Shown here: positions 1 through 64,000 of the stretch, in pieces
How the letters are laid out: the number at the start of each line of letters is the position of its first letter
Position numbering within the stretch: position 1 is the first letter of the stretch
NCBI GenBank assembly: GCA_016235815.1
Contig: JACRIM010000052.1
Coordinates: 1 to 64,000 of the forward strand
Reading direction: 5' to 3'
DNA: 64,000 nt
Origin: Planctomycetota bacterium
GTDB taxonomy: Bacteria > Planctomycetota > Phycisphaerae > UBA1845 > UTPLA1
Made by a program: the position numbers and the translations under genes
Notes under the pieces: generated by a model
What the model was told of the DNA's origin: nothing
What the model saw: the letters and a program-made list of their open reading frames with translations, nothing else
The model's database searches: none

Positions 1-63
1 GAGCGGCGGAAGCAAGGGTTCGATCAGGCTCCACAGTTTGTCATCCAGTATTGCTCTTGCCAT
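1..63 (-). CDS. IS5-type transposase, N-terminal end only (cut by window edge)
   Basis: The first 63 bases read on the minus strand give an ATG and 20 further codons without a stop. The protein begins MARAILDDKLWSLIEPLLPP, the typical opening of IS5/IS4-superfamily (DDE) transposases. The rest of the gene lies left of the window, so completeness cannot be judged. It lies 400 bases from the integrase region, in keeping with an accessory junction. The family call rests on the N-terminal motif only. Confidence 0.7.
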   Translation of the reverse strand, partial: MARAILDDKLWSLIEPLLPPL

Positions 64-462
64 TGGCGGACCTCCATGTCCACCCTTGATCTCGACCATA
101 CGGGCTATTCGCCGATACTCTTTTTGTTAGGCGCTCTAAGTATTGCGACGTAAGACGTATATGTGCCTTAAACAAATCAACGCAGGTATATAAGTACACT
201 TGAATAAGAACTAGGAAAGAGAAACGTACCGCCATCCGTGATTATGCGAGGCGCTTTTCCGTTGCCGCGCCTCCACACTCTGCATAGAATCAGATCGGAC
301 ATCGGCAGACCGCACGGGCGCGGGTACTGAGTTCAAGAGCAACTCAGCGTGTAGAGCCGAGAGGGCGATTAATCTGCACGCGCCAACAACGAAGCGATCC
401 TCTCGCGTAGCCTGATACAAGCGCGGCTGGTCGCCATCAACGGAAACCCGTTGTGGTGACAC
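64..462. other. Non-coding stretch holding the probable IS terminus
   Basis: No convincing gene is seen. On the minus strand, bases 136-121 read GAGCGCCTAACAAAAA, placed just upstream of the transposase start as an IS terminal repeat would be, and flanked outside by TAA. The other end of the element is out of the window, so the inverted repeat cannot be paired. The rest (140-462) shows nothing I can name. Confidence 0.4.
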
Positions 463-798
463 GTGCGCCGATCCCACTTTCCTCCATGCGATAACGCCTC
501 CGAAATCACTCGGGCAGACTTCCAATTACTCTTGGGCGTACTCACCCGTTTGGCCCTTGCCATCGATTCATACAACAGCCTTGGCGTGTCCGTTGCCACG
601 CGGTACACCCGTCGTCCCGACGATTGTCCAGACCTCGTCAATGAATCAACGATGGCTCAACTTCTTGATATATCGCCTCGTACCCTTGCCCAATATCGCC
701 GCCGGGGAAAGTTCCCAAATTGCTGGGTTCGAAATGGTCGGCGGATACTTTGGAAAGTTGAGCAGACCATCGCCGCATGGAAGCGAGGGCTGCCGTAG
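463..798 (+). CDS. Excisionase-like helix-turn-helix protein
   Basis: A 111-residue frame whose C-terminal half matches the HTH_17/excisionase pattern of small MerR-like DNA-binding domains: NESTMAQLLDISPRTLAQY followed by RRRGKFPNCWVRNGRRILW and an amphipathic C-terminal helix. The N-terminal 55 residues look unstructured and may not be translated. A later start, such as the ATG at 652, would keep only part of the domain. The gene overlaps the integrase start by 22 bases, the usual place for a recombination directionality factor or integrase regulator. The DNA-binding role is inferred from the fold; an excisionase function is a guess from context. Confidence 0.65.
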   Translation: MRRSHFPPCDNASEITRADFQLLLGVLTRLALAIDSYNSLGVSVATRYTRRPDDCPDLVNESTMAQLLDISPRTLAQYRRRGKFPNCWVRNGRRILWKVEQTIAAWKRGLP

Positions 799-2036
799 TG
801 GCCGCGCCATGCGAAACATTCAAACTACCCCGTGGAATGGGTCGTCTTTGTCGCTATACCGTAAATGGCCCGTGGTCATGGCAGCGATGGGATGCACATT
901 CGAACAAATGGGTCATCACACCGACCGGAAAACAGAATCGTTCCCAGGCCGAACAACTGGTTTATCAACAGGCAGCGAGTCAAGCCCATGAGAGCTGTCG
1001 CCTTGAGGGCGTGCCGCTCCTGTTTCAGACAGTCGCCGATGAGTACGTAGAAGCACGAACCCTGGGCCACGCATGCAAACGGTTGCGACCCAGGAGTTTA
1101 TTGAAACTTAGCGGCGCAATACGTCGATTCGGCGAATTTGTTGGCAAAGGATATGAGTCACTATTGATCGATCAAGTGGATACGACGACCCTGACCAGAT
1201 TCGTGGAGAGTGAAAGCAAGCGCGTGACCGTCGACAGTGCAAATACTCACCTGAATTTCATAAGTCAAATTCTTGATTACGCCGCGCAAAGAAAATTCAT
1301 CGCCAAGGCTCCACAGGCGACGCCTCTCATTCAGAATCAGGATCTTGATGATGATGACGCCATCGCGGGTTGGCCCTGTCCGACGGCGGAGGAACTAAAA
1401 CAGATACTCGGAGCCACTGCTGTCACGCTCGCTCCAACCGGTAAGCGTGCCAACAACGGCAGCGAAACCGGCCGTGCTATTTACCGTGGCATCAATCAAA
1501 ACGACTACACCGATCTGTACACGACACTGTCGCTCACTGGCCTGCGATTTGGTGAGGCTCGAAACCTGACATGGGGTGATGTTGACCTCGAAAATAAGGT
1601 GATACAGGTCAGGCCTGGACGTAAGAACGGAATCTACTGGCAGCCCAAGACGAAGTCATCCATTCGACGGGTACCAATCGTCCCGCAACTCGAACCAATC
1701 CTCCATCGGCTCCGTGAAATGAGCCGCAAAAAGCTGTGGGTATTCGAGACACGTCGTGGGACACAACTCAATCCAAGCAACGCCTCGAAGCGTTTCCGTG
1801 AAATCTGCGATGGGCTGGGCTTCAAAAAGCACTTCGTCGTCCATTCGCTCAGAAAATACTGGGCCTCAACGGTGGCATCGCAGGGCATGGACGCCATGAT
1901 GATGATCAAGGTGTTCGGCCACACAGATTTCAAACTCATCATGAGCACCTACTACTCCCAGAACGACGATGCCCGGATGGTCGCTGAGGCCAGCAGAATC
2001 GACTTTGGCCTGTCACCACCACCTACTGCGGCCTAA
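777..2036 (+). CDS. Tyrosine recombinase / phage-type integrase
   Basis: A 419-residue site-specific recombinase. The N-terminal SAM-like core-binding domain spans about residues 75-180 and the catalytic domain about 195-410. The full catalytic set is visible: Arg257 in LTGLRFGEARNL, a lysine near 291-293, His356 and Arg359 in VHSLRKYWA, His382 in VFGHTDF and Tyr392 in MSTYY. The enzyme is therefore probably active. An alternative ATG at 837 would remove 20 poorly conserved residues. It is preceded by an HTH gene and ends 196 bases before tRNA-Gly(CCC), whose 3' half is duplicated 20.6 kb downstream. The integrase lies on the 5' side of the tRNA, outside the repeat-bounded segment, which is unusual. 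Confidence 0.93.
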   Translation: MEARAAVVAAPCETFKLPRGMGRLCRYTVNGPWSWQRWDAHSNKWVITPTGKQNRSQAEQLVYQQAASQAHESCRLEGVPLLFQTVADEYVEARTLGHACKRLRPRSLLKLSGAIRRFGEFVGKGYESLLIDQVDTTTLTRFVESESKRVTVDSANTHLNFISQILDYAAQRKFIAKAPQATPLIQNQDLDDDDAIAGWPCPTAEELKQILGATAVTLAPTGKRANNGSETGRAIYRGINQNDYTDLYTTLSLTGLRFGEARNLTWGDVDLENKVIQVRPGRKNGIYWQPKTKSSIRRVPIVPQLEPILHRLREMSRKKLWVFETRRGTQLNPSNASKRFREICDGLGFKKHFVVHSLRKYWASTVASQGMDAMMMIKVFGHTDFKLIMSTYYSQNDDARMVAEASRIDFGLSPPPTAA

Positions 2037-2232
2037 TGCAAGGTGTAGCAACTCTGTTCACAACCAAAGTCGTCCAATTCCAGCAGATGGAATCTCCGAG
2101 CCAATAATCTGGCGGTATGCTGGCGGTTCGTGTGTAGCGAGATGTCGCCGAAAGGACTTACGCCGTATCGAAAGGTAGCGAACAGACTTGACGAGAGGGC
2201 GTAAGCCTTGATAATTGCGTGGGTAATAGCTT

Positions 2233-2307
<75 letters not shown>

Positions 2308-2703
2308 CTAAACCACGTCTGGACGGTCGCTTACAGAATCTCGAGGAGCGACGCTAATTTCATTTGCGTCCATTATTGCATCCGACCAACGATCGCAGCC
2401 GTGATATCTGCGATACGCAAATCCGCATTTCCGAGCACGTCATGCAGGTCCGGCAAGACTGACGCGAAAGCAAAACGACGTTCATGCTGGCATTCCATTT
2501 CCGTTGATGTCGAATGGTGGCAGTCCGGCCCACATTTCCGTTGATGTCGAATGGTGGCAGCACGGCCCACACAGAATCTCCACCCAAATTGAATCTTCAT
2601 GATTGGTGGACTTGGCCCTTGTGCATCCCCCTGCCGGCATGTCACTCGACTCTATGGAGCCTTCTCCCAAATCCGCGCCTCACGTGAGAATTGAGAGACC
2701 CTG
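2308..2703. other. Non-coding stretch at the left end of the island
   Basis: No gene with recognisable similarity is seen. The overlapping frames here are short and look random. The stretch contains a two-copy 37-base tandem repeat (2496-2569) and ends at the stop codon of a decayed dockerin-type gene. It may be island-end debris. Confidence 0.5.
2496..2569. repeat. Two-copy tandem repeat, 37-base unit
   Basis: The units at 2496-2532 and 2533-2569 both begin CATTTCCGTTGATGTCGAAT and differ only at two adjacent bases near the end (TC versus CA). On the minus strand both encode PPFDINGN-like residues, reminiscent of the Asp/Asn loops of calcium-binding dockerin-type repeats. No long reading frame supports translation. 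It may be a remnant of the decayed gene next to it. Confidence 0.75.
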
Positions 2704-3057
2704 TTAGGCACAAACCGCGCCTTGCAGCAAGCCGTCGACGAGTCCCTGAACATCCAGGCCGTTGATCTCATGGTTGCTGTTGAGATCGCCGGGGCAACAG
2801 GCCGGCTCGCAGGTCACACCGTCGCAGTCCGTACCGACGCCGCCGAACACGCCGCTCAGCGTCGCGCACGAATCGGGTGAAATCGGCGAGCAGGCGCCGT
2901 TCACGCGGCACGAACCCTCATAGCGCAGGTCGAGTGTCCAAGCGTTGCCCGTGTCTCCTTGATCTGAGCATGTAACCACAGACGCGCTGGTGCATCCAAC
3001 GGGACATACATGCGAGTGTGTCGAATCGCATTGCCCGGAATAGCATACGGTTGTGCC
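2704..3057 (-). pseudogene. C-terminal remnant of a secreted dockerin-type protein
   Basis: The minus-strand frame is open from a stop at 3058-3060 to the TAA at 2704-2706. It encodes a cysteine-rich stretch (VCYSGQC, HVCPVGC, CEPACC) followed by a dockerin-like end, GDLNSNHEINGLDVQGLVDG. That tail resembles the one on the secreted protein at 27411-29147. There is no signal peptide and no room upstream for the body of a normal exported protein before the operon starting at 3165. A GTG at 2979 could start a 91-residue peptide, but the homology-like sequence continues upstream of it. It is best read as a truncated gene at the island edge. Confidence 0.65.
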
Positions 3058-3164
3058 TCAGCTTGACCTCAAGATGAGGACTCGCCGAGTCACTTTGCCG
3101 GTGAGGCAATGGCCGAATTACGGCGACCATTCGTCGCGACGTCTACACGCTTCGAGGTCCACGA

Positions 3165-3380
3165 ATGGCTTTCCTGATCTTGCTCATATTGTGGCTATAC
3201 CTGAGCATCGGCGTGATGTTCGGTGTCGCTTTTGCCTGGCGAGGCGCTGATCAAATCGACCCATCGGCGCACGGTGCCCCTGCGATGTTTCGACTACTGA
3301 TTCTGCCAGGAGCGATCGCGTTTTGGCCGATGCTGGCGCACCGCTGGCGTCGAGCCGTGTTGACAAGAGACGAATCATGA
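3165..3380 (+). CDS. Small membrane protein, first gene of the Rieske/ferric-reductase operon
   Basis: A 71-residue protein with two likely membrane helices: residues 2-25, starting MAFLILLILWLYLSIGVMF, and about 42-58. Between them lies a short polar loop, and the C-terminus is basic. No catalytic residues are apparent. Its stop codon overlaps the ATG of the next gene (ATGA at 3377), so translation is probably coupled. Four consecutive genes overlap by 4-8 bases up to 5401, pointing to a shared membrane complex. The function is unknown; an accessory role for the heme/Rieske protein is inferred from position. Confidence 0.7.
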   Translation: MAFLILLILWLYLSIGVMFGVAFAWRGADQIDPSAHGAPAMFRLLILPGAIAFWPMLAHRWRRAVLTRDES

Positions 3381-3568
3381 CGCGGTCGTTGCGGCGCTGG
3401 CACATCCGTTTCTGGTTGATACTTGGACCCTTGATTGCGATCGGACTCCTCGTGGCATTGATCGACCGTCCGCCGGCCCCCGCACAGACCGAAATCCAAC
3501 CTGTTCTCAGGCACCCCGATCGCTCGGCCATCGGCACCCAAGTGACCATGAATGGGAGAGATCCGTGA
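3377..3568 (+). CDS. Small single-span membrane protein of the Rieske operon
   Basis: A 63-residue protein with a basic N-terminus (MTRSLRRWHIRFW), one membrane helix (about residues 12-31) and an outer tail ending before the next start. An in-frame ATG exists 54 bases upstream, but the ATG at 3377 overlaps the previous stop and fits the operon spacing. It overlaps the following GTG start by four bases. It has no recognisable domain. A subunit or assembly factor for the downstream electron-transfer protein is plausible but unproven. Confidence 0.65.
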   Translation: MTRSLRRWHIRFWLILGPLIAIGLLVALIDRPPAPAQTEIQPVLRHPDRSAIGTQVTMNGRDP

Positions 3569-4635
3569 GCGTAGGCTACGTCGCCGTCCAGTGGAATCGC
3601 CACAAGCGCATCTATGATGGGCTGGTTGCCAGCGGGGTTGCCTGCTACCTGGTCGTGTTCTTTCTCGCCGGCCGGACGCTGTACACAGGTCAAAATGCAA
3701 TCAGCCCAGAAATCCTAGTAATGCGGGCCCTGGGCACCTGTGCGTATCTGCTGCTGCACATCATCCTCTGCATCGGTCCCCTGGCTCGGCTCGACCGACG
3801 GTTTCTTCCACTTCTCTACAACCGACGACATCTCGGCGTCGCCACCTTCCTGGTAGCGCTCGCGCATGGTGTTGTGGCAATCGGTTTCTATCATGGCTTT
3901 GGCATCCTGAATCCGTTTGTGTCACTCCTGACCAGCAATACGAATTATGGTTCGCTCACAGCATTTCCATTCCAGATTCTGGGCGCGATCGCGCTTTCCA
4001 TCCTGTTTCTTATGGCTTCGACCAGCCACGATTTCTGGCTCAGGAATCTCGGCGCATCGGCGTGGAAGCGATTGCACATGCTCGTCTATCCCGCTTACGG
4101 CCTGGTGGTCATGCACGTTGCGTTGGGAATACTCCAGGCACAACGCAGCCCCTGGCTTGCGGCACTGGTCGCGACAGGTGTCACGATGGTCGCCGGCCTC
4201 CACATCCTGGCAGGCACACGCGAACATCGACGCGATCAACACGAATCACATCGCACAAGGATCAACGGCGAGCCTTGGGTGGATGTCGGTTCGGTCGATG
4301 ACATCGCCGACGAGCATGGATCGACCGTCTCCGTAAACGGGGGCGAACGTATCGCCCTGTTTCGCCACCGCGGTTGCATCTCGGCAACGACGAATGTCTG
4401 TGCACACCAGGGTGGCCCGCTCGGCGAAGGCCGGATCATCGACGGCTGCATCACATGCCCGTGGCATGGCTGGCAGTACCGATCGGCCGACGGTCAATCT
4501 CCGCCGCCTTTTACCGAGAAAATCGTGACCTATCGCGTGCGCGTGATTGCCGGACGAATCCAGGTCGATCCGACAGCGCTCACGCCGGGGACAGCCGTCG
4601 ATCCGGCTCGCATTGAGGAGACCGTGCATGTCTGA
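3565..4635 (+). CDS. Ferric-reductase-like membrane domain fused to a Rieske 2Fe-2S domain
   Basis: A 356-residue protein starting at GTG 3565. The first roughly 215 residues contain about six hydrophobic helices with repeated histidines (LLLHIILCIG, VALAHGVVAIG, KRLHMLVYP, VVMHVALG), as in heme-binding ferric-reductase/MsrQ-type domains. Residues about 235-345 form a Rieske domain with both ligand motifs, CAHQGGPLGEG and CPWHGWQY (CxH...CxxH). One polypeptide thus joins heme b and an iron-sulfur cluster, so it probably moves electrons across or along the cytoplasmic membrane. The partner oxidant and reductant are unknown. It is translationally coupled to genes on both sides. Confidence 0.9.
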   Translation: MSVGYVAVQWNRHKRIYDGLVASGVACYLVVFFLAGRTLYTGQNAISPEILVMRALGTCAYLLLHIILCIGPLARLDRRFLPLLYNRRHLGVATFLVALAHGVVAIGFYHGFGILNPFVSLLTSNTNYGSLTAFPFQILGAIALSILFLMASTSHDFWLRNLGASAWKRLHMLVYPAYGLVVMHVALGILQAQRSPWLAALVATGVTMVAGLHILAGTREHRRDQHESHRTRINGEPWVDVGSVDDIADEHGSTVSVNGGERIALFRHRGCISATTNVCAHQGGPLGEGRIIDGCITCPWHGWQYRSADGQSPPPFTEKIVTYRVRVIAGRIQVDPTALTPGTAVDPARIEETVHV

Positions 4636-5401
4636 GACAAATGACTTTTACGTGGGATACCTGCGCATGCCGACGGGGTTGAACCGTTTCATACGTTGGA
4701 CGGCACCCATGCTGATTGCGGCAGCGCTGGCCACAGCGTGGTCCCTGTCGCGGTCGCAAAACAATCCCGGCGATGGCGTGTGGCATGACGACGCAGAGTC
4801 CCTGGTGGGGCGCCTGTCCACATATCCGTACCCCCATATTCGCATCTTGTCCACGCAGCACGGAGACGCCGTCCAATCCATTGAGACGGTGCTTCTGGTG
4901 TCCGAAGGCAAGCATGGCGGTGGCGAACGCGTCGCCGGATTGGATGGACGAATTGCCAGGGTGCGTGGCACGATACTGGAACGCGATGGTCGGCGATTGC
5001 TCGAATTATCTGAAACGGACGCCGCGAAAGCCGAAGATGCGACGCCGTCGCCAGATGCGGCACGACTGGCGGCCCCCCATGTCGTCGCGATGGGATCAGT
5101 TACATTGCAGGGGGAGATCATCGACCCCAAGTGCTACTCCGGCGCGATGAAACCGGGCGAGGGCAAGGCCCACAAGGAATGCGCAACGCTTTGCATCGCC
5201 GGCGGCATTCCACCAATGTTCGTGACTCGGAATGCAGCCGGAAAACGCAACTACTACCTGCTGACGGACCCCAATGGCCGGGCCCTCGACGATCGCATAT
5301 TGCCGTTCGTCGCAGACGCCGTTCAAGTCACCGGCGAGCTGGAGCGGCGCGACGACCTTCTCGTGCTCAGAATCAATCCGGCTGACATCCGCCGTCTTTG
5401 A
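4628..5401 (+). CDS. Membrane-anchored protein of unknown function with a Cys/His motif, Rieske partner
   Basis: A 257-residue protein. The start at 4628 overlaps the end of the Rieske gene by eight bases. One membrane helix lies at about residues 23-41 (RWTAPMLIAAALATAWSL). The C-terminal half holds a striking conserved-looking motif, IDPKCYSGAMKPGEGKAHKE then CATLCIAGGIPPMFV, with three cysteines and a histidine that could bind metal or a cofactor. It is followed by a small beta-rich, OB-like region (VQVTGELERRDDLLVLRI). I recognise this as a recurring neighbour of Rieske/ferric-reductase proteins but know no function. An electron-transfer or maturation role is inferred. Confidence 0.7.
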   Translation: MSETNDFYVGYLRMPTGLNRFIRWTAPMLIAAALATAWSLSRSQNNPGDGVWHDDAESLVGRLSTYPYPHIRILSTQHGDAVQSIETVLLVSEGKHGGGERVAGLDGRIARVRGTILERDGRRLLELSETDAAKAEDATPSPDAARLAAPHVVAMGSVTLQGEIIDPKCYSGAMKPGEGKAHKECATLCIAGGIPPMFVTRNAAGKRNYYLLTDPNGRALDDRILPFVADAVQVTGELERRDDLLVLRINPADIRRL

Positions 5402-5455
5402 TGCTCGTTCCCGTAACCGGCTGTAACCGCCTGACCAAGCCCGCATCCAAGTTCT

Positions 5456-5494
5456 GAACATCCGCCAAGGGTTTGGTTGCCCGGCGGAATGTTC
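5456..5494 (+). terminator. Hairpin between the Rieske operon and the redoxin-YHS gene
   Basis: The arms GAACATCCGCC (5456-5466) and GGCGGAATGTTC (5483-5494) pair over 11 positions with a single bulged A, around a 16-base loop. No T-tract follows, so it is either a factor-dependent terminator or a 5' leader structure for the gene starting at 5524, whose GAAGGG ribosome-binding site lies just downstream. Confidence 0.4.
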
Positions 5495-5523
5495 ATTGAT
5501 TATCGCACTGAAGGGCCCACTCG

Positions 5524-6462
5524 ATGTCCATCGTCCGTTTCGCTTTCATGCCTGCGCTCGTCGCGACTTCAATCGCAAGCGTGGCAGCCTTGAGCGCCGC
5601 GCCCGCTGATTTCGCGGTCACCTCCAGCGACAAGTCGTTTCGACTCTCCGAGGCGCGCGGCACGTTCGTAGCGCTGCACTTTCTTCTCAAGACGGATTGC
5701 CCGTATTGCCAGCGATACGTCGCGGATATCGTGCGCCGCGCGCCCGATGTTGCCGGCGTCACGCACATTTTTCTGAAGCCGGACTCCGAAGAAGAAGTCA
5801 AGGCCTGGTCGGAGAAGCTCAAGCAGGCCGGCGTCGACGCGACGATTTATCGAGATCCCGATGCCAAGCTCGCGGATGAATTCAGGATTCCTGATGGATA
5901 TGCGTTTCACGGGCAGACTGTGCACTTCCCAGCGCTCGTTCTACTCGGTCCGGAGGGCCGCGAGGCTTTCCGATATGTCGGAAAGGACAACACGGACCGG
6001 CTTCCATTCGATCAACTGGCCGCGAAGATCGCCGAACTCTCGAAGAACGCGGCAATCGCGGAATACAACCTGTCCGATCGCGCCATGGCGCTGGGCGGAT
6101 TCGATCCGGTTGCGTACATCGATGCCGGACAGGCGCGACCGGGGAAGCCGGAACTGACCAGTCGATATCGTGGCGTTGCCTATCGATTCGAGAGCAAACA
6201 GAACCAACGCAAGTTCGCCGACAATCCCGGGAAATATGTGCCCGCCTATGGCGGATGGTGCGCCACCGCGATGGCCGACGGCCGCAAAGTCGAAGTCGAT
6301 CCCGAGAATTTCAAGGTGACTGACGGCAGACTCTTTCTGTTCTACAAGGGCTGGCTCGGAGACGCGCGCAAAGACTGGAACAAAGACGAGAAGAAGCTGA
6401 CCGCCCGCGCGAATGAGCAATGGCGCAGAATCGCGCCCACCGATGCGATTGAAAGGAAGTGA
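5524..6462 (+). CDS. Secreted redoxin-YHS fusion protein
   Basis: A 312-residue protein with a signal peptide (residues 1-25, ending SAAPA). An AhpC/TlpA-like thioredoxin fold occupies about residues 28-175, with the active-site-like motif TDCPYCQRY (CxxC). A YHS domain follows at about 195-285 (LGGFDPVAYIDAG, YRGVAYRFESKQNQRKF, PAYGGWCATAMADG). YHS domains are associated with metal or heme handling, and redoxins with thiol or peroxide reduction. Export of both on one chain suggests a periplasmic redox or metal role. It is followed closely by a DoxX-type gene, in line with a small redox operon. The exact substrate is unknown. Confidence 0.85.
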   Translation: MSIVRFAFMPALVATSIASVAALSAAPADFAVTSSDKSFRLSEARGTFVALHFLLKTDCPYCQRYVADIVRRAPDVAGVTHIFLKPDSEEEVKAWSEKLKQAGVDATIYRDPDAKLADEFRIPDGYAFHGQTVHFPALVLLGPEGREAFRYVGKDNTDRLPFDQLAAKIAELSKNAAIAEYNLSDRAMALGGFDPVAYIDAGQARPGKPELTSRYRGVAYRFESKQNQRKFADNPGKYVPAYGGWCATAMADGRKVEVDPENFKVTDGRLFLFYKGWLGDARKDWNKDEKKLTARANEQWRRIAPTDAIERK

Positions 6463-6465
6463 CCG

Positions 6466-6945
6466 ATGCAGGCAAGTCAGGCACCCTCCATGGCAGGCGA
6501 CGGTCAAACGATGACCGCAACGGAATCCACACAATCCATTCCACGAGGGCTTACGCGGCTCAGTTGGCTCCTGCAGGTGGTAACGGCAGCGATTCTGGCG
6601 CAGACGCTCTTCTTCAAATTCACGGCTGCGGAGGAGTCAGTTTACATTTTCACCACGCTTGGCCTGGAGCCGTGGGGACGCATCGGCTCCGGCATCGTTG
6701 AACTGTTTGCGTGCGTGCTGCTGCTCGTGCCGCGCACCGTTCCGGTCGGCGCATTGCTGTCGCTCGGCGTCATCAGCGGCGCGATCGTGAGTCATTTGAC
6801 TAAGTTGGGAATTGTCGTGAAAGACGACGGCGGATTGTTGCTCGCACTGGCACTGGTGGTCTTCGTTTCCAGCCTGGGAGTCCTGTGGATCCGTCGGTGT
6901 GAAGTGGCCGCGATCGTTCGAACTGTCGCACGGACACGAGGTTGA
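6466..6945 (+). CDS. DoxX-family integral membrane protein
   Basis: A 159-residue protein with four hydrophobic helices and the DoxX-like signature of a first helix ending LAQTLFFKFTAAEES, followed by WGRIGSGIVELFACVLLLVP. DoxX proteins sit in the cytoplasmic membrane and often accompany thiol or oxidative-stress genes; a biochemical activity is not established for this subgroup. It starts three bases after the redoxin-YHS stop. An internal ATG at 6511 (MTATES) is an alternative start that leaves all helices intact. Confidence 0.8.
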   Translation: MQASQAPSMAGDGQTMTATESTQSIPRGLTRLSWLLQVVTAAILAQTLFFKFTAAEESVYIFTTLGLEPWGRIGSGIVELFACVLLLVPRTVPVGALLSLGVISGAIVSHLTKLGIVVKDDGGLLLALALVVFVSSLGVLWIRRCEVAAIVRTVARTRG

Positions 6946-6946
6946 G

Positions 6947-7525
6947 ATGAATACGACACTGGTTCAGCGAAGTAGTGCTCTCATCAATCGCACAGCCAAT
7001 CCGTTAGCCGTACTGGCCGTTTCGCTTCAACAACTGGCGGATTTGCTGGTCGTCACGTCGGACGCGCAATACACCCGAAAGCCGGTGGGCGTGATTCCGA
7101 GCAGCCTGGGCGGCCACGTTCGGCACTGTCTCGATCACTTCGAGGCGCTCTGTGCTGGTGCGCTGACGGGAGTTGTGGACTACGACGATCGACAGCGCGG
7201 CACGTCCGTTGAGACGGATCGGATCGCAGCCTTGGGCGCGATTCGACGACTCCGCGTTCAAATTGAAGCACTCGACGAGTCGGTGCTGACGAAAACAGTT
7301 CGTGTGCCGTCGATCATTGCGGGAGACGGCACGTCGATCGAGACGCGATCGTCACTGGGGCGCGAACTTGCGTTCGTCCTGAGCCACACGGTGCATCACA
7401 ACGCCCTGGTCGCCGCAATGTGCAGGACGCTCGGCATTCCCATACCGGATCGATTCGGATATGCGCCGGCAACCATTGCCCATCTGGACCAGTCTGAATG
7501 TGCACGGTCACCATCATCCCGGTAA
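6947..7525 (+). CDS. DinB-like four-helix metal-binding protein
   Basis: A 192-residue protein. The chosen ATG at 6947 follows the DoxX stop at once; an upstream in-frame ATG at 6899 would overlap that gene. It has the DinB/YfiT layout: one histidine in GGHVRHCLDHFEAL near residue 55 and a pair in LSHTVHHNALVAAM near residue 150, together the expected three-histidine metal site. Family members include thiol-dependent transferases (mycothiol or bacillithiol) and damage-induced proteins; no substrate can be assigned. It overlaps the next gene by 28 bases. Confidence 0.82.
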   Translation: MNTTLVQRSSALINRTANPLAVLAVSLQQLADLLVVTSDAQYTRKPVGVIPSSLGGHVRHCLDHFEALCAGALTGVVDYDDRQRGTSVETDRIAALGAIRRLRVQIEALDESVLTKTVRVPSIIAGDGTSIETRSSLGRELAFVLSHTVHHNALVAAMCRTLGIPIPDRFGYAPATIAHLDQSECARSPSSR

Positions 7526-8283
7526 GCACTGTCGCGCAAGAGTCCGTGGGCGTTGGCGCGATCGCGCAACCGCGTGGAATTCGACTGGCTTGCAACCGCG
7601 ACGAATTGCGAGGGCGGCCGGCGGCGCTTCCGCCCGTTTTTCACGCATATGGTACGCGTAAGGCAATCATGCCGATTGACCCGGTTTCGGATGGAACATG
7701 GATCGCCGTGAACAACACGGGCATCGCCGCCACGCTGTTGAATGTCAATCTCGGTCTCAACCCGGCGGCAAGCGGTCGCGGCATGACGAGTCGCGGCACA
7801 CTCATTCCAAGACTGATGGTGTCAGAGGCTCTTGACGAAGCGATTGAATTGAGCGCCGACATTGACCCGAGTCAGTACGCTCCCTTCCGACTGGTGGTTG
7901 TCGACGACACTCATATTGCCGACGTCTACAGCGACGGACAAAGGCTACGGATCGAGCGGTCAATCATGGGTGGCCGCCCCATACTCTTCACTTCTTCGGG
8001 CCTGGGCGACGCCCTCGTCGAAAGCCCGCGCCGCGAACTGTTTGAGCAAATGTTCACCACTGACGATGACTGGCCCACGGCGCAAGACGCGTATCATCGA
8101 CATTCATGGCCCGATCGCAGGCACGTAAGCGTGTGCATGGAGCGCAGCGAGGCGCGGACGGTCAGCCACACCGTGATCGAGATCGAGCCGGACCGGGTTG
8201 CCCTCACCTATGTCCCTGACGCCCCCGACCGCGCAAGACCTCTTGTGCCGGTCGCATTGATAAGGTTGAGGGCGCGCATATGA
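7498..8283 (+). CDS. NRDE (TANGO2-like) family protein
   Basis: A 261-residue protein beginning MCTVT, so a cysteine is exposed after methionine removal, as in Ntn-hydrolase-like NRDE proteins. The defining motif is RLACNRDELRGRPAALPP near residues 30-47, followed by GTWIAVNNTGIAATLLN. Eukaryotic TANGO2 is linked to lipid and heme homeostasis; bacterial functions are poorly known. The gene overlaps DinB upstream by 28 bases and the DedA/ATP-grasp fusion downstream by four, so the three are probably made together. Confidence 0.9.
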   Translation: MCTVTIIPVSTVAQESVGVGAIAQPRGIRLACNRDELRGRPAALPPVFHAYGTRKAIMPIDPVSDGTWIAVNNTGIAATLLNVNLGLNPAASGRGMTSRGTLIPRLMVSEALDEAIELSADIDPSQYAPFRLVVVDDTHIADVYSDGQRLRIERSIMGGRPILFTSSGLGDALVESPRRELFEQMFTTDDDWPTAQDAYHRHSWPDRRHVSVCMERSEARTVSHTVIEIEPDRVALTYVPDAPDRARPLVPVALIRLRARI

Positions 8284-9908
8284 CCCCTGGGGGAATCGAT
8301 CATTGGCTGCAAGCGGCTTCGCTCATTGCCGCGACGTGTGTCTCGGAGGATGCCACCTGCATCGGCACGGGGCTGCTGGTCCGAGCGGGACAATTCAACT
8401 GGGCCGTGGGCCTGGGAGCCTGCACGGCCGGCATTTTTCTGGGTGATTTAGGGCTTTGGCTGGTCGGTCGCGTGTTTGGACGGCGAGCGCTCGAGTGGAG
8501 TTGGGTTCGCAGGCGACTGCCGGAAACGCGCGTGGATGAATGGGGTCAGTGGTTCGACCGGCGCGGCATGTCGGCGGTGCTTGCTGCACGGTTCCTGCCG
8601 GGAACGCGCCTGCCGGTATACATCGCGGCCGGAATGCTCGGCCGCCGCGCAGGTCGGTTCGCGCTGTGGGCATTTTTGGCGGCACTGTTATGGACGCCGC
8701 TCTTGATATTACTGGTTGCATCGCTGGGGAATGCCGTCGTCACGCCTATGCAGCGGGTCCTCGGGGCCGGATGGGCGCCGATCGCTGCGACCTTGGTCGT
8801 ACTCTGGCTGACGATGCGTATCCTGCAGCAGTGCATGTCGCGGATCGGACGCGCCAAAATCCTGGCGTGCGTTTCCCGATTGTGGCGATGGGAGTTCTGG
8901 CCCGCGTGGATTTTTTATATTCCGCTGATTCCGTGGATTGCCTACCTCGCGGTGCGCTATCGCGGACTGATGACCCTGACCGCGGCTAATCCCGGCATCG
9001 TGCCGCATGGCGGCATTGTCGGCGAGTCCAAGTTCGACATTCTGTCGAGGTTGCCCGCGGAGTGGATCATTCCGAGTGCCTTGATTAAACCCGGCCCGTT
9101 GGAGCTGCGCGTTGCGCAGTTGACACAGACGATCGCCGAGCGCGGTTGGCAGTTTCCACTGATCCTCAAGCCGGATGCCGGACAGCGGGGTGCCGGCGTG
9201 CGACGGGCGCAGGATATCGATGCCACCACGCGATATTTCGAAGCGCATCCGCAAGCCGTCCTCGTTCAGACATACCATCCGGGCCCCTTTGAAGCCGGTG
9301 TTTTCTATTATCGAATGCCAGGCGAAGCGCGGGGACGCATCTTTTCTATCACGGACAAGCAGTTTCCCGTGCTGATCGGCGACGGCGTCTCGACGGTCGA
9401 ATCACTCATCTGGCGCCACCCGCGATTTCGCATGCAGGCCGCTACTTTTCTTGCCCGCAGAAACGGACAGGCGGAGACCGTGCTTCAGTTGAACGAACCC
9501 CTGCCGCTGACGATCACCGGCAATCACTGCCAGGGTGCGCTGTTTCGCGATGGAGCCCATCTCATGACGCAAGAGCTTGAGGATGCCATCGACGCCATCG
9601 CCCGCCGGTTCGACGGCTTCTACTTCGGTCGCTTCGATGTTCGATACAACGACGTAAACGAGTTCAGGGCCGGGCGCGGTTTCGCCATCGTTGAACTCAA
9701 CGGCGTCACGTCGGAGTCGACGAATTTGTATGATCCGTCGTGGTCACTCATTCACGCCTACAGCGTGCTATTTCGGCAGTGGTCCATGCTATTCAAAATC
9801 GGGAATCGAAATCGGCGTCGGGGTCAACAATCCTCGTCGCTTGTACAGGTAATAGCAGACGCGCGGTGTTTTTATCGCAGACGAAAGGATCGCCTCGTTG
9901 CAGATTAA
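8280..9908 (+). CDS. DedA (VTT) membrane domain fused to an ATP-grasp ligase domain
   Basis: A 542-residue fusion. Residues about 10-190 form a DedA/SNARE-associated membrane domain with the family motif RFLPGTRLPVYIAAGMLG (F/Y-x3-R-x4-R-like core). DedA proteins help flip lipids or lipid carriers. After another hydrophobic segment (about 205-230), residues 250-520 match an ATP-grasp fold: ILKPDAGQRGAGVRRAQD for the nucleotide-binding lysine and glycine loop, then GRFDVRYND and FAIVELNGVTSESTN for metal ligands Asp, Glu and Asn. ATP-grasp enzymes join a carboxylate to an amine or thiol. The fusion implies ligation tied to membrane transport. It converges with, and overlaps by four bases, an OlsF-like acyltransferase. 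Confidence 0.88.
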   Translation: MTPGGIDHWLQAASLIAATCVSEDATCIGTGLLVRAGQFNWAVGLGACTAGIFLGDLGLWLVGRVFGRRALEWSWVRRRLPETRVDEWGQWFDRRGMSAVLAARFLPGTRLPVYIAAGMLGRRAGRFALWAFLAALLWTPLLILLVASLGNAVVTPMQRVLGAGWAPIAATLVVLWLTMRILQQCMSRIGRAKILACVSRLWRWEFWPAWIFYIPLIPWIAYLAVRYRGLMTLTAANPGIVPHGGIVGESKFDILSRLPAEWIIPSALIKPGPLELRVAQLTQTIAERGWQFPLILKPDAGQRGAGVRRAQDIDATTRYFEAHPQAVLVQTYHPGPFEAGVFYYRMPGEARGRIFSITDKQFPVLIGDGVSTVESLIWRHPRFRMQAATFLARRNGQAETVLQLNEPLPLTITGNHCQGALFRDGAHLMTQELEDAIDAIARRFDGFYFGRFDVRYNDVNEFRAGRGFAIVELNGVTSESTNLYDPSWSLIHAYSVLFRQWSMLFKIGNRNRRRGQQSSSLVQVIADARCFYRRRKDRLVAD

Positions 9909-11827
9909 TCAACCTGGAATGCGAGAAACTCCGCGACGTTATCCATTCCCAGGTAACGATTCAAGATCGTTCGATCGACCTTTGCCAAGTCTACCATGAC
10001 AAGCCCGTCGAGCACGTCGCCGAAGTCCGGGTCGATGTTGAATCCCAGTAGTTTCGCGTTGAGTTTCAGATACTGCCGCAACAGCACGGGGACATTTCGG
10101 CGATTCGACTCAATCTCGCTGACCAGCTCTTCGACGTCGGCGACATCGTTCACCATCGTCGCCAAACAGCGCGGCTCGGCGTCGCGGAAGCGTTGCACCT
10201 TCGGCGGCTTCTTCGGCCGTACCAGCGAGGCCAGTTCATGATCAAAGCTGTTGGCCTTCAGGAACGCCATCAAGAGCTGTTTCGTCATCGATTGAAAATC
10301 GTCGCTGATGCTGACGGCCCCGAAGAGCCGGCGGTATCGCGGGTGCAATGCAACGAACCGCCCGATGCCCTTCCAAAGCAGAAGAAGTGGCGAGAAGTTC
10401 CGCTGGTAGTCAGGTATGACGAATGACCGGCCCAGCTCAAGGCCCGGCGTCAGTTGTTCCAGCAAACGCGGCCGATAGTTGAACAGCGTGCTCGTGTACA
10501 GGCCGTCCGCGCCAAACCGCTTAAGCAACACGTCGGTCTGTCCCATGCGATAAGCGCCGACAATCTGACGGCTTTCGGTGTTCCATACGAAGAGATGCAG
10601 GTAGTGTTCGTCGAAACGGTCCAGGTCGATCTCGCGGCCGGTACCCTCCCCCACAAGGCGAAACGTCGATTCACGCAAGCGTCCAATCTCCCGCAGCACG
10701 TTCGGAAGTTGGGCCGCGCTGCCATGGAACACACGAAACTGCCCGCTTGCGCACAGTTGCTGCGCGGTCGGGATCGACTCCACCTCACTGGCGACGATCG
10801 CCAACGGCAATGCACTTACGATCGGTCGTTGCTCGACGGCCTTGCCCGGGCTGGGTAGACCTGCGTGTGATCGCGACGCCCCTCGACCCTTCAGAATGTA
10901 CGTGCGGACGCGCAGGTACTCGGTCAGCTGCGAGGATACACCACGCGACACACGCGATTCGGCGCCGATTTCAACGACTCGCGTCAGTCGTTCGAACGGA
11001 ATGGAAGTGCCTATTGCGACCCTCACCGACTGGCCGCGCCGCCGCAGCAACTCGCGCGGTAGAAGCGCCGTCCGCAAGCGCGGATGAACCAGGCCGGCAA
11101 GTTGAAACAGCCGGCTGTTCCGTCCCTCAAAGTAGACAGGCAACACCGTGGCCTTCGTATGCATCACGAGTCGTGCGAGGGAGTCACTCCATTGAGGGTC
11201 TGTGACGCAGCCGCGCCGAAGCGAAAAAGCGGATACTTCGCCGGCAGGAAATAAGCCCAGGACGCCGCCATCTCGCACCCAGCGCAATGCGAACTTCATC
11301 GATCCATGATTTCGGACGGTTGCCGCCGGGCCGCCGAAGGGATCGACGAAAAAACAGGTCTGTTTCAACTCCGGAACCTGACTCAGCAAGTAATTGGCCA
11401 GCACCCGTACATCCGGCCGAACGCGCTGAAGCAGGGCCGTAAGCACGAGGCCATCCAGACCGCCAAATGGATGATTCGCCACGACGATCAAGGGGCCGTC
11501 TTTGGGGATGCGTTTCAAGTCATCCGGTGCGAGGTCAATGCGTACGCCGAGTGCGCGAAGTGTTTGCTCGCAGAACGACGAACGATCGCCGTGCCCATGC
11601 ATCGATTCGTAAATGGAGTTGAGCGTGGGAAAGGCGAGGGCTCGCTCAGCCAGAAAGCGCAGCGCCCGGTTTACCGGCTGTGGTAGCGTAGGAATCAGCG
11701 TTGGAGAAACTGCGAATGGACCGGGAATGGCGATGGCAGAAGTTGATGCAGGTCTCGTAACTCGCGAAATCGCAGGCGTCTTTGACGGGTGAGAAAACGC
11801 CAACGCGTCATGCTTGGAGGCGCTCAT
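9905..11827 (-). CDS. Bifunctional acyltransferase: PlsC-like plus OlsB/GNAT-like (OlsF-type)
   Basis: A 640-residue protein. The N-terminal half (about residues 60-300) is a lysophospholipid acyltransferase domain with the motif VVANHPFGGLDGL, FVDPFGG and GLFPAGEVS. The C-terminal half (about 355-560) is the hemolysin/OlsB-type N-acyltransferase fold: RVFHGSAAQLPNVLREIGRL, then YRMGQTDVLLKRFG and LELGRSFVIPDYQ. The same order, O-acyltransferase then N-acyltransferase, is known in OlsF, which builds ornithine lipids; GlsAB make glycine lipids. An amino-acid-containing membrane lipid is therefore the likely product, with the amino acid undetermined. It faces the DedA/ATP-grasp gene tail to tail and follows a VOC gene on the same strand. 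Confidence 0.85.
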   Translation of the reverse strand: MSASKHDALAFSHPSKTPAISRVTRPASTSAIAIPGPFAVSPTLIPTLPQPVNRALRFLAERALAFPTLNSIYESMHGHGDRSSFCEQTLRALGVRIDLAPDDLKRIPKDGPLIVVANHPFGGLDGLVLTALLQRVRPDVRVLANYLLSQVPELKQTCFFVDPFGGPAATVRNHGSMKFALRWVRDGGVLGLFPAGEVSAFSLRRGCVTDPQWSDSLARLVMHTKATVLPVYFEGRNSRLFQLAGLVHPRLRTALLPRELLRRRGQSVRVAIGTSIPFERLTRVVEIGAESRVSRGVSSQLTEYLRVRTYILKGRGASRSHAGLPSPGKAVEQRPIVSALPLAIVASEVESIPTAQQLCASGQFRVFHGSAAQLPNVLREIGRLRESTFRLVGEGTGREIDLDRFDEHYLHLFVWNTESRQIVGAYRMGQTDVLLKRFGADGLYTSTLFNYRPRLLEQLTPGLELGRSFVIPDYQRNFSPLLLLWKGIGRFVALHPRYRRLFGAVSISDDFQSMTKQLLMAFLKANSFDHELASLVRPKKPPKVQRFRDAEPRCLATMVNDVADVEELVSEIESNRRNVPVLLRQYLKLNAKLLGFNIDPDFGDVLDGLVMVDLAKVDRTILNRYLGMDNVAEFLAFQVD

Positions 11828-11830
11828 TGT

Positions 11831-12886
11831 CTACTCCTCGATGATCTTTAACGCATGGCCGTCCGGGTCGCGGACGATGAACGCCTTATTGTCGGCAGAG
11901 CTTCTTTTCTCCGATGAGAGCGTGGGATCGGCGTGGAACCGCGCCTTACCCGCACGCAGTTTGCTGGCGACACCGGCAGCATCCCTTACGAGAAGCGTCG
12001 TTTGCCAATGCAGCAGGTCGTTCGACTCAGCATTGGTCGGATAGGGGCGACCGTCACGCGGATTGAGGTACTCAAGGAACTCGATCGCGGGGCCGGCCCT
12101 GGCGCGCAGCGTCGTGATCCGCAGGTGCGCGCCGGGCACGTTGTTGAGCGCCTGCTGCTCTGGTCCATGGTTCTCGCTTCCGCCAACGACATTGAATCCA
12201 AGCGCGTCGCGATAGAACCGCAGGCTCGCATCAGTGTCGCTCACCACGATGGCAGTGTGATCAATCCCCAGAAACAGCCTGTCGGACTTGCGGTGCCACC
12301 TCGGGTCTCCCTTGTCGGAAGGGAATTCAAGCAACTCCATGTAGTGTCCGTCAGGATCGCGAAAGTAAAACGCCTTGATGCCTGCGGCGTTTTTGTTCCA
12401 GGCCGGCAACGTTTGCGGTCCCTTCGCGGAGGCTGGGCGCACGTTTTTTTCTTGTAGTCGCCCGTAGGCCTTGTCCATGTCGCTGACAATGATCGCGATG
12501 TGCTGGAACCAGAGATCGTTGCTGCGCGAGTCAGATGGAAACTCTCGCCCTTTCGGCGATGCATACTCCGTCAGCTCAACGAACTCATTGCCCAATTGGA
12601 GCTTCGCGACGCGGGCCTTGGCCGACGGCAGGTGCTGGAGTCGCGCGAACTCGTCACCGGCCAGCTTCGTCTCCGCGACCTTTTCAAACATCAGGACGTC
12701 AGTAAAGAAGGTTGTCGAGCGATCCAGATCGCCCACCGTCATGCCGATCGCACCAACAGCATCAACCGACCTTGACGCTGTCTGCGCGAATGCCGGTGCC
12801 CCATGGAAGCCGAGCAGGGCGCATACCAAAAAGGCGGTCTGGTTGGATCGATGACGTGCGAGCGGGGTTCTGTTCACGGCATCCAT
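11831..12886 (-). CDS. Exported protein with two VOC (glyoxalase-like) domains
   Basis: A 351-residue protein from the ATG at 12886; an upstream ATG at 12907 is less likely because it delays the signal peptide, which ends GFHGAPAFAQTA. Two vicinal-oxygen-chelate domains follow, about residues 45-190 (GAIGMTVGDLDRSTTFFTDV ... FRDPDGHYMELLEF) and 205-350 (GIDHTAIVVSDTDASLRFYR ... VRDPDGHALKIIEE). Paired VOC domains usually form one metal site for isomerase, dioxygenase or resistance activity. The export signal is uncommon for classic glyoxalase I. It ends three bases before the acyltransferase start and so may be cotranscribed. Confidence 0.85.
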   Translation of the reverse strand: MDAVNRTPLARHRSNQTAFLVCALLGFHGAPAFAQTASRSVDAVGAIGMTVGDLDRSTTFFTDVLMFEKVAETKLAGDEFARLQHLPSAKARVAKLQLGNEFVELTEYASPKGREFPSDSRSNDLWFQHIAIIVSDMDKAYGRLQEKNVRPASAKGPQTLPAWNKNAAGIKAFYFRDPDGHYMELLEFPSDKGDPRWHRKSDRLFLGIDHTAIVVSDTDASLRFYRDALGFNVVGGSENHGPEQQALNNVPGAHLRITTLRARAGPAIEFLEYLNPRDGRPYPTNAESNDLLHWQTTLLVRDAAGVASKLRAGKARFHADPTLSSEKRSSADNKAFIVRDPDGHALKIIEE

Positions 12887-12935
12887 GCTGATTAGGATGC
12901 GGCCCATGCCTGCCGGTTACGCCCACCCGGTGGAC

Positions 12936-13748
12936 TTAGGGTTTGTCGTTAGCCTGCCCGAGCTTCATCTGGTCGAATTGACACCGAAAAATGCAGCGCC
13001 GACTGTTGCAATGGTCGAGTTTCGCGCAATAAACGCGGTGATGGGTTGGTAACGTCGCATACACCGCCGACGCCATGAGCATTCCGACGACTGGCGCGGT
13101 CAGGTAAATCCAAATCGACTTCCAATGGCGTGCCACCAGCGCGGACCCAAAGGTTCGCGCCGGATTGAGGCTCATACCGGACAATGGCGCTTCGAATGTA
13201 ATGTACAAAGCGACGAGCACACCCGCGAAGAGCGCGGTGAACGGGGCCATCGCGGCGTCGTTGCTGACGTAGAGAACAACAAACATCATGCCGAAAGAGA
13301 TCGCCAACTCCGCGGCCCACGCCACGGTCACGCCGTACCGACCCGGCACTGTCACGACGTGATTGATGGCGGCGTGACGCAGCCTGTCTTTCAACAGGAC
13401 TCGCGCAAGGGAAACACCGGCAACGCCACCTGCGAATTGCGCCGCGATGTAGAAGAGTGCGTCCCAAGCCGCGACCTTTCGACGCAGGAAAAACGTTAAC
13501 GTGGTCGCGGGGTTCATGTGCGCGCCCGATTGTTGCCCCCACGGCGAATAGATGAGCACGACGGCCGTCAGCCCCATGGCGACACCCATGATCATTCGGC
13601 GAACAAAGGGGCTTTGAATGTGCCGAAGTACCGGCGAATCCGGGTGCCCAAGCAATGTTCCAAACGCGCAGGCCGACAGCATGAAACAGCCCAGTAGCCC
13701 CGCCTCCATCAGGTATTCCGGCCAATGATAAAAAAGCGCGTTGAGCAT
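12936..13748 (-). CDS. MIP-family channel (aquaporin / glycerol facilitator type)
   Basis: A 270-residue protein with six hydrophobic helices and both half-helix NPA signatures, AHMNPATTLTFF in the first half and MSLNPARTFGSALVARHWKS in the second. The Arg after the second NPA is the usual selectivity-filter arginine. The C-terminal 35 residues are polar and cysteine-containing (HRVYCAKLDHCN). Water or small neutral solutes are expected substrates; glycerol versus water cannot be told by eye. It lies between the VOC gene and the anti-sigma gene on the same strand. Confidence 0.9.
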   Translation of the reverse strand: MLNALFYHWPEYLMEAGLLGCFMLSACAFGTLLGHPDSPVLRHIQSPFVRRMIMGVAMGLTAVVLIYSPWGQQSGAHMNPATTLTFFLRRKVAAWDALFYIAAQFAGGVAGVSLARVLLKDRLRHAAINHVVTVPGRYGVTVAWAAELAISFGMMFVVLYVSNDAAMAPFTALFAGVLVALYITFEAPLSGMSLNPARTFGSALVARHWKSIWIYLTAPVVGMLMASAVYATLPTHHRVYCAKLDHCNSRRCIFRCQFDQMKLGQANDKP

Positions 13749-13785
13749 TGTTGCGAAATTGGCCGTACGCGATGGGGAGTTCGGA

Positions 13786-14031
13786 TCAGGAATTGCGCGA
13801 GCGACTCTCCAGGATCAGGCGGACCAGCTCGTCGGGCATGCTTTCGGTAATCGAAACGTCAGCCGCAGATTTCGATGATCGCGCGAGCGTCACCGTCCGT
13901 TCGTAGGACTCCACATACACCCGGCATGCGGGACAGTTTGCAAGGTGCAATTCGAATGTGGCACGCTGCCGCCGCGGCAATTCGCCGTCGAGGTACTGCA
14001 TCAGGAAATCTGCGATCTCGCGACAGGTCAT
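13786..14031 (-). CDS. Zinc-finger anti-sigma factor (zf-HC2)
   Basis: An 81-residue protein with the ZAS motif HLANCPAC (HxxxCxxC) preceded by [19 protein letters not shown], the typical start of ECF anti-sigma domains. There is no membrane helix, so it is a cytoplasmic, RsrA/ChrR-like short form. Such proteins normally sit beside their sigma factor, but here the only ECF gene in the island is at 22008-22661, about 8 kb away. It is divergent from the glucosidase gene at 14200 and shares its upstream region, so it may control that cluster. The pairing is inferred. Confidence 0.85.
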
Positions 14032-14199
14032 GGGGCCTCGAGGGGTTGGATGCCAAATGCTAGCGGTCGGTTACGTGATCACGGTTCCAATCGGGACATC
14101 CAAATGGTCCGCGTGGATCTGACAGCGAGTAACCGCGCCCAAACTGTCGCATCGAAGAAATACCGCACCAGGGTTCATTGCAACAGCCGAGGAGCGAAA

Positions 14200-16986
14200 A
14201 TGCAGTGCAAGGCTGAATCGCAGCGTCTTGATGAAGTTCGCAACGGACATACACACTGGCGCAAGTGGGGTCCCTACCTCAGCGAGCGCCAATGGGGCAC
14301 GGTCCGCGAGGATTACAGCGCCGAGGGAGCGGCGTGGGACTACCTCCCGCACGATCATGCCCGCAGCCGGGCGTACCGCTGGGGTGAAGACGGCATTGCG
14401 GGATTCAGTGACGACCAGCAGCGACTCTGCCTGGGACTGGCGCTGTGGAATGGCCGCGACCCAATTTTGAAAGAGCGACTTTTTGGACTGACCAACAATG
14501 AGGGCAACCACGGCGAAGATGTGAAGGAGCTTTACTACTACCTCGACGCCACGCCGTCGCATTCCTATTTGAAAATGCTCTACAAGTATCCGCAGGCGGC
14601 GTTTCCTTATGCGCAGCTCGTCGATGAGAACCGCCGGCGCGGGAAGGTCAAGCCGGAGTTCGAACTGCTCGATACGGGCGTCTTCGATGATGACCGCTAT
14701 TTCGACGTGTTTGTCGAATACGCCAAGGCCGGGCCTGATGACATCCTCATGCTCGTCACGATCCACAACCGCGGGCCCGACGAGGCCGCGATTCATGTGT
14801 TACCTCAGTTGTGGTTTCGCAACACATGGTCCTGGGATGGAAAGTCGCTCAAGCCGTCGCTCACCCTGGAAAATAACGCCGTCGTTGCTCGGAATCCAAC
14901 CTTGGGCAACTACCGACTCCATGCCGAAAGTGCCGCGGAATGGCTCTTCTGTGACAACGAAACCAATACGAAGCGGCTGTTTGGTTCATCCGGTGACACA
15001 CAGTATCCGAAAGACGCATTTCACGAGTTCGTCGTCAATGGAAACGCACAGGCCATCAATCCAATCAATACTGGAACGAAGGCCGCGGCCTTGCATCGGG
15101 TGACAATCCCGGCGGGTGGCGTATCGCGGTTTCGGCTTCGATTGACGACCGCCGGCTCAAGTATGCCATTTCAAGACTTCGATTCAATTCTGGCAAGCCG
15201 ACGACAAGAGGCCGACGATTTCTTTTCTGACTTGCAGGTCAACATGGACGATGCCGACGCACGCCTTGTCCAGCGCCAGGCCTTCGCCGGCATGATCTGG
15301 AACAAGCAGTTCTATTACTTCGACGTGCCTGAATGGCTGAAAGGCGACGCGGCTCAACCGCATCCGCCGATGCAGCGTCACTTCGGTCGCAATCGCGACT
15401 GGGAACATCTGAACAACGCCGACGTCATCTCGATGCCCGACAAGTGGGAATACCCGTGGTACGCCGCGTGGGATCTGGCGTTTCACATGATTCCCTTTGC
15501 GATGATCGACCCGGAATTCGCGAAGGATCAACTCGTGCTGCTGACGCGCGAGTGGTACATGCACCCAAACGGCCAATTGCCCGCGTACGAGTGGGCCTTC
15601 GGCGACGTGAATCCGCCCGTTCATGCGTGGGCGACCTGGCGCGTGTTTCAGATCGACCGCAAGCAGCAGCGGCTGGACGGTCAGCCGGAGTATGCCGGTG
15701 ACCTGGCCTTTCTGGAGCGCGTGTTTCATAAACTCATGCTCAATTTCACCTGGTGGGTGAATCGCAAGGATGCTCAGGGCCGCAACATTTTTCAGGGCGG
15801 CTTTCTCGGCCTCGACAACATTGGCGTCTTCGATCGCAGTGCGCCGCTGCCGACCGGCGGCTTCATCAATCAGGCCGATGGCACAAGCTGGATGGCGATG
15901 TACTGTTTGAATCTGATGCGCATCGCATTGGAGTTGGCGCTGCACAACCGGGTCTACGAGGACATCGCGACAAAGTTCTTCGAGCACTTTCTGCACATCG
16001 CCGAGGCGATGAACAAAATCGGAACGAAGGACATGTGTGCGGAAGGCGGTGTCGGCCTGTGGTGTGAACACGATCAATTCTACTACGATGTGCTCAACCT
16101 GCCCGACGGCCGGACGGTACCGCTGAAGGTGCGTTCGATGGTCGGGCTGATCCCGCTTTTTGCGGTCGAGACGCTTGAGCCGGAGCTTCTTGATCGCTTG
16201 CCAGAGTTTAAGCGGCGGCTCGAATGGTTCCTGAATTACCGTCCAGATCTGGCGGCATTGGTTTCGCACTGGGACGTGCCGGGCAAGGGCCAGCGCCGAT
16301 TGTTGTCGCTGCTTCGCGGGCACCGCATGAAGGCATTGCTCAGACGAATGCTGGACGAAGACGAGTTCCTGTCCGACTTCGGCGTGCGTGCTGTTTCCCG
16401 TGCCCATCGGGACTGGCCGTACGAATTGCGCCTCGACGGCCACACGCTGGGCGTTCGGTACCAGCCCGGCGAATCCGACTCCGGTGCGTTCGGCGGCAAT
16501 TCCAATTGGCGCGGACCGATTTGGTTCCCGGTGAATTACCTCCTGATCGAATCGCTCCAGAAGTTTCACCACTACTACGGCGATGAATTCCAAGTTGAGT
16601 GCCCGACAAGATCGGGAAACACGATGAGCGTCGGCGACGTCGCCGCCGAATTATCCAGGCGCTTGTCATGCATATTCCTGCGCGAGAGCGACGGACGCCG
16701 ACCGGTCGCCCAATCCCCATCATCGGGAGCCGACGCGGCCCGATACGAGCGTCTTCAACACGACCCGCACTTCAGAGACTACCCGTTGTTTCACGAGTAT
16801 TTTGACGGCGATACCGGACGCGGAGTCGGTGCATCCCATCAATGCGGCTGGACAGGCCTCATTGCGAAGCTTCTGGCCAGGCCCGGAAAGTCTTCCACCA
16901 AGGTCGCTCATTGCCCGGGCGAGAAACTCAGATCCGCCCATGCAGGTGAAACCCTTCAGGTTGCGACCGCATCCAATTCCCGATGA
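14200..16986 (+). CDS. MGH1/GH63-like glycoside hydrolase (glucosidase)
   Basis: A 928-residue protein. The ATG at 14200 has GGAGCGAAA just before it and the conserved sequence begins soon after ([19 protein letters not shown]); the open frame extends further upstream, but that part overlaps the anti-sigma gene and looks random. The layout is an N-terminal beta-rich domain (about 1-330) and an (alpha/alpha)6 barrel with [34 protein letters not shown] and [14 protein letters not shown], typical of GH63/MGH1-like alpha-glucosidases. It has no signal peptide, so it acts in the cytoplasm, perhaps on glucosylated compatible solutes. SDR and GMC genes follow in the same direction. Confidence 0.88.
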
Positions 16987-17017
16987 CACCGATGCATTAC
17001 GCCAAGGACCTTCAACG

Positions 17018-17926
17018 ATGATTGCGCCAACATCCACGCCGATGAGCAGCAGCCTCATTCGCAATTTGACTCCCGATCAGCTACCAAAGGTCGTCATGCC
17101 TGAGTGCGAGGCTCGGCCTGTTCTGAAGGGCCAGAAAGCGCTCGTCACCGGCGCCAGTTCAGGGATCGGTCGCGGCATCGCAATCGCGCTTTGCGCCGCC
17201 GGAGCCGACGTGATGATCAACTTCGTCGGCGATGAGGCTTCGGCCCGCGCCGTCGTGGATGAAGCGACGCACTGCGGCTGCACCAATCGCGGTCGTGCCA
17301 TAGCGTATCGGGCCGATGTTTCCGATGAAGTGCAAGTCGCCGACATGTTTCGACGCTTACGCGACGAGTTCGGGACCATCGATATTCTCGTCAACAACGC
17401 CGGCTTGCAGCAGGACGCGCCGATTGAAGAGATGACGCTGGCACAGTGGAACAAGGTCATCAGCGTCAATCTGACAGGCCAGTTTCTCTGCGCCCGTGAG
17501 GCCGTGCGAGAGTTCAAGCGTCGCGGCGTTCAGAAGGACGTGTCCTGCGCCGCAGGCAAGATCATCTGCGTCAGCAGTGTGCATGAAGTAATCCCCTGGG
17601 CCGGACACGTGAACTACGCGGCCTCGAAGGGCGGCGTGTTTCAGCTCATGAAGTCCATCGCCCAGGAAGTCGCACCATGGCGCATTCGCGTGAACAGCAT
17701 CTGCCCGGGCGCGATTCGGACGCCGATCAACATGCCGGCCTGGGCTACGCCGGCCGCGTATGCGGAGTTGATGAAACTCATTCCCTATAAGCGTATTGGA
17801 GAGGTCGAGGATATCGCCCGGCTCGCAGTCTGGCTCGCGTCAGACGAGGCTGATTACATCACAGGCGCCAGTCTGTTTGTGGATGGCGGCATGACGCTCT
17901 ATCCGGGCTTTGAGGCAGGCGGCTGA
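17018..17926 (+). CDS. SDR-family glucose 1-dehydrogenase-like oxidoreductase
   Basis: A 302-residue protein from the ATG at 17018. It shows the classical short-chain dehydrogenase plan: cofactor motif VTGASSGIGRGIAIAL, NNAG, the catalytic serine in ICVSSVHE, and Tyr/Lys in NYAASKGG. The C-terminus DYITGASLFVDGGMTLYPGF is typical of glucose 1-dehydrogenase-like enzymes using NAD(P). The roughly 45-residue N-terminal extension is usual for this subgroup. It lies 31 bases after the glucosidase and 58 before the GMC oxidoreductase, so hydrolysis of a glucoside followed by sugar oxidation is a reasonable reading. Confidence 0.88.
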   Translation: MIAPTSTPMSSSLIRNLTPDQLPKVVMPECEARPVLKGQKALVTGASSGIGRGIAIALCAAGADVMINFVGDEASARAVVDEATHCGCTNRGRAIAYRADVSDEVQVADMFRRLRDEFGTIDILVNNAGLQQDAPIEEMTLAQWNKVISVNLTGQFLCAREAVREFKRRGVQKDVSCAAGKIICVSSVHEVIPWAGHVNYAASKGGVFQLMKSIAQEVAPWRIRVNSICPGAIRTPINMPAWATPAAYAELMKLIPYKRIGEVEDIARLAVWLASDEADYITGASLFVDGGMTLYPGFEAGG

Positions 17927-17984
17927 AAGCCAGGCTCGAAGGACCATTATCAGTTGTACGGAATGCCCCTTGTGGAGCCGGAAT

Positions 17985-19571
17985 ATGGCGCAGCGCTACG
18001 ACATCATCATCATCGGCACTGGCGCCGGCGGCGGCACGCTCGCTGCCAAGCTGGCCCCGTCGGGAAAGCAAATTCTCCTTCTTGAGCGCGGCGAGTATGT
18101 TCCGCGTGAGAAAGACAACTGGAACACGCGGGCCGTCAACGTCGAGGGGAAGTACAACACAAAGGAAATCTGGCGCGACAGCGCCGGTCGAGAACTTCAT
18201 CCGCACACCAATTATTACGTCGGTGGCAACACCAAATTCTACGGCGCGGCCCTCTTTCGCCTGCGCAAGAGCGACTTCGACGAGATTCGCCATCACGGTG
18301 GGACCTCACCCGCCTGGCCCATCGCTTACGAAGACATAGAGCCTTATTACACGGCCGCCGAGCGGATGTACCACGTTCACGGTCTGCGCGGGGAAGACCC
18401 GACCGAGCCGCCCTCGCGAGAACCTTATCCGCATCCGCCGGTGAGCCACGAACCGCGCATTCAGCATTTGCACGACGACCTCGTTGCCCTCGGGCTGAAG
18501 CCGTTTCACGTGCCCCTCGGCATCATGCTCGACGAGAAGAATCCGCGCACCAGCAAGTGCATCCGCTGCGAAACCTGCGATGGACATCCCTGTCTCGTTC
18601 ATGCCAAGGCGGATGCCCAGGTTTGCGGTGTTGACCCGGCCCTGGCGCATCCCAACGTCACACTGGTGACGGGCGCGATGGTTCAGCGATTGGAACCCAG
18701 CGCATCGGGCCGGGAAGTGACCGAAGTCGTGGTGAGTCGGGGAGCCACGGAGGAGCGCTACCGCGGCGACATCGTGGTCCTGTCCTGTGGTGCAATCAAC
18801 TCGGCTGCACTGCTGCTGCGCTCGCGCAACCAAAAGCACCCCAATGGCCTGGCGAACGCCTCCGACGTCGTGGGACGACACTACATGGGCCACATCAATT
18901 CGATCCAGATGGCTCTCTCAAAGTGCCCGAATCCCACGGTCTTCCAGAAGACGCTGGCCATCAACGACTTCTACGGCCCGTCCAGCGAATGGGATTTCCC
19001 GATGGGTCACATCTCCTTCGTCGGAAAGCTTGACGGAGACACGCTTCGGGCCGGCGCGCCCGCGTTGGTTCCTGGCTGGACGCTCGACAAAATGGCGCGA
19101 CACTCCCTCGACTTCTGGTTGACCAGCGAAGACCTGCCCGATCCTGACAATCGCGTCACGATCGATGCGCAGGGCAACCTGGTCCTCGGCTACACGCCCA
19201 ACAACGAGGAGGGCCACAAGCGTCTGATTGCAAAGCTCAAGGACCTGATGAAGCAGACCTCCAAGTGCGGGGTTCATGGTCACGACTGCCATCAGGGATT
19301 GCTCACGCGCTCGCTCTGGGTCGGGCAGCGAATTCCGCTGGCTGGTGTGGCGCATCAATGTGGAACGATTCGATTCGGACGCGACCCGAAGTCATCCGCG
19401 CTTGACACGAACTGCAAGGCCCACGAATTGGATAATCTCTACATCGTCGACGCCAGCTTTTTCCCGTCCAGCGGCGCCGTGAACCCGGCGCTGACCATCA
19501 TGGCCAATGCCCTTCGCGTGGGAGATCATCTGTTGAACAGGCTTGGAAGTTCCACGCCTGACCGATCGTGA
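17985..19571 (+). CDS. GMC-family FAD oxidoreductase
   Basis: A 528-residue flavoenzyme; the ATG at 17985 directly precedes the dinucleotide-binding motif IIIGTGAGGGTLAAKLA and the ERGEY sugar-contact end. A cysteine-rich loop follows (CIRCETCDGHPC, about residues 186-197). The C-terminal catalytic region contains GVAHQCGTIRFG with the active-site histidine, then SSGAVNPALTIMANALR with the paired asparagine. Relatives oxidise alcohols or sugars (glucose, gluconate, choline). There is no obvious Tat signal, so it is probably cytoplasmic. Its place after glucosidase and SDR genes supports a sugar or polyol substrate. Confidence 0.9.
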   Translation: MAQRYDIIIIGTGAGGGTLAAKLAPSGKQILLLERGEYVPREKDNWNTRAVNVEGKYNTKEIWRDSAGRELHPHTNYYVGGNTKFYGAALFRLRKSDFDEIRHHGGTSPAWPIAYEDIEPYYTAAERMYHVHGLRGEDPTEPPSREPYPHPPVSHEPRIQHLHDDLVALGLKPFHVPLGIMLDEKNPRTSKCIRCETCDGHPCLVHAKADAQVCGVDPALAHPNVTLVTGAMVQRLEPSASGREVTEVVVSRGATEERYRGDIVVLSCGAINSAALLLRSRNQKHPNGLANASDVVGRHYMGHINSIQMALSKCPNPTVFQKTLAINDFYGPSSEWDFPMGHISFVGKLDGDTLRAGAPALVPGWTLDKMARHSLDFWLTSEDLPDPDNRVTIDAQGNLVLGYTPNNEEGHKRLIAKLKDLMKQTSKCGVHGHDCHQGLLTRSLWVGQRIPLAGVAHQCGTIRFGRDPKSSALDTNCKAHELDNLYIVDASFFPSSGAVNPALTIMANALRVGDHLLNRLGSSTPDRS

Positions 19572-19599
19572 GTATTCTCGGGGATTGCACTCTCGATTC

Positions 19600-21573
19600 A
19601 TGGGTCTGCCGGGGTACAATCTCGCGGTGGACACATCCCACGAGTTGCTGATCGACACAAAGGAACTGACCGCCCTGCGCGCTATCGTCGAGGGCACGGC
19701 CGGAACCGCCGGCGAGGCGTTCTTTCAGACGCTTGTGCGTCATCTGGCCGACGCAGTCGGGACGAAATACGCCTTCATCGCCGAGTTTCTTGGCTCGACG
19801 CAGCCCTCGAAGGAAGGCGAGAATAAGTCAAAACAGGCGGGCCGGGCTCGAACGATCGCATTCTGGTTCAAGGATGCAATTGTCGACAATGTCGAGTGGG
19901 ATCTGCACGGCACACCCTGCGAGGACGTCGTTGCGGGCAGCGAGTGTCATCACCCCTCGGGCGTCAGCCAGAAATTCCCCGGCGATGAACCACTCGTGCA
20001 GATGGGAGTCGAAAGTTATCTCGGCGTCCCTTTGCGCGACGTTGACGGCCGCACGCTCGGTCACATGGCGGTATTTGACGATCGGCCCATGCCGGCCGAA
20101 CCCCGCAAACTGTACATCTTCAAGATCTTCGCCGCGCGGGCCGCAGCCGAGTTGATGCGTTTGAAATCCGAGCAGCAACTGCGCGAAAGCGAGGCCCGCT
20201 TTCGCGATCTGTTTGACGAAGCGCCGATCGCCTACGTCAATGAAGGACTCGATTCAAGGTTCATCAGTGCCAACCATGCCGCGATGAAAATTCTCGGCAT
20301 CACGCCTGATCAAGTCGCCGGTACGGTCGGTATGTCGTTCATTCCCGACACGCCCGAAGCGCAGCGGCGCGTGAAGGAGGCGTTCGAGTCGATCAACCGC
20401 GGAACGAATACCAGCGGCGTCGTGCTGGAGCTGCGCCGCCGCGATAACGGAAAACCCATCTGGATTCAGTGGTGGTCCAAGCCCGATCCGGGCGGCCAGT
20501 ACACCCGCACCATGTTTGTGGACATCACTGAACGCGTGCTGCTGGAGCAGGAGCAGGCACGACTGCGGGCACAAAATATCTACCTTCAGGAAGAAATCAA
20601 GTCCGTACACAACTTTGATGAGATCGTCGGACGAAGCGCCGCTCTGAACAGCGTCCTGGAACACGTGCGGCGCGTCGCTCCGACCGATTCGACCGTCTTG
20701 ATTACCGGCGAAACAGGCACCGGCAAGGAGTTGATTGCCCGGGCGATTCACTCAGCCAGCGGCCGGCGCGACAAACCGCTCATCAAGGTGAATTGCGCAG
20801 CGCTGCCCACGGGGCTGGTGGAGAGCGAACTCTTCGGACATGAAAAGGGCGCATTCAGCGGCGCAATCGCCAAACGCATCGGCCGATTCGAACTCGCCAA
20901 CGGCGGGACGATCTTCCTCGACGAAATCGGCGAAGTGCCGCCGGACGTGCAGGTCAAGCTGCTTCGCGTCCTCCAGGAGCGCGAGTTCGAACGCGTCGGC
21001 GGAAATGCACCGATCCAGACGGACGTCCGCGTCATCGCCGCAACAAATCGCGATCTGCTTGCGGTTTCGAAGGATGGCAAATTCCGGGCCGATTTATACT
21101 ATCGGCTGAATGTGTTTCCGGTTCATCTGCCGCCACTCCGTGAACGCGCCGACGACATCCCGCTGCTCGTTCAGTTCCTGCTCCGGAAGTTCACGGCGCG
21201 AATCGGTAAACGCATCGAAAGGGTGTCAGACGAGACGATGAGGCGCTTCGTGGCCTACCCGTGGCCTGGAAATATTCGTGAGTTGGAGAACATCGTCGAG
21301 CGAGCCGTCATCCTGGCGAATTCCGATGTGCTTGATATCGCCCCATCAACACTTACTACATCCGCCACCTTCTCATCGCCTACGTCGACTCACGCTCCGC
21401 CGATGAGCTTGGAAACCGTGGAACGCGAGCACATCGTGGCGGCACTGCGTAACTCGAACTGGGTGATCGATGGACCGTCGGGCGCCGCAAAAACCCTGAA
21501 CATCCACCCCAATACTCTCCGAAGTCGCCTCAAGAAGCTTGGCATCAACCGACCTGCCCACGACGGTTCGTAG
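19600..21573 (+). CDS. Sigma-54-dependent transcriptional activator (GAF-PAS-AAA-Fis)
   Basis: A 657-residue enhancer-binding protein from the ATG at 19600; an ATG at 19543 overlaps the GMC gene. Domains in order: GAF (about 15-185), PAS (about 195-320, RFRDLFDEAPIAYVNEGLDS), a linker, then the AAA+ domain with Walker A GETGTGKE near 370 and the sigma-54 contact loop as GAFSGA at 417-422 (consensus GAFTGA). It ends with a Fis-type helix-turn-helix near 605-650 (AAKTLNIHPNTLRSRLKKLG). It has no receiver domain, so it senses a ligand or redox signal through GAF/PAS. A sigma-54 promoter lies just downstream. Confidence 0.94.
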   Translation: MGLPGYNLAVDTSHELLIDTKELTALRAIVEGTAGTAGEAFFQTLVRHLADAVGTKYAFIAEFLGSTQPSKEGENKSKQAGRARTIAFWFKDAIVDNVEWDLHGTPCEDVVAGSECHHPSGVSQKFPGDEPLVQMGVESYLGVPLRDVDGRTLGHMAVFDDRPMPAEPRKLYIFKIFAARAAAELMRLKSEQQLRESEARFRDLFDEAPIAYVNEGLDSRFISANHAAMKILGITPDQVAGTVGMSFIPDTPEAQRRVKEAFESINRGTNTSGVVLELRRRDNGKPIWIQWWSKPDPGGQYTRTMFVDITERVLLEQEQARLRAQNIYLQEEIKSVHNFDEIVGRSAALNSVLEHVRRVAPTDSTVLITGETGTGKELIARAIHSASGRRDKPLIKVNCAALPTGLVESELFGHEKGAFSGAIAKRIGRFELANGGTIFLDEIGEVPPDVQVKLLRVLQEREFERVGGNAPIQTDVRVIAATNRDLLAVSKDGKFRADLYYRLNVFPVHLPPLRERADDIPLLVQFLLRKFTARIGKRIERVSDETMRRFVAYPWPGNIRELENIVERAVILANSDVLDIAPSTLTTSATFSSPTSTHAPPMSLETVEREHIVAALRNSNWVIDGPSGAAKTLNIHPNTLRSRLKKLGINRPAHDGS

Positions 21574-21577
21574 GCGC

Positions 21578-21591
21578 CACGACCGGTCGTG
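21578..21591. promoter_or_regulatory. Perfect 14-bp palindrome, candidate upstream activating site
   Basis: CACGACCGGTCGTG is fully self-complementary and begins five bases after the stop codon of the sigma-54 activator gene. It lies about 110-120 bases upstream of the sigma-54 promoter at 21701, a usual enhancer distance. A related CACGACGGTTCG sits at 21559-21570 inside the gene end, so there may be two half-conserved sites. Binding by the Fis-type HTH of the neighbouring activator is inferred. Confidence 0.55.
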
Positions 21592-21700
21592 AGCACCTGA
21601 GTTCTCCGTCGTGGTTGATACCGGCTAGACGAGTCGATCGTCCGTTTCTAAGTACTGTTTCTGCCACACGTTATGCGATTCTGAAACTCCTGCCTCCTCA

Positions 21701-21716
21701 TGGCACGGCGAATGCT
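21701..21716 (+). promoter_or_regulatory. Sigma-54 (-24/-12) promoter
   Basis: The sequence TGGCACG-GCGA-ATGCT fits the consensus TGGCACG-N4-TTGCW with one mismatch (A for the first T of the -12 element) and exact GG-N10-GC spacing. A start site near 21727 would leave a short leader containing AAGGAG at 21733-21738 before the STAS ATG at 21745. The activator gene is directly upstream. Confidence 0.8.
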
Positions 21717-21744
21717 TTTGGTCGTCGCACCAAAGGAGTTCGCA

Positions 21745-22011
21745 ATGCTCAGGATCACTCGTTTCGCGAAAGACGGAACCACATGGCTGCGTCTCGAAGG
21801 CAAGCTCATGGGGCCGTGGGTGGAGCACGTCCGGACGACGGTCGACCAGGAAACAGCGCGATGCAACTGCATTCACTTCGACTTGTCTGAACTCACATTT
21901 GTCGATGCGGCTGGCCTGCTGCTGCTTCGAGAGCTGTCAAGCTGCGGCCACGACCTGTCCCTTCGCTCCAATTTCGTCACCGAGCTGCTTCGTGCGGAGA
22001 TTCACCCATGA
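21745..22011 (+). CDS. STAS-domain protein (anti-anti-sigma-like)
   Basis: An 88-residue single STAS domain. The ATG at 21745 follows a strong AAGGAG at seven bases. The SpoIIAA-like core is visible in IHFDLSELTFVDAAGLLLL, where the position of the usual phosphorylatable Ser (D-S-x-G) is occupied by Ala in VDAAGL. If so, phospho-control would be lost. It is transcribed from the sigma-54 promoter and overlaps the ECF gene by four bases, so the two are coupled. A regulatory partner is not evident. Confidence 0.82.
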   Translation: MLRITRFAKDGTTWLRLEGKLMGPWVEHVRTTVDQETARCNCIHFDLSELTFVDAAGLLLLRELSSCGHDLSLRSNFVTELLRAEIHP

Positions 22012-22661
22012 TCATGCAAACCTACAACGGGCGCAGCCGCGAGGCCTCGTGCGATCTGGAATTTGAAGAATCCGAATTGCTGCAGGCACTTCGGGCCGGC
22101 GAAGAGCCGGCATACGAGCGATTTGTGCGCCAATACGGCGGCGCCATGCAGGCAGTCGCGCGGCGGTTTCTTCGATGCGAACAGGACGCAGCCGACGCGG
22201 TCCAGGAGGCGTTTCTCTCCGCGTTTCGATCGATTCGCGGATTCGCCGGCGATTCAAAAATCGGCACCTGGCTTCATCGCATCGTTGTCAATGCGTGTCT
22301 GATGAAGCTTCGTGCCGGGAAGAGCAGACCTGTCGTCTCGATCGAAAGCCTGTTGCCATCGTTTGATGAAACAGGGCACCACGCGAACCGAATCAGTGAT
22401 TGGAATGTGCCATCGCACCGACTCGAAGCGGACGAACTCCGCGCGACAGTTCGACGTTGTATTGACGAACTTCCGGACCCATTTCGCGTCGTGCTTCTCT
22501 TGCGTGATATCGAAGAACTGAACACGCAGGAGACTGCGGAGCGACTCAGAATCAGCGAGCCTGCCGTGAAAGTGCGATTGCATCGCGCCCGACAGGCGCT
22601 GCGGACGCTTCTTGATCCGACCCTCCGAGCCGATCGGGAGCACGGCAGGGCTGCTCGATGA
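22008..22661 (+). CDS. ECF-type RNA polymerase sigma factor
   Basis: A 217-residue protein with the two domains of ECF sigma factors. Region 2 is at about 25-95 (YERFVRQYGGAMQAVARRFL, DAADAVQEAFLSAFRSIRGF, IGTWLHRIVVNACLM). Region 4 is at about 145-200 (LPDPFRVVLLLRDIEELNTQ, RISEPAVKVRLHRARQALR). It is translationally coupled to the STAS gene and placed under a sigma-54 promoter, so one alternative sigma factor appears to control another. The zf-HC2 anti-sigma gene at 13786-14031 is the likeliest partner within the island, though not adjacent. It is the last gene before the right repeat. Confidence 0.92.
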   Translation: MIMQTYNGRSREASCDLEFEESELLQALRAGEEPAYERFVRQYGGAMQAVARRFLRCEQDAADAVQEAFLSAFRSIRGFAGDSKIGTWLHRIVVNACLMKLRAGKSRPVVSIESLLPSFDETGHHANRISDWNVPSHRLEADELRATVRRCIDELPDPFRVVLLLRDIEELNTQETAERLRISEPAVKVRLHRARQALRTLLDPTLRADREHGRAAR

Positions 22662-23310
22662 CGATGTCGCTGATTTTGCCATTTCTCACCTATGCAGGGT
22701 CGCTTGCCATGATGACATTCTTACCACCAACAGTTGCGTCAAAGTTGCGTCAGAGTCACTCTGAAGACACCCCGGAAAACAGTCCCGAGTCAGTTCGGAT
22801 TTAGTGACGCGCCCGCTCGCCGCTTCGATCGTTACTGCTTATTTGGCAGTTGGTTAGCTTCGGCCCCCGGTGGATTCTCAAGCGGGACGTCGTGGGTTCG
22901 AATCCCATCGCCCGCTGTTTCCTTGTCTTCCATCGGTTTACGATTCTCGCGCGAGCATTGCTGCATAGGCAATGCCAGGCGAAGACCGTGTTTGCGGGCC
23001 GATGAGCGTTGTTCATGACCGTCGGCTTGGCGACGGTGAGTTGGTCAAAGGGTGGTCGAATAGAATGCGAGTGCGGCAGGTGTCGCAACCGTGACAGCTA
23101 TTCGGCGGGATCATTACCGAATGACAATAAGGTAGGCCGTTTGCCAAGCCCCGCGGCGTCGTTTTGACTCGAGAACAGAGGCTCACGTGTTAAAAGGAAA
23201 TAAGCATAATGGAATTGAGTTAATACCGTGACGTGGTTTATCCGACTGTCGGCGACTTCAAGCCTTTCCGGCTGAGAGGCATACGTTCCGAAATTGCGTG
23301 AAACACCGCC
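22662..23310. other. Non-coding right end of the island and junction
   Basis: No gene is supported. The stretch holds the displaced tRNA-Gly 3' half (22875-22919) and, about 125 bases left of it, two direct copies of GTTGCGTCA (22733-22741 and 22744-22752) that might be recombinase arm sites. A minus-strand frame over the repeat begins MGFEPTTSRL, the well-known artefact of antisense tRNA sequence. From 22920 to 23310 I see nothing recognisable. Confidence 0.6.
22875..22919 (+). repeat. Putative attR: displaced tRNA-Gly 3' half
   Basis: This copy matches 2263-2307 at 43 of 45 bases, with 35 identical bases at 22885-22919. Upstream of it there is no acceptor or D arm, so this is a fragment and not a second tRNA gene. 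It is in the same orientation as the intact tRNA. Confidence 0.8.
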
Positions 23311-26300
23311 CTATGGAGTGGACGGCCCGTCTTCGCGAGGCGTCGTGACGCCGGCAGCGCCGCTTCGGGCTTCGTGGATTCTGGCGAGTTGCTGGGCGAC
23401 GTTGCGTGTCGTGGGGTGCTGCGGACCGAGCGTCTTCGTTAGGTCTTCCATCGCTACCGTAAGGTGCACCAGTGCTTCGTCGAGGCGGCCGGCCTCGACC
23501 AGTGCTTTTCCAAGCGTTGCCCGCAGGGTAGTTCGATATACGTGCCCGTGCGGCAGCTTGTCACCGGCCAGGGTGACGGCGTCGCTCAGAATTGAGATCG
23601 CGTCGTCAATACGGCCTCGATGGGCCAGGGTTTCTCCGGTAGTGTTTGTAATGAGAAATGTGAGTGGGTGGGCCGGGCCGAAGGTCTCGCGGCTGGCGGA
23701 AAGGGCTTGAAGGGCCAAAGGCTCGGCCTCTTCAAAACGTTCGCGAGCGAGAAGGGCCTTCACGAGATTATTCATGGATAGAAGGGTATCGGCATGCGAC
23801 GGACCGAGCAGGCGTTGCCGCAGTTCCAACACATGCCGCAGCGTTGCCTCGGCTTCGATCTGACGCGGTCCGCCATTAGCAACGTGGAGATTGGCAAGGC
23901 TGCTCATCGTGGTCAGCGTTTGGGGATGTTCGTCACCCAGAAGTCGGCGTCGAACCTCGAGGACATGGCGATACAATTCCTCAGCCTCGGCCGCATTACC
24001 CTTTTGGAACAACAGATTTCCAAGGTTGTTCAGCCAACTCAGCGTGTCGGCATTTTCGTCACCCAGCAGGGCACGTCCTTGTTCGACTGCCTTCCGCGCC
24101 AGTGGCTCGGCATCGGCCACACGGCCCTGCTCCGACAACAGCACGGATAGATTGTTGGTCGTGACAATGGTGTCAAAGTGATCCGGTCCCAGCCTGCGAT
24201 TCATGGCGTCGAGTGTTTCACGCAACGTGGCTTCAGCTTCCGCAAGCTTGCCTTGCGCCTGGAGGAGGCGACCGTAGCTGTTCTTGTTCCGAAGCGTGTC
24301 AGGGTGATCCGGCCCGAGAACTTCGTGTGTCAACCGCACCAGTTCGTCATACACCGGCGCTGCTTCATCGAGCTTTCCGCGCGCCTTGAGCAACCTGGCA
24401 AGATAGTTCATCGTGCCCAGGGTGAGTGGCGAACGGTCGCCCAAGACCCGCCGCTGAATCGTCAGGATGGCGCGATATTCGGCTTCAGCTTCGTCAACCT
24501 GGCCCATCTCCTGCCGGATCGCGGCGAGTATTTTCCGCGTGATGAGTGTCGACTCGTTCTCCTCCCCCAGAACTCGGCGCGATCGTTCGAGTGCTTCTTC
24601 CAAAAGGACCTTTGCTTCGGCGTGCTTGCTCCGCTTACGCAGAAGATTTGCAAGGTTGTGCAACACATCAATGGCGAAGGAACTATCCGGACCTTGTACC
24701 CGCCGTACGGTATCGAGGCACTCCCGGAAAAGCGCTTCGGCCTCGTCATAACGGCTTTGGTCTTCAAAAGCCGTCGCCAGTCCGTTCTGTGCTACCAGGG
24801 TATCGGAGTGATCTACTCCGAGGGCGCGCACGGCGAGATCAAAGCCGGCGCGATAGCTGCGCTCGGCTTCTTTTGCGTGACCGAGCGAGAGATAGGTCTG
24901 ACCAATGGTGCTATGCATGGCGACGGCGACCTGCGGCTCCTGGGTCAGTTGCTCGTCCACGCGGCCGGCCGCGGTGTCGAGTATTTCGCGAACCGTTACT
25001 TCCTTTCCTTGCGAGGTATTGGGGTCGGCTGCGGCGAGTGTGTCCCGCAGGAAGCTCGTGGTGATTTCCGCTTTGCGCGCTTCGAGTTGTGCTTTGCGAT
25101 AAAGGATACCAAGTGCAATTGCTGAAACAGTGAGCACGAAAATAAACGCGGCGGCCACCCCGGCCTGCACGCGATATCGCCGAAGTGTTTTGCGCAGGAC
25201 GTACAAACCGCTGTCGCGCTTGGCCTCGATGGCCTCGCCGCCGAGGTATCGCTGCACGTCACTGGCCACCTGACCGGCTGTTTGGTAGCGCCGCTCGGGA
25301 TCCTTGTGAAGGCATTTGAGCGTTATTGTCGCCACTTCTTCATCAATGGCGGGGTTGTGGCGGCGCGGGTCGACCGGTGGTTCTCGCACGATGTGATCGA
25401 GCACTTCACGAGACGTGCCGGTCACATCATACGGCAGGTTACGGGTTAGAATCCGATACAAAACCACACCGAGTGAGTAAACATCCGAACGCATGTCGAC
25501 CTTGTCGGGCCGTCCTTCGGCCTGCTCGGGGCTGCACCACGGGAGTGATCCGATGAACTGTCCGGCAATCGTGACGTCCGGCAGGCCATCGGAAAGCTTG
25601 GCGAGACCGAAGTCGAGAACGTGCGGCCGGCCCGAATCGTCGACGCGGATGTTTGAGGGCTTGATGTCTCGATGAATGATGCCGCGCAGATGTGCTGAAT
25701 TAACCGCCTGGCAGATGGAATGAAATAGTTGAAGGATAGTTCGGATGTTCGTGCGAGTTTCGCCTGGTGCGATTCGACCCGATTTCGATGCGTGCTCCCA
25801 TTGGCCGTCAACATACGTATCCAACGCGGAGCCGGGGATGTAATCCATCACGAAATAATGGCGGCCATTGACGATGCCACTCTCGTGGATCGTCACGATG
25901 TTAGGATGGTTCAAGCCGGCGAGGATTTTAACTTCGCGCTGAAAGCGCGCCCGCTCGCCTGGACCCGAAAACGGCCCTTCATGCATAACTTTGATGGCCA
26001 CATCGCGCTGGGTGAACTTCTGGACTGCTCGATACACCACGCCCTGGCCACCACGGTGAATCTCCCCGCGGACCTCGTATCCCGCCAGTGAATAGGTAGA
26101 CGGAGCCGAGGACTCGCCTTCGTCGATCCGTCCGGTCGAACCGAGTGCCCAACCCTTGCTCGATCGGCCGGCACGCCGTCGCGCTGCCTCGACGATTTGC
26201 AACTCACCCAGGAGTTCTCGAAGGCCAGGCATCAGTTCCGGATGCGCGCTGATAATGGCCTCGTCGGTTAGGTCTTCGCCCTTCAACCGACGGGCGATGG

Positions 26301-26376
26301 CGTCTTCAATGACGGGCAAAAGCCGGGCGTGTCGACCATCGGGCGCTTCACCGATCGAAGAGGATCTGCGCGACAT
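23311..26376 (-). CDS. Ser/Thr protein kinase with membrane anchor and long TPR tail
   Basis: A 1021-residue protein from the ATG at 26376. A short N-terminal region is followed by a Hanks-type kinase domain (about 95-365) with GEIHRGGQGVVYRAV, VAIKVM, IIHRDIKPSNIRVD, VLDFGLAKL and a truncated APE equivalent (WCSPEQAEG), so it should be catalytically active. A single membrane helix lies near 415-435 (VAAAFIFVLTVSAIALGILY). The remaining 580 residues are kinesin-light-chain-like TPR repeats of about 42 residues (ADPNTSQGKEVTVREIL linker first). It sits 121 bases downstream of an ECF sigma gene on the same strand, a planctomycete arrangement in which the kinase is thought to act on the sigma factor. 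Confidence 0.93.
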   Translation of the reverse strand: MSRRSSSIGEAPDGRHARLLPVIEDAIARRLKGEDLTDEAIISAHPELMPGLRELLGELQIVEAARRRAGRSSKGWALGSTGRIDEGESSAPSTYSLAGYEVRGEIHRGGQGVVYRAVQKFTQRDVAIKVMHEGPFSGPGERARFQREVKILAGLNHPNIVTIHESGIVNGRHYFVMDYIPGSALDTYVDGQWEHASKSGRIAPGETRTNIRTILQLFHSICQAVNSAHLRGIIHRDIKPSNIRVDDSGRPHVLDFGLAKLSDGLPDVTIAGQFIGSLPWCSPEQAEGRPDKVDMRSDVYSLGVVLYRILTRNLPYDVTGTSREVLDHIVREPPVDPRRHNPAIDEEVATITLKCLHKDPERRYQTAGQVASDVQRYLGGEAIEAKRDSGLYVLRKTLRRYRVQAGVAAAFIFVLTVSAIALGILYRKAQLEARKAEITTSFLRDTLAAADPNTSQGKEVTVREILDTAAGRVDEQLTQEPQVAVAMHSTIGQTYLSLGHAKEAERSYRAGFDLAVRALGVDHSDTLVAQNGLATAFEDQSRYDEAEALFRECLDTVRRVQGPDSSFAIDVLHNLANLLRKRSKHAEAKVLLEEALERSRRVLGEENESTLITRKILAAIRQEMGQVDEAEAEYRAILTIQRRVLGDRSPLTLGTMNYLARLLKARGKLDEAAPVYDELVRLTHEVLGPDHPDTLRNKNSYGRLLQAQGKLAEAEATLRETLDAMNRRLGPDHFDTIVTTNNLSVLLSEQGRVADAEPLARKAVEQGRALLGDENADTLSWLNNLGNLLFQKGNAAEAEELYRHVLEVRRRLLGDEHPQTLTTMSSLANLHVANGGPRQIEAEATLRHVLELRQRLLGPSHADTLLSMNNLVKALLARERFEEAEPLALQALSASRETFGPAHPLTFLITNTTGETLAHRGRIDDAISILSDAVTLAGDKLPHGHVYRTTLRATLGKALVEAGRLDEALVHLTVAMEDLTKTLGPQHPTTRNVAQQLARIHEARSGAAGVTTPREDGPSTP

Positions 26377-26497
26377 ACAGCAAACTCCCGGACCTGCCCA
26401 GCGCAAGCCGCCGGCCCAACTCCCTCTGATATCTAAACGTCCTGGAAGTAAGGCGCGCTCCAACCATTTTCTTAGTCAGCCGCCCGCCCGCTGCTGG

Positions 26498-27130
26498 TCA
26501 ACCGCGGCTCAGAAAGCGGGACTCCGTGCCCAGGAGTTCTCGCAGACGCGCTTTGGCCTTGTAACAGAGATTATGGACTGCACGTTCGGTGCGGTTCATG
26601 CCGGAGGCGGCTTCTTTGACCGTAAGTCCCTGCAAATACACGAGTGAAACGGCCTGCTGGAGATCTTCCGGCAGAAGGCTCAGTGCCGCGCGAACGGCTT
26701 CCATAGCCTCTCGTCCCGCAGCGCATCGGCTGGGGCTTTTCTCATCGCCGGCCATCAGGTCCAGCAGCACAACAACGGATTCGCCTACGCCCGGCGCGGC
26801 GGCATGAACCTGCATCTTGGCGCCGCCATGTTTGTCCGCCCCTCGCGTCTTGATGGCATCCCGCAACTTACGGAGGGCGATGGTGCGAACCCATCGGCCG
26901 AAGGAGTCCGCCCCGCGCGACTCAAAACCACCGATGTGGCGAAAGACCTCGGCGTAGGCCTCCTGAACGAGGTCGTCGGCGTCGATTCCGCCGCGCAGAT
27001 TCGAAGGGATGCGCCCGGCGACATAGTCACGGACATCGCGACGGTGCGTGGTCAAGAGCAACGTGAGGGCGACTTGGTCGCCTGCGATGGCGCGATGGAC
27101 GGCATCGGTTGTGGTATCCGAGGGGTCCAT
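26498..27130 (-). CDS. ECF-type sigma factor paired with the TPR kinase
   Basis: A 210-residue protein from the ATG at 27130; the frame continues upstream, but that part has no similarity to sigma factors. Region 2 contains GGIDADDLVQEAYAEVFRHI and FGRWVRTIALRKLRDAIK; region 4 contains LPEDLQQAVSLVYLQGLTVK and MNRTERAVHNLCYKAKARLR. It belongs with planctomycete ECF factors that lack an anti-sigma neighbour and are found beside Ser/Thr kinases, here the gene at 23311-26376. It is divergent from the secreted protein at 27411, with 280 bases between that must hold both promoters. Confidence 0.92.
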   Translation of the reverse strand: MDPSDTTTDAVHRAIAGDQVALTLLLTTHRRDVRDYVAGRIPSNLRGGIDADDLVQEAYAEVFRHIGGFESRGADSFGRWVRTIALRKLRDAIKTRGADKHGGAKMQVHAAAPGVGESVVVLLDLMAGDEKSPSRCAAGREAMEAVRAALSLLPEDLQQAVSLVYLQGLTVKEAASGMNRTERAVHNLCYKAKARLRELLGTESRFLSRG

Positions 27131-27410
27131 GGGCAGCGCACCTGTGTGTGAGAAAGGCCTGTCGCCGCTACAACTGCGACGGGAACACCGTCGGATTATA
27201 CCATACCGCTTTTCCCGCGAATTACCCACCGAATCCGTTTCCAGATAAGCACTTGTGGCAATCGGCGTCGCCCTTTGGAGTGGCAAATTGCAGGCATTGG
27301 AGCGCGCCAATGGGAAATTTCCTTTACCAAGTTGTGGGCGATGGTGGAAGCAACCCCAGGGTGGCGCTATCGAGCCTGTCCGAATCGAAATCTCCGTCCG
27401 GAGGAATCCC

Positions 27411-29147
27411 ATGCGTACCAGACTTTTCGTCGTCGCGTTATCGATTACCACGACGTGCGTCATGAATCATGCCGAGGCCGGCGGCGGATTGTCGTTTCAG
27501 ACGGTGGCCCTGTCCGGCCAAGCGGCGCCGGGGACAGGAGGTCGGATTTACTCCTTTTTCTATCCACCTTCGATTGGCAGTTCCGGCCGAGTCGTATTCC
27601 CGGGCTGGCTGACTGGCGCAACCTCCAACGACGAAGGACTCTGGTCCGGTCTTCCGGGGTCAATACAACTCGTGGCGCGGGAGGGGAGCGCTGCGCCGGG
27701 GACGACTGGTGTTTTTGGTCAAAACAGTTGGACTGCCCCGTCGTGCGTGAATTCAAATGGTACGGTGGCGTTTACGGCGAGCCTTACTGGTCCCGGGATA
27801 GACGGCACAAACAACACAGGAATATGGGTTGGACAGCCGGGGGCATTGGCCTTGGTGGCGCGAGCAGGCAACGCTGCCCCCGGAACCCCGGCGGGCGTCG
27901 TTTTTTCAGGCGGCATGCAAAACTGGCTGATGCTCAATGATCTGGGCCACATCGTGTTCCGCGCTAATCTCGTCGGCCCGGGTATTACCACCGCCAACGA
28001 CGCCGGAATATGGGCCGGCGCGCCCGGGGCTTTGCAGCTTGTTGCCCGCGAAGGAGATGTCGCCCCCGGGACTGGCGGCGTGTTCGATCTTTTCAACTAC
28101 CAATTTGAGGCATACCCCGTTCCTGTGATTAACGCGGCCGGAGACGTAGTCTTTTCGGGGCATCACACCGGCGGGCGCGGAATCTGGCGGTGGAGTGGCG
28201 GCGTACTCGAACTCGTTGCACGGACCAATACCAACGCGCCGGGAACATCTGCATTATTCGAATACCTCTTCGACCCGTGGATGAACGCGTCCGGCGAGTT
28301 GGTGTTCAAGGCATCCCTCATGGGCGAGGGCGTTGATTTCACCAACAACAACGGCATCTGGGCCGGCGTGCCCGGCGCGGTGGGACTCGTCGTTCGCAAA
28401 GGCAGTCCTGCTCCCGGGACCAGCGGTCTATTGTTCGTTCTGAACGCCGACAGCGTCGGACTCAATTCCATTGATGACGGTGGCTTTGTCACAATTCTGT
28501 CGTCAGTTGCTACCAGCGATTGGACCAGTACTCCCGGTCTCGGGATTTGGCGTTACGGAATCGAAGGGGGCGGCTCCGCATGGATGGTCTACAGTGATCC
28601 TGCGCCGGGCATGTCGGGCGTCATCATGGGAAACCCGAATACTTGCGGTCCACACCCGGCGTCGAGCATGCCATTTCCTTCGCAATTGACAGGGACGGGC
28701 GTGACCAACTCGAACGATGAATGTTACTGGCTGAAAGATGTGGGCAGTTCGCCGCGCCTGATCGTCAGGGAGAATGACCAGTTCGACATCGGCGGCGGCG
28801 TGATGCGGACGATCGGTACGATCACGACCTCACCTGGCGGCCACCGACAGTCGGGTTACAACGCAAACAGACAGATGGTCATCGGCCTGGGCTTCGCGGG
28901 TGGCTCGTCGGGCATCTTCGCGGCCAACGTTCCCGTGCCGGCGATGCTGGGCGACATGAACTGCGACGGAGCGGTCAATGGCCTGGACGTCGATGGCTTC
29001 GCGCTGGCGATCGTGGACCCCTTGAGTTACGCCTCCGAGTGGCCCAATTGCGACCTCCTCAACGGCAACATCAACCTAGACAGCGTGACGGACATCGCCG
29101 ACATCGAATTGTTCGTCATGTGTGTTATGAACGGCGGCTGCCCATAA
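27411..29147 (+). CDS. Secreted NxxG-type tandem-repeat protein with dockerin-like C-terminus
   Basis: A 578-residue protein; the ATG at 27411 follows GGAGG closely and opens a signal peptide (MRTRLFVVALSITTTCVMNH, cleavage near AEA-GG). The body has at least five repeats of about 65 residues built around NDEGLWSG-PG---LVAREG-APGT, the pattern of choice-of-anchor NxxGxxAF tandem-repeat proteins, which probably form a beta-propeller. The C-terminal 65 residues, GDMNCDGAVNGLDVDGF and INLDSVTDIADIELF, are two dockerin-like Asp/Asn loops common in planctomycete exoproteins. The role is unknown; surface display or an extracellular matrix is plausible. Confidence 0.85.
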   Translation: MRTRLFVVALSITTTCVMNHAEAGGGLSFQTVALSGQAAPGTGGRIYSFFYPPSIGSSGRVVFPGWLTGATSNDEGLWSGLPGSIQLVAREGSAAPGTTGVFGQNSWTAPSCVNSNGTVAFTASLTGPGIDGTNNTGIWVGQPGALALVARAGNAAPGTPAGVVFSGGMQNWLMLNDLGHIVFRANLVGPGITTANDAGIWAGAPGALQLVAREGDVAPGTGGVFDLFNYQFEAYPVPVINAAGDVVFSGHHTGGRGIWRWSGGVLELVARTNTNAPGTSALFEYLFDPWMNASGELVFKASLMGEGVDFTNNNGIWAGVPGAVGLVVRKGSPAPGTSGLLFVLNADSVGLNSIDDGGFVTILSSVATSDWTSTPGLGIWRYGIEGGGSAWMVYSDPAPGMSGVIMGNPNTCGPHPASSMPFPSQLTGTGVTNSNDECYWLKDVGSSPRLIVRENDQFDIGGGVMRTIGTITTSPGGHRQSGYNANRQMVIGLGFAGGSSGIFAANVPVPAMLGDMNCDGAVNGLDVDGFALAIVDPLSYASEWPNCDLLNGNINLDSVTDIADIELFVMCVMNGGCP

Positions 29148-29514
29148 GCGATTGACCGCCACGGGCTGAGCGCCGCTTTCCGAGTTTTGAGTGACCGTCA
29201 TGGGATCGCAGGCCGCGGTTCTCTCGCGACGGATCGTGCCGTTGCCGTCACGTCCGATGTGCAGGACGTGATTCAGACACTCGCGCCTGAATGAACCGGT
29301 TCACCCGGTGAATGCATTGGCCCCACGTTCGAGGGCCGGCGTTTGCACGCGAGTGTCTCCCGGGTCCGTAGGGGTCGAATTCGTGAAAATGTACAGCGGC
29401 CGATGGGCAGCGATTGCGGAATTTTCGAAGGTCGGACGACTCGACGCTCGAATCGGTTGTGCTCATCCACGATCACGCTGATCGGTTTCAGCTTGTCTCA
29501 AGGAAGCTGAAATG
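29148..29514. other. Convergent intergenic region with a hairpin
   Basis: No gene is seen between the stop of the repeat protein and the stop of the REC-HDOD gene. A perfect 9-base inverted repeat, TTTCAGCTT (29486-29494) and AAGCTGAAA (29504-29512), lies directly behind the minus-strand stop and is a likely terminator of that operon, although no T-run follows it. Nothing else stands out. Confidence 0.6.
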
Positions 29515-31287
29515 CTAATGGTGGGTCGCCATCTCCGCCTCGCGCGGTTTGTTCGCCTTGCCGGCGCGGATGACGGTTTCGACGAGGTTCCGATATCCGC
29601 AGGGGAACGAAACGCGTTCCATGTGCCGGCCGCTTGACCATTCCGCGGGTACGCTCAGCGACGGGTCGGCGGTGGCGACGATTGTTGCGACGGCCCGTGG
29701 GCAGACGGCGTCCAACTTTTTGAGTGCCGGCAGATACTTCGTAAAATCGAACTCTGATTGGGGAAAGAGCAATGCCACGCTCGGCCGTACCGCATCAAGC
29801 CAGCCGAGCTGATTGAAGAACAGCGAGAATGGATCGGCGGGGGAGTCGGGCCCGAGGACTGCAATGCGAGGCATGGCCGCGGCACTCTTTGTGAGTTCGG
29901 CCGCCATCGAATGACAGAACTGTTGACTGGACTGTGCCGCGTAGAACATTTCCATGTCCCGCGTTTTTTGCAAAGCCCCGGTGGCGATCCTTTCAATGGA
30001 GTCATTGTTCAGGCCCAACTCCGCTGAAAGTTCCTGGTACGGCAGCAGGCGTGCGTTGCCGCTGTTACCCGACACGAGTGCATGGGCCAGTCGATTGGCA
30101 AGGGCCACGGCCGAGATGCTCTTTGCGTCCTGTTTCACGCGTCTCAATGTCGCTACTGGCGACTCGTGAAGGGACGCCGCTTCGATGATCAAGGGCGGCA
30201 TGTTCCATTTGCCCAGGAGCGTCCGCGTGACATCGACGTGACTCACCTCAAACGTCTCCAATTCAGCAGTTTCCAAGTCCACGTCCTGCTCCACGGCCCT
30301 GGCGATGAGCGTTGCGTATTCCTTCGGGTAGATGGTGCCCAACACCATGCGCCCGACGTCGTGAAGCAAACCGGCCAGAAACAATTGATCCGCCTGCCTG
30401 ACGCCAGCCGCGTCACCAATCATTTCTGCCAACACGCCCGTGGCGAGCGAATGCTCCCAGAACCGCAGCGGGATGATTCCAGAGGACGTCGCCTGTTCAA
30501 AGTGATCGATTGCCAGGATGGCGATGACCGTATTGCGCACGGCCGTCGTGCCGATCCGCTGCGTCGCTTCCATCAAGTTCTTCGCGCCATGGCCGCGCTG
30601 ATAAAAGCTCGAATTGGCCACGCGGAGGACTCGCACCGTCAGCGCCTGATCCTGGCGCATCGCCGAGGCGATTTCGTCGATGGTGCTGGTGCTGCTTCGG
30701 GTGAGGGCGATCACATATTCCAGTACCGGTTTGACAGAACGCAGCTCGATCTCGTTTTCCAGGCGTTGAAGCACCTCCGACTTCGTCAGGCGGTGGGCCG
30801 GAGTTGGAGTCGGCGTCGGGGCGGTTGCAGGGCGCGACGCTGGGTTCGCCGGGACCGGCGCTGGTTGCGGTTCGGGTTCTGCTTTCAATGCCGTCGGTGG
30901 CTTGATCGCGGGAGGTTCGGCCCCGCCGATCAGCGACTGCACGCGGGTGATCAACTCCGCCGTTGAAAAGTTCGTCTTCAACAGGAACCCGGCGATCCCG
31001 CTCTGGCTCGCCTTCAAGACGACCTCACGCTCCGACATGGCCGTCAGCATGATTACTGGAATCGTGGCCGTCTCGGGCCGATGTCGCAATTCGTTCAGGC
31101 ACGTCAGGCCATCCATGACCGGCATGGCCACGTCAAGCAGGATGAGGTCCGGCTTTTGTGCCTGGGCAATCTGCAATGCCTCCTGTCCGTTCGCTGCCGT
31201 GAGCGTCTTGAACCCTTTCAGGCGAAGCGTTGCCGCGATCGGTTCTCGGAGGATCGCCATGTCGTCCACGACCAGAATTGTTTTCAT
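29515..31287 (-). CDS. Response regulator with REC and HDOD domains
   Basis: A 590-residue protein. The receiver domain (residues 1-120) keeps the acidic pocket (LVVDD), the phospho-acceptor Asp in LILLDVAMPVMDGL, and the Thr and Lys in MLTAMSE and LLKTNFS. A proline/alanine-rich linker (about 135-170) leads to an HDOD domain (about 175-400, with LLHDVGRMVLGTIYPKEYA and VANRLAHALVSGNSG). A C-terminal segment of about 180 residues has no clear family. HDOD regulators act in signalling and motility outputs without DNA binding. It overlaps the histidine kinase gene by four bases and is surely its partner. Confidence 0.92.
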   Translation of the reverse strand: MKTILVVDDMAILREPIAATLRLKGFKTLTAANGQEALQIAQAQKPDLILLDVAMPVMDGLTCLNELRHRPETATIPVIMLTAMSEREVVLKASQSGIAGFLLKTNFSTAELITRVQSLIGGAEPPAIKPPTALKAEPEPQPAPVPANPASRPATAPTPTPTPAHRLTKSEVLQRLENEIELRSVKPVLEYVIALTRSSTSTIDEIASAMRQDQALTVRVLRVANSSFYQRGHGAKNLMEATQRIGTTAVRNTVIAILAIDHFEQATSSGIIPLRFWEHSLATGVLAEMIGDAAGVRQADQLFLAGLLHDVGRMVLGTIYPKEYATLIARAVEQDVDLETAELETFEVSHVDVTRTLLGKWNMPPLIIEAASLHESPVATLRRVKQDAKSISAVALANRLAHALVSGNSGNARLLPYQELSAELGLNNDSIERIATGALQKTRDMEMFYAAQSSQQFCHSMAAELTKSAAAMPRIAVLGPDSPADPFSLFFNQLGWLDAVRPSVALLFPQSEFDFTKYLPALKKLDAVCPRAVATIVATADPSLSVPAEWSSGRHMERVSFPCGYRNLVETVIRAGKANKPREAEMATHH

Positions 31288-34200
31288 GATTTCACCTTGC
31301 TTATGATTATTGCAGCTTCGTCGATTGCGGCCGGTTTTTCGAGGTCGGCGCGGATACGCACCTGCACACGAGTCCCTTTCCCCGGGGCCGATTCGACGGA
31401 CACCAGTCCGCCGTGCGCGGCCACAATGCCACGGCAGATCGCCAGCCCCAGTCCGCTTCCCTTGACATGCGATTCGCCGACGACTCCGGAGTTCAGCGCA
31501 AAGGCTTCGCCCAAACGTGCCGACACGTCCGCCGACATGCCCTCTCCCGAATCGTGCACGGTGAACTCGATCCAGCGGCCGACCGCATCCGAGCTTTCGC
31601 GGGCGCCAAGCCGGATGGACCCTGTGGGCGTGTGCTTCCGCGCGTTTTCCAGCAGATTCACAAGAAGCCGTCGGATCGCCCCGGCGTCTCCGGTCATCGA
31701 TAGATCGTCGGGTTGAACGTCCTTTTCCAGCGAGACGCTTTTAGCATCGACCAATGGCTGGACGGTTTCCATCGCGCGGTCACATATCTCGCTGACCTCC
31801 GCCGGGGTCCACGTCCACTGGGCAAGACCGCTGTTCAGCCGGGAAACCTCGAGGAGGTCGTTCACGGTCTGGCTCATGCGGATCACTTCATCGTGGATAC
31901 CCTGGAGGAATGTGTCGAACTCGGCCGATTGGCGGCCGCTGTCGTCCAGGAGGAACTCCGACATCGCCCGGAGACCGGCCAGCGGCGTGCGCAGCTCGTG
32001 GCCGACAACGCCCAACAACTGCTCATGCGCTTTCAGAACGCCTCGCAGATTTTCGCGCTGCCGGAGGAGCTCGGCCGTGCGATCTCGCTGAAGACTTGCT
32101 GCCAGTACGTGCGAGACGGCCTGGATGAAGTTCATGTCGTTTCGCGTGAACGTCCGGTGTTGGGTTGAGTGCGCCCCCAGCACGCCAAATGGCGCTTCCC
32201 TGGTTCCCGCAATCACCACGCTCAGTCCGCTGACGACGTTGTGCTCGAGAAGCAGTGGCGAGCCGCTGAATCGCGTCTCCTTCTTCAACCGGTCGACGAC
32301 CACCGGTTCCCCGGCCAGGAGTGTGTAGCCTGCCTGTGAGTCGCAGCCGGCCCCCTCCGTCGCCTGTCCCACCAGCCCATCTCTCCACCCCACGCCGGCC
32401 CGCAGCAAGAACCGATCGCCACTGGGAAGCAATTCCAATACCTTGCACAGCTCGATCCCCAACGTGTCGGCGACCGACTCGACGACCCGCTGCATCACGG
32501 CCTGCTGATCGTGGCAACTCAGTGTGAACTGACCCAGCGCCGCCAGTACTTCTTGTTGATGAACGCGCGTCTCCAATTCCGTCTCGGCTCGCTTGTGTTG
32601 AATGTCGAGTGAGATGTGGTCTGCGATGGCATGGAGCGATTGAAGAATCGCCGCTGAGAATGGCTGCCGTGCGAACAAGGCCATGACTCCCACCAGATCG
32701 TCGCCGATCTGCAGCGGGAAGCCGGCAAAGGCGACCAAGCCCTCGCGCCTGGCCCATTCCTGTTCGCACACGCGCGGATCGCCGATCACCTGATTGGTCA
32801 CGTGCGGCTTGCGCTCGGCGGCGATTTCCCCGATCTTGCATGTGCCCACGGGTACACGGGCATCTCCGCCGTCGAAGTGGGTGTTCAGGCCGGTGCTGGC
32901 CTGCAAGCAAAGCATGTCATCGTACTCGTCGAGCGTCCAAATGCGGGCGGAGGCGACATCCAGATGATTAACAATGATATCCGTGCATCGCTGGAGTCCG
33001 TCGCGCAGCGAGCCTGGTTCGACGAGCGCAACGCCGATGGCGGCTGCAAACGAGGCCAGCGTCGCTCGCTCGGCCAACTGGTCCGCGGCCTTCTTGCGCT
33101 CCCGGACGTGCCCAAGCTGGATCCCCAGGTTTTGCATGACCGCCAGGTGATTCTCGTCGGACGCCACCTCGTTGGGGTGAAAGAACTCGAGCACGGCGAC
33201 GACTTGTCCGTTCTCCACGACGGGAAACCCGAACGCCGTCTTGATACTTAGTTTGGCACAGCACTGCGCACGTGGAAAGTTATTGTCCTTGAGAACGTTT
33301 GGAATCCAAACTGTTTGCCGCGATTGTAGAATGCGTCCCGGCATCCCAACGCCGGGTGCAAAGCGCGTCTGCTCGGTCACCTTGCGGAATTCGGCAAATG
33401 CATCGGGATCATCAAAGTGCCAGATGGGTGATGACACCAACTCACCGGTTCCATCGTTCGCCGGAAAATAGACATGACCCATAGGCCAGCCGCCGATGGC
33501 GCAGATCAGGTCGACGATTTGTTGCAGCGCATCGTTAAAATCCTGGACGTCGGATGCAATTTGCGCGCCGCGGTGCAACAGATCGGATTCGACCGCCCGT
33601 TGCTTGAGCAACCTTTCATGCTGCTTGCGAGCGGTGATGTCGCTGCGGATCGAAACGTATTTCTCGATCCGCCCGTCAGCGCCTTTGAAGGGAGCGATGA
33701 TGCTGTTCACCCAGTAATGCGAGCCATCTTTGGCCCGGTTGCAGACTTCGCCGTGCCATACACTTCCGCCCGCGACGATGCGCCGCATATCGGCCCAAAA
33801 ACTTCTGGGATGATGGCCTGAGTTGATGATCCTGTGGTTCTGCCCGATCAGCTCTTCGCGGGAATACCCACTGATTTTGCAAAACGCGTCGTTGACCTCG
33901 GTGATCCGCCCAAAGGCATCGGTGACCGAGACGATGGAATGTGCTGAGACTGTGCTTCGAAGGGCCTCCGACTCGCGCAGCGTGGATTCGGCTTCTTCCA
34001 CCGCCTCAAGCAACTGTTGGGTCCGCTCCTCGACCTCTTTCTCTGTTCGGCGAAACGAGAACTCCAGCCCGCTTTGGCGGACCGCGATCGCCATGATTTC
34101 GCGCACGCTGCGACGGCACGAGGCGATCAGAAACAGGTCCTCAAAAACGACCCAACCCGCATGTTCGATCCAACGCCACTGGCCGCCGCCGGCGACCCCA

Positions 34201-34694
34201 AACACCGAGATCGGCCACCAAATGCCGCGAAACATGTGATCCAGCGTAATGACCACTGTGGCGGTCGTGATCACCTTCCAATCGCGGTAGAACGATAGGA
34301 ACGCCAGCGACCCGAACACGTGGAAATGCGTCTCGATGCGACCGCCTGTCACGTGGATCAGGAGCGCCGACCAACCCATCTGTGCCACGGCAATGACGTG
34401 TCGGGTCCGCGTGGACCCGGATCGATATTGAGCGAGCCAGACTGGGTAGATGGTCAGCACCGCTCCCAGGGCCAATGAGCCCCACACGTGGATATGAACT
34501 GCGCGGTTCGTGCCGATCCAGGTGTAGGGAGAGATGAAAATTGTTGCAAAGATGCAACTGATCCATTGCAGCATCAGAAGGAAGGAGAAGATTCGATCCG
34601 TCGCGCTTCGCAGTTCGAGCAGATGCTCAATAAAGATAGCGTCCGCGCGGCTCGCCTCTTCGCCCGAAGTGCGTTGGCTCAATGCGGCCTGCAT
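31284..34694 (-). CDS. Large membrane sensor histidine kinase (PAS, GAF x3)
   Basis: A 1136-residue protein from the ATG at 34694, overlapping the RedB-like gene by 16 bases. The N-terminal membrane sensor (about 35-225, five or six helices) has conserved-looking histidines (RAVHIHVWGSLALG, GGRIETHFHVFGSLAFLSFY). A coiled coil, a PAS domain (about 280-400) and three GAF-like domains (about 410-900) follow. The kinase core is complete: H-box VGHELRTPLAGLRAM, N-box LVNLLENARKHTPTGS, then DSGEGMS and GSGLGLAICRGIVAAHGG. It should autophosphorylate and pass phosphate to the REC-HDOD protein. The signal may be redox, given its thiol-protein neighbour. Confidence 0.93.
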   Translation of the reverse strand: MQAALSQRTSGEEASRADAIFIEHLLELRSATDRIFSFLLMLQWISCIFATIFISPYTWIGTNRAVHIHVWGSLALGAVLTIYPVWLAQYRSGSTRTRHVIAVAQMGWSALLIHVTGGRIETHFHVFGSLAFLSFYRDWKVITTATVVITLDHMFRGIWWPISVFGVAGGGQWRWIEHAGWVVFEDLFLIASCRRSVREIMAIAVRQSGLEFSFRRTEKEVEERTQQLLEAVEEAESTLRESEALRSTVSAHSIVSVTDAFGRITEVNDAFCKISGYSREELIGQNHRIINSGHHPRSFWADMRRIVAGGSVWHGEVCNRAKDGSHYWVNSIIAPFKGADGRIEKYVSIRSDITARKQHERLLKQRAVESDLLHRGAQIASDVQDFNDALQQIVDLICAIGGWPMGHVYFPANDGTGELVSSPIWHFDDPDAFAEFRKVTEQTRFAPGVGMPGRILQSRQTVWIPNVLKDNNFPRAQCCAKLSIKTAFGFPVVENGQVVAVLEFFHPNEVASDENHLAVMQNLGIQLGHVRERKKAADQLAERATLASFAAAIGVALVEPGSLRDGLQRCTDIIVNHLDVASARIWTLDEYDDMLCLQASTGLNTHFDGGDARVPVGTCKIGEIAAERKPHVTNQVIGDPRVCEQEWARREGLVAFAGFPLQIGDDLVGVMALFARQPFSAAILQSLHAIADHISLDIQHKRAETELETRVHQQEVLAALGQFTLSCHDQQAVMQRVVESVADTLGIELCKVLELLPSGDRFLLRAGVGWRDGLVGQATEGAGCDSQAGYTLLAGEPVVVDRLKKETRFSGSPLLLEHNVVSGLSVVIAGTREAPFGVLGAHSTQHRTFTRNDMNFIQAVSHVLAASLQRDRTAELLRQRENLRGVLKAHEQLLGVVGHELRTPLAGLRAMSEFLLDDSGRQSAEFDTFLQGIHDEVIRMSQTVNDLLEVSRLNSGLAQWTWTPAEVSEICDRAMETVQPLVDAKSVSLEKDVQPDDLSMTGDAGAIRRLLVNLLENARKHTPTGSIRLGARESSDAVGRWIEFTVHDSGEGMSADVSARLGEAFALNSGVVGESHVKGSGLGLAICRGIVAAHGGLVSVESAPGKGTRVQVRIRADLEKPAAIDEAAIIISKVKS

Positions 34695-35308
34695 GAAGCG
34701 TCCTTCCCGGTGCAAGGCGAATTCGGATCGAAGATCGCACACCCGTAGGTCGGGGCTTGCGCGATTTCCGGAAGTAGGCCGCGGACCAACTGGCTGACCG
34801 CTTCGAAGCCGTCGCACGGCCCTTCGTGGCCGCGGCTTGGCGTCACTCCCCCGCTGAAGGCCCGTCTGCCTTTTTTGTCGAACACCAGCACATGCCCCGA
34901 TGTGCACACGCCGAACCGCCGGGCTTCCGCACCGTCACGGTCCATGAGCATCTGCGCGCCGGGCAAGGCTCCGGCCAGATCGACCAGTCCGGTTTTCGTC
35001 CACTGATCGCCCAGACCTGTTGGCTCAAACACAACGACTCGCACGTCCACGTGCTCCGGTGAGGGGGCCAAGGCGCGCTCAAGCTGCCTTATGCTTGCCC
35101 GTGTGCATGGGCACCTCGGATGCACGAATATCACCGCACAGAGGCGCCCTTCTTGACGTTGGATCGCCGAGCCTGCGGGCCACGAAGGCGAAACCAGCGT
35201 GTGGTGGCCGGGTGCATTTGCATACAACGCGAGCACACCAAAGCCTGCCGGCAGCAGGCAGACCCAGGCGGCAAAAACAATCCGTTCGCTCGGATGTACT
35301 TTCACCAA
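34679..35308 (-). CDS. RedB-like membrane-anchored thioredoxin-fold protein
   Basis: A 209-residue protein with one N-terminal membrane helix (about 8-29) and a thioredoxin-like domain whose active site is FVHPRCPCTRAS, a CxC motif, followed by CTSGHVLVFDKKGRRAFSGG and SRGHEGPC. This matches proteins annotated RedB. Two more cysteines lie near the end (YGCAIF, SPCTGKDASC). The reductase or sensor role is not established. It is the first gene of a three-gene overlapping operon with the kinase and the REC-HDOD regulator, which suggests it feeds a thiol or metal signal into them. Confidence 0.78.
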   Translation of the reverse strand: MVKVHPSERIVFAAWVCLLPAGFGVLALYANAPGHHTLVSPSWPAGSAIQRQEGRLCAVIFVHPRCPCTRASIRQLERALAPSPEHVDVRVVVFEPTGLGDQWTKTGLVDLAGALPGAQMLMDRDGAEARRFGVCTSGHVLVFDKKGRRAFSGGVTPSRGHEGPCDGFEAVSQLVRGLLPEIAQAPTYGCAIFDPNSPCTGKDASCRPH

Positions 35309-35634
35309 CCGTCACCACCCTTGAAGCCGCTACTGCCAAGAAAGGCGGCGCGAACCGCTGGAAGGGTCGACTCCAGCAGCTCGCGTGCCGCACTCCCGAC
35401 ATGCCGGATCGTGTTTGGCTGTGCAAAGTTCCTCTTCCGGCTACCTTGATATGTGTTTCGGATGTATTTGCGCACCAGTAAATAGGTAGTACTACGTGTA
35501 CGCAATAATGCGTCCGTGAAGAAACCGGGTAGTTGTACTTGGTTTTAAGAGTTGTACTGTGCTGGCGGGTCGTACCGTTAAACGTTATGGTGTCAATAAC
35601 AACTGCGATGGCCGATTGGATATGTGGAGTTTTG
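35309..35634. other. AT-richer regulatory region before the LuxR gene
   Basis: Divergent region between the RedB-like operon and the LuxR-type gene. It holds a perfect palindrome GTAGTACTAC (35486-35495) and two direct copies of AGTTGTACT (35531-35539 and 35550-35558). A weak sigma-70-like pair, TTGTAC-N16-TACTGT (35533-35560), overlaps these repeats. These may be operator sites for the downstream regulator. No gene is supported on either strand. Confidence 0.45.
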
Positions 35635-36339
35635 ATGTCCACGTTAGATATACATTTCATTGCGATAAAGTCCGCGATTCCGAAATCGACGATTGCTCAA
35701 TTGAGTGATTCCGGCGGCGAGATATTTGAGTACGCGTCGGTGGAGGAGTTCACGGTACGACCTCGTGTCGCGAACATTGTTTGCGCGATACTTGAACTTA
35801 AACTCAGCGTCAAAAATAGCTTGGCTTGCTTGAGCGGGCTTGTCGGAGTGCCGAACGCCCTGGAACTTATCATCGCGACCGACCAAGCCGGTTGCGCAGA
35901 CATCATGGCCGCAATAGACGCGGGGGTATCCGGCGTCGTCAGCACCCCGCTACAGCATGAATTGCTGATTGGTCGTATCAGAATTGCCCAAAACCGCGCT
36001 GCTCAGAGAAACTACGATCGTGATCGATGCCTGTCCGCTCAACGAATGATCGATACACTGACACCGCGCGAGTTGGAAATCGCTCAGATGATCTACGATG
36101 GGGCCAGCTCCAAGCAAATCTCCGCTTCCCTTGAAATCAGTGTCCGAACCGTCGACGGACATCGCGCTCACGTACTGCGCAAGCTCAGTACCGATAGCGC
36201 TGCCGGGATCATCAAGTGCCTGATTTGGGCGAAGTTCACGGCCCGGTGCGACTGGTGTCGCGAACACAGCGCCAAGCCGGGCGCGTGGGATCGACCAATG
36301 AAAGCACGTGCGATGACCACAGTCGGAGTTCGCCATTGA
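35635..36339 (+). CDS. LuxR-type regulator with degenerate receiver
   Basis: A 234-residue protein; the ATG at 35635 has GTGGAG seven bases before it. The C-terminal HTH (about 140-205) is a good LuxR/FixJ domain: TLTPRELEIAQMIYDGASSK followed by ISASLEISVRTVDGHRAHVL. The N-terminal 130 residues resemble a receiver fold, but the acidic pair at the start and a phospho-acceptor Asp in the usual LLD-xxMPxxDG context are absent. It is probably not controlled by phosphorylation. It has more AT-rich codons than its neighbours. No kinase is adjacent on this strand. Confidence 0.85.
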   Translation: MSTLDIHFIAIKSAIPKSTIAQLSDSGGEIFEYASVEEFTVRPRVANIVCAILELKLSVKNSLACLSGLVGVPNALELIIATDQAGCADIMAAIDAGVSGVVSTPLQHELLIGRIRIAQNRAAQRNYDRDRCLSAQRMIDTLTPRELEIAQMIYDGASSKQISASLEISVRTVDGHRAHVLRKLSTDSAAGIIKCLIWAKFTARCDWCREHSAKPGAWDRPMKARAMTTVGVRH

Positions 36340-36553
36340 GGCGAGGTAGGGCCGTTCGAGGATTCCCAGGCAAATGCTTCCGTTGCCCGACCGTGCGATT
36401 CACGCGCGTACGGGGAATTGATCTTCCCCGCATGCGAGCGATACACAATCGGTTCGTAGCACAAAAACTTGTACGCCGGCTTGCGATTTCGAATCGCCGA
36501 GTCCCCGTGGGTTCGTCAATATTCCATCGGGTTTCAACGTGTTGCAAGGCCGA

Positions 36554-39500
36554 TCATTGCGTTGCGGCCAGTGGCGAGCATGAATCCAACGCGTTGTCCG
36601 AAACAAGATGGAATGCACCAAACCGAAGCGCCAGCGTGGGCAGGACGAGAAGGTTGAGTAACGTCGACGTGGCCAATCCGCCAAGAATGACGATGGCCAT
36701 GGGGCCTTCGATTTCGCGACCGGCCTCACCGCTGCCCAGCGCAATGGGTAAGAGCCCCAACGCCGTGACAATTGCCGTCATGAGCACGGGGACGATTCGT
36801 TCGGTAGCGCCCCGAATGGCTGTTTCAAGACACCAGATGCGCCCTTCGGATCGAACCAGATGGTCGAAGTGCGAGATCATCATGATGGAGTTTCGCGTCG
36901 TGATGCCGAAGAGTGTGACAAAGCCGACGAGCGAACCGACGGAGAGCGAGCCGCCCGTCATAAAGACGGCCAAAATCCCGCCGACCATGGCGAAGGGCAG
37001 ATTGACCAGCACGAGCATCAGGTTGCGGAAGTTGCCAAAGACCATGCCCAGCAGCAGGACGATGCCGACGCCTGCAAGCGTTGAATGCATGAGCAACTCC
37101 GTGCGCGCGGTGCGGCGCTCTTCCTCGGCGCCGCTGAAAACGGCGTAATAACCGGTGGGCAGCTTGACGTGATCGGCGATTTTCGCCTTGGCCTCGGCGA
37201 CGACGTCGTTCAAATCGCGACCTTCGATATTGCAGGTGATGGCCTGTCGGCGGCGTGCGCCCTCGTGAGACACGGTATAGCGGCCGTTCTTGGGATAGAT
37301 GTCGGCCAGCTCACGAAGCGGAATTCGGACGCCTTGATCGTTGTGGATCATCAGGCTGCCGATGGATTCGGGGTCCTGCCTCGATGCCGCATCGAGAATG
37401 ACGGCAATGTCGAACACCCGATTGCCTTCATAGACTTGGCCCGCCGTCGTGCCCTGAAATGCCGTTTGGATGGTGTCGAGCGCGTCGGCCGGCTTCATGC
37501 CGAATTGAATCAGACGATCGGGTCGAAGGTGAACGATCATTTGCGGAAGGACCGGCATGCCCGGGACCTGGACATCGACCGCGCCGGAGACCTCTGAAAG
37601 TACACGGGCGACGTCACGGGCCTTGTCATCGAGTGTATCGAGATCGTCGCCATACAGCGCGACCACAAACTCGGCCGTTTCGCCGGAGATGGATTCTTCA
37701 ATGCGTTCAGTCAGAAATGCCTTGATGCCGAAAAAGGCGCCGGGAAATTTGCTGAGCGTCTCCCGAATCTGCGACTGCACCTCTTCCTCTTCCTCGCCGC
37801 TTATTCTTTCCAACTCGACGTGATACTCGCAGAGGTGGGGTCCCCAGGGATCCTCACCCAATTCGGCCCGGCCGATTTGCTGCTCGACCGTGGCGATGTG
37901 CGGGATTTTCAGAAGTTCCTCGGTCACCCGGCTGCCCAGTCGGCGCATTTCCGCCAGGCCGGTCCCTGGGGCAACGGCCATGTGGACGACGAAATGGCCC
38001 TCGCGGAACTCCGGCAGAAACTCGCCGCCGAAGAAGGGAATCATCGAGGCCGCGGCAATACAAAGAATCACGGCGCCGACGATGAGACGCCCCGGGCGCG
38101 TGCTCCACCGTTGCAGGAGGCGGGCGTAATGATCCTTGATTCGCACGAGGATGGCAGGTTCGTGCCACGTGGTCGGCTTCTTGGCCAGGAGCACGGCGCT
38201 CAGGGCGGGCGTGACGGTCAGCGCGACCAGCAGTGACGCCATGACGGCGAGGATGTACGCGATCGCCAGCGGGGCGAAGAGGCGCCCGCCGATACCCGAC
38301 ATGGTGAGCACCGGCAGGAAGACGAGTGCGACCACAAACGTGGCATAGACCACGGCGCTGCGTACTTCCAATGAGGCGTCGAGCACGACGCGGAGGCTGT
38401 GGATGGGCGATCCGGCGGACCAGTTCTCGCGCAGGCGGCGGAAGATGTTTTCGACGTCGATGATCGCATCGTCCACGACTTCGCCGATGGCGATGGCCAG
38501 ACCGCCGAGCGTAATGGTGTTGATGGTGACGCCAAACCAGTTCAACACGGCGACGGCCGTCAGCAGTGATAGCGGAATGGCGGTGAGCGAGATAAAACCG
38601 GTACGCAAATTATAGAGAAACAGAAAGAGAACGACGCCGACCAGCACACCGCCAAGCAGGAGGGAGCTTTTCATGTTGTGCATGGCGTTTTCGATGAAGT
38701 TCGCGGCGCGGAACATCCTCGGGTACACCTTGATTTCGTTTGCGTCGAGAATTGGCTTTAGTTCATCAAGTGCTCCCTCAACGGCGGTGGTGGCTTCGAG
38801 CGTGTTCGCGCCAAATTGGCTGAGCAGGGTGAGCAATACGCCGTTTCGCCCCTGCACAAGACAGTCGCCGAATTTCGGCTCTGGCGCATCGACGACGTGG
38901 GCCACGTCGCGTAGCCGTACCGATCCCGAGTCGCTGGACCGCACGACAACCTGACCGAGCTGCTCGGCGGTGATGGATTGCCCCTCGCTCTGGATCACCA
39001 CGCGCTGGCCCGCCGTCTCGATGAATCCAGCGCCGCGCACCGCCGACGCGGTGCGCGCGGCCGAAAGCACTTCAGTCAATGAAAGGTGAAACGCAATCAA
39101 CCGTTCCGGCTGAACCTGAATCTGGAGCTGCCGAACGTCGCCGCCGAACACGTTGACCTTTGCAACCCCCGGCGCGGCGAGCAAACGTGGTCGAATGGTC
39201 CAGTCGGCCAGCGTTCGCAGTTCCATCGGCGACATCTTGTCGGTAACGAGGCCGATTTTGATGAGGTCCATTGTGGCCGACGTGAGGGGCGTCATGCGCG
39301 GGGATTTGACTCCGACCGGAAGACGCTCGGTGGTCTGGGCAAGAAGTTCGGAAAGAAGTTGCCTGGCGAGGAACACATCGCTTCCGGACTGAAAGACCAC
39401 TGTAATTACGGAAAGGCCCTGAATGGATTGTGAGCGAATTGCTTCCAAATGGCCCACGCCATTGACGGCGTTCTCAATCGGCTGCGTGACGAGGACCTCC

Positions 39501-39682
39501 ACCTGTTCGGCCGAGAGGCCCGGCGCCTCGGTTTGGATCGTGACCTGTGGCGGAAGGAACTCCGGAAAGACATCGAGTTTGCTGCGCGATGCGACGAAGG
39601 CTCCATACCCGAGCGAAAGACATGCCAGTGCAATGACAATGGCACGATGCCGAACCGAAAACGTAACGAGACCGGTCAGCAT
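36554..39682 (-). CDS. Heavy-metal-type RND efflux pump, inner membrane subunit (CusA/CzcA family)
   Basis: A 1042-residue RND permease of normal length with twelve expected helices and two large periplasmic loops. Signature stretches include [20 protein letters not shown], the membrane acidic motif [20 protein letters not shown] in helix 4, and [17 protein letters not shown] near the end. This HME subclass exports metal cations (Cu, Ag, Zn, Co, Cd) by proton antiport together with an adaptor and an outer-membrane channel. The metal cannot be read with confidence; a CusR-box-like site upstream of the operon hints at copper or silver. Its start overlaps the adaptor stop by one base. Confidence 0.93.
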
Positions 39683-40974
39683 TACTCGGCTTCCGATTCA
39701 AACTGAGATTTAAGTTCTTCGGACAGCAGAATCTGTGCGCCGGCAGTGACAACGCGATCATTCGGTTGAAAGCCCTTGTCGACAAACCAGCCTTCCGGGG
39801 TAGGCTCGTTCAGGGGTGCTTCCTTTCGGATAAAACCGTCCCCCGTGCTTTGCACATACACCCATGCAGCACCGCCAAACCTCACGATCGCATCACGCGG
39901 GATTGTCACGCCGTTTCGCACGTCCGTCGTTCGAGGGATAAAGGCCTGCACCGCCATTCCCGGACGCAACGTGCGTTCGCCAGGGGTTACGCGCAGGATG
40001 AGACCCTGCCCGCGCGTCTTCAGATCGACGTCAGGAGCAACGCCCACGAATTCCGCCGCGAGGGCGTTTTCTTCATCGCCCAAAATCGCAAGTCGGCAAG
40101 GCTGCGACTCATTGCCCGCCGGTAAGCGCATGGCGACCGGCTCGATGTACTGACCGGCGGGAAGCTCGACGCGAGCAAGCAATTTATCGAAGCGTTGAAC
40201 CCGCATGAGTGCCTGGCCGCTCTCAACGGACTCGCCGGGTTCGGCAAGCACGTCCGCCACATCGCCGCCGCCTTCGATTGCGAGCGGTAGCGGGCGGCTG
40301 GTGCCGGAGGCTTCGGTGAGGGAGGCCTCAAGCATTTGGACGTTTTCCCTCGCCGAGTCGAGGCGGGCTTCCCAGGCTTTGACTTTTGCCTCAACTTCTT
40401 CAAGCGTGCGATCGGACACGATCTTGTTTTCCGTGTTGAGGCGTTTCTTATTCTCGAAGGACGCGCGGGCGGCGAGAAGCTCGGCCTCATCCTCCTTGAC
40501 GTCCGCCTTCGCCGTGGAGAGTCTCGCCATCAAATCGACACGATCCATCGGGCCGAACCTGGGAGAAATCAATCCGACCACCTCGGCATTCGCGATGTGC
40601 TCTCCGACGTTTGGCCAATTGCGATTCGGTGCGGCATGAAGGGTCCCGGTCAGGGGCGCGCGCAGGGTATGGCGGCATGAGGGGTCTTCCTGCAAGGCGC
40701 CGATTGCGATCATGTGTGGTCGCAGGGTGACCGCGGAAAGTGCAGTGGTTTTTAGGGCGATTCGCTCCTGCGTTGCAAGGTCCAGTGTGATAAGGATTGT
40801 TCCATCGGGCGATCGTTTGACACTGGACGGCGCGTGAATGGATTCTTCCGCCTCTTTCTCATGCTCGGCTTCGCTTTGACCAGCGCGGAACCCCCAAAGT
40901 CCCAACGCGGCGAGGACCGCGACAAAAACGAATCCCAAGACATAGTTGATTGACCGAGTCATTTCGACGCTCAA
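39682..40974 (-). CDS. RND periplasmic adaptor (CusB/HlyD family)
   Basis: A 430-residue membrane-fusion protein with an N-terminal signal or anchor helix (SINYVLGFVFVAVLAALGLW), a lipoyl-like beta domain (APLTGTLHAAPNRNWPNVGE), a long alpha-helical hairpin (about 130-215) and the beta-barrel and membrane-proximal domains (ILRVTPGERTLRPGMAVQAF, VVTAGAQILLSEELKSQFES). It links the pump to the outer-membrane channel. No obvious methionine-rich copper site is seen at the N-terminus, though histidines occur (AEHEKEAEESIHA). The neighbouring genes make the tripartite system complete. Confidence 0.92.
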   Translation of the reverse strand: MSVEMTRSINYVLGFVFVAVLAALGLWGFRAGQSEAEHEKEAEESIHAPSSVKRSPDGTILITLDLATQERIALKTTALSAVTLRPHMIAIGALQEDPSCRHTLRAPLTGTLHAAPNRNWPNVGEHIANAEVVGLISPRFGPMDRVDLMARLSTAKADVKEDEAELLAARASFENKKRLNTENKIVSDRTLEEVEAKVKAWEARLDSARENVQMLEASLTEASGTSRPLPLAIEGGGDVADVLAEPGESVESGQALMRVQRFDKLLARVELPAGQYIEPVAMRLPAGNESQPCRLAILGDEENALAAEFVGVAPDVDLKTRGQGLILRVTPGERTLRPGMAVQAFIPRTTDVRNGVTIPRDAIVRFGGAAWVYVQSTGDGFIRKEAPLNEPTPEGWFVDKGFQPNDRVVTAGAQILLSEELKSQFESEAE

Positions 40975-41007
40975 TTCGGGAACGGAGCGAACCGTGGCTC
41001 CATTGGT

Positions 41008-41106
41008 TCAGAACAAGAATGCGGCGAGGAGTTGCCGCAGGAAGTCGGTGACGAAGGCAATCAACGTCATAACGAACGCGCTCAGTGGATCAAACGTCGT
41101 GTTCAT
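41008..41106 (-). CDS. Small 32-residue hydrophobic protein within the RND operon
   Basis: Read on the minus strand, an ATG at 41106 preceded by AGGGAG opens 32 codons to a TGA at 41008-41010. It begins MNTTFDPLSA and continues with a helix such as FVMTLIAFVTDFLRQLL, then ends AAFLF, giving one membrane helix. It lies exactly between the TolC-like gene (26 bases downstream of its stop) and the adaptor start (33 bases). Tiny membrane proteins such as AcrZ are known to bind RND pumps; a similar role is inferred from position and shape only. Confidence 0.6.
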   Translation of the reverse strand: MNTTFDPLSAFVMTLIAFVTDFLRQLLAAFLF

Positions 41107-41131
41107 TGTGGTCCTGCTCCCTCGGTATCGT

Positions 41132-42655
41132 TCATTGTCCGGCTTGTGGGGTGGCGACCGGTTGCGTGGTCGGCGTCATCACCACCGGCAGTCGTCCGCC
41201 CTCGATACGCTGCAGTTCCGTCATCGCGATTGCGTAATCGCGGCGTACGTTGTTGTCAGCCAGCCGCTGGCTGATCATGAATCGCTGTGCATCGATAAGG
41301 GCCACGATACTCTGTTCGCCGGCCTTATAGGCTCGCATCGCTACTTCGACGTTTTGCCGGGCCTGCGGAATCGTCGTTTCTTCATAGTATTGAACAAGCT
41401 CACCGGCGGCCCGAAGCACGGCCGTCGCTTCCTGCACCTGTCGAGCGATGGTATCCAGCAATTCTTCGTAGGACTTTTTCTTCTCCACGAGTTGATACTG
41501 TGCTTTTGCGATCTGGGCCTGGTTCTGATCCCAAATCGGAACCTTGACGGTAAGCGTCGGGCCGAAAAGAGAATCAATGATCTGGCGACGTTCGAGGTCA
41601 CGCTGGCCCTTGGTCTGTATTTCCGGTGCGGTCAGGGTTCCGGCTCGCGTCGACGCACGGGCGGTGTCAGCAAGAACCTGGCGACCAGGAAGCGCGCGGC
41701 GCTCGGTTCGTTCCAACTCGGCTCCGACGGTTACGCTGGAGAACACATTGAGAAGTTGCCTGCGTACCTCCGCATCGGCCTGTCGAACAGCGAACTCGGC
41801 CGCTCTCGCATCGAGGCGCTCGTCAAGTGCGAATTGAAGATAGGAGTCGTCGTCGGCGACCACGTGACGCGGCAGATCCAGCGAGCCAGACAGGTTCCAC
41901 GCGGCGTTCAATCGCGATAGCCCCATTTCCTTGGCCAAGGCTGCCTTTTCGGTTTGCAAATCGCGCTGAATGGTGATGCGGTTGATGCGCACCTCGATGA
42001 GGCTGGCCCGTACCAGATTAACATCCAACTGGCTCGTTTCTCCCGCCTTGAAGCGATCCTCCGCAAGCTTGAGGGACCGATCCACCAAGGTCATGTTTTC
42101 ACGGGTAATCTCCTCCGCGCGTTGCAGCGCGAGAAGGCGATAGCACGCTTGGCGCGTGGAGGCGGCGAGGTTCACTCCGCTCTGAACGACCTCCATGACC
42201 GTCTGCTCAAGTTGCGCCCGGGCAACAGCCTTGCGAACCGGAATCTGCCAGAGATCGACGAGTTCCTGGCCGAAATTAAACGTAAGGTTGGAGCGGCCGC
42301 CCCCTTCCGGAAACCGTGCCATAAAGCCGAACGTCGGATTGGACAGAAGGCCGGACTGCACGACATCGGCGCTGGAGGCGCCGATTCGCGCGAAGAGCGC
42401 CTGAAAGCCGCGATTGCGCAGCAAAGCGATTCGAACAGCGTCGTCGACCGTCAGTCCATCGGAAAGAAGCGCGGTTACTTTATCATCCACAAAGGCATCC
42501 GCTGCGGGATCGTAGGCCTCGTCGAGGTTGTTTCGTTCCTTTAAAGCGGCGGCGGTTCGTTGGTAGTCCGGCTCTGGGTGAACTTTGGCGCAGCCAACGA
42601 GTAGGCATGGCACCGTCAACAAAGCACATCCGCGGATCGTATGAAATGGACTCAT
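41132..42655 (-). CDS. TolC/CusC-like outer-membrane efflux lipoprotein
   Basis: About 507 residues from the ATG at 42655, chosen because it directly starts a lipoprotein signal (MSPFHTIRGCALLTVPCLL then VGC, lipobox Cys near residue 22); the ATG at 42769 overlaps the upstream gene and adds 38 residues. Two outer-membrane efflux protein repeats follow, rich in long helices (NFGQELVDLWQIPVRKAVAR, LVEKKKSYEELLDTIARQ). It forms the trimeric exit duct for the RND pump. The C-terminus is proline/threonine-rich. It belongs to the minus-strand metal efflux operon. Confidence 0.9.
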   Translation of the reverse strand: MSPFHTIRGCALLTVPCLLVGCAKVHPEPDYQRTAAALKERNNLDEAYDPAADAFVDDKVTALLSDGLTVDDAVRIALLRNRGFQALFARIGASSADVVQSGLLSNPTFGFMARFPEGGGRSNLTFNFGQELVDLWQIPVRKAVARAQLEQTVMEVVQSGVNLAASTRQACYRLLALQRAEEITRENMTLVDRSLKLAEDRFKAGETSQLDVNLVRASLIEVRINRITIQRDLQTEKAALAKEMGLSRLNAAWNLSGSLDLPRHVVADDDSYLQFALDERLDARAAEFAVRQADAEVRRQLLNVFSSVTVGAELERTERRALPGRQVLADTARASTRAGTLTAPEIQTKGQRDLERRQIIDSLFGPTLTVKVPIWDQNQAQIAKAQYQLVEKKKSYEELLDTIARQVQEATAVLRAAGELVQYYEETTIPQARQNVEVAMRAYKAGEQSIVALIDAQRFMISQRLADNNVRRDYAIAMTELQRIEGGRLPVVMTPTTQPVATPQAGQ

Positions 42656-42765
42656 GCGGCGAATTGTCGGCAGAATGAGCATAATGGGAAAGGGCCCACG
42701 ATGGTGGGAAGGAATATTACGAATCGGCCATCCGCGGCTGATCGGCGACGAGGCGATGCGAATTC

Positions 42766-43734
42766 TCAAAAGGAATACATGATTCGGATCCCTGCGCCAA
42801 AATTGGGAGTTTCTTCGTTGTCATCCAGGCCGATCAGAATGCCGGGGCCGATCGTGAGGTGCTCGGCAACATGCCATTCCGATGATAATTCCAGCGCATT
42901 GACGTTGGCATGGCTGTCTTCTTCGCTTGATTGGTGGAAGTAGTCGCCGATGAGGGCGAAGTCGTCGCGGAGCCGCCACTTGTAGCCGGTGCGAAATCCC
43001 CACTGGAAGTGTCGAACGTCTTCAACGTTATTACCATTGGCCGTCGTGACGAATCCGTTTAGGTACATCGTCCCGGGGCCAATGTCCTTGGCCACAATGC
43101 CGGTGAGCGTACCGTCCAAACCCGAGGATTCATATCCCGTGGGGAGTCGAACCTCGGCATAGGTCGCCAGCGTGGGCATCGCGCCGTCTTCCTTCACCTA
43201 CCGTTGCTGCCAGCCGAGTTCGATATCACCGTTACCCTGAACGCCGCCCAGCCCCATTTCGAGTGGGACACCCAGCGTTAGTTGCATGTTTCGGAGGAAG
43301 TCGGTCCCGTCCGGGTTGTACTGTAGTTCGCCTCTCCACAACGCAGGATCATGTGAACCCGACGTCGTAAGCCAGCCAAACTCCAACTGCAATTCAAATG
43401 TTCCAGGGTCTCCTGGCTGGCCGTCCTCAAGGGAGCAGTAGGAGTCCACGGATTGCCGGGCGGTCACAGGGTCTTCCGTCAGGCGGCTCTTTGTTTCGCT
43501 TGTCGACGAGGCTTTCTCGTCGGTGGTTTGAGCCGATTGTCGACTCGGACTGCGCGAATCGTCCGCCTGGACGAGCTGCATGGGTTGAGCATCATTCGCA
43601 TAACCACGGACTGCCCGGGTTTGATTTCCCTTCGCAGGGTAGCCGTCTCGAGGATATTGCGACTGCGCGACGGCCACACCGGCAAAAAGAAAAAAAGCAG
43701 CAACTGTGAAAAACCGTGATTCCGAACCAAACAT
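42766..43734 (-). pseudogene. Porin-like (MetA-degradation type) protein interrupted by an in-frame TAG
   Basis: One continuous minus-strand frame runs from the ATG at 43734 (AAGGAC before it; signal peptide FFTVAAFFLFAGVAVAQSQ) to the stop at 42766, except for a single TAG at 43198-43200. Before the stop the protein reads GNGDIELGWQQR and after it VKEDGAMPTLATYAEVRLP, which join smoothly in homologous barrels. A TTG-to-TAG change is the simplest cause. The product would be an outer-membrane barrel ending in the typical aromatic residue (IRIMYSF). It is the first gene of the RND operon. It could be a recent nonsense mutation, a sequencing error or readthrough; the downstream half might restart at the GTG right after the TAG. 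Confidence 0.8.
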
Positions 43735-43816
43735 AGATTTGTCCTTTATGGAGACGGCTGGAATTCGCTCGCTTTCGGAATTAACATCGGATTCCATGTG
43801 CCGCTCCAAGTACGGT

Positions 43817-43845
43817 ACGATAATTGACCTTCGGCTGGCGTCCAA
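43817..43845 (-). promoter_or_regulatory. Sigma-70-like promoter for the RND operon
   Basis: On the minus strand TTGGAC (43845-43840) and TATCGT (43822-43817) are separated by exactly 17 bases. Transcription would begin near 43810, giving a leader of about 76 bases to the ATG at 43734. Each hexamer has two or three mismatches to consensus, as expected for an activator-dependent promoter. Confidence 0.45.
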
Positions 43846-43854
43846 TCCTGAATT

Positions 43855-43876
43855 TGTATTACAAATTTGTCATTTT
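43855..43876. promoter_or_regulatory. CusR-box-like operator upstream of the RND operon
   Basis: The E. coli CusR/PcoR box is AAAATGACAA-NN-TTGTCATTTT. Here the right half TTGTCATTTT (43867-43876) matches 10 of 10 and the left half TGTATTACAA (43855-43864) 6 of 10, with the correct two-base spacer. It ends ten bases before the -35 hexamer at 43845-43840, a normal activator position. No cusRS pair is in the window. The AT-rich match could be chance, but the placement is apt. Confidence 0.45.
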
Positions 43877-44121
43877 CAAACGTTTTTGGCGGGTCGGCCG
43901 TGAATGGTTTAGGCCAGTCTGTGTCAAAATGGGCGATGTTTCAGGAACATGCACATGTGGTAAGAGCGGATTTCGGATACGACATGTCTTCGTAACAGCC
44001 GCCGGCCGTTTTTCCAAATGAGCGAAAATCATCGGACCGCGCGGGTGAGGCACCCGCTTCATGCCCAAATGGCCCGATTTTGACACACGCTCGAGGCGGA
44101 CTCTGCCAACCCGCATTGCCC

Positions 44122-45855
44122 TTACACGGAGCCGGGAGGTAGGCATCGATTTGCGGTCGATCTTGATCGGCTGTGATACCAACGAGCCTCTCTTCGTTTC
44201 AGGGCCGTCCTGCGAAGTCGTCGCATGGTTAGCGATGATTTGATTGGACCGCAGAACACTAGCAAGGTTGCCAACATGTTTATGGGCATAACCCCGCAGA
44301 GTGGCGGTGTCGGGAGTGTTACGGAATTAAGAGTGGCAATCGGCGTGGACGAATCGGTCGGATCGGCGGGTATGCCTTTGTGCGTGAATGTAACACTATC
44401 AGGAGAGACATCGACAACCAGGTAGGCATACCGATTGGGTTCGAGAAATGCGAGGCTGTTACGCTGAATGACTTGAATCTGTGCCAGATCGATCAAAAGA
44501 TTCGGGATGAATGAACAAATCTGCAGGATTGGCGGAAGTTGAAGGTAGTCTCCCGCCACCCCGCTAAGCTCCTGTCGAATGGTCGCCTGTCCGACGGGGC
44601 CGGTAACGAACTCGGGAACATGAAAATCCGGCGAAAAGGACTGACCGAGTGAGTTGCGAAGGTAGTAGGCAATGTCGGGGTTGTATGTGTTTCCGTGGAT
44701 GTCAGCCGACAGGAAAACGACTCCTTCAATGTTCTGTTCGTCGATGTAGCGCAACAACTCATATCGCTCAGCGTCATACCCGTCCCATCGATCGTAGGGC
44801 AATATCAGAAGCGAGGTGAATGTGACGGAGCTTAGAACGAACTTCCAACGTGCGGTTGATGTCGACAATCCCTGCTTAAGCCACGCCAGTTGTGCGGCGC
44901 CGAGCATGGTGCGCGTCGGATCCTCTAGCCGGGCAATGACGGCGGGGTCGGGCGGCCCGAGGATATAGCCGTACGGATCGAGGCCGCCGCCATCGCGACC
45001 TGCATCTCGCGAGCGATATTGCCGACAATCCAGCACGTAGAACTCGGCGAGAGATCCATGACGAAACGAACGATAGGTACGTCGCGGATCGTCCGCCGCA
45101 CCCTGACCGCGAATCGGCTGATTCTCGAAAAACGCCTGGTATGCATCGGAAATCTGTTGGGGCGTGATTTCAGGCTCGGGATCGCCGCCGTCGTAATCGT
45201 TGGTGACTTCGTGGTCGTCCCACTGAACCCAGACCGGGGCGGTCGCTGAGAGTTGTTGAAGCGAAGCGTCGCTTCGGTTTTGGGCATACTTTGCCCGATA
45301 GTCCGAAAGGTCGTTGGCAATTCCGAGATCACCGGCCGCCTGATCGCTGTAGATGGTGTCGCCGGCGAGAATCCAGAATTCCGGAGACGCTTCGGCGGCG
45401 AATCCGAGCAGGCGGAACGGTTGATTGGCCGCGTTGGAATCGCCGGTATAGACGAAGCGGAATGAATGTTCGTCAATCGTGGCGGGGGCCGTAACAAACG
45501 TACCGACGGGGCTGCGCTCGCCAGTGTCGAGGCGCGTAAATCGAAAGTAATATCGAGACCCTGAATTAAGCGACGTGACGTCGTGTTTGATGGAAAGCCC
45601 GGTTTCGGGTGTGGCAACTAAATTGGATGTGGTGACGATCTGTGAAATCGCCTCGTCCAACGCGACATCGATACGGACGGTCCCCGCAGAGGTAGTACGA
45701 GTCCAGCAGATCGCCCGGTCGGGCAATGCGTCGCCGCTTGCCACGCCCTGTGGGAATGCAGAATCCGCGACGGCATGGAAAGGCGTAATCGCGATTACGC
45801 CAATGAAGAGTGCGAGTCGCAAAGTATGCACAAAAAATAGCCCCGCCGACGACAT
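44122..45855 (-). CDS. PhoD-family alkaline phosphatase / phosphodiesterase
   Basis: A 577-residue exported protein: signal peptide (residues 1-30), a PhoD N-terminal beta domain (FPQGVASGDALPDRAICWTR), then the metallophosphatase domain with FRFVYTGDSN, WILAGDTIYSDQ, VWVQWDDHEVTNDYDGG and VVFLSADIHGNTYN, which supply the metal-binding Asp, Asn and His residues. PhoD enzymes use calcium and iron to release phosphate from esters. The C-terminus has a hydrophobic stretch (CGVMPINMLATLLVFCG) followed by many arginines and could be a membrane or sorting anchor. It starts two bases after the dUTPase stop. Confidence 0.9.
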   Translation of the reverse strand: MSSAGLFFVHTLRLALFIGVIAITPFHAVADSAFPQGVASGDALPDRAICWTRTTSAGTVRIDVALDEAISQIVTTSNLVATPETGLSIKHDVTSLNSGSRYYFRFTRLDTGERSPVGTFVTAPATIDEHSFRFVYTGDSNAANQPFRLLGFAAEASPEFWILAGDTIYSDQAAGDLGIANDLSDYRAKYAQNRSDASLQQLSATAPVWVQWDDHEVTNDYDGGDPEPEITPQQISDAYQAFFENQPIRGQGAADDPRRTYRSFRHGSLAEFYVLDCRQYRSRDAGRDGGGLDPYGYILGPPDPAVIARLEDPTRTMLGAAQLAWLKQGLSTSTARWKFVLSSVTFTSLLILPYDRWDGYDAERYELLRYIDEQNIEGVVFLSADIHGNTYNPDIAYYLRNSLGQSFSPDFHVPEFVTGPVGQATIRQELSGVAGDYLQLPPILQICSFIPNLLIDLAQIQVIQRNSLAFLEPNRYAYLVVDVSPDSVTFTHKGIPADPTDSSTPIATLNSVTLPTPPLCGVMPINMLATLLVFCGPIKSSLTMRRLRRTALKRREARWYHSRSRSTANRCLPPGSV

Positions 45856-45857
45856 CG

Positions 45858-46286
45858 TTATGCGCCTCGCTCACGTGACAGACCGATCTGCTTATTGTCG
45901 TCTTCGGTCTTGCCGCTCATGGCGTAGCCGGTGTCCTGGCGTTGGTGATTGACAGCCAGCTTTTGACGGTAGAGTTCGAGAACGTCTTTGGCATCCAGGC
46001 CGACACACATCGCCATGCTGATCCAGAAAAAGAGCAGATCGATCACTTCGACACGGGCGTTTTGCAGATCGTGCAGTTCATAGCGACGACCCTCTTTCGC
46101 TTCTTTGCACCAGTGCTTCCAGTAGGTGCAGTTACGCAGTTCTTCCAGTTCGTTGGAGGCGGCCATGAGGTAGTTATTCAGCCACTGGCCGGCAAGCGTG
46201 GGGTCAAAGGACTTTCGCAGGGCCTCTGGGTCGAAGCCAATCCGCCGGTTTAGCTCAGCCTGATGTTGGAACAGCTCTTCGAGCAT
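45858..46286 (-). CDS. Dimeric all-alpha dUTPase (MazG-like)
   Basis: A 142-residue protein of the dimeric dUTP diphosphatase type: ASNELEELRNCTYWKHW gives the ExxEE metal site and RVEVIDLLFFWISMAM the second ExxxD site; a third helix carries LYRQKLAVNHQRQDTGYA. It hydrolyses dUTP, and often dUDP, to dUMP, keeping uracil out of DNA. The trimeric family with its five beta motifs is not present. The gene lies directly upstream of phoD on the same strand and is divergent from the lipoprotein at 46551 with 264 bases between. Confidence 0.85.
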   Translation of the reverse strand: MLEELFQHQAELNRRIGFDPEALRKSFDPTLAGQWLNNYLMAASNELEELRNCTYWKHWCKEAKEGRRYELHDLQNARVEVIDLLFFWISMAMCVGLDAKDVLELYRQKLAVNHQRQDTGYAMSGKTEDDNKQIGLSRERGA

Positions 46287-46550
46287 GGGGTTCTCCTGTC
46301 CGTAAGCTACCAGAATACCGCGACTTCGGAGCGGGCCAAATCCGGGGTTTTCCCGTTCTTGACAGGTCTCCTGTGCAGGCGTATGACACGTGCATGGAGC
46401 GTAGTTATAGGCCCTGCAATCGGGCGAATGCGTTCAGAATCCATTGTCTGCGCTCAATTCTAATTGTGTTTCACGCGGTCCGACCAGGTCGCCGCATGAC
46501 GATCCGTTCACTGGTTTTACTGTCCTCAATAGCTTAAGGAGCCTAACCCC

Positions 46551-47564
46551 ATGAAGCGAATTGCCGTTGTCGTTTGTCTTGCCGTTCTCGCCGGCTGCGG
46601 TCCAAGCAAGCGGACCGCCACGATCCAGATCAGCCGAATGGTGGAGCCGAAGACGCCGCTTTCGTCGCAGCACATGCAGATTGCCGTGATGAATGCCCGG
46701 ATGGAGGGCGACACCGACGAGTTCGATCAAAAGAAGTGGGCCGAGATGACCGCCGACATGCTCGCTGGAAAGCTCGAGCAGGCGTCTGAGCAGAACAAGA
46801 TTCCGATCAAGCTCGTCGACCGCGAACACATGAAACAGTCGCTCGGTGAGAAGGATCTGGCTGCCGCGGGCGTGACGGACGGCAGCGATCAAATGGCCGC
46901 TGCAAAGGTACAGGGTGCCAACGCCATTCTGAGCAGCAAAGTCACGATCAAAGTTGACAAGCAAAAGGGCACGGGCAAGACGATTGACGCCATGAGCGCG
47001 ATTGGATGGGCCCGTGGCGGCGGTGGCAGCGTGGCCGCTTCCGACGTGGAGAAGGAATCACGGAACATCACCGTGCAGTGCCAGTTCCAACTGAAGGACC
47101 CGGGCACGAACGAAATCATCGTTTCGCACAATGGCATGCCCAGCCAGCACTTCGACAAGGCCAAGACCCCCAGTCCGTTCTTTGGCGGGAGCAAGACGGA
47201 AGCCAACATGACGCCGCGTGACAAGGTCATCGCCGTCATGATCGAAGAGCAGGCCCAGGACTTCCTTTGCAAGATCGTCCCCATGAAGATCGATACGACG
47301 CTTCAGGTTCAATCGGGCGGAACCGATGCCAGCGTGGCGGCCGTCAGCGCGATGGTCGTGGATGATTTCGAGGGCGCCCTGAACCACTTCAAATCTGCCA
47401 TGAGCGAGACCCCCGACGATCACAATTCGATGTACGGCGCGGGTGTCTGTTGTGAAAAGCTCAACAGGATTGAAGAAGCGAAGAAATACTACAAGCAGGC
47501 CCAGAGCATCAAGCCCAAGGAAGAAAAATACAACGAAGCCGTCGCCCGCGTGTCTCGTATGTGA
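46551..47564 (+). CDS. Lipoprotein with CsgG/LpoB-like region and C-terminal TPR
   Basis: A 337-residue lipoprotein: AAGGAG at 46536-46541, then MKRIAVVVCLAVLAGCGPSK with the lipobox LAGC. The middle part (about 45-245), with AGKLEQASEQNKIPIKLVDR and GANAILSSKVTIKVDKQKG, resembles the nucleotide-binding-like fold of CsgG/LpoB-type envelope proteins, though I am not certain. A TPR-like pair closes the protein (FEGALNHFKSAMSETP, KLNRIEEAKKYYKQAQSIKP). It begins a four-gene plus-strand set of exported proteins. A role in envelope assembly or secretion is inferred. Confidence 0.75.
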   Translation: MKRIAVVVCLAVLAGCGPSKRTATIQISRMVEPKTPLSSQHMQIAVMNARMEGDTDEFDQKKWAEMTADMLAGKLEQASEQNKIPIKLVDREHMKQSLGEKDLAAAGVTDGSDQMAAAKVQGANAILSSKVTIKVDKQKGTGKTIDAMSAIGWARGGGGSVAASDVEKESRNITVQCQFQLKDPGTNEIIVSHNGMPSQHFDKAKTPSPFFGGSKTEANMTPRDKVIAVMIEEQAQDFLCKIVPMKIDTTLQVQSGGTDASVAAVSAMVVDDFEGALNHFKSAMSETPDDHNSMYGAGVCCEKLNRIEEAKKYYKQAQSIKPKEEKYNEAVARVSRM

Positions 47565-47605
47565 TGGCCATTCGTCCCGAAACATCGTAACACAGGAGAA
47601 CCACC

Positions 47606-48916
47606 ATGATCCGACATCGATTCCAGAGTTTTGCGGTCGTCGCGCTCGCGGCGATTTGCACGACCGGCGTCCACGCCGACCCGCAAAAGGATGCCCAAAA
47701 TAAGGCCCTCTCGCAAAGAGCCGCGACGGCCGACGCTTATCGCAAGCTGGGCGAGATGATCCTTGGGTTCCAACTCAATTCCGAGACCTATGTGAAAGAT
47801 TTCGTCGCGGAGTCCGACAACATTCGAACGTCGTTCGATGGCTTCGTCCGCGGTGTCCGCCTTGGAAAGCCCAAGTGGGATTCTGAGATGGTCGCGTCAA
47901 TTGAGGCCGAAGTCACCGTTGCCAAGGTGGTGGAGGAACTTAAATCGATCCACCAGCGCGAGTACAAAGGCAACACCATCAAGGCGACCGACTTCGACAG
48001 CATCACCAGTTATGTCAAGAAGGACATCCTCAAAGTCGTTGGCATGGGCGCGCCGCGTCCTGATTTGCCGCCCGGCATTCCCGGTGGCGAGCTTGCCATG
48101 CCCGCCGGCGTGACGGCTCCCGAGCCTGCGGTTCCGGCCATCTGGAAGCAGATCCCCGCGCAGGAGCGACTCATGGCGGCTAAGGCTGCCGAGCGTGATG
48201 CCCAGCGAAAGCTCGTCGAGCGTATCAAAGGGCTGCGCGTCACAAGTGAGACACGTGTTCGCGATTTCGTGGCCGAAAGCGATCGGATCGACACCGAGGC
48301 GGCCGGAATGCTGACCGGCGCCCATCAGGTCGGCAAGCCTTATTACCACGATGAGGAGTTGATCGTCGAAGTGACCTATGAGGTTCCGGTTGAATCCGTA
48401 ATTACGACAATCAAGGAACTCCACAAGCGGCACTACAAGGGCGACAAGGTCTCCGGCATGGATGTCGAGCACGTTACGCAGGAGATCAAGACGCAGAACT
48501 TCCAGGCCACCGGCATGGGTGTGCCACGACCCAGTGCAATCAAGGCCGTCGCCGCGACGATGCAGATGCCGGACTGGGTAGGCCAGAACGTCAGTGCTGA
48601 AGGCAACGGCGTACCACCGAAGGACGCCCAAAGCCCCGCTCAAGCCCGACTGATGGCCGCCCGCGCCGCAGAGCTTGATGCCAAGCGCCGCCTCGGGGAG
48701 CAGGTCATGGGCTTCGCGATCGATTCCAAGACAACGGTGCGAGATTTCGTCACCCAGCACGACGAGATCAACACGCAAATCATGTCGTACATGACGGATG
48801 CCCGGGTCGTCGAGACCAAGTTCGACGGCGAAGGCACCGCCACCGTCCGCGTCGAGATTCCCGCGATGAAGGTCTGGGAAATCGTCCACACCTCCATCAA
48901 GGTGTCCAAGTTCTAA
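47606..48916 (+). CDS. Exported protein with three LPP20-like repeats
   Basis: A 436-residue protein with signal peptide MIRHRFQSFAVVALAAICTT (cleavage near VHA-DP). It contains three copies of an LPP20-like module of about 100 residues, each starting with an Ala-rich helix and the pattern A-x-D-A-x-R-K-L-x-E: ATADAYRKLGEMILGF, AERDAQRKLVERIKGLRV and AAELDAKRRLGEQVMGFAI. Each continues with VKDFVAESD or RDFVAESD or RDFVTQHD and a beta region (VVEELKSIHQREYKG, VITTIKELHKRHYKG). Single LPP20 domains occur in Helicobacter and flagellar accessory proteins; three in one chain is unusual. It follows the TPR lipoprotein by 41 bases. Confidence 0.8.
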   Translation: MIRHRFQSFAVVALAAICTTGVHADPQKDAQNKALSQRAATADAYRKLGEMILGFQLNSETYVKDFVAESDNIRTSFDGFVRGVRLGKPKWDSEMVASIEAEVTVAKVVEELKSIHQREYKGNTIKATDFDSITSYVKKDILKVVGMGAPRPDLPPGIPGGELAMPAGVTAPEPAVPAIWKQIPAQERLMAAKAAERDAQRKLVERIKGLRVTSETRVRDFVAESDRIDTEAAGMLTGAHQVGKPYYHDEELIVEVTYEVPVESVITTIKELHKRHYKGDKVSGMDVEHVTQEIKTQNFQATGMGVPRPSAIKAVAATMQMPDWVGQNVSAEGNGVPPKDAQSPAQARLMAARAAELDAKRRLGEQVMGFAIDSKTTVRDFVTQHDEINTQIMSYMTDARVVETKFDGEGTATVRVEIPAMKVWEIVHTSIKVSKF

Positions 48917-48938
48917 CTACAAACGTTTGGAGAGTAGG

Positions 48939-49094
48939 ATGTTTCGAAAACTATTAAGCCTGATGTTCGTGGTCGCCGTCGCGACGGTGTTCACCGGTTG
49001 CGCCGAAAATGAACACAAAGTGACAACCAAGAAAGAATCTCAGCACGAATCGCAGCCGGAGGACAAGTCCCCCGGCACGATGGTGGTTGAGTAA
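48939..49094 (+). CDS. Tiny lipoprotein, 51 residues
   Basis: An ATG at 48939 follows GGAGAG and opens 51 codons to a TAA at 49092-49094. The peptide starts MFRKLLSLMFVVAVATVFTG and has its lipobox cysteine next (FTGC), then a short polar tail of about 30 residues rich in Glu, Lys, His and Gln. It has no domain. It lies 22 bases after the LPP20-repeat gene and is followed by an intrinsic terminator, so it probably ends the operon. It may be a lipid-anchored accessory peptide. Confidence 0.7.
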   Translation: MFRKLLSLMFVVAVATVFTGCAENEHKVTTKKESQHESQPEDKSPGTMVVE

Positions 49095-49100
49095 CCTCCC

Positions 49101-49271
49101 ATGAGCATGAAAAGTCATACTCGGCCCCGTTCGGCCCGCGCGTTCGGGGCCGTTTTTCTGCCCCTGTGCCTGGTGGCCGCTGCGTTGTTTTGCGTCATGC
49201 TGTCGGCCTGTCAAAAGGAGCAGAAAATCCGCGATCGCCACGAGGAGATCCTTAGAACTGAGGACGAGTAG
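49101..49271 (+). CDS. Second tiny lipoprotein overlapping a terminator
   Basis: A 56-residue frame from the ATG at 49101 to the TAG at 49269-49271. It has a hydrophobic helix (FLPLCLVAAALFCVML) ending in a lipobox LSAC, then a charged tail (QKEQKIRDRHEEILRTEDE). The first 18 codons coincide with the terminator hairpin at 49122-49157, so the true start may be an internal GTG near 49171 with most readthrough from the operon blocked. The lipoprotein signature is good but the gene is small. Confidence 0.5.
   Translation: MSMKSHTRPRSARAFGAVFLPLCLVAAALFCVMLSACQKEQKIRDRHEEILRTEDE
49122..49157 (+). terminator. Rho-independent terminator
   Basis: The perfect 8-base stem CGGCCCCG (49122-49129) and CGGGGCCG (49145-49152) is followed directly by TTTTT (49153-49157). 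It is the clearest intrinsic terminator in the window and lies 28 bases after the stop of the lipoprotein at 48939-49094. It falls inside the frame of the next small ORF. Confidence 0.85.
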
Positions 49272-49523
49272 GCCCATCTCGCTCAATTCGAACACCGTGG
49301 CGCAAGCCCGGTGGCTGGTCGACGCTGTAATCCCGTTCAGTGAACCTTGTGAACGGCGAATCGTTGCCCGATCGCCGTTTTCAGCCGCGCCAGGCGGGGT
49401 TCCAGCGGGAAAGAGTGGCGAGATCGAAATTGTTTGCCGATTCGACAGTATACCTCTTTGGTGGGCGTGGCCCGAACGGTCGGGCCGCGCGCCAATCGGT
49501 GGCGGGCGGTGCCGCACAGGTTG

Positions 49524-51374
49524 ATGGCGGAGTTGCCGGTGAGTGAGTCAGTATCAAGTTTCTCCCGAACGGCCGGTCCCGCGGCGGAGCCGCGCGCATC
49601 CCGCCCCACGATTCCAAACGCCTCGTCGGAGATGAGTCGCGCACCCATTGGTACATCAACCGCCGGCGAGGTGGCGACGTCCTCCGCCGCGGCTCGACCT
49701 CCGGGACCGATCGCGGATCGCGCGTGGCCGCGCATTGTCGGCCTCTATGTATTCATCGGATCAGGCGCGCTCGCCGGCATGACGGCCGAGTCGTGGTCGT
49801 CGTGGATGGCTTGGGCGGGCGAGCCGTGGTCGAGTGAAGCCTGTCGGTGGTCCATTGTGGCGCTGGTCGGGACGACGGCGCTTTCATTTCTGAACACCCG
49901 GCCGATCTTCGTTGTCATTGCCGCGGCACTTTTTGCAATGACGGCCTATTCGTCGAACCTTCTCCTCGCCAACAAGCTGGCGAAGTGGACCCTGCCCCTC
50001 ATCGGGAATGCCGCCGCGTCCACGGTTCTCGCGGCGTCGGCCGCGGTTTTTGGATATCTGGTCCATACGTCAAGCAAACCGAAAGCACCCAGCGTTCGCG
50101 GTGTCCTGAGCGTTGCCATCGTCTCCATCGCCGGAATCGGTGCAATGCGTGGATGGTTTACGTGGAGTGACGTGGCCACGCGCCTCGGTCCGGGTGCTGT
50201 GAATGTCGTGACGGAGTGGGGCCAGGAAGTGGTCTGGGCCACCGTACTGATTCTCACGGCGATCGGTGTGTCGTGGTCGCGGACGCGGCCGGTGCACTTG
50301 CTGAATGCCGTCTTGCTGGTGTCGCTTGCATACGCATGCGTAAAGGGCGGATACTCGCGCGAGGTGCAATTCCCCGAACTGTCCCAAGGCGGCACGCTCA
50401 TTTCGATCGAACATGACAGTTATACCAATGTCGCGTCGTGGCGCTGGGTCATCGCAGCGGAATTGGTGTGCCTCTCGGCCGTGTTGATTCACATGGCCGC
50501 CGGGCTTGGGGCGTTGACGGCGTTGTTTGCCATCGTCTGGATGACCGTCGGTTTAGGCCTGTATCACTCGATTGGCACCATGGCGCTCGTGCAGGGCGGC
50601 TCTACGATGCTGGGTGGTGCGCTCGCTCCATTGGGTGGCATGGGCCTGCCTGTCAATCCGCCGGTACGCCCCGCAACGATTCAACCGAGTAGAGCCACCT
50701 CCGATCCGATTGGTAATCCCGATCTTGCGAAAGCGAGCGCCGACATCGAACGCGCCCGAATCAAATCCGAAGCGATGCTGGCATTAAGGAATGCCCGTGG
50801 AGCGGATGCAGAGCGTGCAGCGGCCATGCAAAAGGCGGCGCGCCCAAGCATCATCAGCGACTTGACCGTATATGGATGGATGTTGCTGACATCAATGTTT
50901 GCCGGTGTGCTCGCGGTCTGCGGTTTGCGAATGCTCTCAGAGAATGCTGGGTATCGCTACCTTGTCACGACGTTACTGTGGGTCGCCTTCATTGGCGGTA
51001 CCGTCGCACTTGCAATGTGCTGGCCAAAGGAGTCGGGCCAGGCGTGGGACAAGTGGCTCGCCGCATTTCGATACGGCCGCTATCACGAGTATGTCTTCTG
51101 GCTCGTGTTTGTCGGCGCGATGGCATTCGTTGGAATTTGGGCACTGGCCGCATCAAAGCGACCGGCCGCGTGGATAAATCTTGCAGTGGCGTCCATACTG
51201 TTGGGCACGCTGACAAGTCTGACGGCGGCGGCAATTCTAATAAGCTTTGGTGGTTTTCCGCCTTTACCTGTCTGGTCCTATGTCGTGGCGGCGGCGAGCC
51301 AATCGTCACTCATGTGGGTCTTGCTGTTTCGTGTGAACCCGATGGGTACGCCGCGGCATTCGACAGCGAACTAA
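49524..51374 (+). CDS. Polytopic membrane protein of unknown function
   Basis: A 616-residue protein from the ATG at 49524 (an upstream ATG at 49434 adds 30 unconvincing residues). The first 65 residues are Ser/Ala/Pro-rich and probably disordered. About twelve hydrophobic helices follow in two blocks, interrupted near 390-465 by a cytoplasmic-looking loop rich in Ala, Arg and Glu (LAKASADIERARIKSEAMLA). No transporter or enzyme motif is recognisable. The next gene, a lipoprotein hydrolase, starts seven bases after its stop, so the two are likely cotranscribed. Its function remains open. Confidence 0.7.
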   Translation: MAELPVSESVSSFSRTAGPAAEPRASRPTIPNASSEMSRAPIGTSTAGEVATSSAAARPPGPIADRAWPRIVGLYVFIGSGALAGMTAESWSSWMAWAGEPWSSEACRWSIVALVGTTALSFLNTRPIFVVIAAALFAMTAYSSNLLLANKLAKWTLPLIGNAAASTVLAASAAVFGYLVHTSSKPKAPSVRGVLSVAIVSIAGIGAMRGWFTWSDVATRLGPGAVNVVTEWGQEVVWATVLILTAIGVSWSRTRPVHLLNAVLLVSLAYACVKGGYSREVQFPELSQGGTLISIEHDSYTNVASWRWVIAAELVCLSAVLIHMAAGLGALTALFAIVWMTVGLGLYHSIGTMALVQGGSTMLGGALAPLGGMGLPVNPPVRPATIQPSRATSDPIGNPDLAKASADIERARIKSEAMLALRNARGADAERAAAMQKAARPSIISDLTVYGWMLLTSMFAGVLAVCGLRMLSENAGYRYLVTTLLWVAFIGGTVALAMCWPKESGQAWDKWLAAFRYGRYHEYVFWLVFVGAMAFVGIWALAASKRPAAWINLAVASILLGTLTSLTAAAILISFGGFPPLPVWSYVVAAASQSSLMWVLLFRVNPMGTPRHSTAN

Positions 51375-51381
51375 GGACCGC

Positions 51382-52260
51382 ATGCTTCTCGACCTTGGAG
51401 GATTTGTCATACTTTCATTCAAACGCACAGTGTACTTTCTCATGTCGGGACTGCTCTGCCTTTCCGCGGGCGCCGGGTGCAGCTTGAACGATCTGCAAAC
51501 CCCAGAACGCATGGAAAAGGGGCTCGTGCTGATTCTGCCCGGCATTGAAGGGCGAAGCTCGTGGAATTACGAGCTGGCCCGGGGCTTGGATGACGGCGGC
51601 GTTGGATTTGGCATCGAAGTGTATGACTGGGGCACGGTCGTCCCCGGCGGAATGTTGATAAATCTGACGGACATTGAACGTAACCGACGTGTGGCCACGG
51701 AACTGCGTGATCGGATCGTCACGTATCGTCGCGCTCACCCGCGCCGACCGGTGCATTTGATCGGGCACTCGGGAGGAGGCGGTATCGCGGTGCTGACGAC
51801 GGAGATGTTGCCGTCGGAGGAGCCGGTGTCGAGCGTCGTGTTGTTGGCGGCTGCAATCAGTCCATCACATGACCTGCGCGCAGCGCTGTCGCATTCGCAG
51901 TATGGCATTTTCAACTACTACTCGCCCCTCGACGTCGTGTTGCTTCGCGCCGGCACGACCGTTGCCGGAACAATCGATCGCGAGCACGGCCAGTCAGCGG
52001 GGGCCGTCGGCTTCACCAGGCCCGCCAGCCTGACCGAAGATGAGGCCCGCATCTACAACCGAAAGCTGCACCAGGTTCAGTGGTCGCCCGAAATGCGATT
52101 CGCGATGAACTTCGGCGGCCACATGGACTGGACACATCGGCCCTTTGTGAAGCAGTATCTTGCACCGCTCGTAACGAGTGTCAGCACATGGCGGTTTGAT
52201 GAAGAATCGACAGGCGATTCGACGCGGCATCGGGCCGAGGCGGACGGTAATCTGCCGTAA
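51382..52260 (+). CDS. Alpha/beta-hydrolase-like lipoprotein
   Basis: A 292-residue protein with an N-terminal hydrophobic segment ending CLSAGAGCS, probably a lipobox; the start may be internal (MSGLLCLSAGAG). The fold is suggested by LVLILPGIEGRSSWNYELAR near the oxyanion strand and the nucleophile elbow LIGHSGGGGIAV (GxSxG). A late histidine in FGGHMDWTHRPF could complete the triad, with an Asp in SPLDVVLL. Esterase or lipase activity at the membrane surface is likely. It follows a polytopic membrane protein and converges with the PD40 gene. Confidence 0.8.
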   Translation: MLLDLGGFVILSFKRTVYFLMSGLLCLSAGAGCSLNDLQTPERMEKGLVLILPGIEGRSSWNYELARGLDDGGVGFGIEVYDWGTVVPGGMLINLTDIERNRRVATELRDRIVTYRRAHPRRPVHLIGHSGGGGIAVLTTEMLPSEEPVSSVVLLAAAISPSHDLRAALSHSQYGIFNYYSPLDVVLLRAGTTVAGTIDREHGQSAGAVGFTRPASLTEDEARIYNRKLHQVQWSPEMRFAMNFGGHMDWTHRPFVKQYLAPLVTSVSTWRFDEESTGDSTRHRAEADGNLP

Positions 52261-52269
52261 AGGGAGATT

Positions 52270-53328
52270 CTAGAAACCGTCGGGCTTCTTGAAATCCGCG
52301 ATAAACACCTGGCTGTTCCCCGTCGGAGTTCGCTGGCTGGTCCACATCATGGACTTTCCGTCTTTGCTGATCACCGGCAGCCCGTCAAATCGCGGAGAAT
52401 GGGTGATTCGCTGCTGTTTTCCAGTGTCGATGCTCATCAGGTAGACCTCATAATTATGGTGGCCGTGCAGGCTCGTGGTGAAGACGAACGATTTCCCGTC
52501 GGGCAGGAAGTAGGGCGCCCAATTGACGACATCGGAGTCGCGGGTCAGTTGCCGCTCGTCGGTGCCGTCGGCATTGATGATGAAAACCTGCAAGTGGTCG
52601 TTGAGGTGGCGATCCGATCGGTAGATGATTTGGGTGCCGTCGGGTGAGAAAAATGGACCGCCGTCGTAGCCGGGCTTGTTGGTGAGTCGCCGCAGGTTCG
52701 AACCGTCGGCGTTCATGATGTAGAGGTCGGGGTTGCCGGCGCGGTCACTGGAGAACACGATCTCGCTTCCGTCAGGGCTGAACGAGCACTCGGCGTCATA
52801 GCCGCGCTCGGTGGTCAATTGCCGAGGATTGGATCCGTCGATGTTCGCGGCGATCACGTCCATGCCACCCGGCATGTTCCACTTGTAGGTGCTTCCGGCG
52901 CGGTGATACTGATTCGGGTTCGGCCAGTCGGGATGCAGATAGCTCGATGCAAAGATGATGCCGCTGTTGTCGGGGCGAAAGAAGCCACACGTGCAGGCGC
53001 CGCCTCCGGGGCTGACCTGTTTGAGCGAACCGGTTTTCGCCGTAAGCCCGGCGTCAAGCTCCAGCGTGAACATCTGATATTCACTTTGCCCTTTGGGATA
53101 GGACTGGAAGATGATGCGCTTCATGTCGGGGGCGAAGTATGCCTCGCCGGAGGCGCCGATGCCCATGTCTTCATTCGTGATTTGGCGAATGTTTGTGAGC
53201 ACTTTGGACTCGGTCGCGGACCATTCGGCCTGCGGCGTGGTGTCGACGACCAGTGAATAGCCGGGCGATTGGCACGCGAGGTTGAGCAAGAGAGGGAGAA
53301 GCGTGGAAACAGCGGCGATACGTTTCAT
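52270..53328 (-). CDS. PD40 (TolB-like) beta-propeller lipoprotein
   Basis: A 352-residue lipoprotein; the ATG at 53328 opens MKRIAAVSTLLPLLLNLACQ with lipobox LNLAC. The rest is WD40-like PD40 blades: YFAPDMKRIIFQSYPKGQSE, CSFSPDGSEIVFSSDRAGNP, FFSPDGTQIIYRSDR and the recurring NADGSNLRRLTN. Proteins of this kind scaffold periplasmic complexes or act as sensors; the TolB N-terminal domain is missing, so this is not TolB itself. It converges with the hydrolase gene, ten bases apart. Confidence 0.85.
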   Translation of the reverse strand: MKRIAAVSTLLPLLLNLACQSPGYSLVVDTTPQAEWSATESKVLTNIRQITNEDMGIGASGEAYFAPDMKRIIFQSYPKGQSEYQMFTLELDAGLTAKTGSLKQVSPGGGACTCGFFRPDNSGIIFASSYLHPDWPNPNQYHRAGSTYKWNMPGGMDVIAANIDGSNPRQLTTERGYDAECSFSPDGSEIVFSSDRAGNPDLYIMNADGSNLRRLTNKPGYDGGPFFSPDGTQIIYRSDRHLNDHLQVFIINADGTDERQLTRDSDVVNWAPYFLPDGKSFVFTTSLHGHHNYEVYLMSIDTGKQQRITHSPRFDGLPVISKDGKSMMWTSQRTPTGNSQVFIADFKKPDGF

Positions 53329-53465
53329 GGATGGGCCTTTTTCTAAATCACTCATTGTGATCCTTCACAGTGGAATCGCATTGTCGGCCCGCCATGGGCC
53401 GGCATCAAGTGACGGCTGATGCAAATGAACGACCGGGTTATACTCGCCCTCGCACCGGTGGCCGG

Positions 53466-54308
53466 ATGGTGCGACGAGGCGATGTTGTGGAAGTCACGCT
53501 GCTGTGTATTGGAGATGTGGTCGGTCGGCCGGGTCGGGCCGTTGTTTCGCAGGCCGTGCCGAAGCTCGTGAAGGAGCGACAGGTCGACTGCGTCATCGCC
53601 AACGTCGAAAACGCCGCTGCCGGTTCCGGGTTGACCCAGCAGCTCTACGCAAAGTTCCTCCGCTATGGCGTAAACGTCATGACCATGGGGGACCATATCT
53701 ATCGCAAGGCGGACATACTGCCCACACTCGAACAGTCCGAGCAAATCGTCCGCCCCGTGAATTATCCGGCCGAAGCCGTTGGGCGCGAAGTCGCCATTCA
53801 TACCACGCCATCAGGCGTGAAAATCGCCGTGATCTCGGTCATGGGGCGTTTATTCATGATGCCGCCCTGTGATTGTCCGTTTCACGCGATAGATCGCGCG
53901 CTTGCCGCGCTGTCGCCGGACGTAAAGGTTGTCGTCGTTGATATTCATGCCGAGGCGACCAGCGAGAAAGTGGCGATGGGCTGGCATCTCGATGGTCGCA
54001 TAAGCGTCCTCTTTGGTACGCACACGCACGTGCCTACGGCTGATGAGCGCATCCTCGAAGGCGGCACGGCCTACATCACCGACCTCGGCATGAGCGGTCC
54101 CTACGACAGCATCCTCGGTCGCCGGAAGGATCGGGTAATGAAAGCGATTATCACCGGCATGCCGGCGCCGTTCGACGTCGCGGTGGGCGATCCGCGAATG
54201 TGTGGAATTCTGGTCCGTGTGGACGCCGTAACGGGCAAGGCCACTCATATCGAACGCATCTGCATACAGGGAACGGGTGAAGGAGAGGAAAGCGGCGAGG
54301 TCGAATGA
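53466..54308 (+). CDS. ymdB: YmdB-family metallophosphoesterase
   Basis: A 280-residue cytoplasmic phosphodiesterase from the ATG at 53466. The di-metal residues are in LLCIGDVVGRPGR, IANVENAAAGSGLT, MTMGDHIYRK, VDIHAEATSEK and LFGTHTHVPTAD, the order seen in the YmdB (TIGR00282) family, which cleaves 2',3'-cyclic nucleotides in Bacillus. The usual Gly-Asn-His is Gly-Asp-His here (MGDHIY). It heads a tight plus-strand run into a GNAT gene and xseA. The family is certain; the substrate here is inferred. Confidence 0.92.
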   Translation: MVRRGDVVEVTLLCIGDVVGRPGRAVVSQAVPKLVKERQVDCVIANVENAAAGSGLTQQLYAKFLRYGVNVMTMGDHIYRKADILPTLEQSEQIVRPVNYPAEAVGREVAIHTTPSGVKIAVISVMGRLFMMPPCDCPFHAIDRALAALSPDVKVVVVDIHAEATSEKVAMGWHLDGRISVLFGTHTHVPTADERILEGGTAYITDLGMSGPYDSILGRRKDRVMKAIITGMPAPFDVAVGDPRMCGILVRVDAVTGKATHIERICIQGTGEGEESGEVE

Positions 54309-54363
54309 TTTCGTGGCGTCCGCCGTGCGGACCCGGCCGCGTCTTCCATATACAATTCCCGCT

Positions 54364-54891
54364 GTGTTTACGATTCAACCCTATCGAGCGACTCACCGAG
54401 ACGGAATCGTCGATGTTGTGCAAGAAGTCTACCGCGAATACGGTTGGACTTGGGAGGCGCACGGCTATCATCGCGACCTTTATGACGTCGAGGATGCATA
54501 TCTCAAGCACGGCGGGATGTTTTGGGCCTTGATGGATGGCAATCGCGTCATCGGATGTTCCGGCGTCACTGTTCACAATCGCGAGCGACCGGTGCACGAT
54601 CCCCAGGGATCGGCGCCCATCGAGCGCGACCCTACACTCAAAACAGCTGAGCTGCATCGGCTCTACTTGCTCAAGACCGCACGCGGCCGTGGATGGGGGC
54701 GGCGCTTATTGAAGGAGTCCGTTTCCTTCGCCCGTCATGCCGGATGCACGCGCATGATCGCGTGGAGCGATTTTGTATTGAAAGAAGCGCATGGCCTCTA
54801 CGTGCGCAACGGGTTCGTGCAGGAGAATTGGCGAATGTGCGACGACCCGGATAACAGCAAGGAGCACGGCTTCTGGAAGGAGCCGCTATGA
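54364..54891 (+). CDS. GNAT-family N-acetyltransferase
   Basis: About 175 residues from a GTG at 54364, where the GNAT fold begins (FTIQPYRATHRDGIVDVVQE); an ATG at 54277 would add 29 residues that overlap ymdB and look non-homologous. The acetyl-CoA pyrophosphate loop is RGRGWGRRLLKESVSFAR near residue 110, and the C-terminal strand AHGLYVRNGFVQENW is typical. The substrate is unknown. Its stop overlaps the xseA ATG by four bases. Confidence 0.82.
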   Translation: MFTIQPYRATHRDGIVDVVQEVYREYGWTWEAHGYHRDLYDVEDAYLKHGGMFWALMDGNRVIGCSGVTVHNRERPVHDPQGSAPIERDPTLKTAELHRLYLLKTARGRGWGRRLLKESVSFARHAGCTRMIAWSDFVLKEAHGLYVRNGFVQENWRMCDDPDNSKEHGFWKEPL

Positions 54892-56480
54892 ACCGCGGGC
54901 GCGATTCCAGCGGGCGACTTCCCTTCGACCCCGGCCGCGTGAAAGCTGGTGCGGGCGGTGCCGACACGCCCCCGGCGAAATCGAATGCGTCCGTCATCAC
55001 GGTCTCCGAACTGACCCGAATGGTAAAAGGCGCGCTGGCATCCGCAATGCCGGGGACGCTCAGCGTCGTCGGCGAGATATCCAATCTTTCGCGGCCGGCC
55101 GGAGGGCACCTGTACTTCACATTGAAGGATGCGGCCAGCGAACTTCGATGCGTCATGTGGCGATCCTCGGCCGGCGATGTGAAGTTCAAGCCCGTCGATG
55201 GAATGGAAATCGTCGCGACGGGTTCGGTCGATGTCTATGAGCCGCGGGGACAGTATCAGTTCTACGCGCGCCGCTTGGAACCGCGCGGTGTCGGGGCGCT
55301 CGAGCTGGCGTTTCAGCAACGAAAAGAAAAGCTCGGCAAGGAAGGCCTCTTCGACCCGGCCCGGAAGCGCCCGCTGCCGGCCTTTCCGCGGCGCATTGCC
55401 GTGATAACCAGTACGACCGGTGCGGCTGTACGCGACATCCTTCAGACCATCGCCCGCCGATGTCCCGTCGTGGAAGTGTTGGTGTTCGGCGTTCGCGTCC
55501 AGGGCGACGGGGCGGCAGATGAAATCGCGGATGCCATTCGGCGCATCAACGCATCGAGCGAGCGGCTTGGCGGTGTTGACGTGCTGATCGTCGGCCGGGG
55601 CGGCGGTTCGCTTGAAGACCTTTGGGCGTTCAACGAAGAAGCCGTGGCTCGCGCAATCTATCAAAGCACGATTCCCGTTGTCAGCGCCGTTGGACACGAG
55701 GTCGATTTTTCCATCGCCGATTTCGTCGCTGACGTAAGAGCTGCGACACCGACTGCCGCTGCGGAATTGGTCGTGCCGATGTTGGCGGACGTGTTGGACG
55801 GCCTCGACGCATTGGGTCAACGACTTCGCCGCTCTACGTCGCGCATCGTGAATGACTGTCGAGCCCGCCTTGCCGTGCTGCAGAAGGCCGAATGGTTTCG
55901 TGACCCCGTCGGCCGAATTCACCAATATCAGCAGCAAATCGACGAAGTGGTAGGCCGGTTGCGTCTCGCGGAATCGCGGCTGTTTGCGGCGCGGCGGACG
56001 ACGCTTCATCAAATGGAAATGCGGCTTTCGCGCGTGCGGCCCGAAGCTCAATTGGCCCGCCGACGCGAGCGGCTCGCGCGGATCGAACAGCGATTGACAA
56101 TTGCCGCAATAACCAACCTGCGCCGCGAAGATTCCCGATGGTGTGACTTGGCAGGGCGGCTCTTGAGTGTTTCACCGATCGCTGCCGTGGAGCGTCATCG
56201 AATTGCACTGACGCAGTATTTACACCGCTTGTCACGGGGTGCGCAGCGTGCCCACGCAGACGCGGCGCGGTGGTTGGAAACACTGGAGAAGCGTCTGCAG
56301 GCCGGCAGCCACGAAGCCGTCCTCAAGCGAGGCTTCTCCATCACGCGTCGCATTCGCGGCAGGGCCGTCGTCCGAAGCGCGAAGGAAGTTCGCGAGGGGG
56401 ATCGCCTCGAAACTCAAACCGCCGACGGCGTCATCACCAGCCGGGTGTCGGATGCGAATCAGGCCGAGTTGTTCGAGTGA
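54888..56480 (+). CDS. xseA: Exodeoxyribonuclease VII large subunit
   Basis: A 530-residue protein with an N-terminal OB fold (VVGEISNLSRPAGGHLYFTL) preceded by about 30 extra polar residues, then the catalytic domain (FPRRIAVITSTTGAAVRDIL, VDVLIVGRGGGSLEDLWAFN, IPVVSAVGHEVDFSIADFVA) and a long coiled coil up to residue 470. With XseB it degrades single-stranded DNA from both ends. No xseB-like gene follows; the next ORF is a different protein. It is four-base coupled to the GNAT gene. Confidence 0.95.
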   Translation: MNRGRDSSGRLPFDPGRVKAGAGGADTPPAKSNASVITVSELTRMVKGALASAMPGTLSVVGEISNLSRPAGGHLYFTLKDAASELRCVMWRSSAGDVKFKPVDGMEIVATGSVDVYEPRGQYQFYARRLEPRGVGALELAFQQRKEKLGKEGLFDPARKRPLPAFPRRIAVITSTTGAAVRDILQTIARRCPVVEVLVFGVRVQGDGAADEIADAIRRINASSERLGGVDVLIVGRGGGSLEDLWAFNEEAVARAIYQSTIPVVSAVGHEVDFSIADFVADVRAATPTAAAELVVPMLADVLDGLDALGQRLRRSTSRIVNDCRARLAVLQKAEWFRDPVGRIHQYQQQIDEVVGRLRLAESRLFAARRTTLHQMEMRLSRVRPEAQLARRRERLARIEQRLTIAAITNLRREDSRWCDLAGRLLSVSPIAAVERHRIALTQYLHRLSRGAQRAHADAARWLETLEKRLQAGSHEAVLKRGFSITRRIRGRAVVRSAKEVREGDRLETQTADGVITSRVSDANQAELFE

Positions 56481-56532
56481 TGGGGCGGCTGGCTTTCATG
56501 CGTTATCATTTCCGGTCAATGGGAGCCTAGTT

Positions 56533-56778
56533 ATGAATGCCACTTTGTCCGCCGCCGCTGCACTGGATCGGTACTTTCTCGAAACGCGATGCAAGATCAT
56601 TGAGATCGCCGCGAACCTCGATCGCATTGACCGCGGTGGGGGGGTGGCCGGTGACCCGCGCATGACGCAAATCGCCACGTCCCTAAACGTGCTGCTCTCT
56701 CCAGGCCCCGGCCGCGCGGAGAAATGTCAGCAGGTGTTTTCGCTGCCTTATGACGCGAATTGGAAGCGCCCGCGATGA
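56533..56778 (+). CDS. Small conserved-looking protein of unknown function
   Basis: An 81-residue protein from the ATG at 56533. It starts MNATLSAAAALDRYFLETRC and continues with a helix containing KIIEIAANLDRIDRGGG, then a tail rich in Pro and Gly. It sits where xseB might be expected, yet lacks the XseB pattern (E-L-E-x-I-V-x-x-L-E), so I do not call it that. Its stop overlaps the ATG of the EboB-like gene by four bases, so the two are probably a functional pair. No function is known to me. Confidence 0.65.
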   Translation: MNATLSAAAALDRYFLETRCKIIEIAANLDRIDRGGGVAGDPRMTQIATSLNVLLSPGPGRAEKCQQVFSLPYDANWKRPR

Positions 56779-57581
56779 AGTACGTCGACCCGCATATTCA
56801 CATGGTGTCGCGCATTACCGACGACTACCAGCGCCTCGCGATGGCCGGCTGCGTCGCGGTAAGCGAACCCGCTTTCTGGGCGGGCTTCGACCGTGGAAGT
56901 GCGGCGGCGTTTCACGATTATTTCCGGCAACTCACCACCCATGAACCGAAGCGGGCAGCCCAATTCGGCATCGCGCATTACTGTTGGATGTGCATTAATG
57001 CGAAAGAGGCGGAGAACATCGCCCTGTCGCGCGAGGTCATCAAGCTGATTCCCGAATTCCTCAAGATGCCAAACGTGCTTGGCATCGGCGAAATCGGTCT
57101 GAACAAGAACACGCCCAATGAATGCACGATCTTCTGCGAGCACCTCGACCTCGCCGCGACACATGACGAGTTAGTGTTGATCCACACACCGCACCTGGCG
57201 GATAAATTCCAGGGGACGCGCATGATTCTCGACATGCTCCGCGCCGATCCGCGGATCAAGCCCGGGCGCGTCTGCGTAGATCACGTTGAGGAGCACACCA
57301 TCAGGCATGTGCTCGACGCGGGGTATTGGTGCGGAATGACGCTGTACCCAATTACTAAGTGCACGCCCCAGCGGGCCGCCGACATGATCGAGATGTACGG
57401 AGCAGAACGAATCCTCGTCAATTCCGCCGGCGACTGGGGGCCAAGCGACCCCATGGCCGTGCCGCAACTTATTCAGGAAATGCGTCTGCGGGGAATGAGC
57501 GAATCGGTCGTCTCGAAGGTGGTGTACGAGAACCCGCTGGCGTTTTTCAGGCAGTGCCGTCGGTTTTCTCCGCCCTGTTAA
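56775..57581 (+). CDS. TatD-family metal hydrolase, EboB-like
   Basis: A 268-residue TIM-barrel metal hydrolase; the ATG at 56775 overlaps the preceding stop. The metal residues are visible in KYVDPHIHMVSRITDDYQ (HxH), GIGEIGLNKNTPNE (Glu), VLIHTPH, VCVDHVEEHT and LVNSAGDWGPSDP (Asp). The wording, especially EPAFWAGF and NSAGDWGPSDPMAVP, is that of EboB, the TatD-like member of the ebo cluster linked to prenylated-metabolite export. No eboA, C, D, E or F is in the window. The substrate is unknown. Confidence 0.82.
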   Translation: MKYVDPHIHMVSRITDDYQRLAMAGCVAVSEPAFWAGFDRGSAAAFHDYFRQLTTHEPKRAAQFGIAHYCWMCINAKEAENIALSREVIKLIPEFLKMPNVLGIGEIGLNKNTPNECTIFCEHLDLAATHDELVLIHTPHLADKFQGTRMILDMLRADPRIKPGRVCVDHVEEHTIRHVLDAGYWCGMTLYPITKCTPQRAADMIEMYGAERILVNSAGDWGPSDPMAVPQLIQEMRLRGMSESVVSKVVYENPLAFFRQCRRFSPPC

Positions 57582-58174
57582 CGCGCATACTCTGTTTGGG
57601 AATGTAATCGGCGTCGCCTTTCCGACAATTGGTCCGGCGTAATGCCCTTCCACAAACCCAATCCCCTGAGCGCCGCACGTGTTTCTCGCTCACCAAAGAG
57701 GCGCTTCATAACATGTATGGACCGCGTATCGGCGTACGCGAATCCACGATCCAGCAGCATTTCGTTCAGCATTTCCCCTGTGTCGGCCATGTACACATAG
57801 CCCTGAAGCCGGCCGTCTCGATCGCGACACGCACGGTGAGGCTCCAAAACAAGCCGGACGCGTTTGCTCACAACCTGCGCCCGCAGAAACTCCTCCGCGT
57901 TTTGGCCCATCGAGGCGCTTTCACCGCCAACTGCGTTCACGAGCTTTGGACAATCCAAGCCCAGGAATCGCACTTGCGTCGTTTCGTGTTCGCCATCCTC
58001 GATGGCTATCTCGATCGTATCGCCGTCCACCACACGCGTGACAATTGTTTCAATGTCGGAATAGCGCTCCCGGTCTGGTCGTCGTGCCCCAAATGCCCCG
58101 GCGTGATCCAGCACGGAAAGCGCAACAAGCAGGAAAAGTATGGTAATTCGAAAAACGGTGCGAGGCCTTCTCAT
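57578..58174 (-). CDS. Exported thermonuclease-family (SNase) nuclease
   Basis: A 198-residue protein from the ATG at 58174 with a signal peptide (MRRPRTVFRITILFLLVALS, cleavage near GAFGA). The SNase OB fold shows VTRVVDGDTIEIAI, VRFLGLDCPKL and RDRDGRLQGYVYM, carrying the calcium Asp residues and the arginine of the active site. It should cut DNA and RNA outside the cytoplasm. The gene converges with, and overlaps by four bases, the EboB-like gene. It lies downstream of the aspartate kinase gene on the same strand with 25 bases between. Confidence 0.9.
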   Translation of the reverse strand: MRRPRTVFRITILFLLVALSVLDHAGAFGARRPDRERYSDIETIVTRVVDGDTIEIAIEDGEHETTQVRFLGLDCPKLVNAVGGESASMGQNAEEFLRAQVVSKRVRLVLEPHRACRDRDGRLQGYVYMADTGEMLNEMLLDRGFAYADTRSIHVMKRLFGERETRAALRGLGLWKGITPDQLSERRRRLHSQTEYAR

Positions 58175-58199
58175 CACACAATCTTCGGAAGTTGAGGGG

Positions 58200-59435
58200 C
58201 TACGCCCCGGCGGGCGAATGATCGAGTTCAAAAGCCGTGTGGACGGCACGCAGCGCTTTGTCGCCATCATCAGCGCTGACCACGCAGCTGATCACAATTT
58301 CACTGGTGCTGATATTTTCGATGTTTACGTTGGCCCGGTGCAGCGCTTCGAACATTCGACCGGCGACTCCAGTGTGCGTCCTCATGCCGACGCCGACGAC
58401 GGACACTTTCGCCAGGTTGTCGCGGACTTCCATGTTCATGCCCGGCATCTCGCGGGCGAATTCCGCATGCAACGCACGAATCGATTCCACGTCGGCCTTG
58501 TCGACGGTAAAGGAAATATCGGCAGTCGAGGCGCCCTTGTGGATCACTTGAATGATGTCATCGACGATCACGCCATGCTCGGCCACACGCCGGAAGATCT
58601 CGCTGGCGATGCCGGGCCGATTCGGCGCGCCCACCAGTTCCACGCGGGCCAGACCCTTTTTGAGCGCCGCCCCGCGCACGATCACCTGTTGCAGATCGGA
58701 TGATTCTCTCACGATGTCCGTTCCTTTCCGTTCGGAGAAGCTGCTGCGAACGTGCATGGTTACGCCGTAGTTCTTCGCCAGCTCGATGCTCCGCGAGTGC
58801 ATGACCTGCGCCCCCAGCGAGGCCAGTTCCAGCATCTCGTCGTAAAAGATGTATTGAAGCTGCCGGGCATCGGGCACGATTCGCGGGTCGGCCGAATAAA
58901 TCCCGTCCACATCGGTGTAAATCTCGCATACATCCGCGCCAAGCGACGCCGCCAGTGCGACGGCCGTCGTATCCGATCCGCCGCGACCGAGCGTGGTGAT
59001 GTTCAGCGCCTCGTCCACCCCCTGAAAGCCGGCGACGATGACAATGGATCCCTTGTTCAAATGCTCAAGGATGCGGTTTCGTTCCGTAATCTCCCGAATC
59101 CGCGCCCGGCCGAATGATTTGTCGGTTCGCAGGCCGACCTGACCACCCGTCAGGCTGATGGCATCGTGCCCGGCGTGGTGGATGGCCATGGCCATGAGCG
59201 CGATCGAAACCTGCTCACCCGTCGAGAGAAGCTGATCCATCTCTCGCCGGCTTGGCCGATCGGTGATCTGATAGGCAAGGTCCACCAGTTCATCGGTGTG
59301 CTGGCCCATTGCCGAGACGACGACGACGACCTTATTTCCCTCCAACTTGGCGCGGATGCACCGGCCTGCAGCGCGGTGGAACAACTCCGCGTTGGCCAGG
59401 CTCGTGCCCCCGAATTTTTGAACAATCAGCCCCAT
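58200..59435 (-). CDS. lysC: Aspartate kinase
   Basis: A 411-residue monofunctional aspartokinase from the ATG at 59435 (MGLIVQKFGGTSLAN; KFGGTS is the substrate/ATP loop); an ATG at 59471 adds 12 residues. Later motifs are LTGGQVGLRTDKSFG, TLGRGGSDTTAVALA and EIYTDVDGIYSADP. Two ACT domains follow (about 265-410: VELVGAPNRPGIASEIFRRV, VSVVGVGMRTHTGVAGRMFE), where lysine and/or threonine would inhibit. It catalyses the first step of Lys/Thr/Met synthesis. It lies next to purM, also on the minus strand, with 26 bases between. Confidence 0.95.
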   Translation of the reverse strand: MGLIVQKFGGTSLANAELFHRAAGRCIRAKLEGNKVVVVVSAMGQHTDELVDLAYQITDRPSRREMDQLLSTGEQVSIALMAMAIHHAGHDAISLTGGQVGLRTDKSFGRARIREITERNRILEHLNKGSIVIVAGFQGVDEALNITTLGRGGSDTTAVALAASLGADVCEIYTDVDGIYSADPRIVPDARQLQYIFYDEMLELASLGAQVMHSRSIELAKNYGVTMHVRSSFSERKGTDIVRESSDLQQVIVRGAALKKGLARVELVGAPNRPGIASEIFRRVAEHGVIVDDIIQVIHKGASTADISFTVDKADVESIRALHAEFAREMPGMNMEVRDNLAKVSVVGVGMRTHTGVAGRMFEALHRANVNIENISTSEIVISCVVSADDGDKALRAVHTAFELDHSPAGA

Positions 59436-59461
59436 TGGCTTTTCCACTCCGTCACGCAGTA

Positions 59462-60529
59462 TTATCGCCAAATCAGTCGGCCACTGCCGCGTCGAATCGT
59501 TCCGATTCTATACACCCTCTCGCCGCTTTTTTCCAGAAAGGCCGCCACGGTGTCCGCGAAGGCCCGCCGCACTACGACCACGAACCCGATTCCCATATTA
59601 AACACACGGAACATCTCAGCCTGCGCCACGCCCGCGCTCTGAATGAGGCGGAAGATTGGCGGAATGGGCCACGACTTCCGAGAAAGTTGCACGTCGCAGT
59701 TTGCGGGTATCACCCGCGGCACGTTGCCCGCCAATCCTCCACCGGTGATGTGCGCCATGGCCTTTACCACACGCTTTCGACGATAGAACCTGAGCAGCGC
59801 CTGAATACTCTTCACGTAGATCCGCGTCGGCCGCAGCGCGGCATCGATCAGCGGCTCTCCGAGTTGGACCTTCGCCTGCGTCGGCAGGCTCGCGAGTGCC
59901 TTCCGGGCCAGGGCGTAGCCATTTGAGTGAAGACCGCTCGATGCCAGCCCCAAGACCTCGTCCCCCGGTTCCACGTCACGGCCGTCTATGATTCGTCTCT
60001 TCTCGACCACGCCGACGCAAAACCCCGCAAGGTCAAAATGGCCTTTGGAATACAAGTCCGGCAATTCTGCCGTTTCGCCGCCGAGCAGTGCACAATTCGC
60101 GAGGTTGCACCCGCGCGAAATACTCTCCACCATCGCCGCGATCCACGTGGGCTCCAATTTGTGACATGCGATGTAATCGAGGAAAAAAAGCGGCTCAGCC
60201 CCGCAGGTGAGCACATCGTTCACATTCATCGCCACAAGATCGATCCCCAGCCCCTCCACGCGCTGGTATTTCATCGCCAAGAGCAGCTTACTGCCCACGC
60301 CGTCCGCCCCGGACACCAGTACCGGGTCCTTGTAATTGCGTCGAAGTAGCGGCTCGCGAAAGTCCAGCTGCATCAACCCAGCAAACGCATTGTGCCGCGA
60401 GAGCACACGCGGGTCGTACGTGCGTTTCAGGGCGTGCCCGATCTTGTCGACCATTTCGTCGTTGGCCGAGATATCCACACCGGCGCTACGATAGGTGAGA
60501 TTGGCTTTCTTCGAACGGACAGAGGGCAT
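59462..60529 (-). CDS. purM: Phosphoribosylformylglycinamidine cyclo-ligase (AIR synthetase)
   Basis: A 355-residue enzyme from the ATG at 60529 (MPSVRSKKANLTYRSAGVDI). Family motifs: VSGADGVGSKLLLAMKY, GIDLVAMNVNDVLTCGAEPL, ALLGGETAELPDLY, LGLASSGLHSNGYALAR and MAHITGGGLAGNVPRVIP. It closes the imidazole ring of aminoimidazole ribotide in purine synthesis using ATP. It is followed by the aspartate kinase gene, so two central biosynthetic genes are probably cotranscribed. A plus-strand TPR protein gene begins 144 bases from its start. Confidence 0.95.
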   Translation of the reverse strand: MPSVRSKKANLTYRSAGVDISANDEMVDKIGHALKRTYDPRVLSRHNAFAGLMQLDFREPLLRRNYKDPVLVSGADGVGSKLLLAMKYQRVEGLGIDLVAMNVNDVLTCGAEPLFFLDYIACHKLEPTWIAAMVESISRGCNLANCALLGGETAELPDLYSKGHFDLAGFCVGVVEKRRIIDGRDVEPGDEVLGLASSGLHSNGYALARKALASLPTQAKVQLGEPLIDAALRPTRIYVKSIQALLRFYRRKRVVKAMAHITGGGLAGNVPRVIPANCDVQLSRKSWPIPPIFRLIQSAGVAQAEMFRVFNMGIGFVVVVRRAFADTVAAFLEKSGERVYRIGTIRRGSGRLIWR

Positions 60530-60673
60530 GAAACACCTTGAGTGGGACAACGAGCGATCGTGTCTCAGATATAACGGACCTTTCCCCGCATGTCGACCGC
60601 ACCGCAGCCGCACTGAAACGCCGCGACAATCGGCACGCTTGGACCGGCCCGCGCCTCGCCCTAGAATGCGTCA

Positions 60674-62674
60674 ATGTCCGACGCACCGCACCCCGACGCG
60701 CCGACTCCACCGCGCGCCCATGACGCTGATCTTGCGATTCTCATCGCCCTCATGCTTGCGGTCTCCGCCGCAGTGGCGTGGACCCACTGGCCCGCGCTAT
60801 CCGCACAAGCCGTATGTTTCGACGATTCGCAATATGTCATCGCAAATCCATTGGTGCGTGTTCCAAGCTGGGATTCCGTCAGTCGTTTCTTTGGCGAAGT
60901 GTTAACACCAACCGCCGTAAAGGGCTATTACCAACCGCTCTCGTTGACCTCGCTGATGTTGGATGTCGCCCTCGCGGGAAACGCAAACGACCTCGCCGTC
61001 TTTCACCGCACCAGCCTGTTCCTTCACGTTGCCAACTGCCTGCTCGTCGTCTTTTTTCTTTTCCAACTTTTTGGACGGCCCGTTCCTGCAGCGCTCGTGG
61101 GGCTGCTGTTCGGCGTGCATCCGTTGACTGTTGAGTGCATCCCGTGGAGCGGCGAGCGCAAGACGCTGCTGGCCACATTTTTCGCCCTGTGGTCGCTCGT
61201 GTTCTACCTGCGGCACGTGCAAAGTCGAGATGCCCGATGGCTCATCGGGGTCGGTGTCGCTTACGTACTCTCCCTATTGTCCAAGCCGACGACCGTACCG
61301 CTACCCTTGCTCATGCTCGTGCTCGACTGGTGGCCTCTGAATCGATTGAGCCGCGCTGCGGTGATTGAAAAGCTGCCGCTGCTTGCCCTTGGCGGTGTGT
61401 CGGCCGTGATCACGTTCGTCTCCCAATCCCGCACGGCCGGTGCGGGCCTTCAGGGCGAGCACGTTTTCATCACCGCCGCGCTGACGGTCTGCCACAACAT
61501 CGTGTTCTATCTGGGCAAGTTTCTGTGGCCCACGAACCTCACACCGTATTATCCGTACCCAGAGCCGTTTGATTTTTCAAGCAAGGCAATCCTCTTCGGC
61601 CTCATCGGCACGCTCATTCTCATCCCCGCCGTTCTGTGGTCACTTCGCCGCACGCGCTCCATCGCCGCCGGGCTGCTGTTTTTCTTTATCGCGCTTCTGC
61701 CGGTCATGCAATTCGTCGGATTCACCATCACCATCGCCTCCGACAAGTTCATGTACTTGCCGATGATCGGCCTGCTTGTCTTGGCGTGTTCCGCGGTATC
61801 GGCGATCTGGGCGAAGTCGATGCCGGCGCAAGTCGGCATCACCGGCGTTGCTTTGGCGTTGGCCATTACAGGCTCGGCAAAGGCGCGGGAGTATTACCCG
61901 GCATGGAAAGACAGCGAAACGCTTCATCGCCACATGATCTCGTTTGCCCCCAATTCCGGAATGTTGCACGATCTGCTTGCGGGGGACCTGCTTAATCAGG
62001 GAAAGCTCGACGAGGCGATCGAGATTCAAAAGAAAGCGGTCGAGCTTGACCCGGCGTTTCCAGTCGCCCGACACAATTACGGCACATCGCTGATGAACAA
62101 AGGGCGCCTGGATGAAGCCCGTGTGCAATTCGAGGAAGCGATCAAGCTCGCGCCCGATTATTGCCTGCCCTATGGGAACCTCGGCAATATTCTCGCAATG
62201 CAGAAAAACGTCGACAAAGCGATTGAGCTGATGAAAAAGGCCGTCGAATTGGAGCCGGCTCTGCCCGACGTTCACTACAACCTCGCAACCCTGCTCGCAC
62301 AGCAGCGCAAGGCCGAAGAAGCGGCGAAGCATTTTGCCCAGGCCATTTTCTACAAGCCCAACTACCCCGAGGCTCACAATAACCTCGGCATCCTCCTTGC
62401 CCAAACGAACAACATGGACAAGGCCGTCGAGAACTTTCAACAGGCTGTCCGGCTTCGACCGAATTACATCTCGGCCCGAGGCAACCTCGCCCGCGCCCTC
62501 GATCGGCAGGGCCGCAGAATGGAAGCGCTCAAGGAATACATCGAGATCACAAAGCTCGACCCCAACGACGCAACCGCCCGTCGCGCAGTGAACGCGCTGA
62601 CCACGCGCCTCCCGCTGAATGCGACTTCACGCCCGGCTCAGCCCACGCCATCGATGCCGGAGCCGCAACAATAA
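60674..62674 (+). CDS. Polytopic membrane protein with C-terminal TPR repeats (TMTC-like)
   Basis: A 666-residue protein. The first 420 residues hold about eleven hydrophobic helices with the GT-C-type pattern of TMTC-like proteins: CFDDSQYVIANPLVRVP (acidic pair in the first loop), HPLTVECIPWSGERKTLLAT and LGKFLWPTNLTPYYPYPEPF. Residues about 430-640 are six TPR repeats (LDEAIEIQKKAVELDPAFPV, VDKAIELMKKAVELEPALPD). Such proteins may transfer sugars from lipid carriers to exported proteins; activity here is inferred. The gene is divergent from purM and converges with the tricorn-like gene. Confidence 0.85.
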   Translation: MSDAPHPDAPTPPRAHDADLAILIALMLAVSAAVAWTHWPALSAQAVCFDDSQYVIANPLVRVPSWDSVSRFFGEVLTPTAVKGYYQPLSLTSLMLDVALAGNANDLAVFHRTSLFLHVANCLLVVFFLFQLFGRPVPAALVGLLFGVHPLTVECIPWSGERKTLLATFFALWSLVFYLRHVQSRDARWLIGVGVAYVLSLLSKPTTVPLPLLMLVLDWWPLNRLSRAAVIEKLPLLALGGVSAVITFVSQSRTAGAGLQGEHVFITAALTVCHNIVFYLGKFLWPTNLTPYYPYPEPFDFSSKAILFGLIGTLILIPAVLWSLRRTRSIAAGLLFFFIALLPVMQFVGFTITIASDKFMYLPMIGLLVLACSAVSAIWAKSMPAQVGITGVALALAITGSAKAREYYPAWKDSETLHRHMISFAPNSGMLHDLLAGDLLNQGKLDEAIEIQKKAVELDPAFPVARHNYGTSLMNKGRLDEARVQFEEAIKLAPDYCLPYGNLGNILAMQKNVDKAIELMKKAVELEPALPDVHYNLATLLAQQRKAEEAAKHFAQAIFYKPNYPEAHNNLGILLAQTNNMDKAVENFQQAVRLRPNYISARGNLARALDRQGRRMEALKEYIEITKLDPNDATARRAVNALTTRLPLNATSRPAQPTPSMPEPQQ

Positions 62675-62712
62675 AATCAGCGGCGTCTTGCCTTGCGACT
62701 CAGAACTCAACT

Positions 62713-64000
62713 CTATTTCGCCCGCTTCGGATACGTCGGCACGGTTGGAATCTTCTTCGGCTCCTTCGCCAATAGATCCAGCAAATGGCCGATCGTCGCT
62801 TCGAGTTGCGCATCGCGGCCCTTGATGACGTCACCGGGCATGTTCTGGACCTCGATATCCGGGTCGACGCCATGGCCTTCGATCAACCATTTTCCATCGC
62901 GAACGCCATACGGCGCGAACTGCGGCGGCGTGATCGTGCCGGAGTCGACCAGTGGCTGGTGCGGTTCGATACCGACTGCGCCGCCCCACGTGCGCATGCC
63001 GATCAGCTTTGCCAAGCCTTTGATCTTGATCGCCTCGGCAAAATACTCGCCGTTGGAGCCGGTGTCCTCGTTGATCATGACCGCGAGATGCCCGAAAAAC
63101 GCGCCCTCGGGGTTGCGCACGACCTTGCCTTCGCGGGCCTGCGTCACCGACCAAAGTTGCCGCTCCAGCCGATCAATGATCATGTCGCCAACGAACCCGC
63201 CTCCGTTGTAGCGTTCGTCGATGATGATCGCCTCCTTGGTGTGCTGCGGGTAGTACCAGCGGTTGAATTCAATCAGACCCGGCTCACCCATGTCCGGCAG
63301 ATGCAGGTAGCCGATTCGCCCGCCGGATGCCTTGTTCACGGCCTCACGGTTTCGCTCCACCCATTCGCAGTAGCGAATCGCATTTTCGTTCGCAATAGTC
63401 TTGGCAAGATATGACTTCGCGCCGTCTTTGCTGTCTCGGCTGTTGTACATCACGTGAACGGGTTTGTCGGACTTGTTCTCGAGGAACTTGTACACATTGT
63501 CTGTGGCGCGAATCTCCTCGCCATCAATCGCGATCAGGAAGTCTCCCTCTTTGATCGGGCAATCCGGCTCGGCCAGCGGTGAGCGGTGGGCCTCGTCCCA
63601 ATCGACGCGCGGCACGATGTTGGCGATGCGATGGTGGCTTGCGCCCGCGGGTGTGTCGAAATCAACGCCAAGCAGCCCGACGGGCATCTTCTTGGGGTTG
63701 ATCTGCTCGTCGCCGCCATAGACATAGGTGTGCCCCGCGTTCAACTCACCGATCATCTCGCCGATGAGGTAGGTCAGGTCGCTGCGGTTGCCGCAGTTCG
63801 GCACGAACTTGCGATACATCTCGCCGATGGCGTTCCAATCGACGCCGTGCAGGCCGGGGTCGTAGAACCAGTCGCGCTGCACGCGCCAGGCCTCGTTGAA
63901 CATCTGCAAGTATTCGGCCTGGCGGTCGACCTTGAACTTCACTTTCCCCAGATCGATCATGCCGTCGCCGACCTTTCCCTCCTTGCCGACGCCGAGCACG
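62713..64000 (-). CDS. Tricorn-like / S41-family protease, C-terminal part (cut by window edge)
   Basis: A minus-strand frame open to the right edge, giving the last 428 residues. It covers the C1, PDZ and C2 domains of tricorn-type S41 peptidases: MFNEAWRVQRDWFYDPGLHG and MIGELNAGHTYVYGGDEQIN (catalytic His region), PDZ GDFLIAIDGEEIRATDNV, and DTGSNGEYFAEAIK with the nucleophile Ser. Near the end GHGVDPDIEVQN supplies the expected Glu. Asn follows the catalytic Ser where archaeal tricorn has Asp. The N-terminal propeller, the start codon and any signal peptide are outside the window. Confidence 0.88.
   Translation of the reverse strand, partial: VLGVGKEGKVGDGMIDLGKVKFKVDRQAEYLQMFNEAWRVQRDWFYDPGLHGVDWNAIGEMYRKFVPNCGNRSDLTYLIGEMIGELNAGHTYVYGGDEQINPKKMPVGLLGVDFDTPAGASHHRIANIVPRVDWDEAHRSPLAEPDCPIKEGDFLIAIDGEEIRATDNVYKFLENKSDKPVHVMYNSRDSKDGAKSYLAKTIANENAIRYCEWVERNREAVNKASGGRIGYLHLPDMGEPGLIEFNRWYYPQHTKEAIIIDERYNGGGFVGDMIIDRLERQLWSVTQAREGKVVRNPEGAFFGHLAVMINEDTGSNGEYFAEAIKIKGLAKLIGMRTWGGAVGIEPHQPLVDSGTITPPQFAPYGVRDGKWLIEGHGVDPDIEVQNMPGDVIKGRDAQLEATIGHLLDLLAKEPKKIPTVPTYPKRAK

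Follow-up and report, generated by a model that had tools for sequence, protein, structure and literature searches.

A conserved gene cluster joining a ferric-reductase/Rieske membrane protein to an anchored OB-like protein with an invariant Cys/His site

Bacterial export of electrons through the inner membrane, toward acceptors outside the cytoplasm, is under active study. Known routes built on ferric-reductase-domain (FRD) or MsrQ-like cytochromes rely on NAD(P)H domains, a flavin reductase, or quinol, or on molybdopterin or flavinylated partners. In a planctomycetal genome of 4.58 Mb, a stretch of 64,000 nucleotides (here called the window) carries four overlapping genes, g1 to g4, in which an FRD-like membrane domain is joined to a Rieske domain and is followed by an anchored protein with a Cys/His motif. 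The locus raises the question of whether the four products act together in moving electrons through the membrane and, if so, from which donor, in which direction, and to which acceptor. If the same kind of cytochrome took up electrons through a Rieske domain and handed them to an uncharacterised OB-like protein with a Cys3His site, this would be a further route. In a single open-access full-text library, no description of this cluster or of g4 was found, and the g1-g4 module is apparently undescribed.

Gene layout and conserved sites of the core proteins

A preliminary description of the locus had proposed an operon of four genes overlapping by 4 to 8 bases. Its coordinates proved exact, with overlaps of 4 (g1/g2), 4 (g2/g3), and 8 bases (g3/g4) (Table 1). 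A promoter scan of the window locus found none, and terminators were predicted there at no more than the level of shuffled sequence. The next gene, g5, starts 122 bases 3' of g4 and is a neighbor outside the core; its product scored 117.2 bits against YHS_seleno_dom (cut-off, 70) in the NCBIfam/Pfam profile search. A YHS-domain protein was also encoded downstream of g4 on the same strand at loci L033, L034, L042, L045, L050, and L066, in the last case with intervening open reading frames (ORFs). At L033, a P-type cation ATPase gene of unassigned ion lies upstream of the core.

Table 1. Coordinates of the core genes, their domains, and the downstream neighbor within the window
Feature	Position	Strand	Description
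g1	3165-3380	+	71 aa; two hydrophobic segments
g2	3377-3568	+	63 aa; one hydrophobic segment, N-terminal R-x-H/W pattern
g3	3565-4635	+	356 aa, GTG start; six-helix ferric-reductase-like membrane domain and C-terminal Rieske domain
Ferric_reduct (PF01794) of g3	3730-4107	+	residues 56-181; E 9.6e-13, 48.7 bits (cut-off, 28)
Rieske (PF00355) of g3, predicted cytosolic	4276-4497	+	residues 238-311; E 1.4e-15, 57.4 bits (cut-off, 20.3)
g4	4628-5401	+	257 aa; anchor helix 16-43, two OB-like domains (about 51-150 and 151-257)
Cys/His motif of g4	5123-5215	+	residues 166-196: D166, C169, H182, C185, C189, G192, G193, P195, P196; 47/47 full-length rows
g5	5524-6462	+	AhpC/TSA domain and YHS (seleno)protein domain

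The heme-type membrane domain and the Rieske domain that had been reported for g3 were both recovered above the curated Pfam cut-offs. A score above gathering for PF01794, together with four putatively heme-ligating His positions in two helices, assigns g3 to the FRD superfamily as judged from its sequence, and both the ligand pattern and the score support its membership in PF00355. The FRD heme positions (H89, H101, H171, and H184) and the Rieske ligands (C279, H281, C298, and H301, arranged as C-x-H ... C-x2-H) were invariant in 48/48 aligned rows; H155 was also invariant in the 48 rows, and H213 was kept in 47 of them. Hydropathy analysis revealed six hydrophobic segments, and a positive-inside count located positive charge at the N-terminus, in loops 2-3 and 4-5, and C-terminal to helix 6. 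Since this number of segments and this charge distribution put both termini in the cytosol, g3 is predicted to be oriented N-in, C-in, with a cytosolic Rieske domain. The solved chains nearest to this domain in a PDB sequence search were dioxygenase-type Rieske ferredoxins, as in the naphthalene and nitroarene dioxygenase systems. Unlike those ferredoxins, the Rieske domain of g3 forms part of a membrane cytochrome, and the core encodes no oxygenase.

Several known systems share parts of this architecture. MsrQ (YedZ) of the periplasmic methionine sulfoxide reductase MsrPQ is, as proposed for g3, an FRD-type heme subunit next to whose gene an extracytoplasmic partner that it feeds is encoded, whereas g3 adds a Rieske domain and carries all four heme His, compared with three in YedZ in the portion of PMC3591440 consulted. 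Membership in MsrPQ was rejected because g3 reached only 51.2 bits (E 1.1e-13) against NCBIfam MsrQ NF003831, with a cut-off of 130, and no molybdopterin (MsrP-type) domain was detected in g1-g5 by Pfam. Flavinylated MsrQ-like systems, in the excerpts of an eLife 2021 paper (PMC8238504) on which we draw, likewise pair a PF01794 six-helix, two-heme protein with an extracytosolic partner that receives its electrons; they differ in that here the Rieske domain replaces the C-terminal NAD-binding domain, and g4, with its OB-like/Cys-His domain, replaces the flavinylated protein. A flavinylated partner was also rejected for the window, as g1-g5 contain no FMN-binding Pfam domain and the SGAM sequence of the window is unconserved. 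PMC8238504 and PMC10979944 treat MsrQ-like systems with flavinylated partners, and the term "Rieske" does not occur in the main-text portions of these papers covered here. NOX/FRE NADPH oxidases and ferric reductases have an FRD with four heme His, as does g3, but membership in this group was dismissed since Pfam detected no FAD or NAD(P)H domain in g3, which has a Rieske domain at its C-terminus instead. A cytochrome bc1/b6f type was likewise discarded: g3 matches Ferric_reduct and no cytochrome b family of Pfam. A published architecture that includes a Rieske domain is model M4 of the FRD survey of Zhang et al. 2013, an FRD protein with Rieske and also FMN, given in a figure legend (PMC3591440); in the part of that survey at hand, no gene cluster or g4-like protein is described alongside it.

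For g4, no Pfam or NCBIfam match exceeded the cut-off; DUF5818 (PF19135) remained at 13.9 bits, below its gathering score of 27. There were no matches to PDB sequences up to E 10, and a PHROGs search returned weak matches to unknown proteins only. The nearest named relatives, at 65-68% identity, came from metagenome-assembled genomes of Phycisphaerae and other Planctomycetota. An AlphaFold2 model based on 18 sequences (mean pLDDT, 84.0) contained one helix (residues 16-43) and two beta domains, both of which aligned to OB-fold proteins at Z 5.6-7.4 in VIA-align, where values below 8 are weak. With this model, Foldseek gave no match at E≤0.001, and structure searches returned generic OB proteins only, from target sets in which the true family may be lacking. 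The anchor helix of the window protein is weakly hydrophobic (best 19-residue mean, 1.21), compared with values above 1.6 in 43/44 relatives.

The Cys/His motif previously noted in g4 was found in the sequence, and the demand that its residues be conserved was borne out. C169, C185, and C189 are the sole cysteines of the protein, and H182 is one of six His; all four residues were invariant in 47/47 full-length g4 proteins (the window and 46 further loci). They were equally invariant in 56/56 rows after addition of nine short or partial homologues, in which conservation of the motif is partly by construction, the loci having been collected by g4 similarity. H182, C185, and C189 are spaced i, i+3, i+7, next to or within a predicted helix (183-191), and on a helical wheel would fall within 60 degrees, on one helix face; the loop at 175-179 was modelled at pLDDT below 50. 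The Cys3His set of the second OB-like domain is a candidate redox or metal centre. The sequence CYSGAM of the window is mostly CYFGVM or CYLGVM at the other loci, and since F or L mostly stands there, its serine falls outside the conserved set.

Neither g1 nor g2 had a Pfam or NCBIfam match above cut-off. g1 was found at 44/44 loci at which g3 adjoins g4, has hydropathy peaks at positions 1 and 40, and showed invariant G16, D32, W54, and P55 in 44/44 aligned rows (rows longer than 130 aa, from L062, L076, and L078, were excluded). An ORF of 31-192 aa occupied the g2 position between g1 and g3 at 41/44 of these loci, and most such ORFs start with M-x-x-x-[LQ]-R-[RK]-x-H. They overlapped g1 by 4 bases in 28/41 cases and g3 by 4 bases in 17/41, counts that depend on a choice of start codons favouring small gaps. 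No g2 ORF was present between g1 and g3 at L055, L076, and L078; at the latter two, g1 and g2 may be fused, as the g1 frame extends up to g3.

Co-occurrence of the core genes and g3-g4 fusions

The core genes recur together well beyond the window. Among 392 Planctomycetota genomes, g4 was detected in 38 at E≤1e-3, and 29 of these matches also passed E≤1e-20. In the same 392 genomes, g3 was detected in 27 at E≤1e-30; all 27 g3 genomes also contained g4 at E≤1e-20. Two g4 genomes without g3 each carried a partial g4: in G016 the frame comprises the second OB-like domain only, with a Rieske-glutamate-synthase-like gene following it, and in G285 it is a fragment. At 44 of the 46 loci with full-length g4 outside the window, g3 was located directly upstream and g1 further upstream. 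At the remaining two (L037 and L052), the contigs are short and come from Saprospiraceae, and g3 was found elsewhere in the genome in both cases. In a sample of 296 Bacteroidota genomes, g4 was matched in 17, with 10 full-length and 7 short proteins, and the full-length g4 adjoined g3 in 10/10. A plasmid search yielded five Rhizobium records each for g3 and g4, with the two genes adjacent at all four loci examined. Three of these are annotated and read SDR, g1, g2, g3, g4, and a 70-aa gene; the unannotated fourth (L097) has SDR, g1, g3 split over two frames, and g4. The order g1-(g2)-g3-g4 hence recurs in three phyla, represented by Planctomycetota, Bacteroidota, and Rhizobium plasmids, the last being known from a Pseudomonadota coverage consisting of plasmid records. 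Co-occurrence elsewhere, on which the preliminary description had made its proposal depend, was therefore found both by genome and by locus.

At four loci (L040, L066, L069, and L078), g3 and g4 form one open frame. On a maximum-likelihood tree built from 48 g3 rows, the fused label needed at least four changes, all forced by supported branches; fusion that has arisen repeatedly strongly indicates a joint function of g3 and g4. In the structure predicted for the L040 fusion (mean pLDDT, 76.1; pTM, 0.54), from an alignment that misplaces the g4 anchor helix, six helices are followed by the Rieske domain and then by a seventh helix and two OB-like domains. From this helix order, the Rieske domain and the Cys/His site would lie on opposite sides of the membrane. 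Co-occurrence, conservation, and the four fusions sustain the earlier idea of a membrane electron-transfer complex, of which a physical complex, electron transfer, and binding of a metal or cluster at the Cys/His site are the predicted parts.

Rieske-bearing soluble partners

The clusters of many relatives, though not that of the window, include proteins that combine a Rieske domain with a TPP domain or with a Glu_synthase domain of the FMN type, and such Rieske-tagged enzymes occur together with the core in about half of the core-bearing Planctomycetota genomes. The glutamate-synthase-like protein was matched in 38/392 genomes, 13 of which have the core, and was missing from 14/27 core genomes. 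When only matches including the Rieske part were counted, 13/26 fell in core genomes, compared with 1.8 expected (Fisher p 2e-10, relatedness ignored). The best NCBIfam match of the Rieske-TPP protein was pyruvate oxidase, below cut-off. Within a selected set of 80 genomes, Rieske-TPP was present in 11/13 genomes with both the core and the glutamate-synthase-like protein, in 0/14 with the core only, and in 4/25 with the glutamate-synthase-like protein and no core, one of the four being G016 with its partial g4. For the Bacteroidota of this set, the corresponding values were 6/12 with the core and 0/16 without it.

In the window genome, neither a Rieske-TPP nor a Rieske-glutamate-synthase-like protein was found; a protein joining Rieske to FMN_red is encoded on another contig (C24). 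The Rieske-FMN reductase had been suspected as the donor of g3 because it directly follows g4 at L035 and L069, but it was not retained, as only 3/19 carriers among the 392 genomes have the core (Fisher p 0.13, relatedness ignored). Since partners vary in this way between genomes, the core would work with differing donors.

Proposed route of electrons and alternatives

The reading we favor, with a probability of about 0.6, is that the products of g1-g4 make up a single electron-transfer module of the MsrQ/FRD type in the inner membrane, with outward flow to g4. A cytosolic donor, which would differ between genomes, would pass electrons to the Rieske [2Fe-2S] domain of g3 on the cytosolic side. 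The electrons would then cross the membrane over two stacked b hemes in the six-helix FRD domain, with H89/H171 as putative ligands on the cytosolic side and H101/H184 on the outer side. They would leave to g4 as the membrane-anchored extracytoplasmic protein, whose C169/H182/C185/C189 site may act as a terminal reductase site or as a relay to a further substrate, while g1 and g2, as small membrane subunits, could serve in assembly or contact. In this scheme, the cofactors (heme, cluster, and metal), topology, direction, and substrate are predictions.

That the genes are chance or merely operonic neighbors without a common function is barely credible: overlapping genes are common in operons, but the 27/27 co-occurrence, the four fusions, and the same order in three phyla contradict this view. 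The direction of flow might instead be reversed, with g4 or quinol supplying electrons from the outer side or from the membrane, and g3 using its cytosolic Rieske domain to feed cytosolic reductases such as the Rieske-glutamate-synthase-like and Rieske-TPP proteins. Glutamate-synthase-type enzymes usually consume electrons, which counts in favor of such reversal, as do the Rieske domains that the associated soluble enzymes of many relatives bear themselves and the strong association of the Rieske-glutamate-synthase-like protein with the core (13/26, against 27/392 overall). We nevertheless consider it unlikely, since the TPP partner most resembles the electron-yielding pyruvate oxidases, 14/27 core genomes are without a glutamate-synthase-like partner, and characterised FRD proteins, in the sections of PMC8238504 and PMC3591440 drawn upon, move electrons outwards.

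Two further alternatives concern what the Cys/His site of g4 does. The site could be structural, for instance, a zinc site, or a disulfide, with g4 serving as a scaffold or as the lid of a quinone site and another periplasmic protein acting as the acceptor. Three Cys and one His are a common structural zinc set, OB folds usually bind rather than carry out redox chemistry, and the fold search gave generic OB proteins only; a site that is invariant in three phyla, and likewise in exported homologues that stand alone, and the repeated fusion to an electron-transfer protein fit a redox role better, and we regard a structural site as doubtful. Alternatively, the cluster could serve metal homeostasis, with g4 binding Cu or Fe outside the cell and g3 reducing it, as in FRE and STEAP. 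Short exported homologues of the OB/Cys-His domain lend this some support, one lying in a copper island on a Phycisphaera mikurensis plasmid beside DUF2231 and Rieske genes, another beside an RND pump (L082), and a third near a metal-sensing repressor (L141); in addition, the FRD family contains ferric and cupric reductases according to the passages of PMC3591440 used here, and a YHS-domain protein follows g4 at several loci. A metal-type context was, however, found at only 3/13 short-homologue loci (L145 and L148, without a motif match, were left out) and at none of the other 10, and on inspection by eye, the relatives compared had no metal genes directly next to the core, leaving aside the P-type cation ATPase gene noted above for L033. 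A metalloreductase therefore appears improbable.

The outward-flow module, if correct, would offer a defined test of function for a protein family that is unannotated and has stand-alone exported members as well, and the natural g3-g4 fusions are single-chain constructs suited to spectroscopy and structure determination. A broader and rather speculative version is that g3-type cytochromes form a "Rieske bus," swapping electrons with several soluble enzymes, each bearing a related Rieske domain (Rieske-TPP, Rieske-glutamate-synthase-like, and Rieske-FMN reductase proteins), and that a new extracytoplasmic redox domain, an OB fold with a Cys3His metal or [2Fe-2S] site in the beta1-beta2 loop, would stand on the far side. 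The stand-alone exported copies would then make up a protein family of soluble electron carriers outside the cytoplasm.

Genes flanking the operon

An ORF of 419 aa, which by eye resembles a tyrosine recombinase/integrase, ends 197 bases before the start of a tRNA-Gly(ccc) gene, and the span occupied by the two probably marks where an integrated element borders the operon on its left side. A tandem repeat of 'atttccgttgatgtcgaatggtggcag' was also observed upstream of the operon. On the other side, Pfam and NCBIfam identified the neighbor of g4, g5, as an AhpC/TSA domain fused to a YHS (seleno)protein domain; in relatives, YHS proteins were repeatedly found downstream of g4.

Coordinates of features in the window and in loci gathered from other genomes by similarity to g4
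Feature	Sequence	Position	Strand	Basis
Integrase-like ORF plus tRNA-Gly(ccc)	window	777-2304		ORF by eye
tRNA-Gly(ccc)	window	2233-2304		
Tandem repeat	window	2490-2575		
g5	window	5524-6462	+	Pfam, NCBIfam
RND heavy-metal efflux-like set (CusA/CzcA-like, adaptor, TolC-like; three ORFs)	window	36554-42769	-	names by eye
Three-gene row	L140, Phycisphaera mikurensis plasmid	6893-8590		
Rieske + Glu_synthase and Rieske + TPP genes	L065	1063-4677		
Na+/H+ exchanger gene	L038	1151-2389		

A three-gene row in Phycisphaera mikurensis

Within a copper-resistance island of a Phycisphaera mikurensis plasmid, consecutive genes encode a short Cys/His OB protein, a DUF2231 membrane protein, and a Rieske protein. 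This row may be a counterpart of the g1-g4 module that runs parallel to it but is built differently.

Rieske-tagged enzymes in relatives

In one relative (L065), genes for Rieske + Glu_synthase and Rieske + TPP enzymes were adjacent, a pair of fusions for which a literature search found no published description. In another (L038), the Rieske-TPP gene was immediately preceded by a Na+/H+ exchanger gene, whose sequence cluster had a member, at any position, in 11 of the compared loci, all 11 from Bacteroidota.

Follow-up and report, generated by a model that had tools for sequence, protein, structure and literature searches.

The locus analyzed here raises the question of whether one alternative sigma factor switches on another, as an earlier note on this DNA had proposed from a sigma-54 activator gene, a sigma-54 promoter and a STAS-ECF gene pair standing in a row, and, if so, which genes the second sigma factor controls. 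The window (the whole 64-kb stretch of DNA that was analyzed) is the start of contig C35 in a 4.58-Mb genome, probably that of a planctomycete, given that its nearest named relatives detected are MAGs of Phycisphaerae and other Planctomycetota. The proposed circuit centers on a trio of genes, all backed by Pfam:

19600..21573, plus strand: sigma-54 activator (bEBP), GAF-PAS-AAA+(GAFSGA)-Fis HTH (Pfam, orthologs)
21745..22011, plus strand: STAS-domain protein, 88 aa (PF01740, 2.2e-5; SpoIIAA-type structures by profile; alignment)
22008..22661, plus strand: ECF sigma factor, 217 aa (Pfam Sigma70_r2 and r4_2; orthologs)

The Pfam domains of the activator run GAF-PAS-Sigma54_activat (PF00158)-HTH_8; its reading frame is open from 19543, and 19600 is the likely start inferred from alignment. 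Its place among the bEBPs is indicated by the AAA+ domain, the HTH and a GAFTGA loop that reads GAFSGA, a conservative T-to-S change, in all nine genomes that carry the trio. The STAS and ECF genes overlap by 4 nt, and the 217-residue product of the latter contains sigma-70 regions 2 and 4 only, which identifies it as an ECF sigma factor. The genome carries one rpoN (PF04552 match on contig C4, E 2.8e-51), so the objection that the earlier note itself had raised, a genome without rpoN, falls away.

We propose that the GAF-PAS activator, which would sense a cytoplasmic signal, acts with sigma-54 to transcribe the STAS-ECF pair, and that the ECF sigma factor in turn would transcribe a neighboring motif-bearing block that includes its own zf-HC2 brake, a joint model to which we assign a probability of about 0.78. 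The upper step, a sigma-54-to-ECF cascade at this locus, is a well-supported prediction. Comparison between genomes supports the order of the trio, the dyads, the sigma-54 site, and the ECF-type motif and its positions, and from these we infer all of the binding and transcription steps. Relatives were sought with the ECF sequence and the neighboring genes were then mapped, which revealed the order activator-STAS-ECF in nine genomes, the window's own included, with identities to the window's proteins of 70-78% for the activator (orthologs in eight genomes), 39-59% for the STAS protein and about 54-69% for the ECF. The activator, tandem dyads, -24/-12 site and STAS-ECF pair keep a constant order and spacing across the nine, and most other intergenic DNA has diverged. 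The proposal that one alternative sigma factor switches on another thus finds support in comparison, with rpoN present and the wiring conserved in nine genomes.

What the ECF might control is indicated by a shared bipartite motif, TGTAACC-N14/15-GCATCCAA, spotted by eye before neighboring genes. Six sites in the window score at least 13/15, two of them perfectly, and each lies ahead of a gene in the stretch from 2.9 to 17 kb:

2971..2999, plus strand: ECF-type motif TGTAACC-N14-GCATCCAA (15/15), 165 nt before ORF 3165 of the Rieske operon
5422..5450, plus strand: ECF-type motif (15/15), 73 nt before the AhpC/TSA-YHS gene at 5524
12893..12921, minus strand: ECF-type motif (13/15), at the glyoxalase-like gene, overlapping its longest ORF start
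14046..14075, minus strand: ECF-type motif (14/15), 14 nt before the zf-HC2 gene
14128..14156, plus strand: ECF-type motif (13/15), 43 nt before the glycosidase start at 14200
16947..16976, plus strand: ECF-type motif (14/15), about 41 nt before the SDR start at 17018

Shuffled sequence yields 0.1 such sites and a permuted consensus 0.2, a comparison that is not fully independent, since some of the sites counted had served to define the motif; at a threshold of 12/15 the count in the window is not significant (6 vs 2.6). The overlap at 12893..12921 implies that the true start of the glyoxalase-like gene would lie downstream of its longest ORF start. Further genes of the block are identified as follows:

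12936..13748, minus strand: MIP-family channel, probable target (PF00230; linked in relatives)
13786..14031, minus strand: zf-HC2 protein, 81 aa, probable anti-sigma of the ECF (PF13490, 4.1e-13; relatives beside zf-type ECF genes)
14200..16986, plus strand: GH63/MGH1-like glycoside hydrolase, probable target (Pfam; linked in relatives)
17018..17926, plus strand: short-chain dehydrogenase (SDR), probable target (Pfam; linked in relatives)
17985..19571, plus strand: GMC oxidoreductase, probable target, 28 nt before the activator (Pfam; linked in relatives)

The ECF would recognize TGTAACC-N14/15-GCATCCAA promoters across this neighboring 20-kb block, probably a set of stress genes, and the proposed targets are the glycosidase, SDR, GMC oxidoreductase, MIP channel, glyoxalase, AhpC/TSA-like and Rieske genes. 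A genome-wide count of the motif in 58 genomes did not separate those with the trio from those without it, so the motif claim rests on position and not on number. In relatives, the motif precedes the same genes even after they have been relocated. Our attribution of the motif to this ECF, and not to some other sigma factor, is a prediction: the sigma-54 step could be real and the motif sites could nonetheless belong to another of the genome's ECF sigma factors, leaving the neighbors outside the control of this one. Room for such an arrangement is left by the 17 matches to the ECF in the window's genome at E 0.001, by the occurrence of the motif beyond the trio genomes, and by two genomes (G009 and G110) in which neither the motif nor the linked genes are found near the trio. 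We nevertheless consider it improbable, as the trio stays linked to the glycosidase, SDR, GMC, MIP and further motif-bearing genes in 7/9 genomes despite rearrangements of order and orientation, and as zf-type ECF genes of this subfamily elsewhere are also preceded by the motif (L067, L078, L081, L092 and, more weakly, L073; most such relatives are without it), which offers more independent support for the motif itself.

One of the six motif sites precedes the zf-HC2 gene at 13786..14031. The product of this gene carries a zf-HC2 (ZAS) domain (PF13490, 4.1e-13) in which the HxxxCxxC signature reads HLANCPAC, and its relatives in genomes G008 and G011 adjoin zf-type ECF genes. Since the window's genome contains one strong zf-HC2 copy and one ECF of this subfamily, and the relatives of both stand side by side, the two are probably partners, with the zf-HC2 protein predicted to inhibit the ECF as its anti-sigma. 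The motif precedes the zf gene in G029, G058 and G065 as well, and the ECF would drive its own anti-sigma in a negative feedback. A positive loop may be superimposed in this genome: the site at 16947 heads the SDR-GMC pair and the activator gene begins shortly past the GMC stop, so that transcription could read through into the activator gene. The same order and direction (SDR-GMC-activator) occur in G029 and G011, and GMC-activator in G065; the arrangement is not seen in G055. We infer both loops, the negative and the positive, from these arrangements.

The trio and its probable targets all lie between two copies of a 35-bp repeat that enclose about 20.6 kb:

2233..2304, plus strand: tRNA-Gly(CCC), its 3' end covered by the 35-bp repeat at 2273-2307; left border of a possible island
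22885..22919, plus strand: the 35 bp of the tRNA-Gly 3' end repeated without mismatch, as right border of the possible island

An exact direct repeat of a tRNA 3' end thus marks both ends, the right copy standing just past the ECF gene. A tyrosine integrase gene (777-2036) adjoins the tRNA-Gly on its 5' side, yet outside the repeat-bounded block, and integration at the tRNA is therefore likely. On contig C60 (G000:C60:5892-5917), next to unrelated genes, the tRNA 3' end is present a third time, within 172 bp that share 96% identity with the right border, which suggests the end of another element. Just beyond the block on the other side, a second ECF-type sigma gene (26498-27463, minus strand) adjoins a Ser/Thr-kinase-like TPR gene (23311-26463, minus strand).

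How the ECF gene itself would be switched on is indicated by the DNA between the activator and STAS genes:

21559..21572, no strand assigned: candidate enhancer dyad 1, CACGACGGTTCGTA, 9/10 to CACGA-N4-TCGTG; equivalent in 9/9 genomes
21578..21591, no strand assigned: candidate enhancer dyad 2, CACGACCGGTCGTG, the palindrome of the earlier note; equivalent in 9/9 genomes
21609..21613, plus strand: possible third half-site TCGTG, a conserved block in the nine-region alignment
21701..21716, plus strand: predicted sigma-54 promoter TGGCACG-N4-ATGCT; in 9/9 genomes the top-scoring site falls at -43 to -50 relative to STAS

A perfect palindrome at enhancer distance had been noticed previously and is indeed present at 21578-21591, about 110-120 bp upstream of the -24 box, but it is not the single site it was taken for: it is one member of a tandem pair, and the other member, CACGACGGTTCGTA, which overlaps the activator stop codon, had been missed. 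The two dyads are spaced 19-20 bp apart in 9/9 trio genomes and stand within the range of about 80-200 bp upstream for bEBP enhancers. A single CACGA-N4-TCGTG dyad is near background (9 places genome-wide vs 6 in the control); the tandem pair has a single occurrence in the 4.58-Mb genome and none in the control, and the nine regions hold 19 dyads against 1.6 expected. Identity in the nine-region alignment peaks at the dyads, at the downstream TCGTG half-site and at the -24/-12 box. In G029 and G011 the activator stop lies 1.6 and 0.6 kb upstream, yet the dyads keep their distance to the promoter, and the conservation of dyad 1 therefore exceeds what protein constraint would impose. The same displacement speaks against taking the palindromes, in place of an enhancer, for hairpins in the RNA or for the activator gene's terminator, a reading invited by the position of dyad 1 over the stop codon, with dyad 2 after it, and by the capacity of each dyad to fold as a 5-bp stem with a 4-nt loop. 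No T-run follows, the dyads track the promoter and not the activator stop, and the 19-20 bp tandem spacing suits dimer binding to DNA; hairpins are accordingly very unlikely, and the terminator has been set aside. On the preferred enhancer reading, the activator would bind the tandem CACGA-N4-TCGTG dyads just 3' of its own gene. Between enhancer and promoter, at 21640-21690, the nine-genome alignment also displays a partly conserved, less clear TAA...TT block.

From the dyads, the activator would drive sigma-54 RNA polymerase at 21701-21716, yielding STAS and ECF together. The site, TGGCACGGCGAATGCT, agrees with the consensus TGGCACG-N4-TTGCW at 11/12 positions and has the right GG-N10-GC spacing, which confirms the near-perfect promoter match claimed in the earlier note, and it lies between the activator gene and the STAS-ECF pair as had been stated, 127 nt past the activator stop (21573) and 28 nt ahead of the STAS ATG (21745), with AAAGGAG at 21732-21738 in the interval. 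The transcript start previously predicted near 21727 matches the one expected from this site. Taken by itself, the -24/-12 site is weak evidence and near genomic background, with 39 genome-wide matches to TGGCAC-N6-TGCW vs 30 for the reversed control. Because a single match barely exceeds chance, the case for the promoter rests on conservation: the best -24/-12 match in 260 nt sits 43-50 nt before STAS in 9/9 genomes, and the summed sigma-54 score at that offset is 90/108, where the maximum in 2000 shuffles was 70 (joint test 0/2000). Judged one by one, four of the nine are weak (9/12), and the site of G055 has TAGCAC instead of TGGCAC. A chance match, with STAS-ECF transcribed from a housekeeping or ECF promoter, is hardly credible, for although the loose -24/-12 pattern is barely enriched in the genome and autoregulation is the usual case for ECFs (review PMC8103513), the same offset recurs in all nine genomes and before STAS genes of other phyla, and no ECF motif of at least 12/15 precedes STAS in the trio genomes.

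Elsewhere in this genome, an identical copy of the 16-mer TGGCACGGCGAATGCT stands in promoter position before a malic-enzyme gene (G000:C28:20203-20218, minus strand; L019 1501-1516). Another exact 16-mer, TGGCACGCGAATTGCT, occurs at at least five places (contigs C6, C8, C11, C27 and C29; L004, L006, L012, L018 and L020), more copies than expected of independent sigma-54 sites, and may represent a repetitive element or a promoter common to these places.

The predicted sigma-54 promoter together with its activator and STAS gene is not confined to the planctomycetes. A GTDB scan with an alignment of the activator's GAF-PAS region identified relatives in Methylococcales, Nitrospira, Verrucomicrobia, Chitinophagaceae, Acidobacteria and others, many of them adjoined by STAS genes, and the combination of activator, sigma-54 site and STAS recurs in Nitrospira and Methylococcales. 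At 28 further loci the best -24/-12 match before STAS scores 9-11/12, against a shuffle background in which 10 is reached in 1.4% and 9 in 13% of cases; the score before 23 zf-type ECF relatives is only 7-9. STAS is followed by an ECF gene in planctomycetes and Nitrospira. No ECF match was found after STAS in Methylococcales, and in Methylomonas LW13 a sigma-54-like site directly precedes a TolC-like gene (name read from sequence). By eye, the dyad half-sites differ in these other lineages. Upstream of STAS at several Nitrospira loci (L232, L238 and others), they resemble CCCAA/TTGGG mixed with CACGA/TCGTG, as if the activator's site had drifted between lineages. In the ECF tree, most planctomycete trio ECFs group together (91/96) inside the zf-type ECFs, and those of Nitrospira and Verrucomicrobia are distant, on long branches; one and the same front half thus seems to have taken on different ECFs.

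The match of the STAS protein to PF01740 (2.2e-5) is over the cut-off and that to TIGR00377 below it, and profile comparison matches it to SpoIIAA-type structures. In SpoIIAA and RsbV, phosphorylation falls on the residue that follows the core Asp. In the nine genomes this position reads A, A, R, A, P, H, S, S, R, with Ala in the window's protein, so that the phosphoserine is absent from 7/9 and the protein is not filed as a standard RsbV-type switch. It resembles the SpoIIAA/RsbV anti-anti-sigma factors in its STAS fold, as judged by profile, and in having its gene beside a sigma gene; it differs in that the phosphorylation serine is unconserved, that no RsbW-type kinase gene was noticed beside the trio, and that the probable anti-sigma is a zinc-finger protein. 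What a STAS protein with no conserved phosphorylation site does beside an ECF with a probable zinc-finger anti-sigma is a question that this locus poses, and our guess is that it helps to release or tune the ECF without phosphorylation. A bolder and rather doubtful extension is that of a transferable cassette, with a front half fixed across phyla (GAF-PAS activator, sigma-54 promoter, STAS), an interchangeable ECF or none, a non-phosphorylated STAS that would free the ECF from zf-HC2, and a regulon holding both brake and activator. We know of no case in which a STAS protein releases an ECF from a zf-HC2 anti-sigma.

The joint model of activator, sigma-54, STAS-ECF and motif-bearing block describes a complete circuit that can be tested, from sensor and enhancer through the sigma-54 site, STAS and ECF to the promoter motif, the regulon and the anti-sigma, in organisms whose regulation has seen few experiments. 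The front half of this circuit is also found in cultured methanotrophs. The combination of STAS, sigma-54 activator and ECF sigma was not found described in the open-licence literature. The nearest relatives of its lower half are the ECF and zf-HC2 pairs of related planctomycetes (L067-L097), which share the ECF subfamily, related zf proteins and, in some cases, the same motif before the ECF; those ECFs come without activator, STAS or sigma-54 site, whereas in the window's genome the ECF and zf genes stand apart. The upper half of the model has counterparts in three known systems. In Borrelia, an Rrp2-sigma-54-RpoS cascade (PMC11109971) likewise has one alternative sigma controlling the transcription of another, but there the downstream sigma is RpoS and not an ECF, and the activator is a different one. 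The E. coli rpoE P2 promoter is under RpoN and QseF (PMC8103513), a sigma-54 input into ECF gene transcription like the one predicted here; P2 is one of several rpoE promoters, whereas the sigma-54 site is the sole promoter detected before STAS-ECF. In Pseudomonas syringae, HrpRS and sigma-54 transcribe the gene for HrpL, an ECF32 sigma factor (PMC8999054; PMC5263251). As in our prediction, an enhancer-binding activator with sigma-54 there transcribes an ECF gene whose product then runs a regulon; here, in contrast, there is one GAF-PAS activator, a STAS gene precedes the ECF gene, and the regulon would include a probable zf-HC2 anti-sigma and targets of metabolic or stress type. The neighbors examined gave no sign of type III secretion genes, and HrpL is absent among the NCBIfam matches listed. 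The switching on of an ECF by a sigma-54 activator is thus already established (HrpRS-HrpL, PMC8999054), and the novelty here lies in an operon that begins with STAS, in a probable anti-sigma gene that stands apart behind an ECF-type motif, in the proposed regulon and in a front half that spans multiple phyla.
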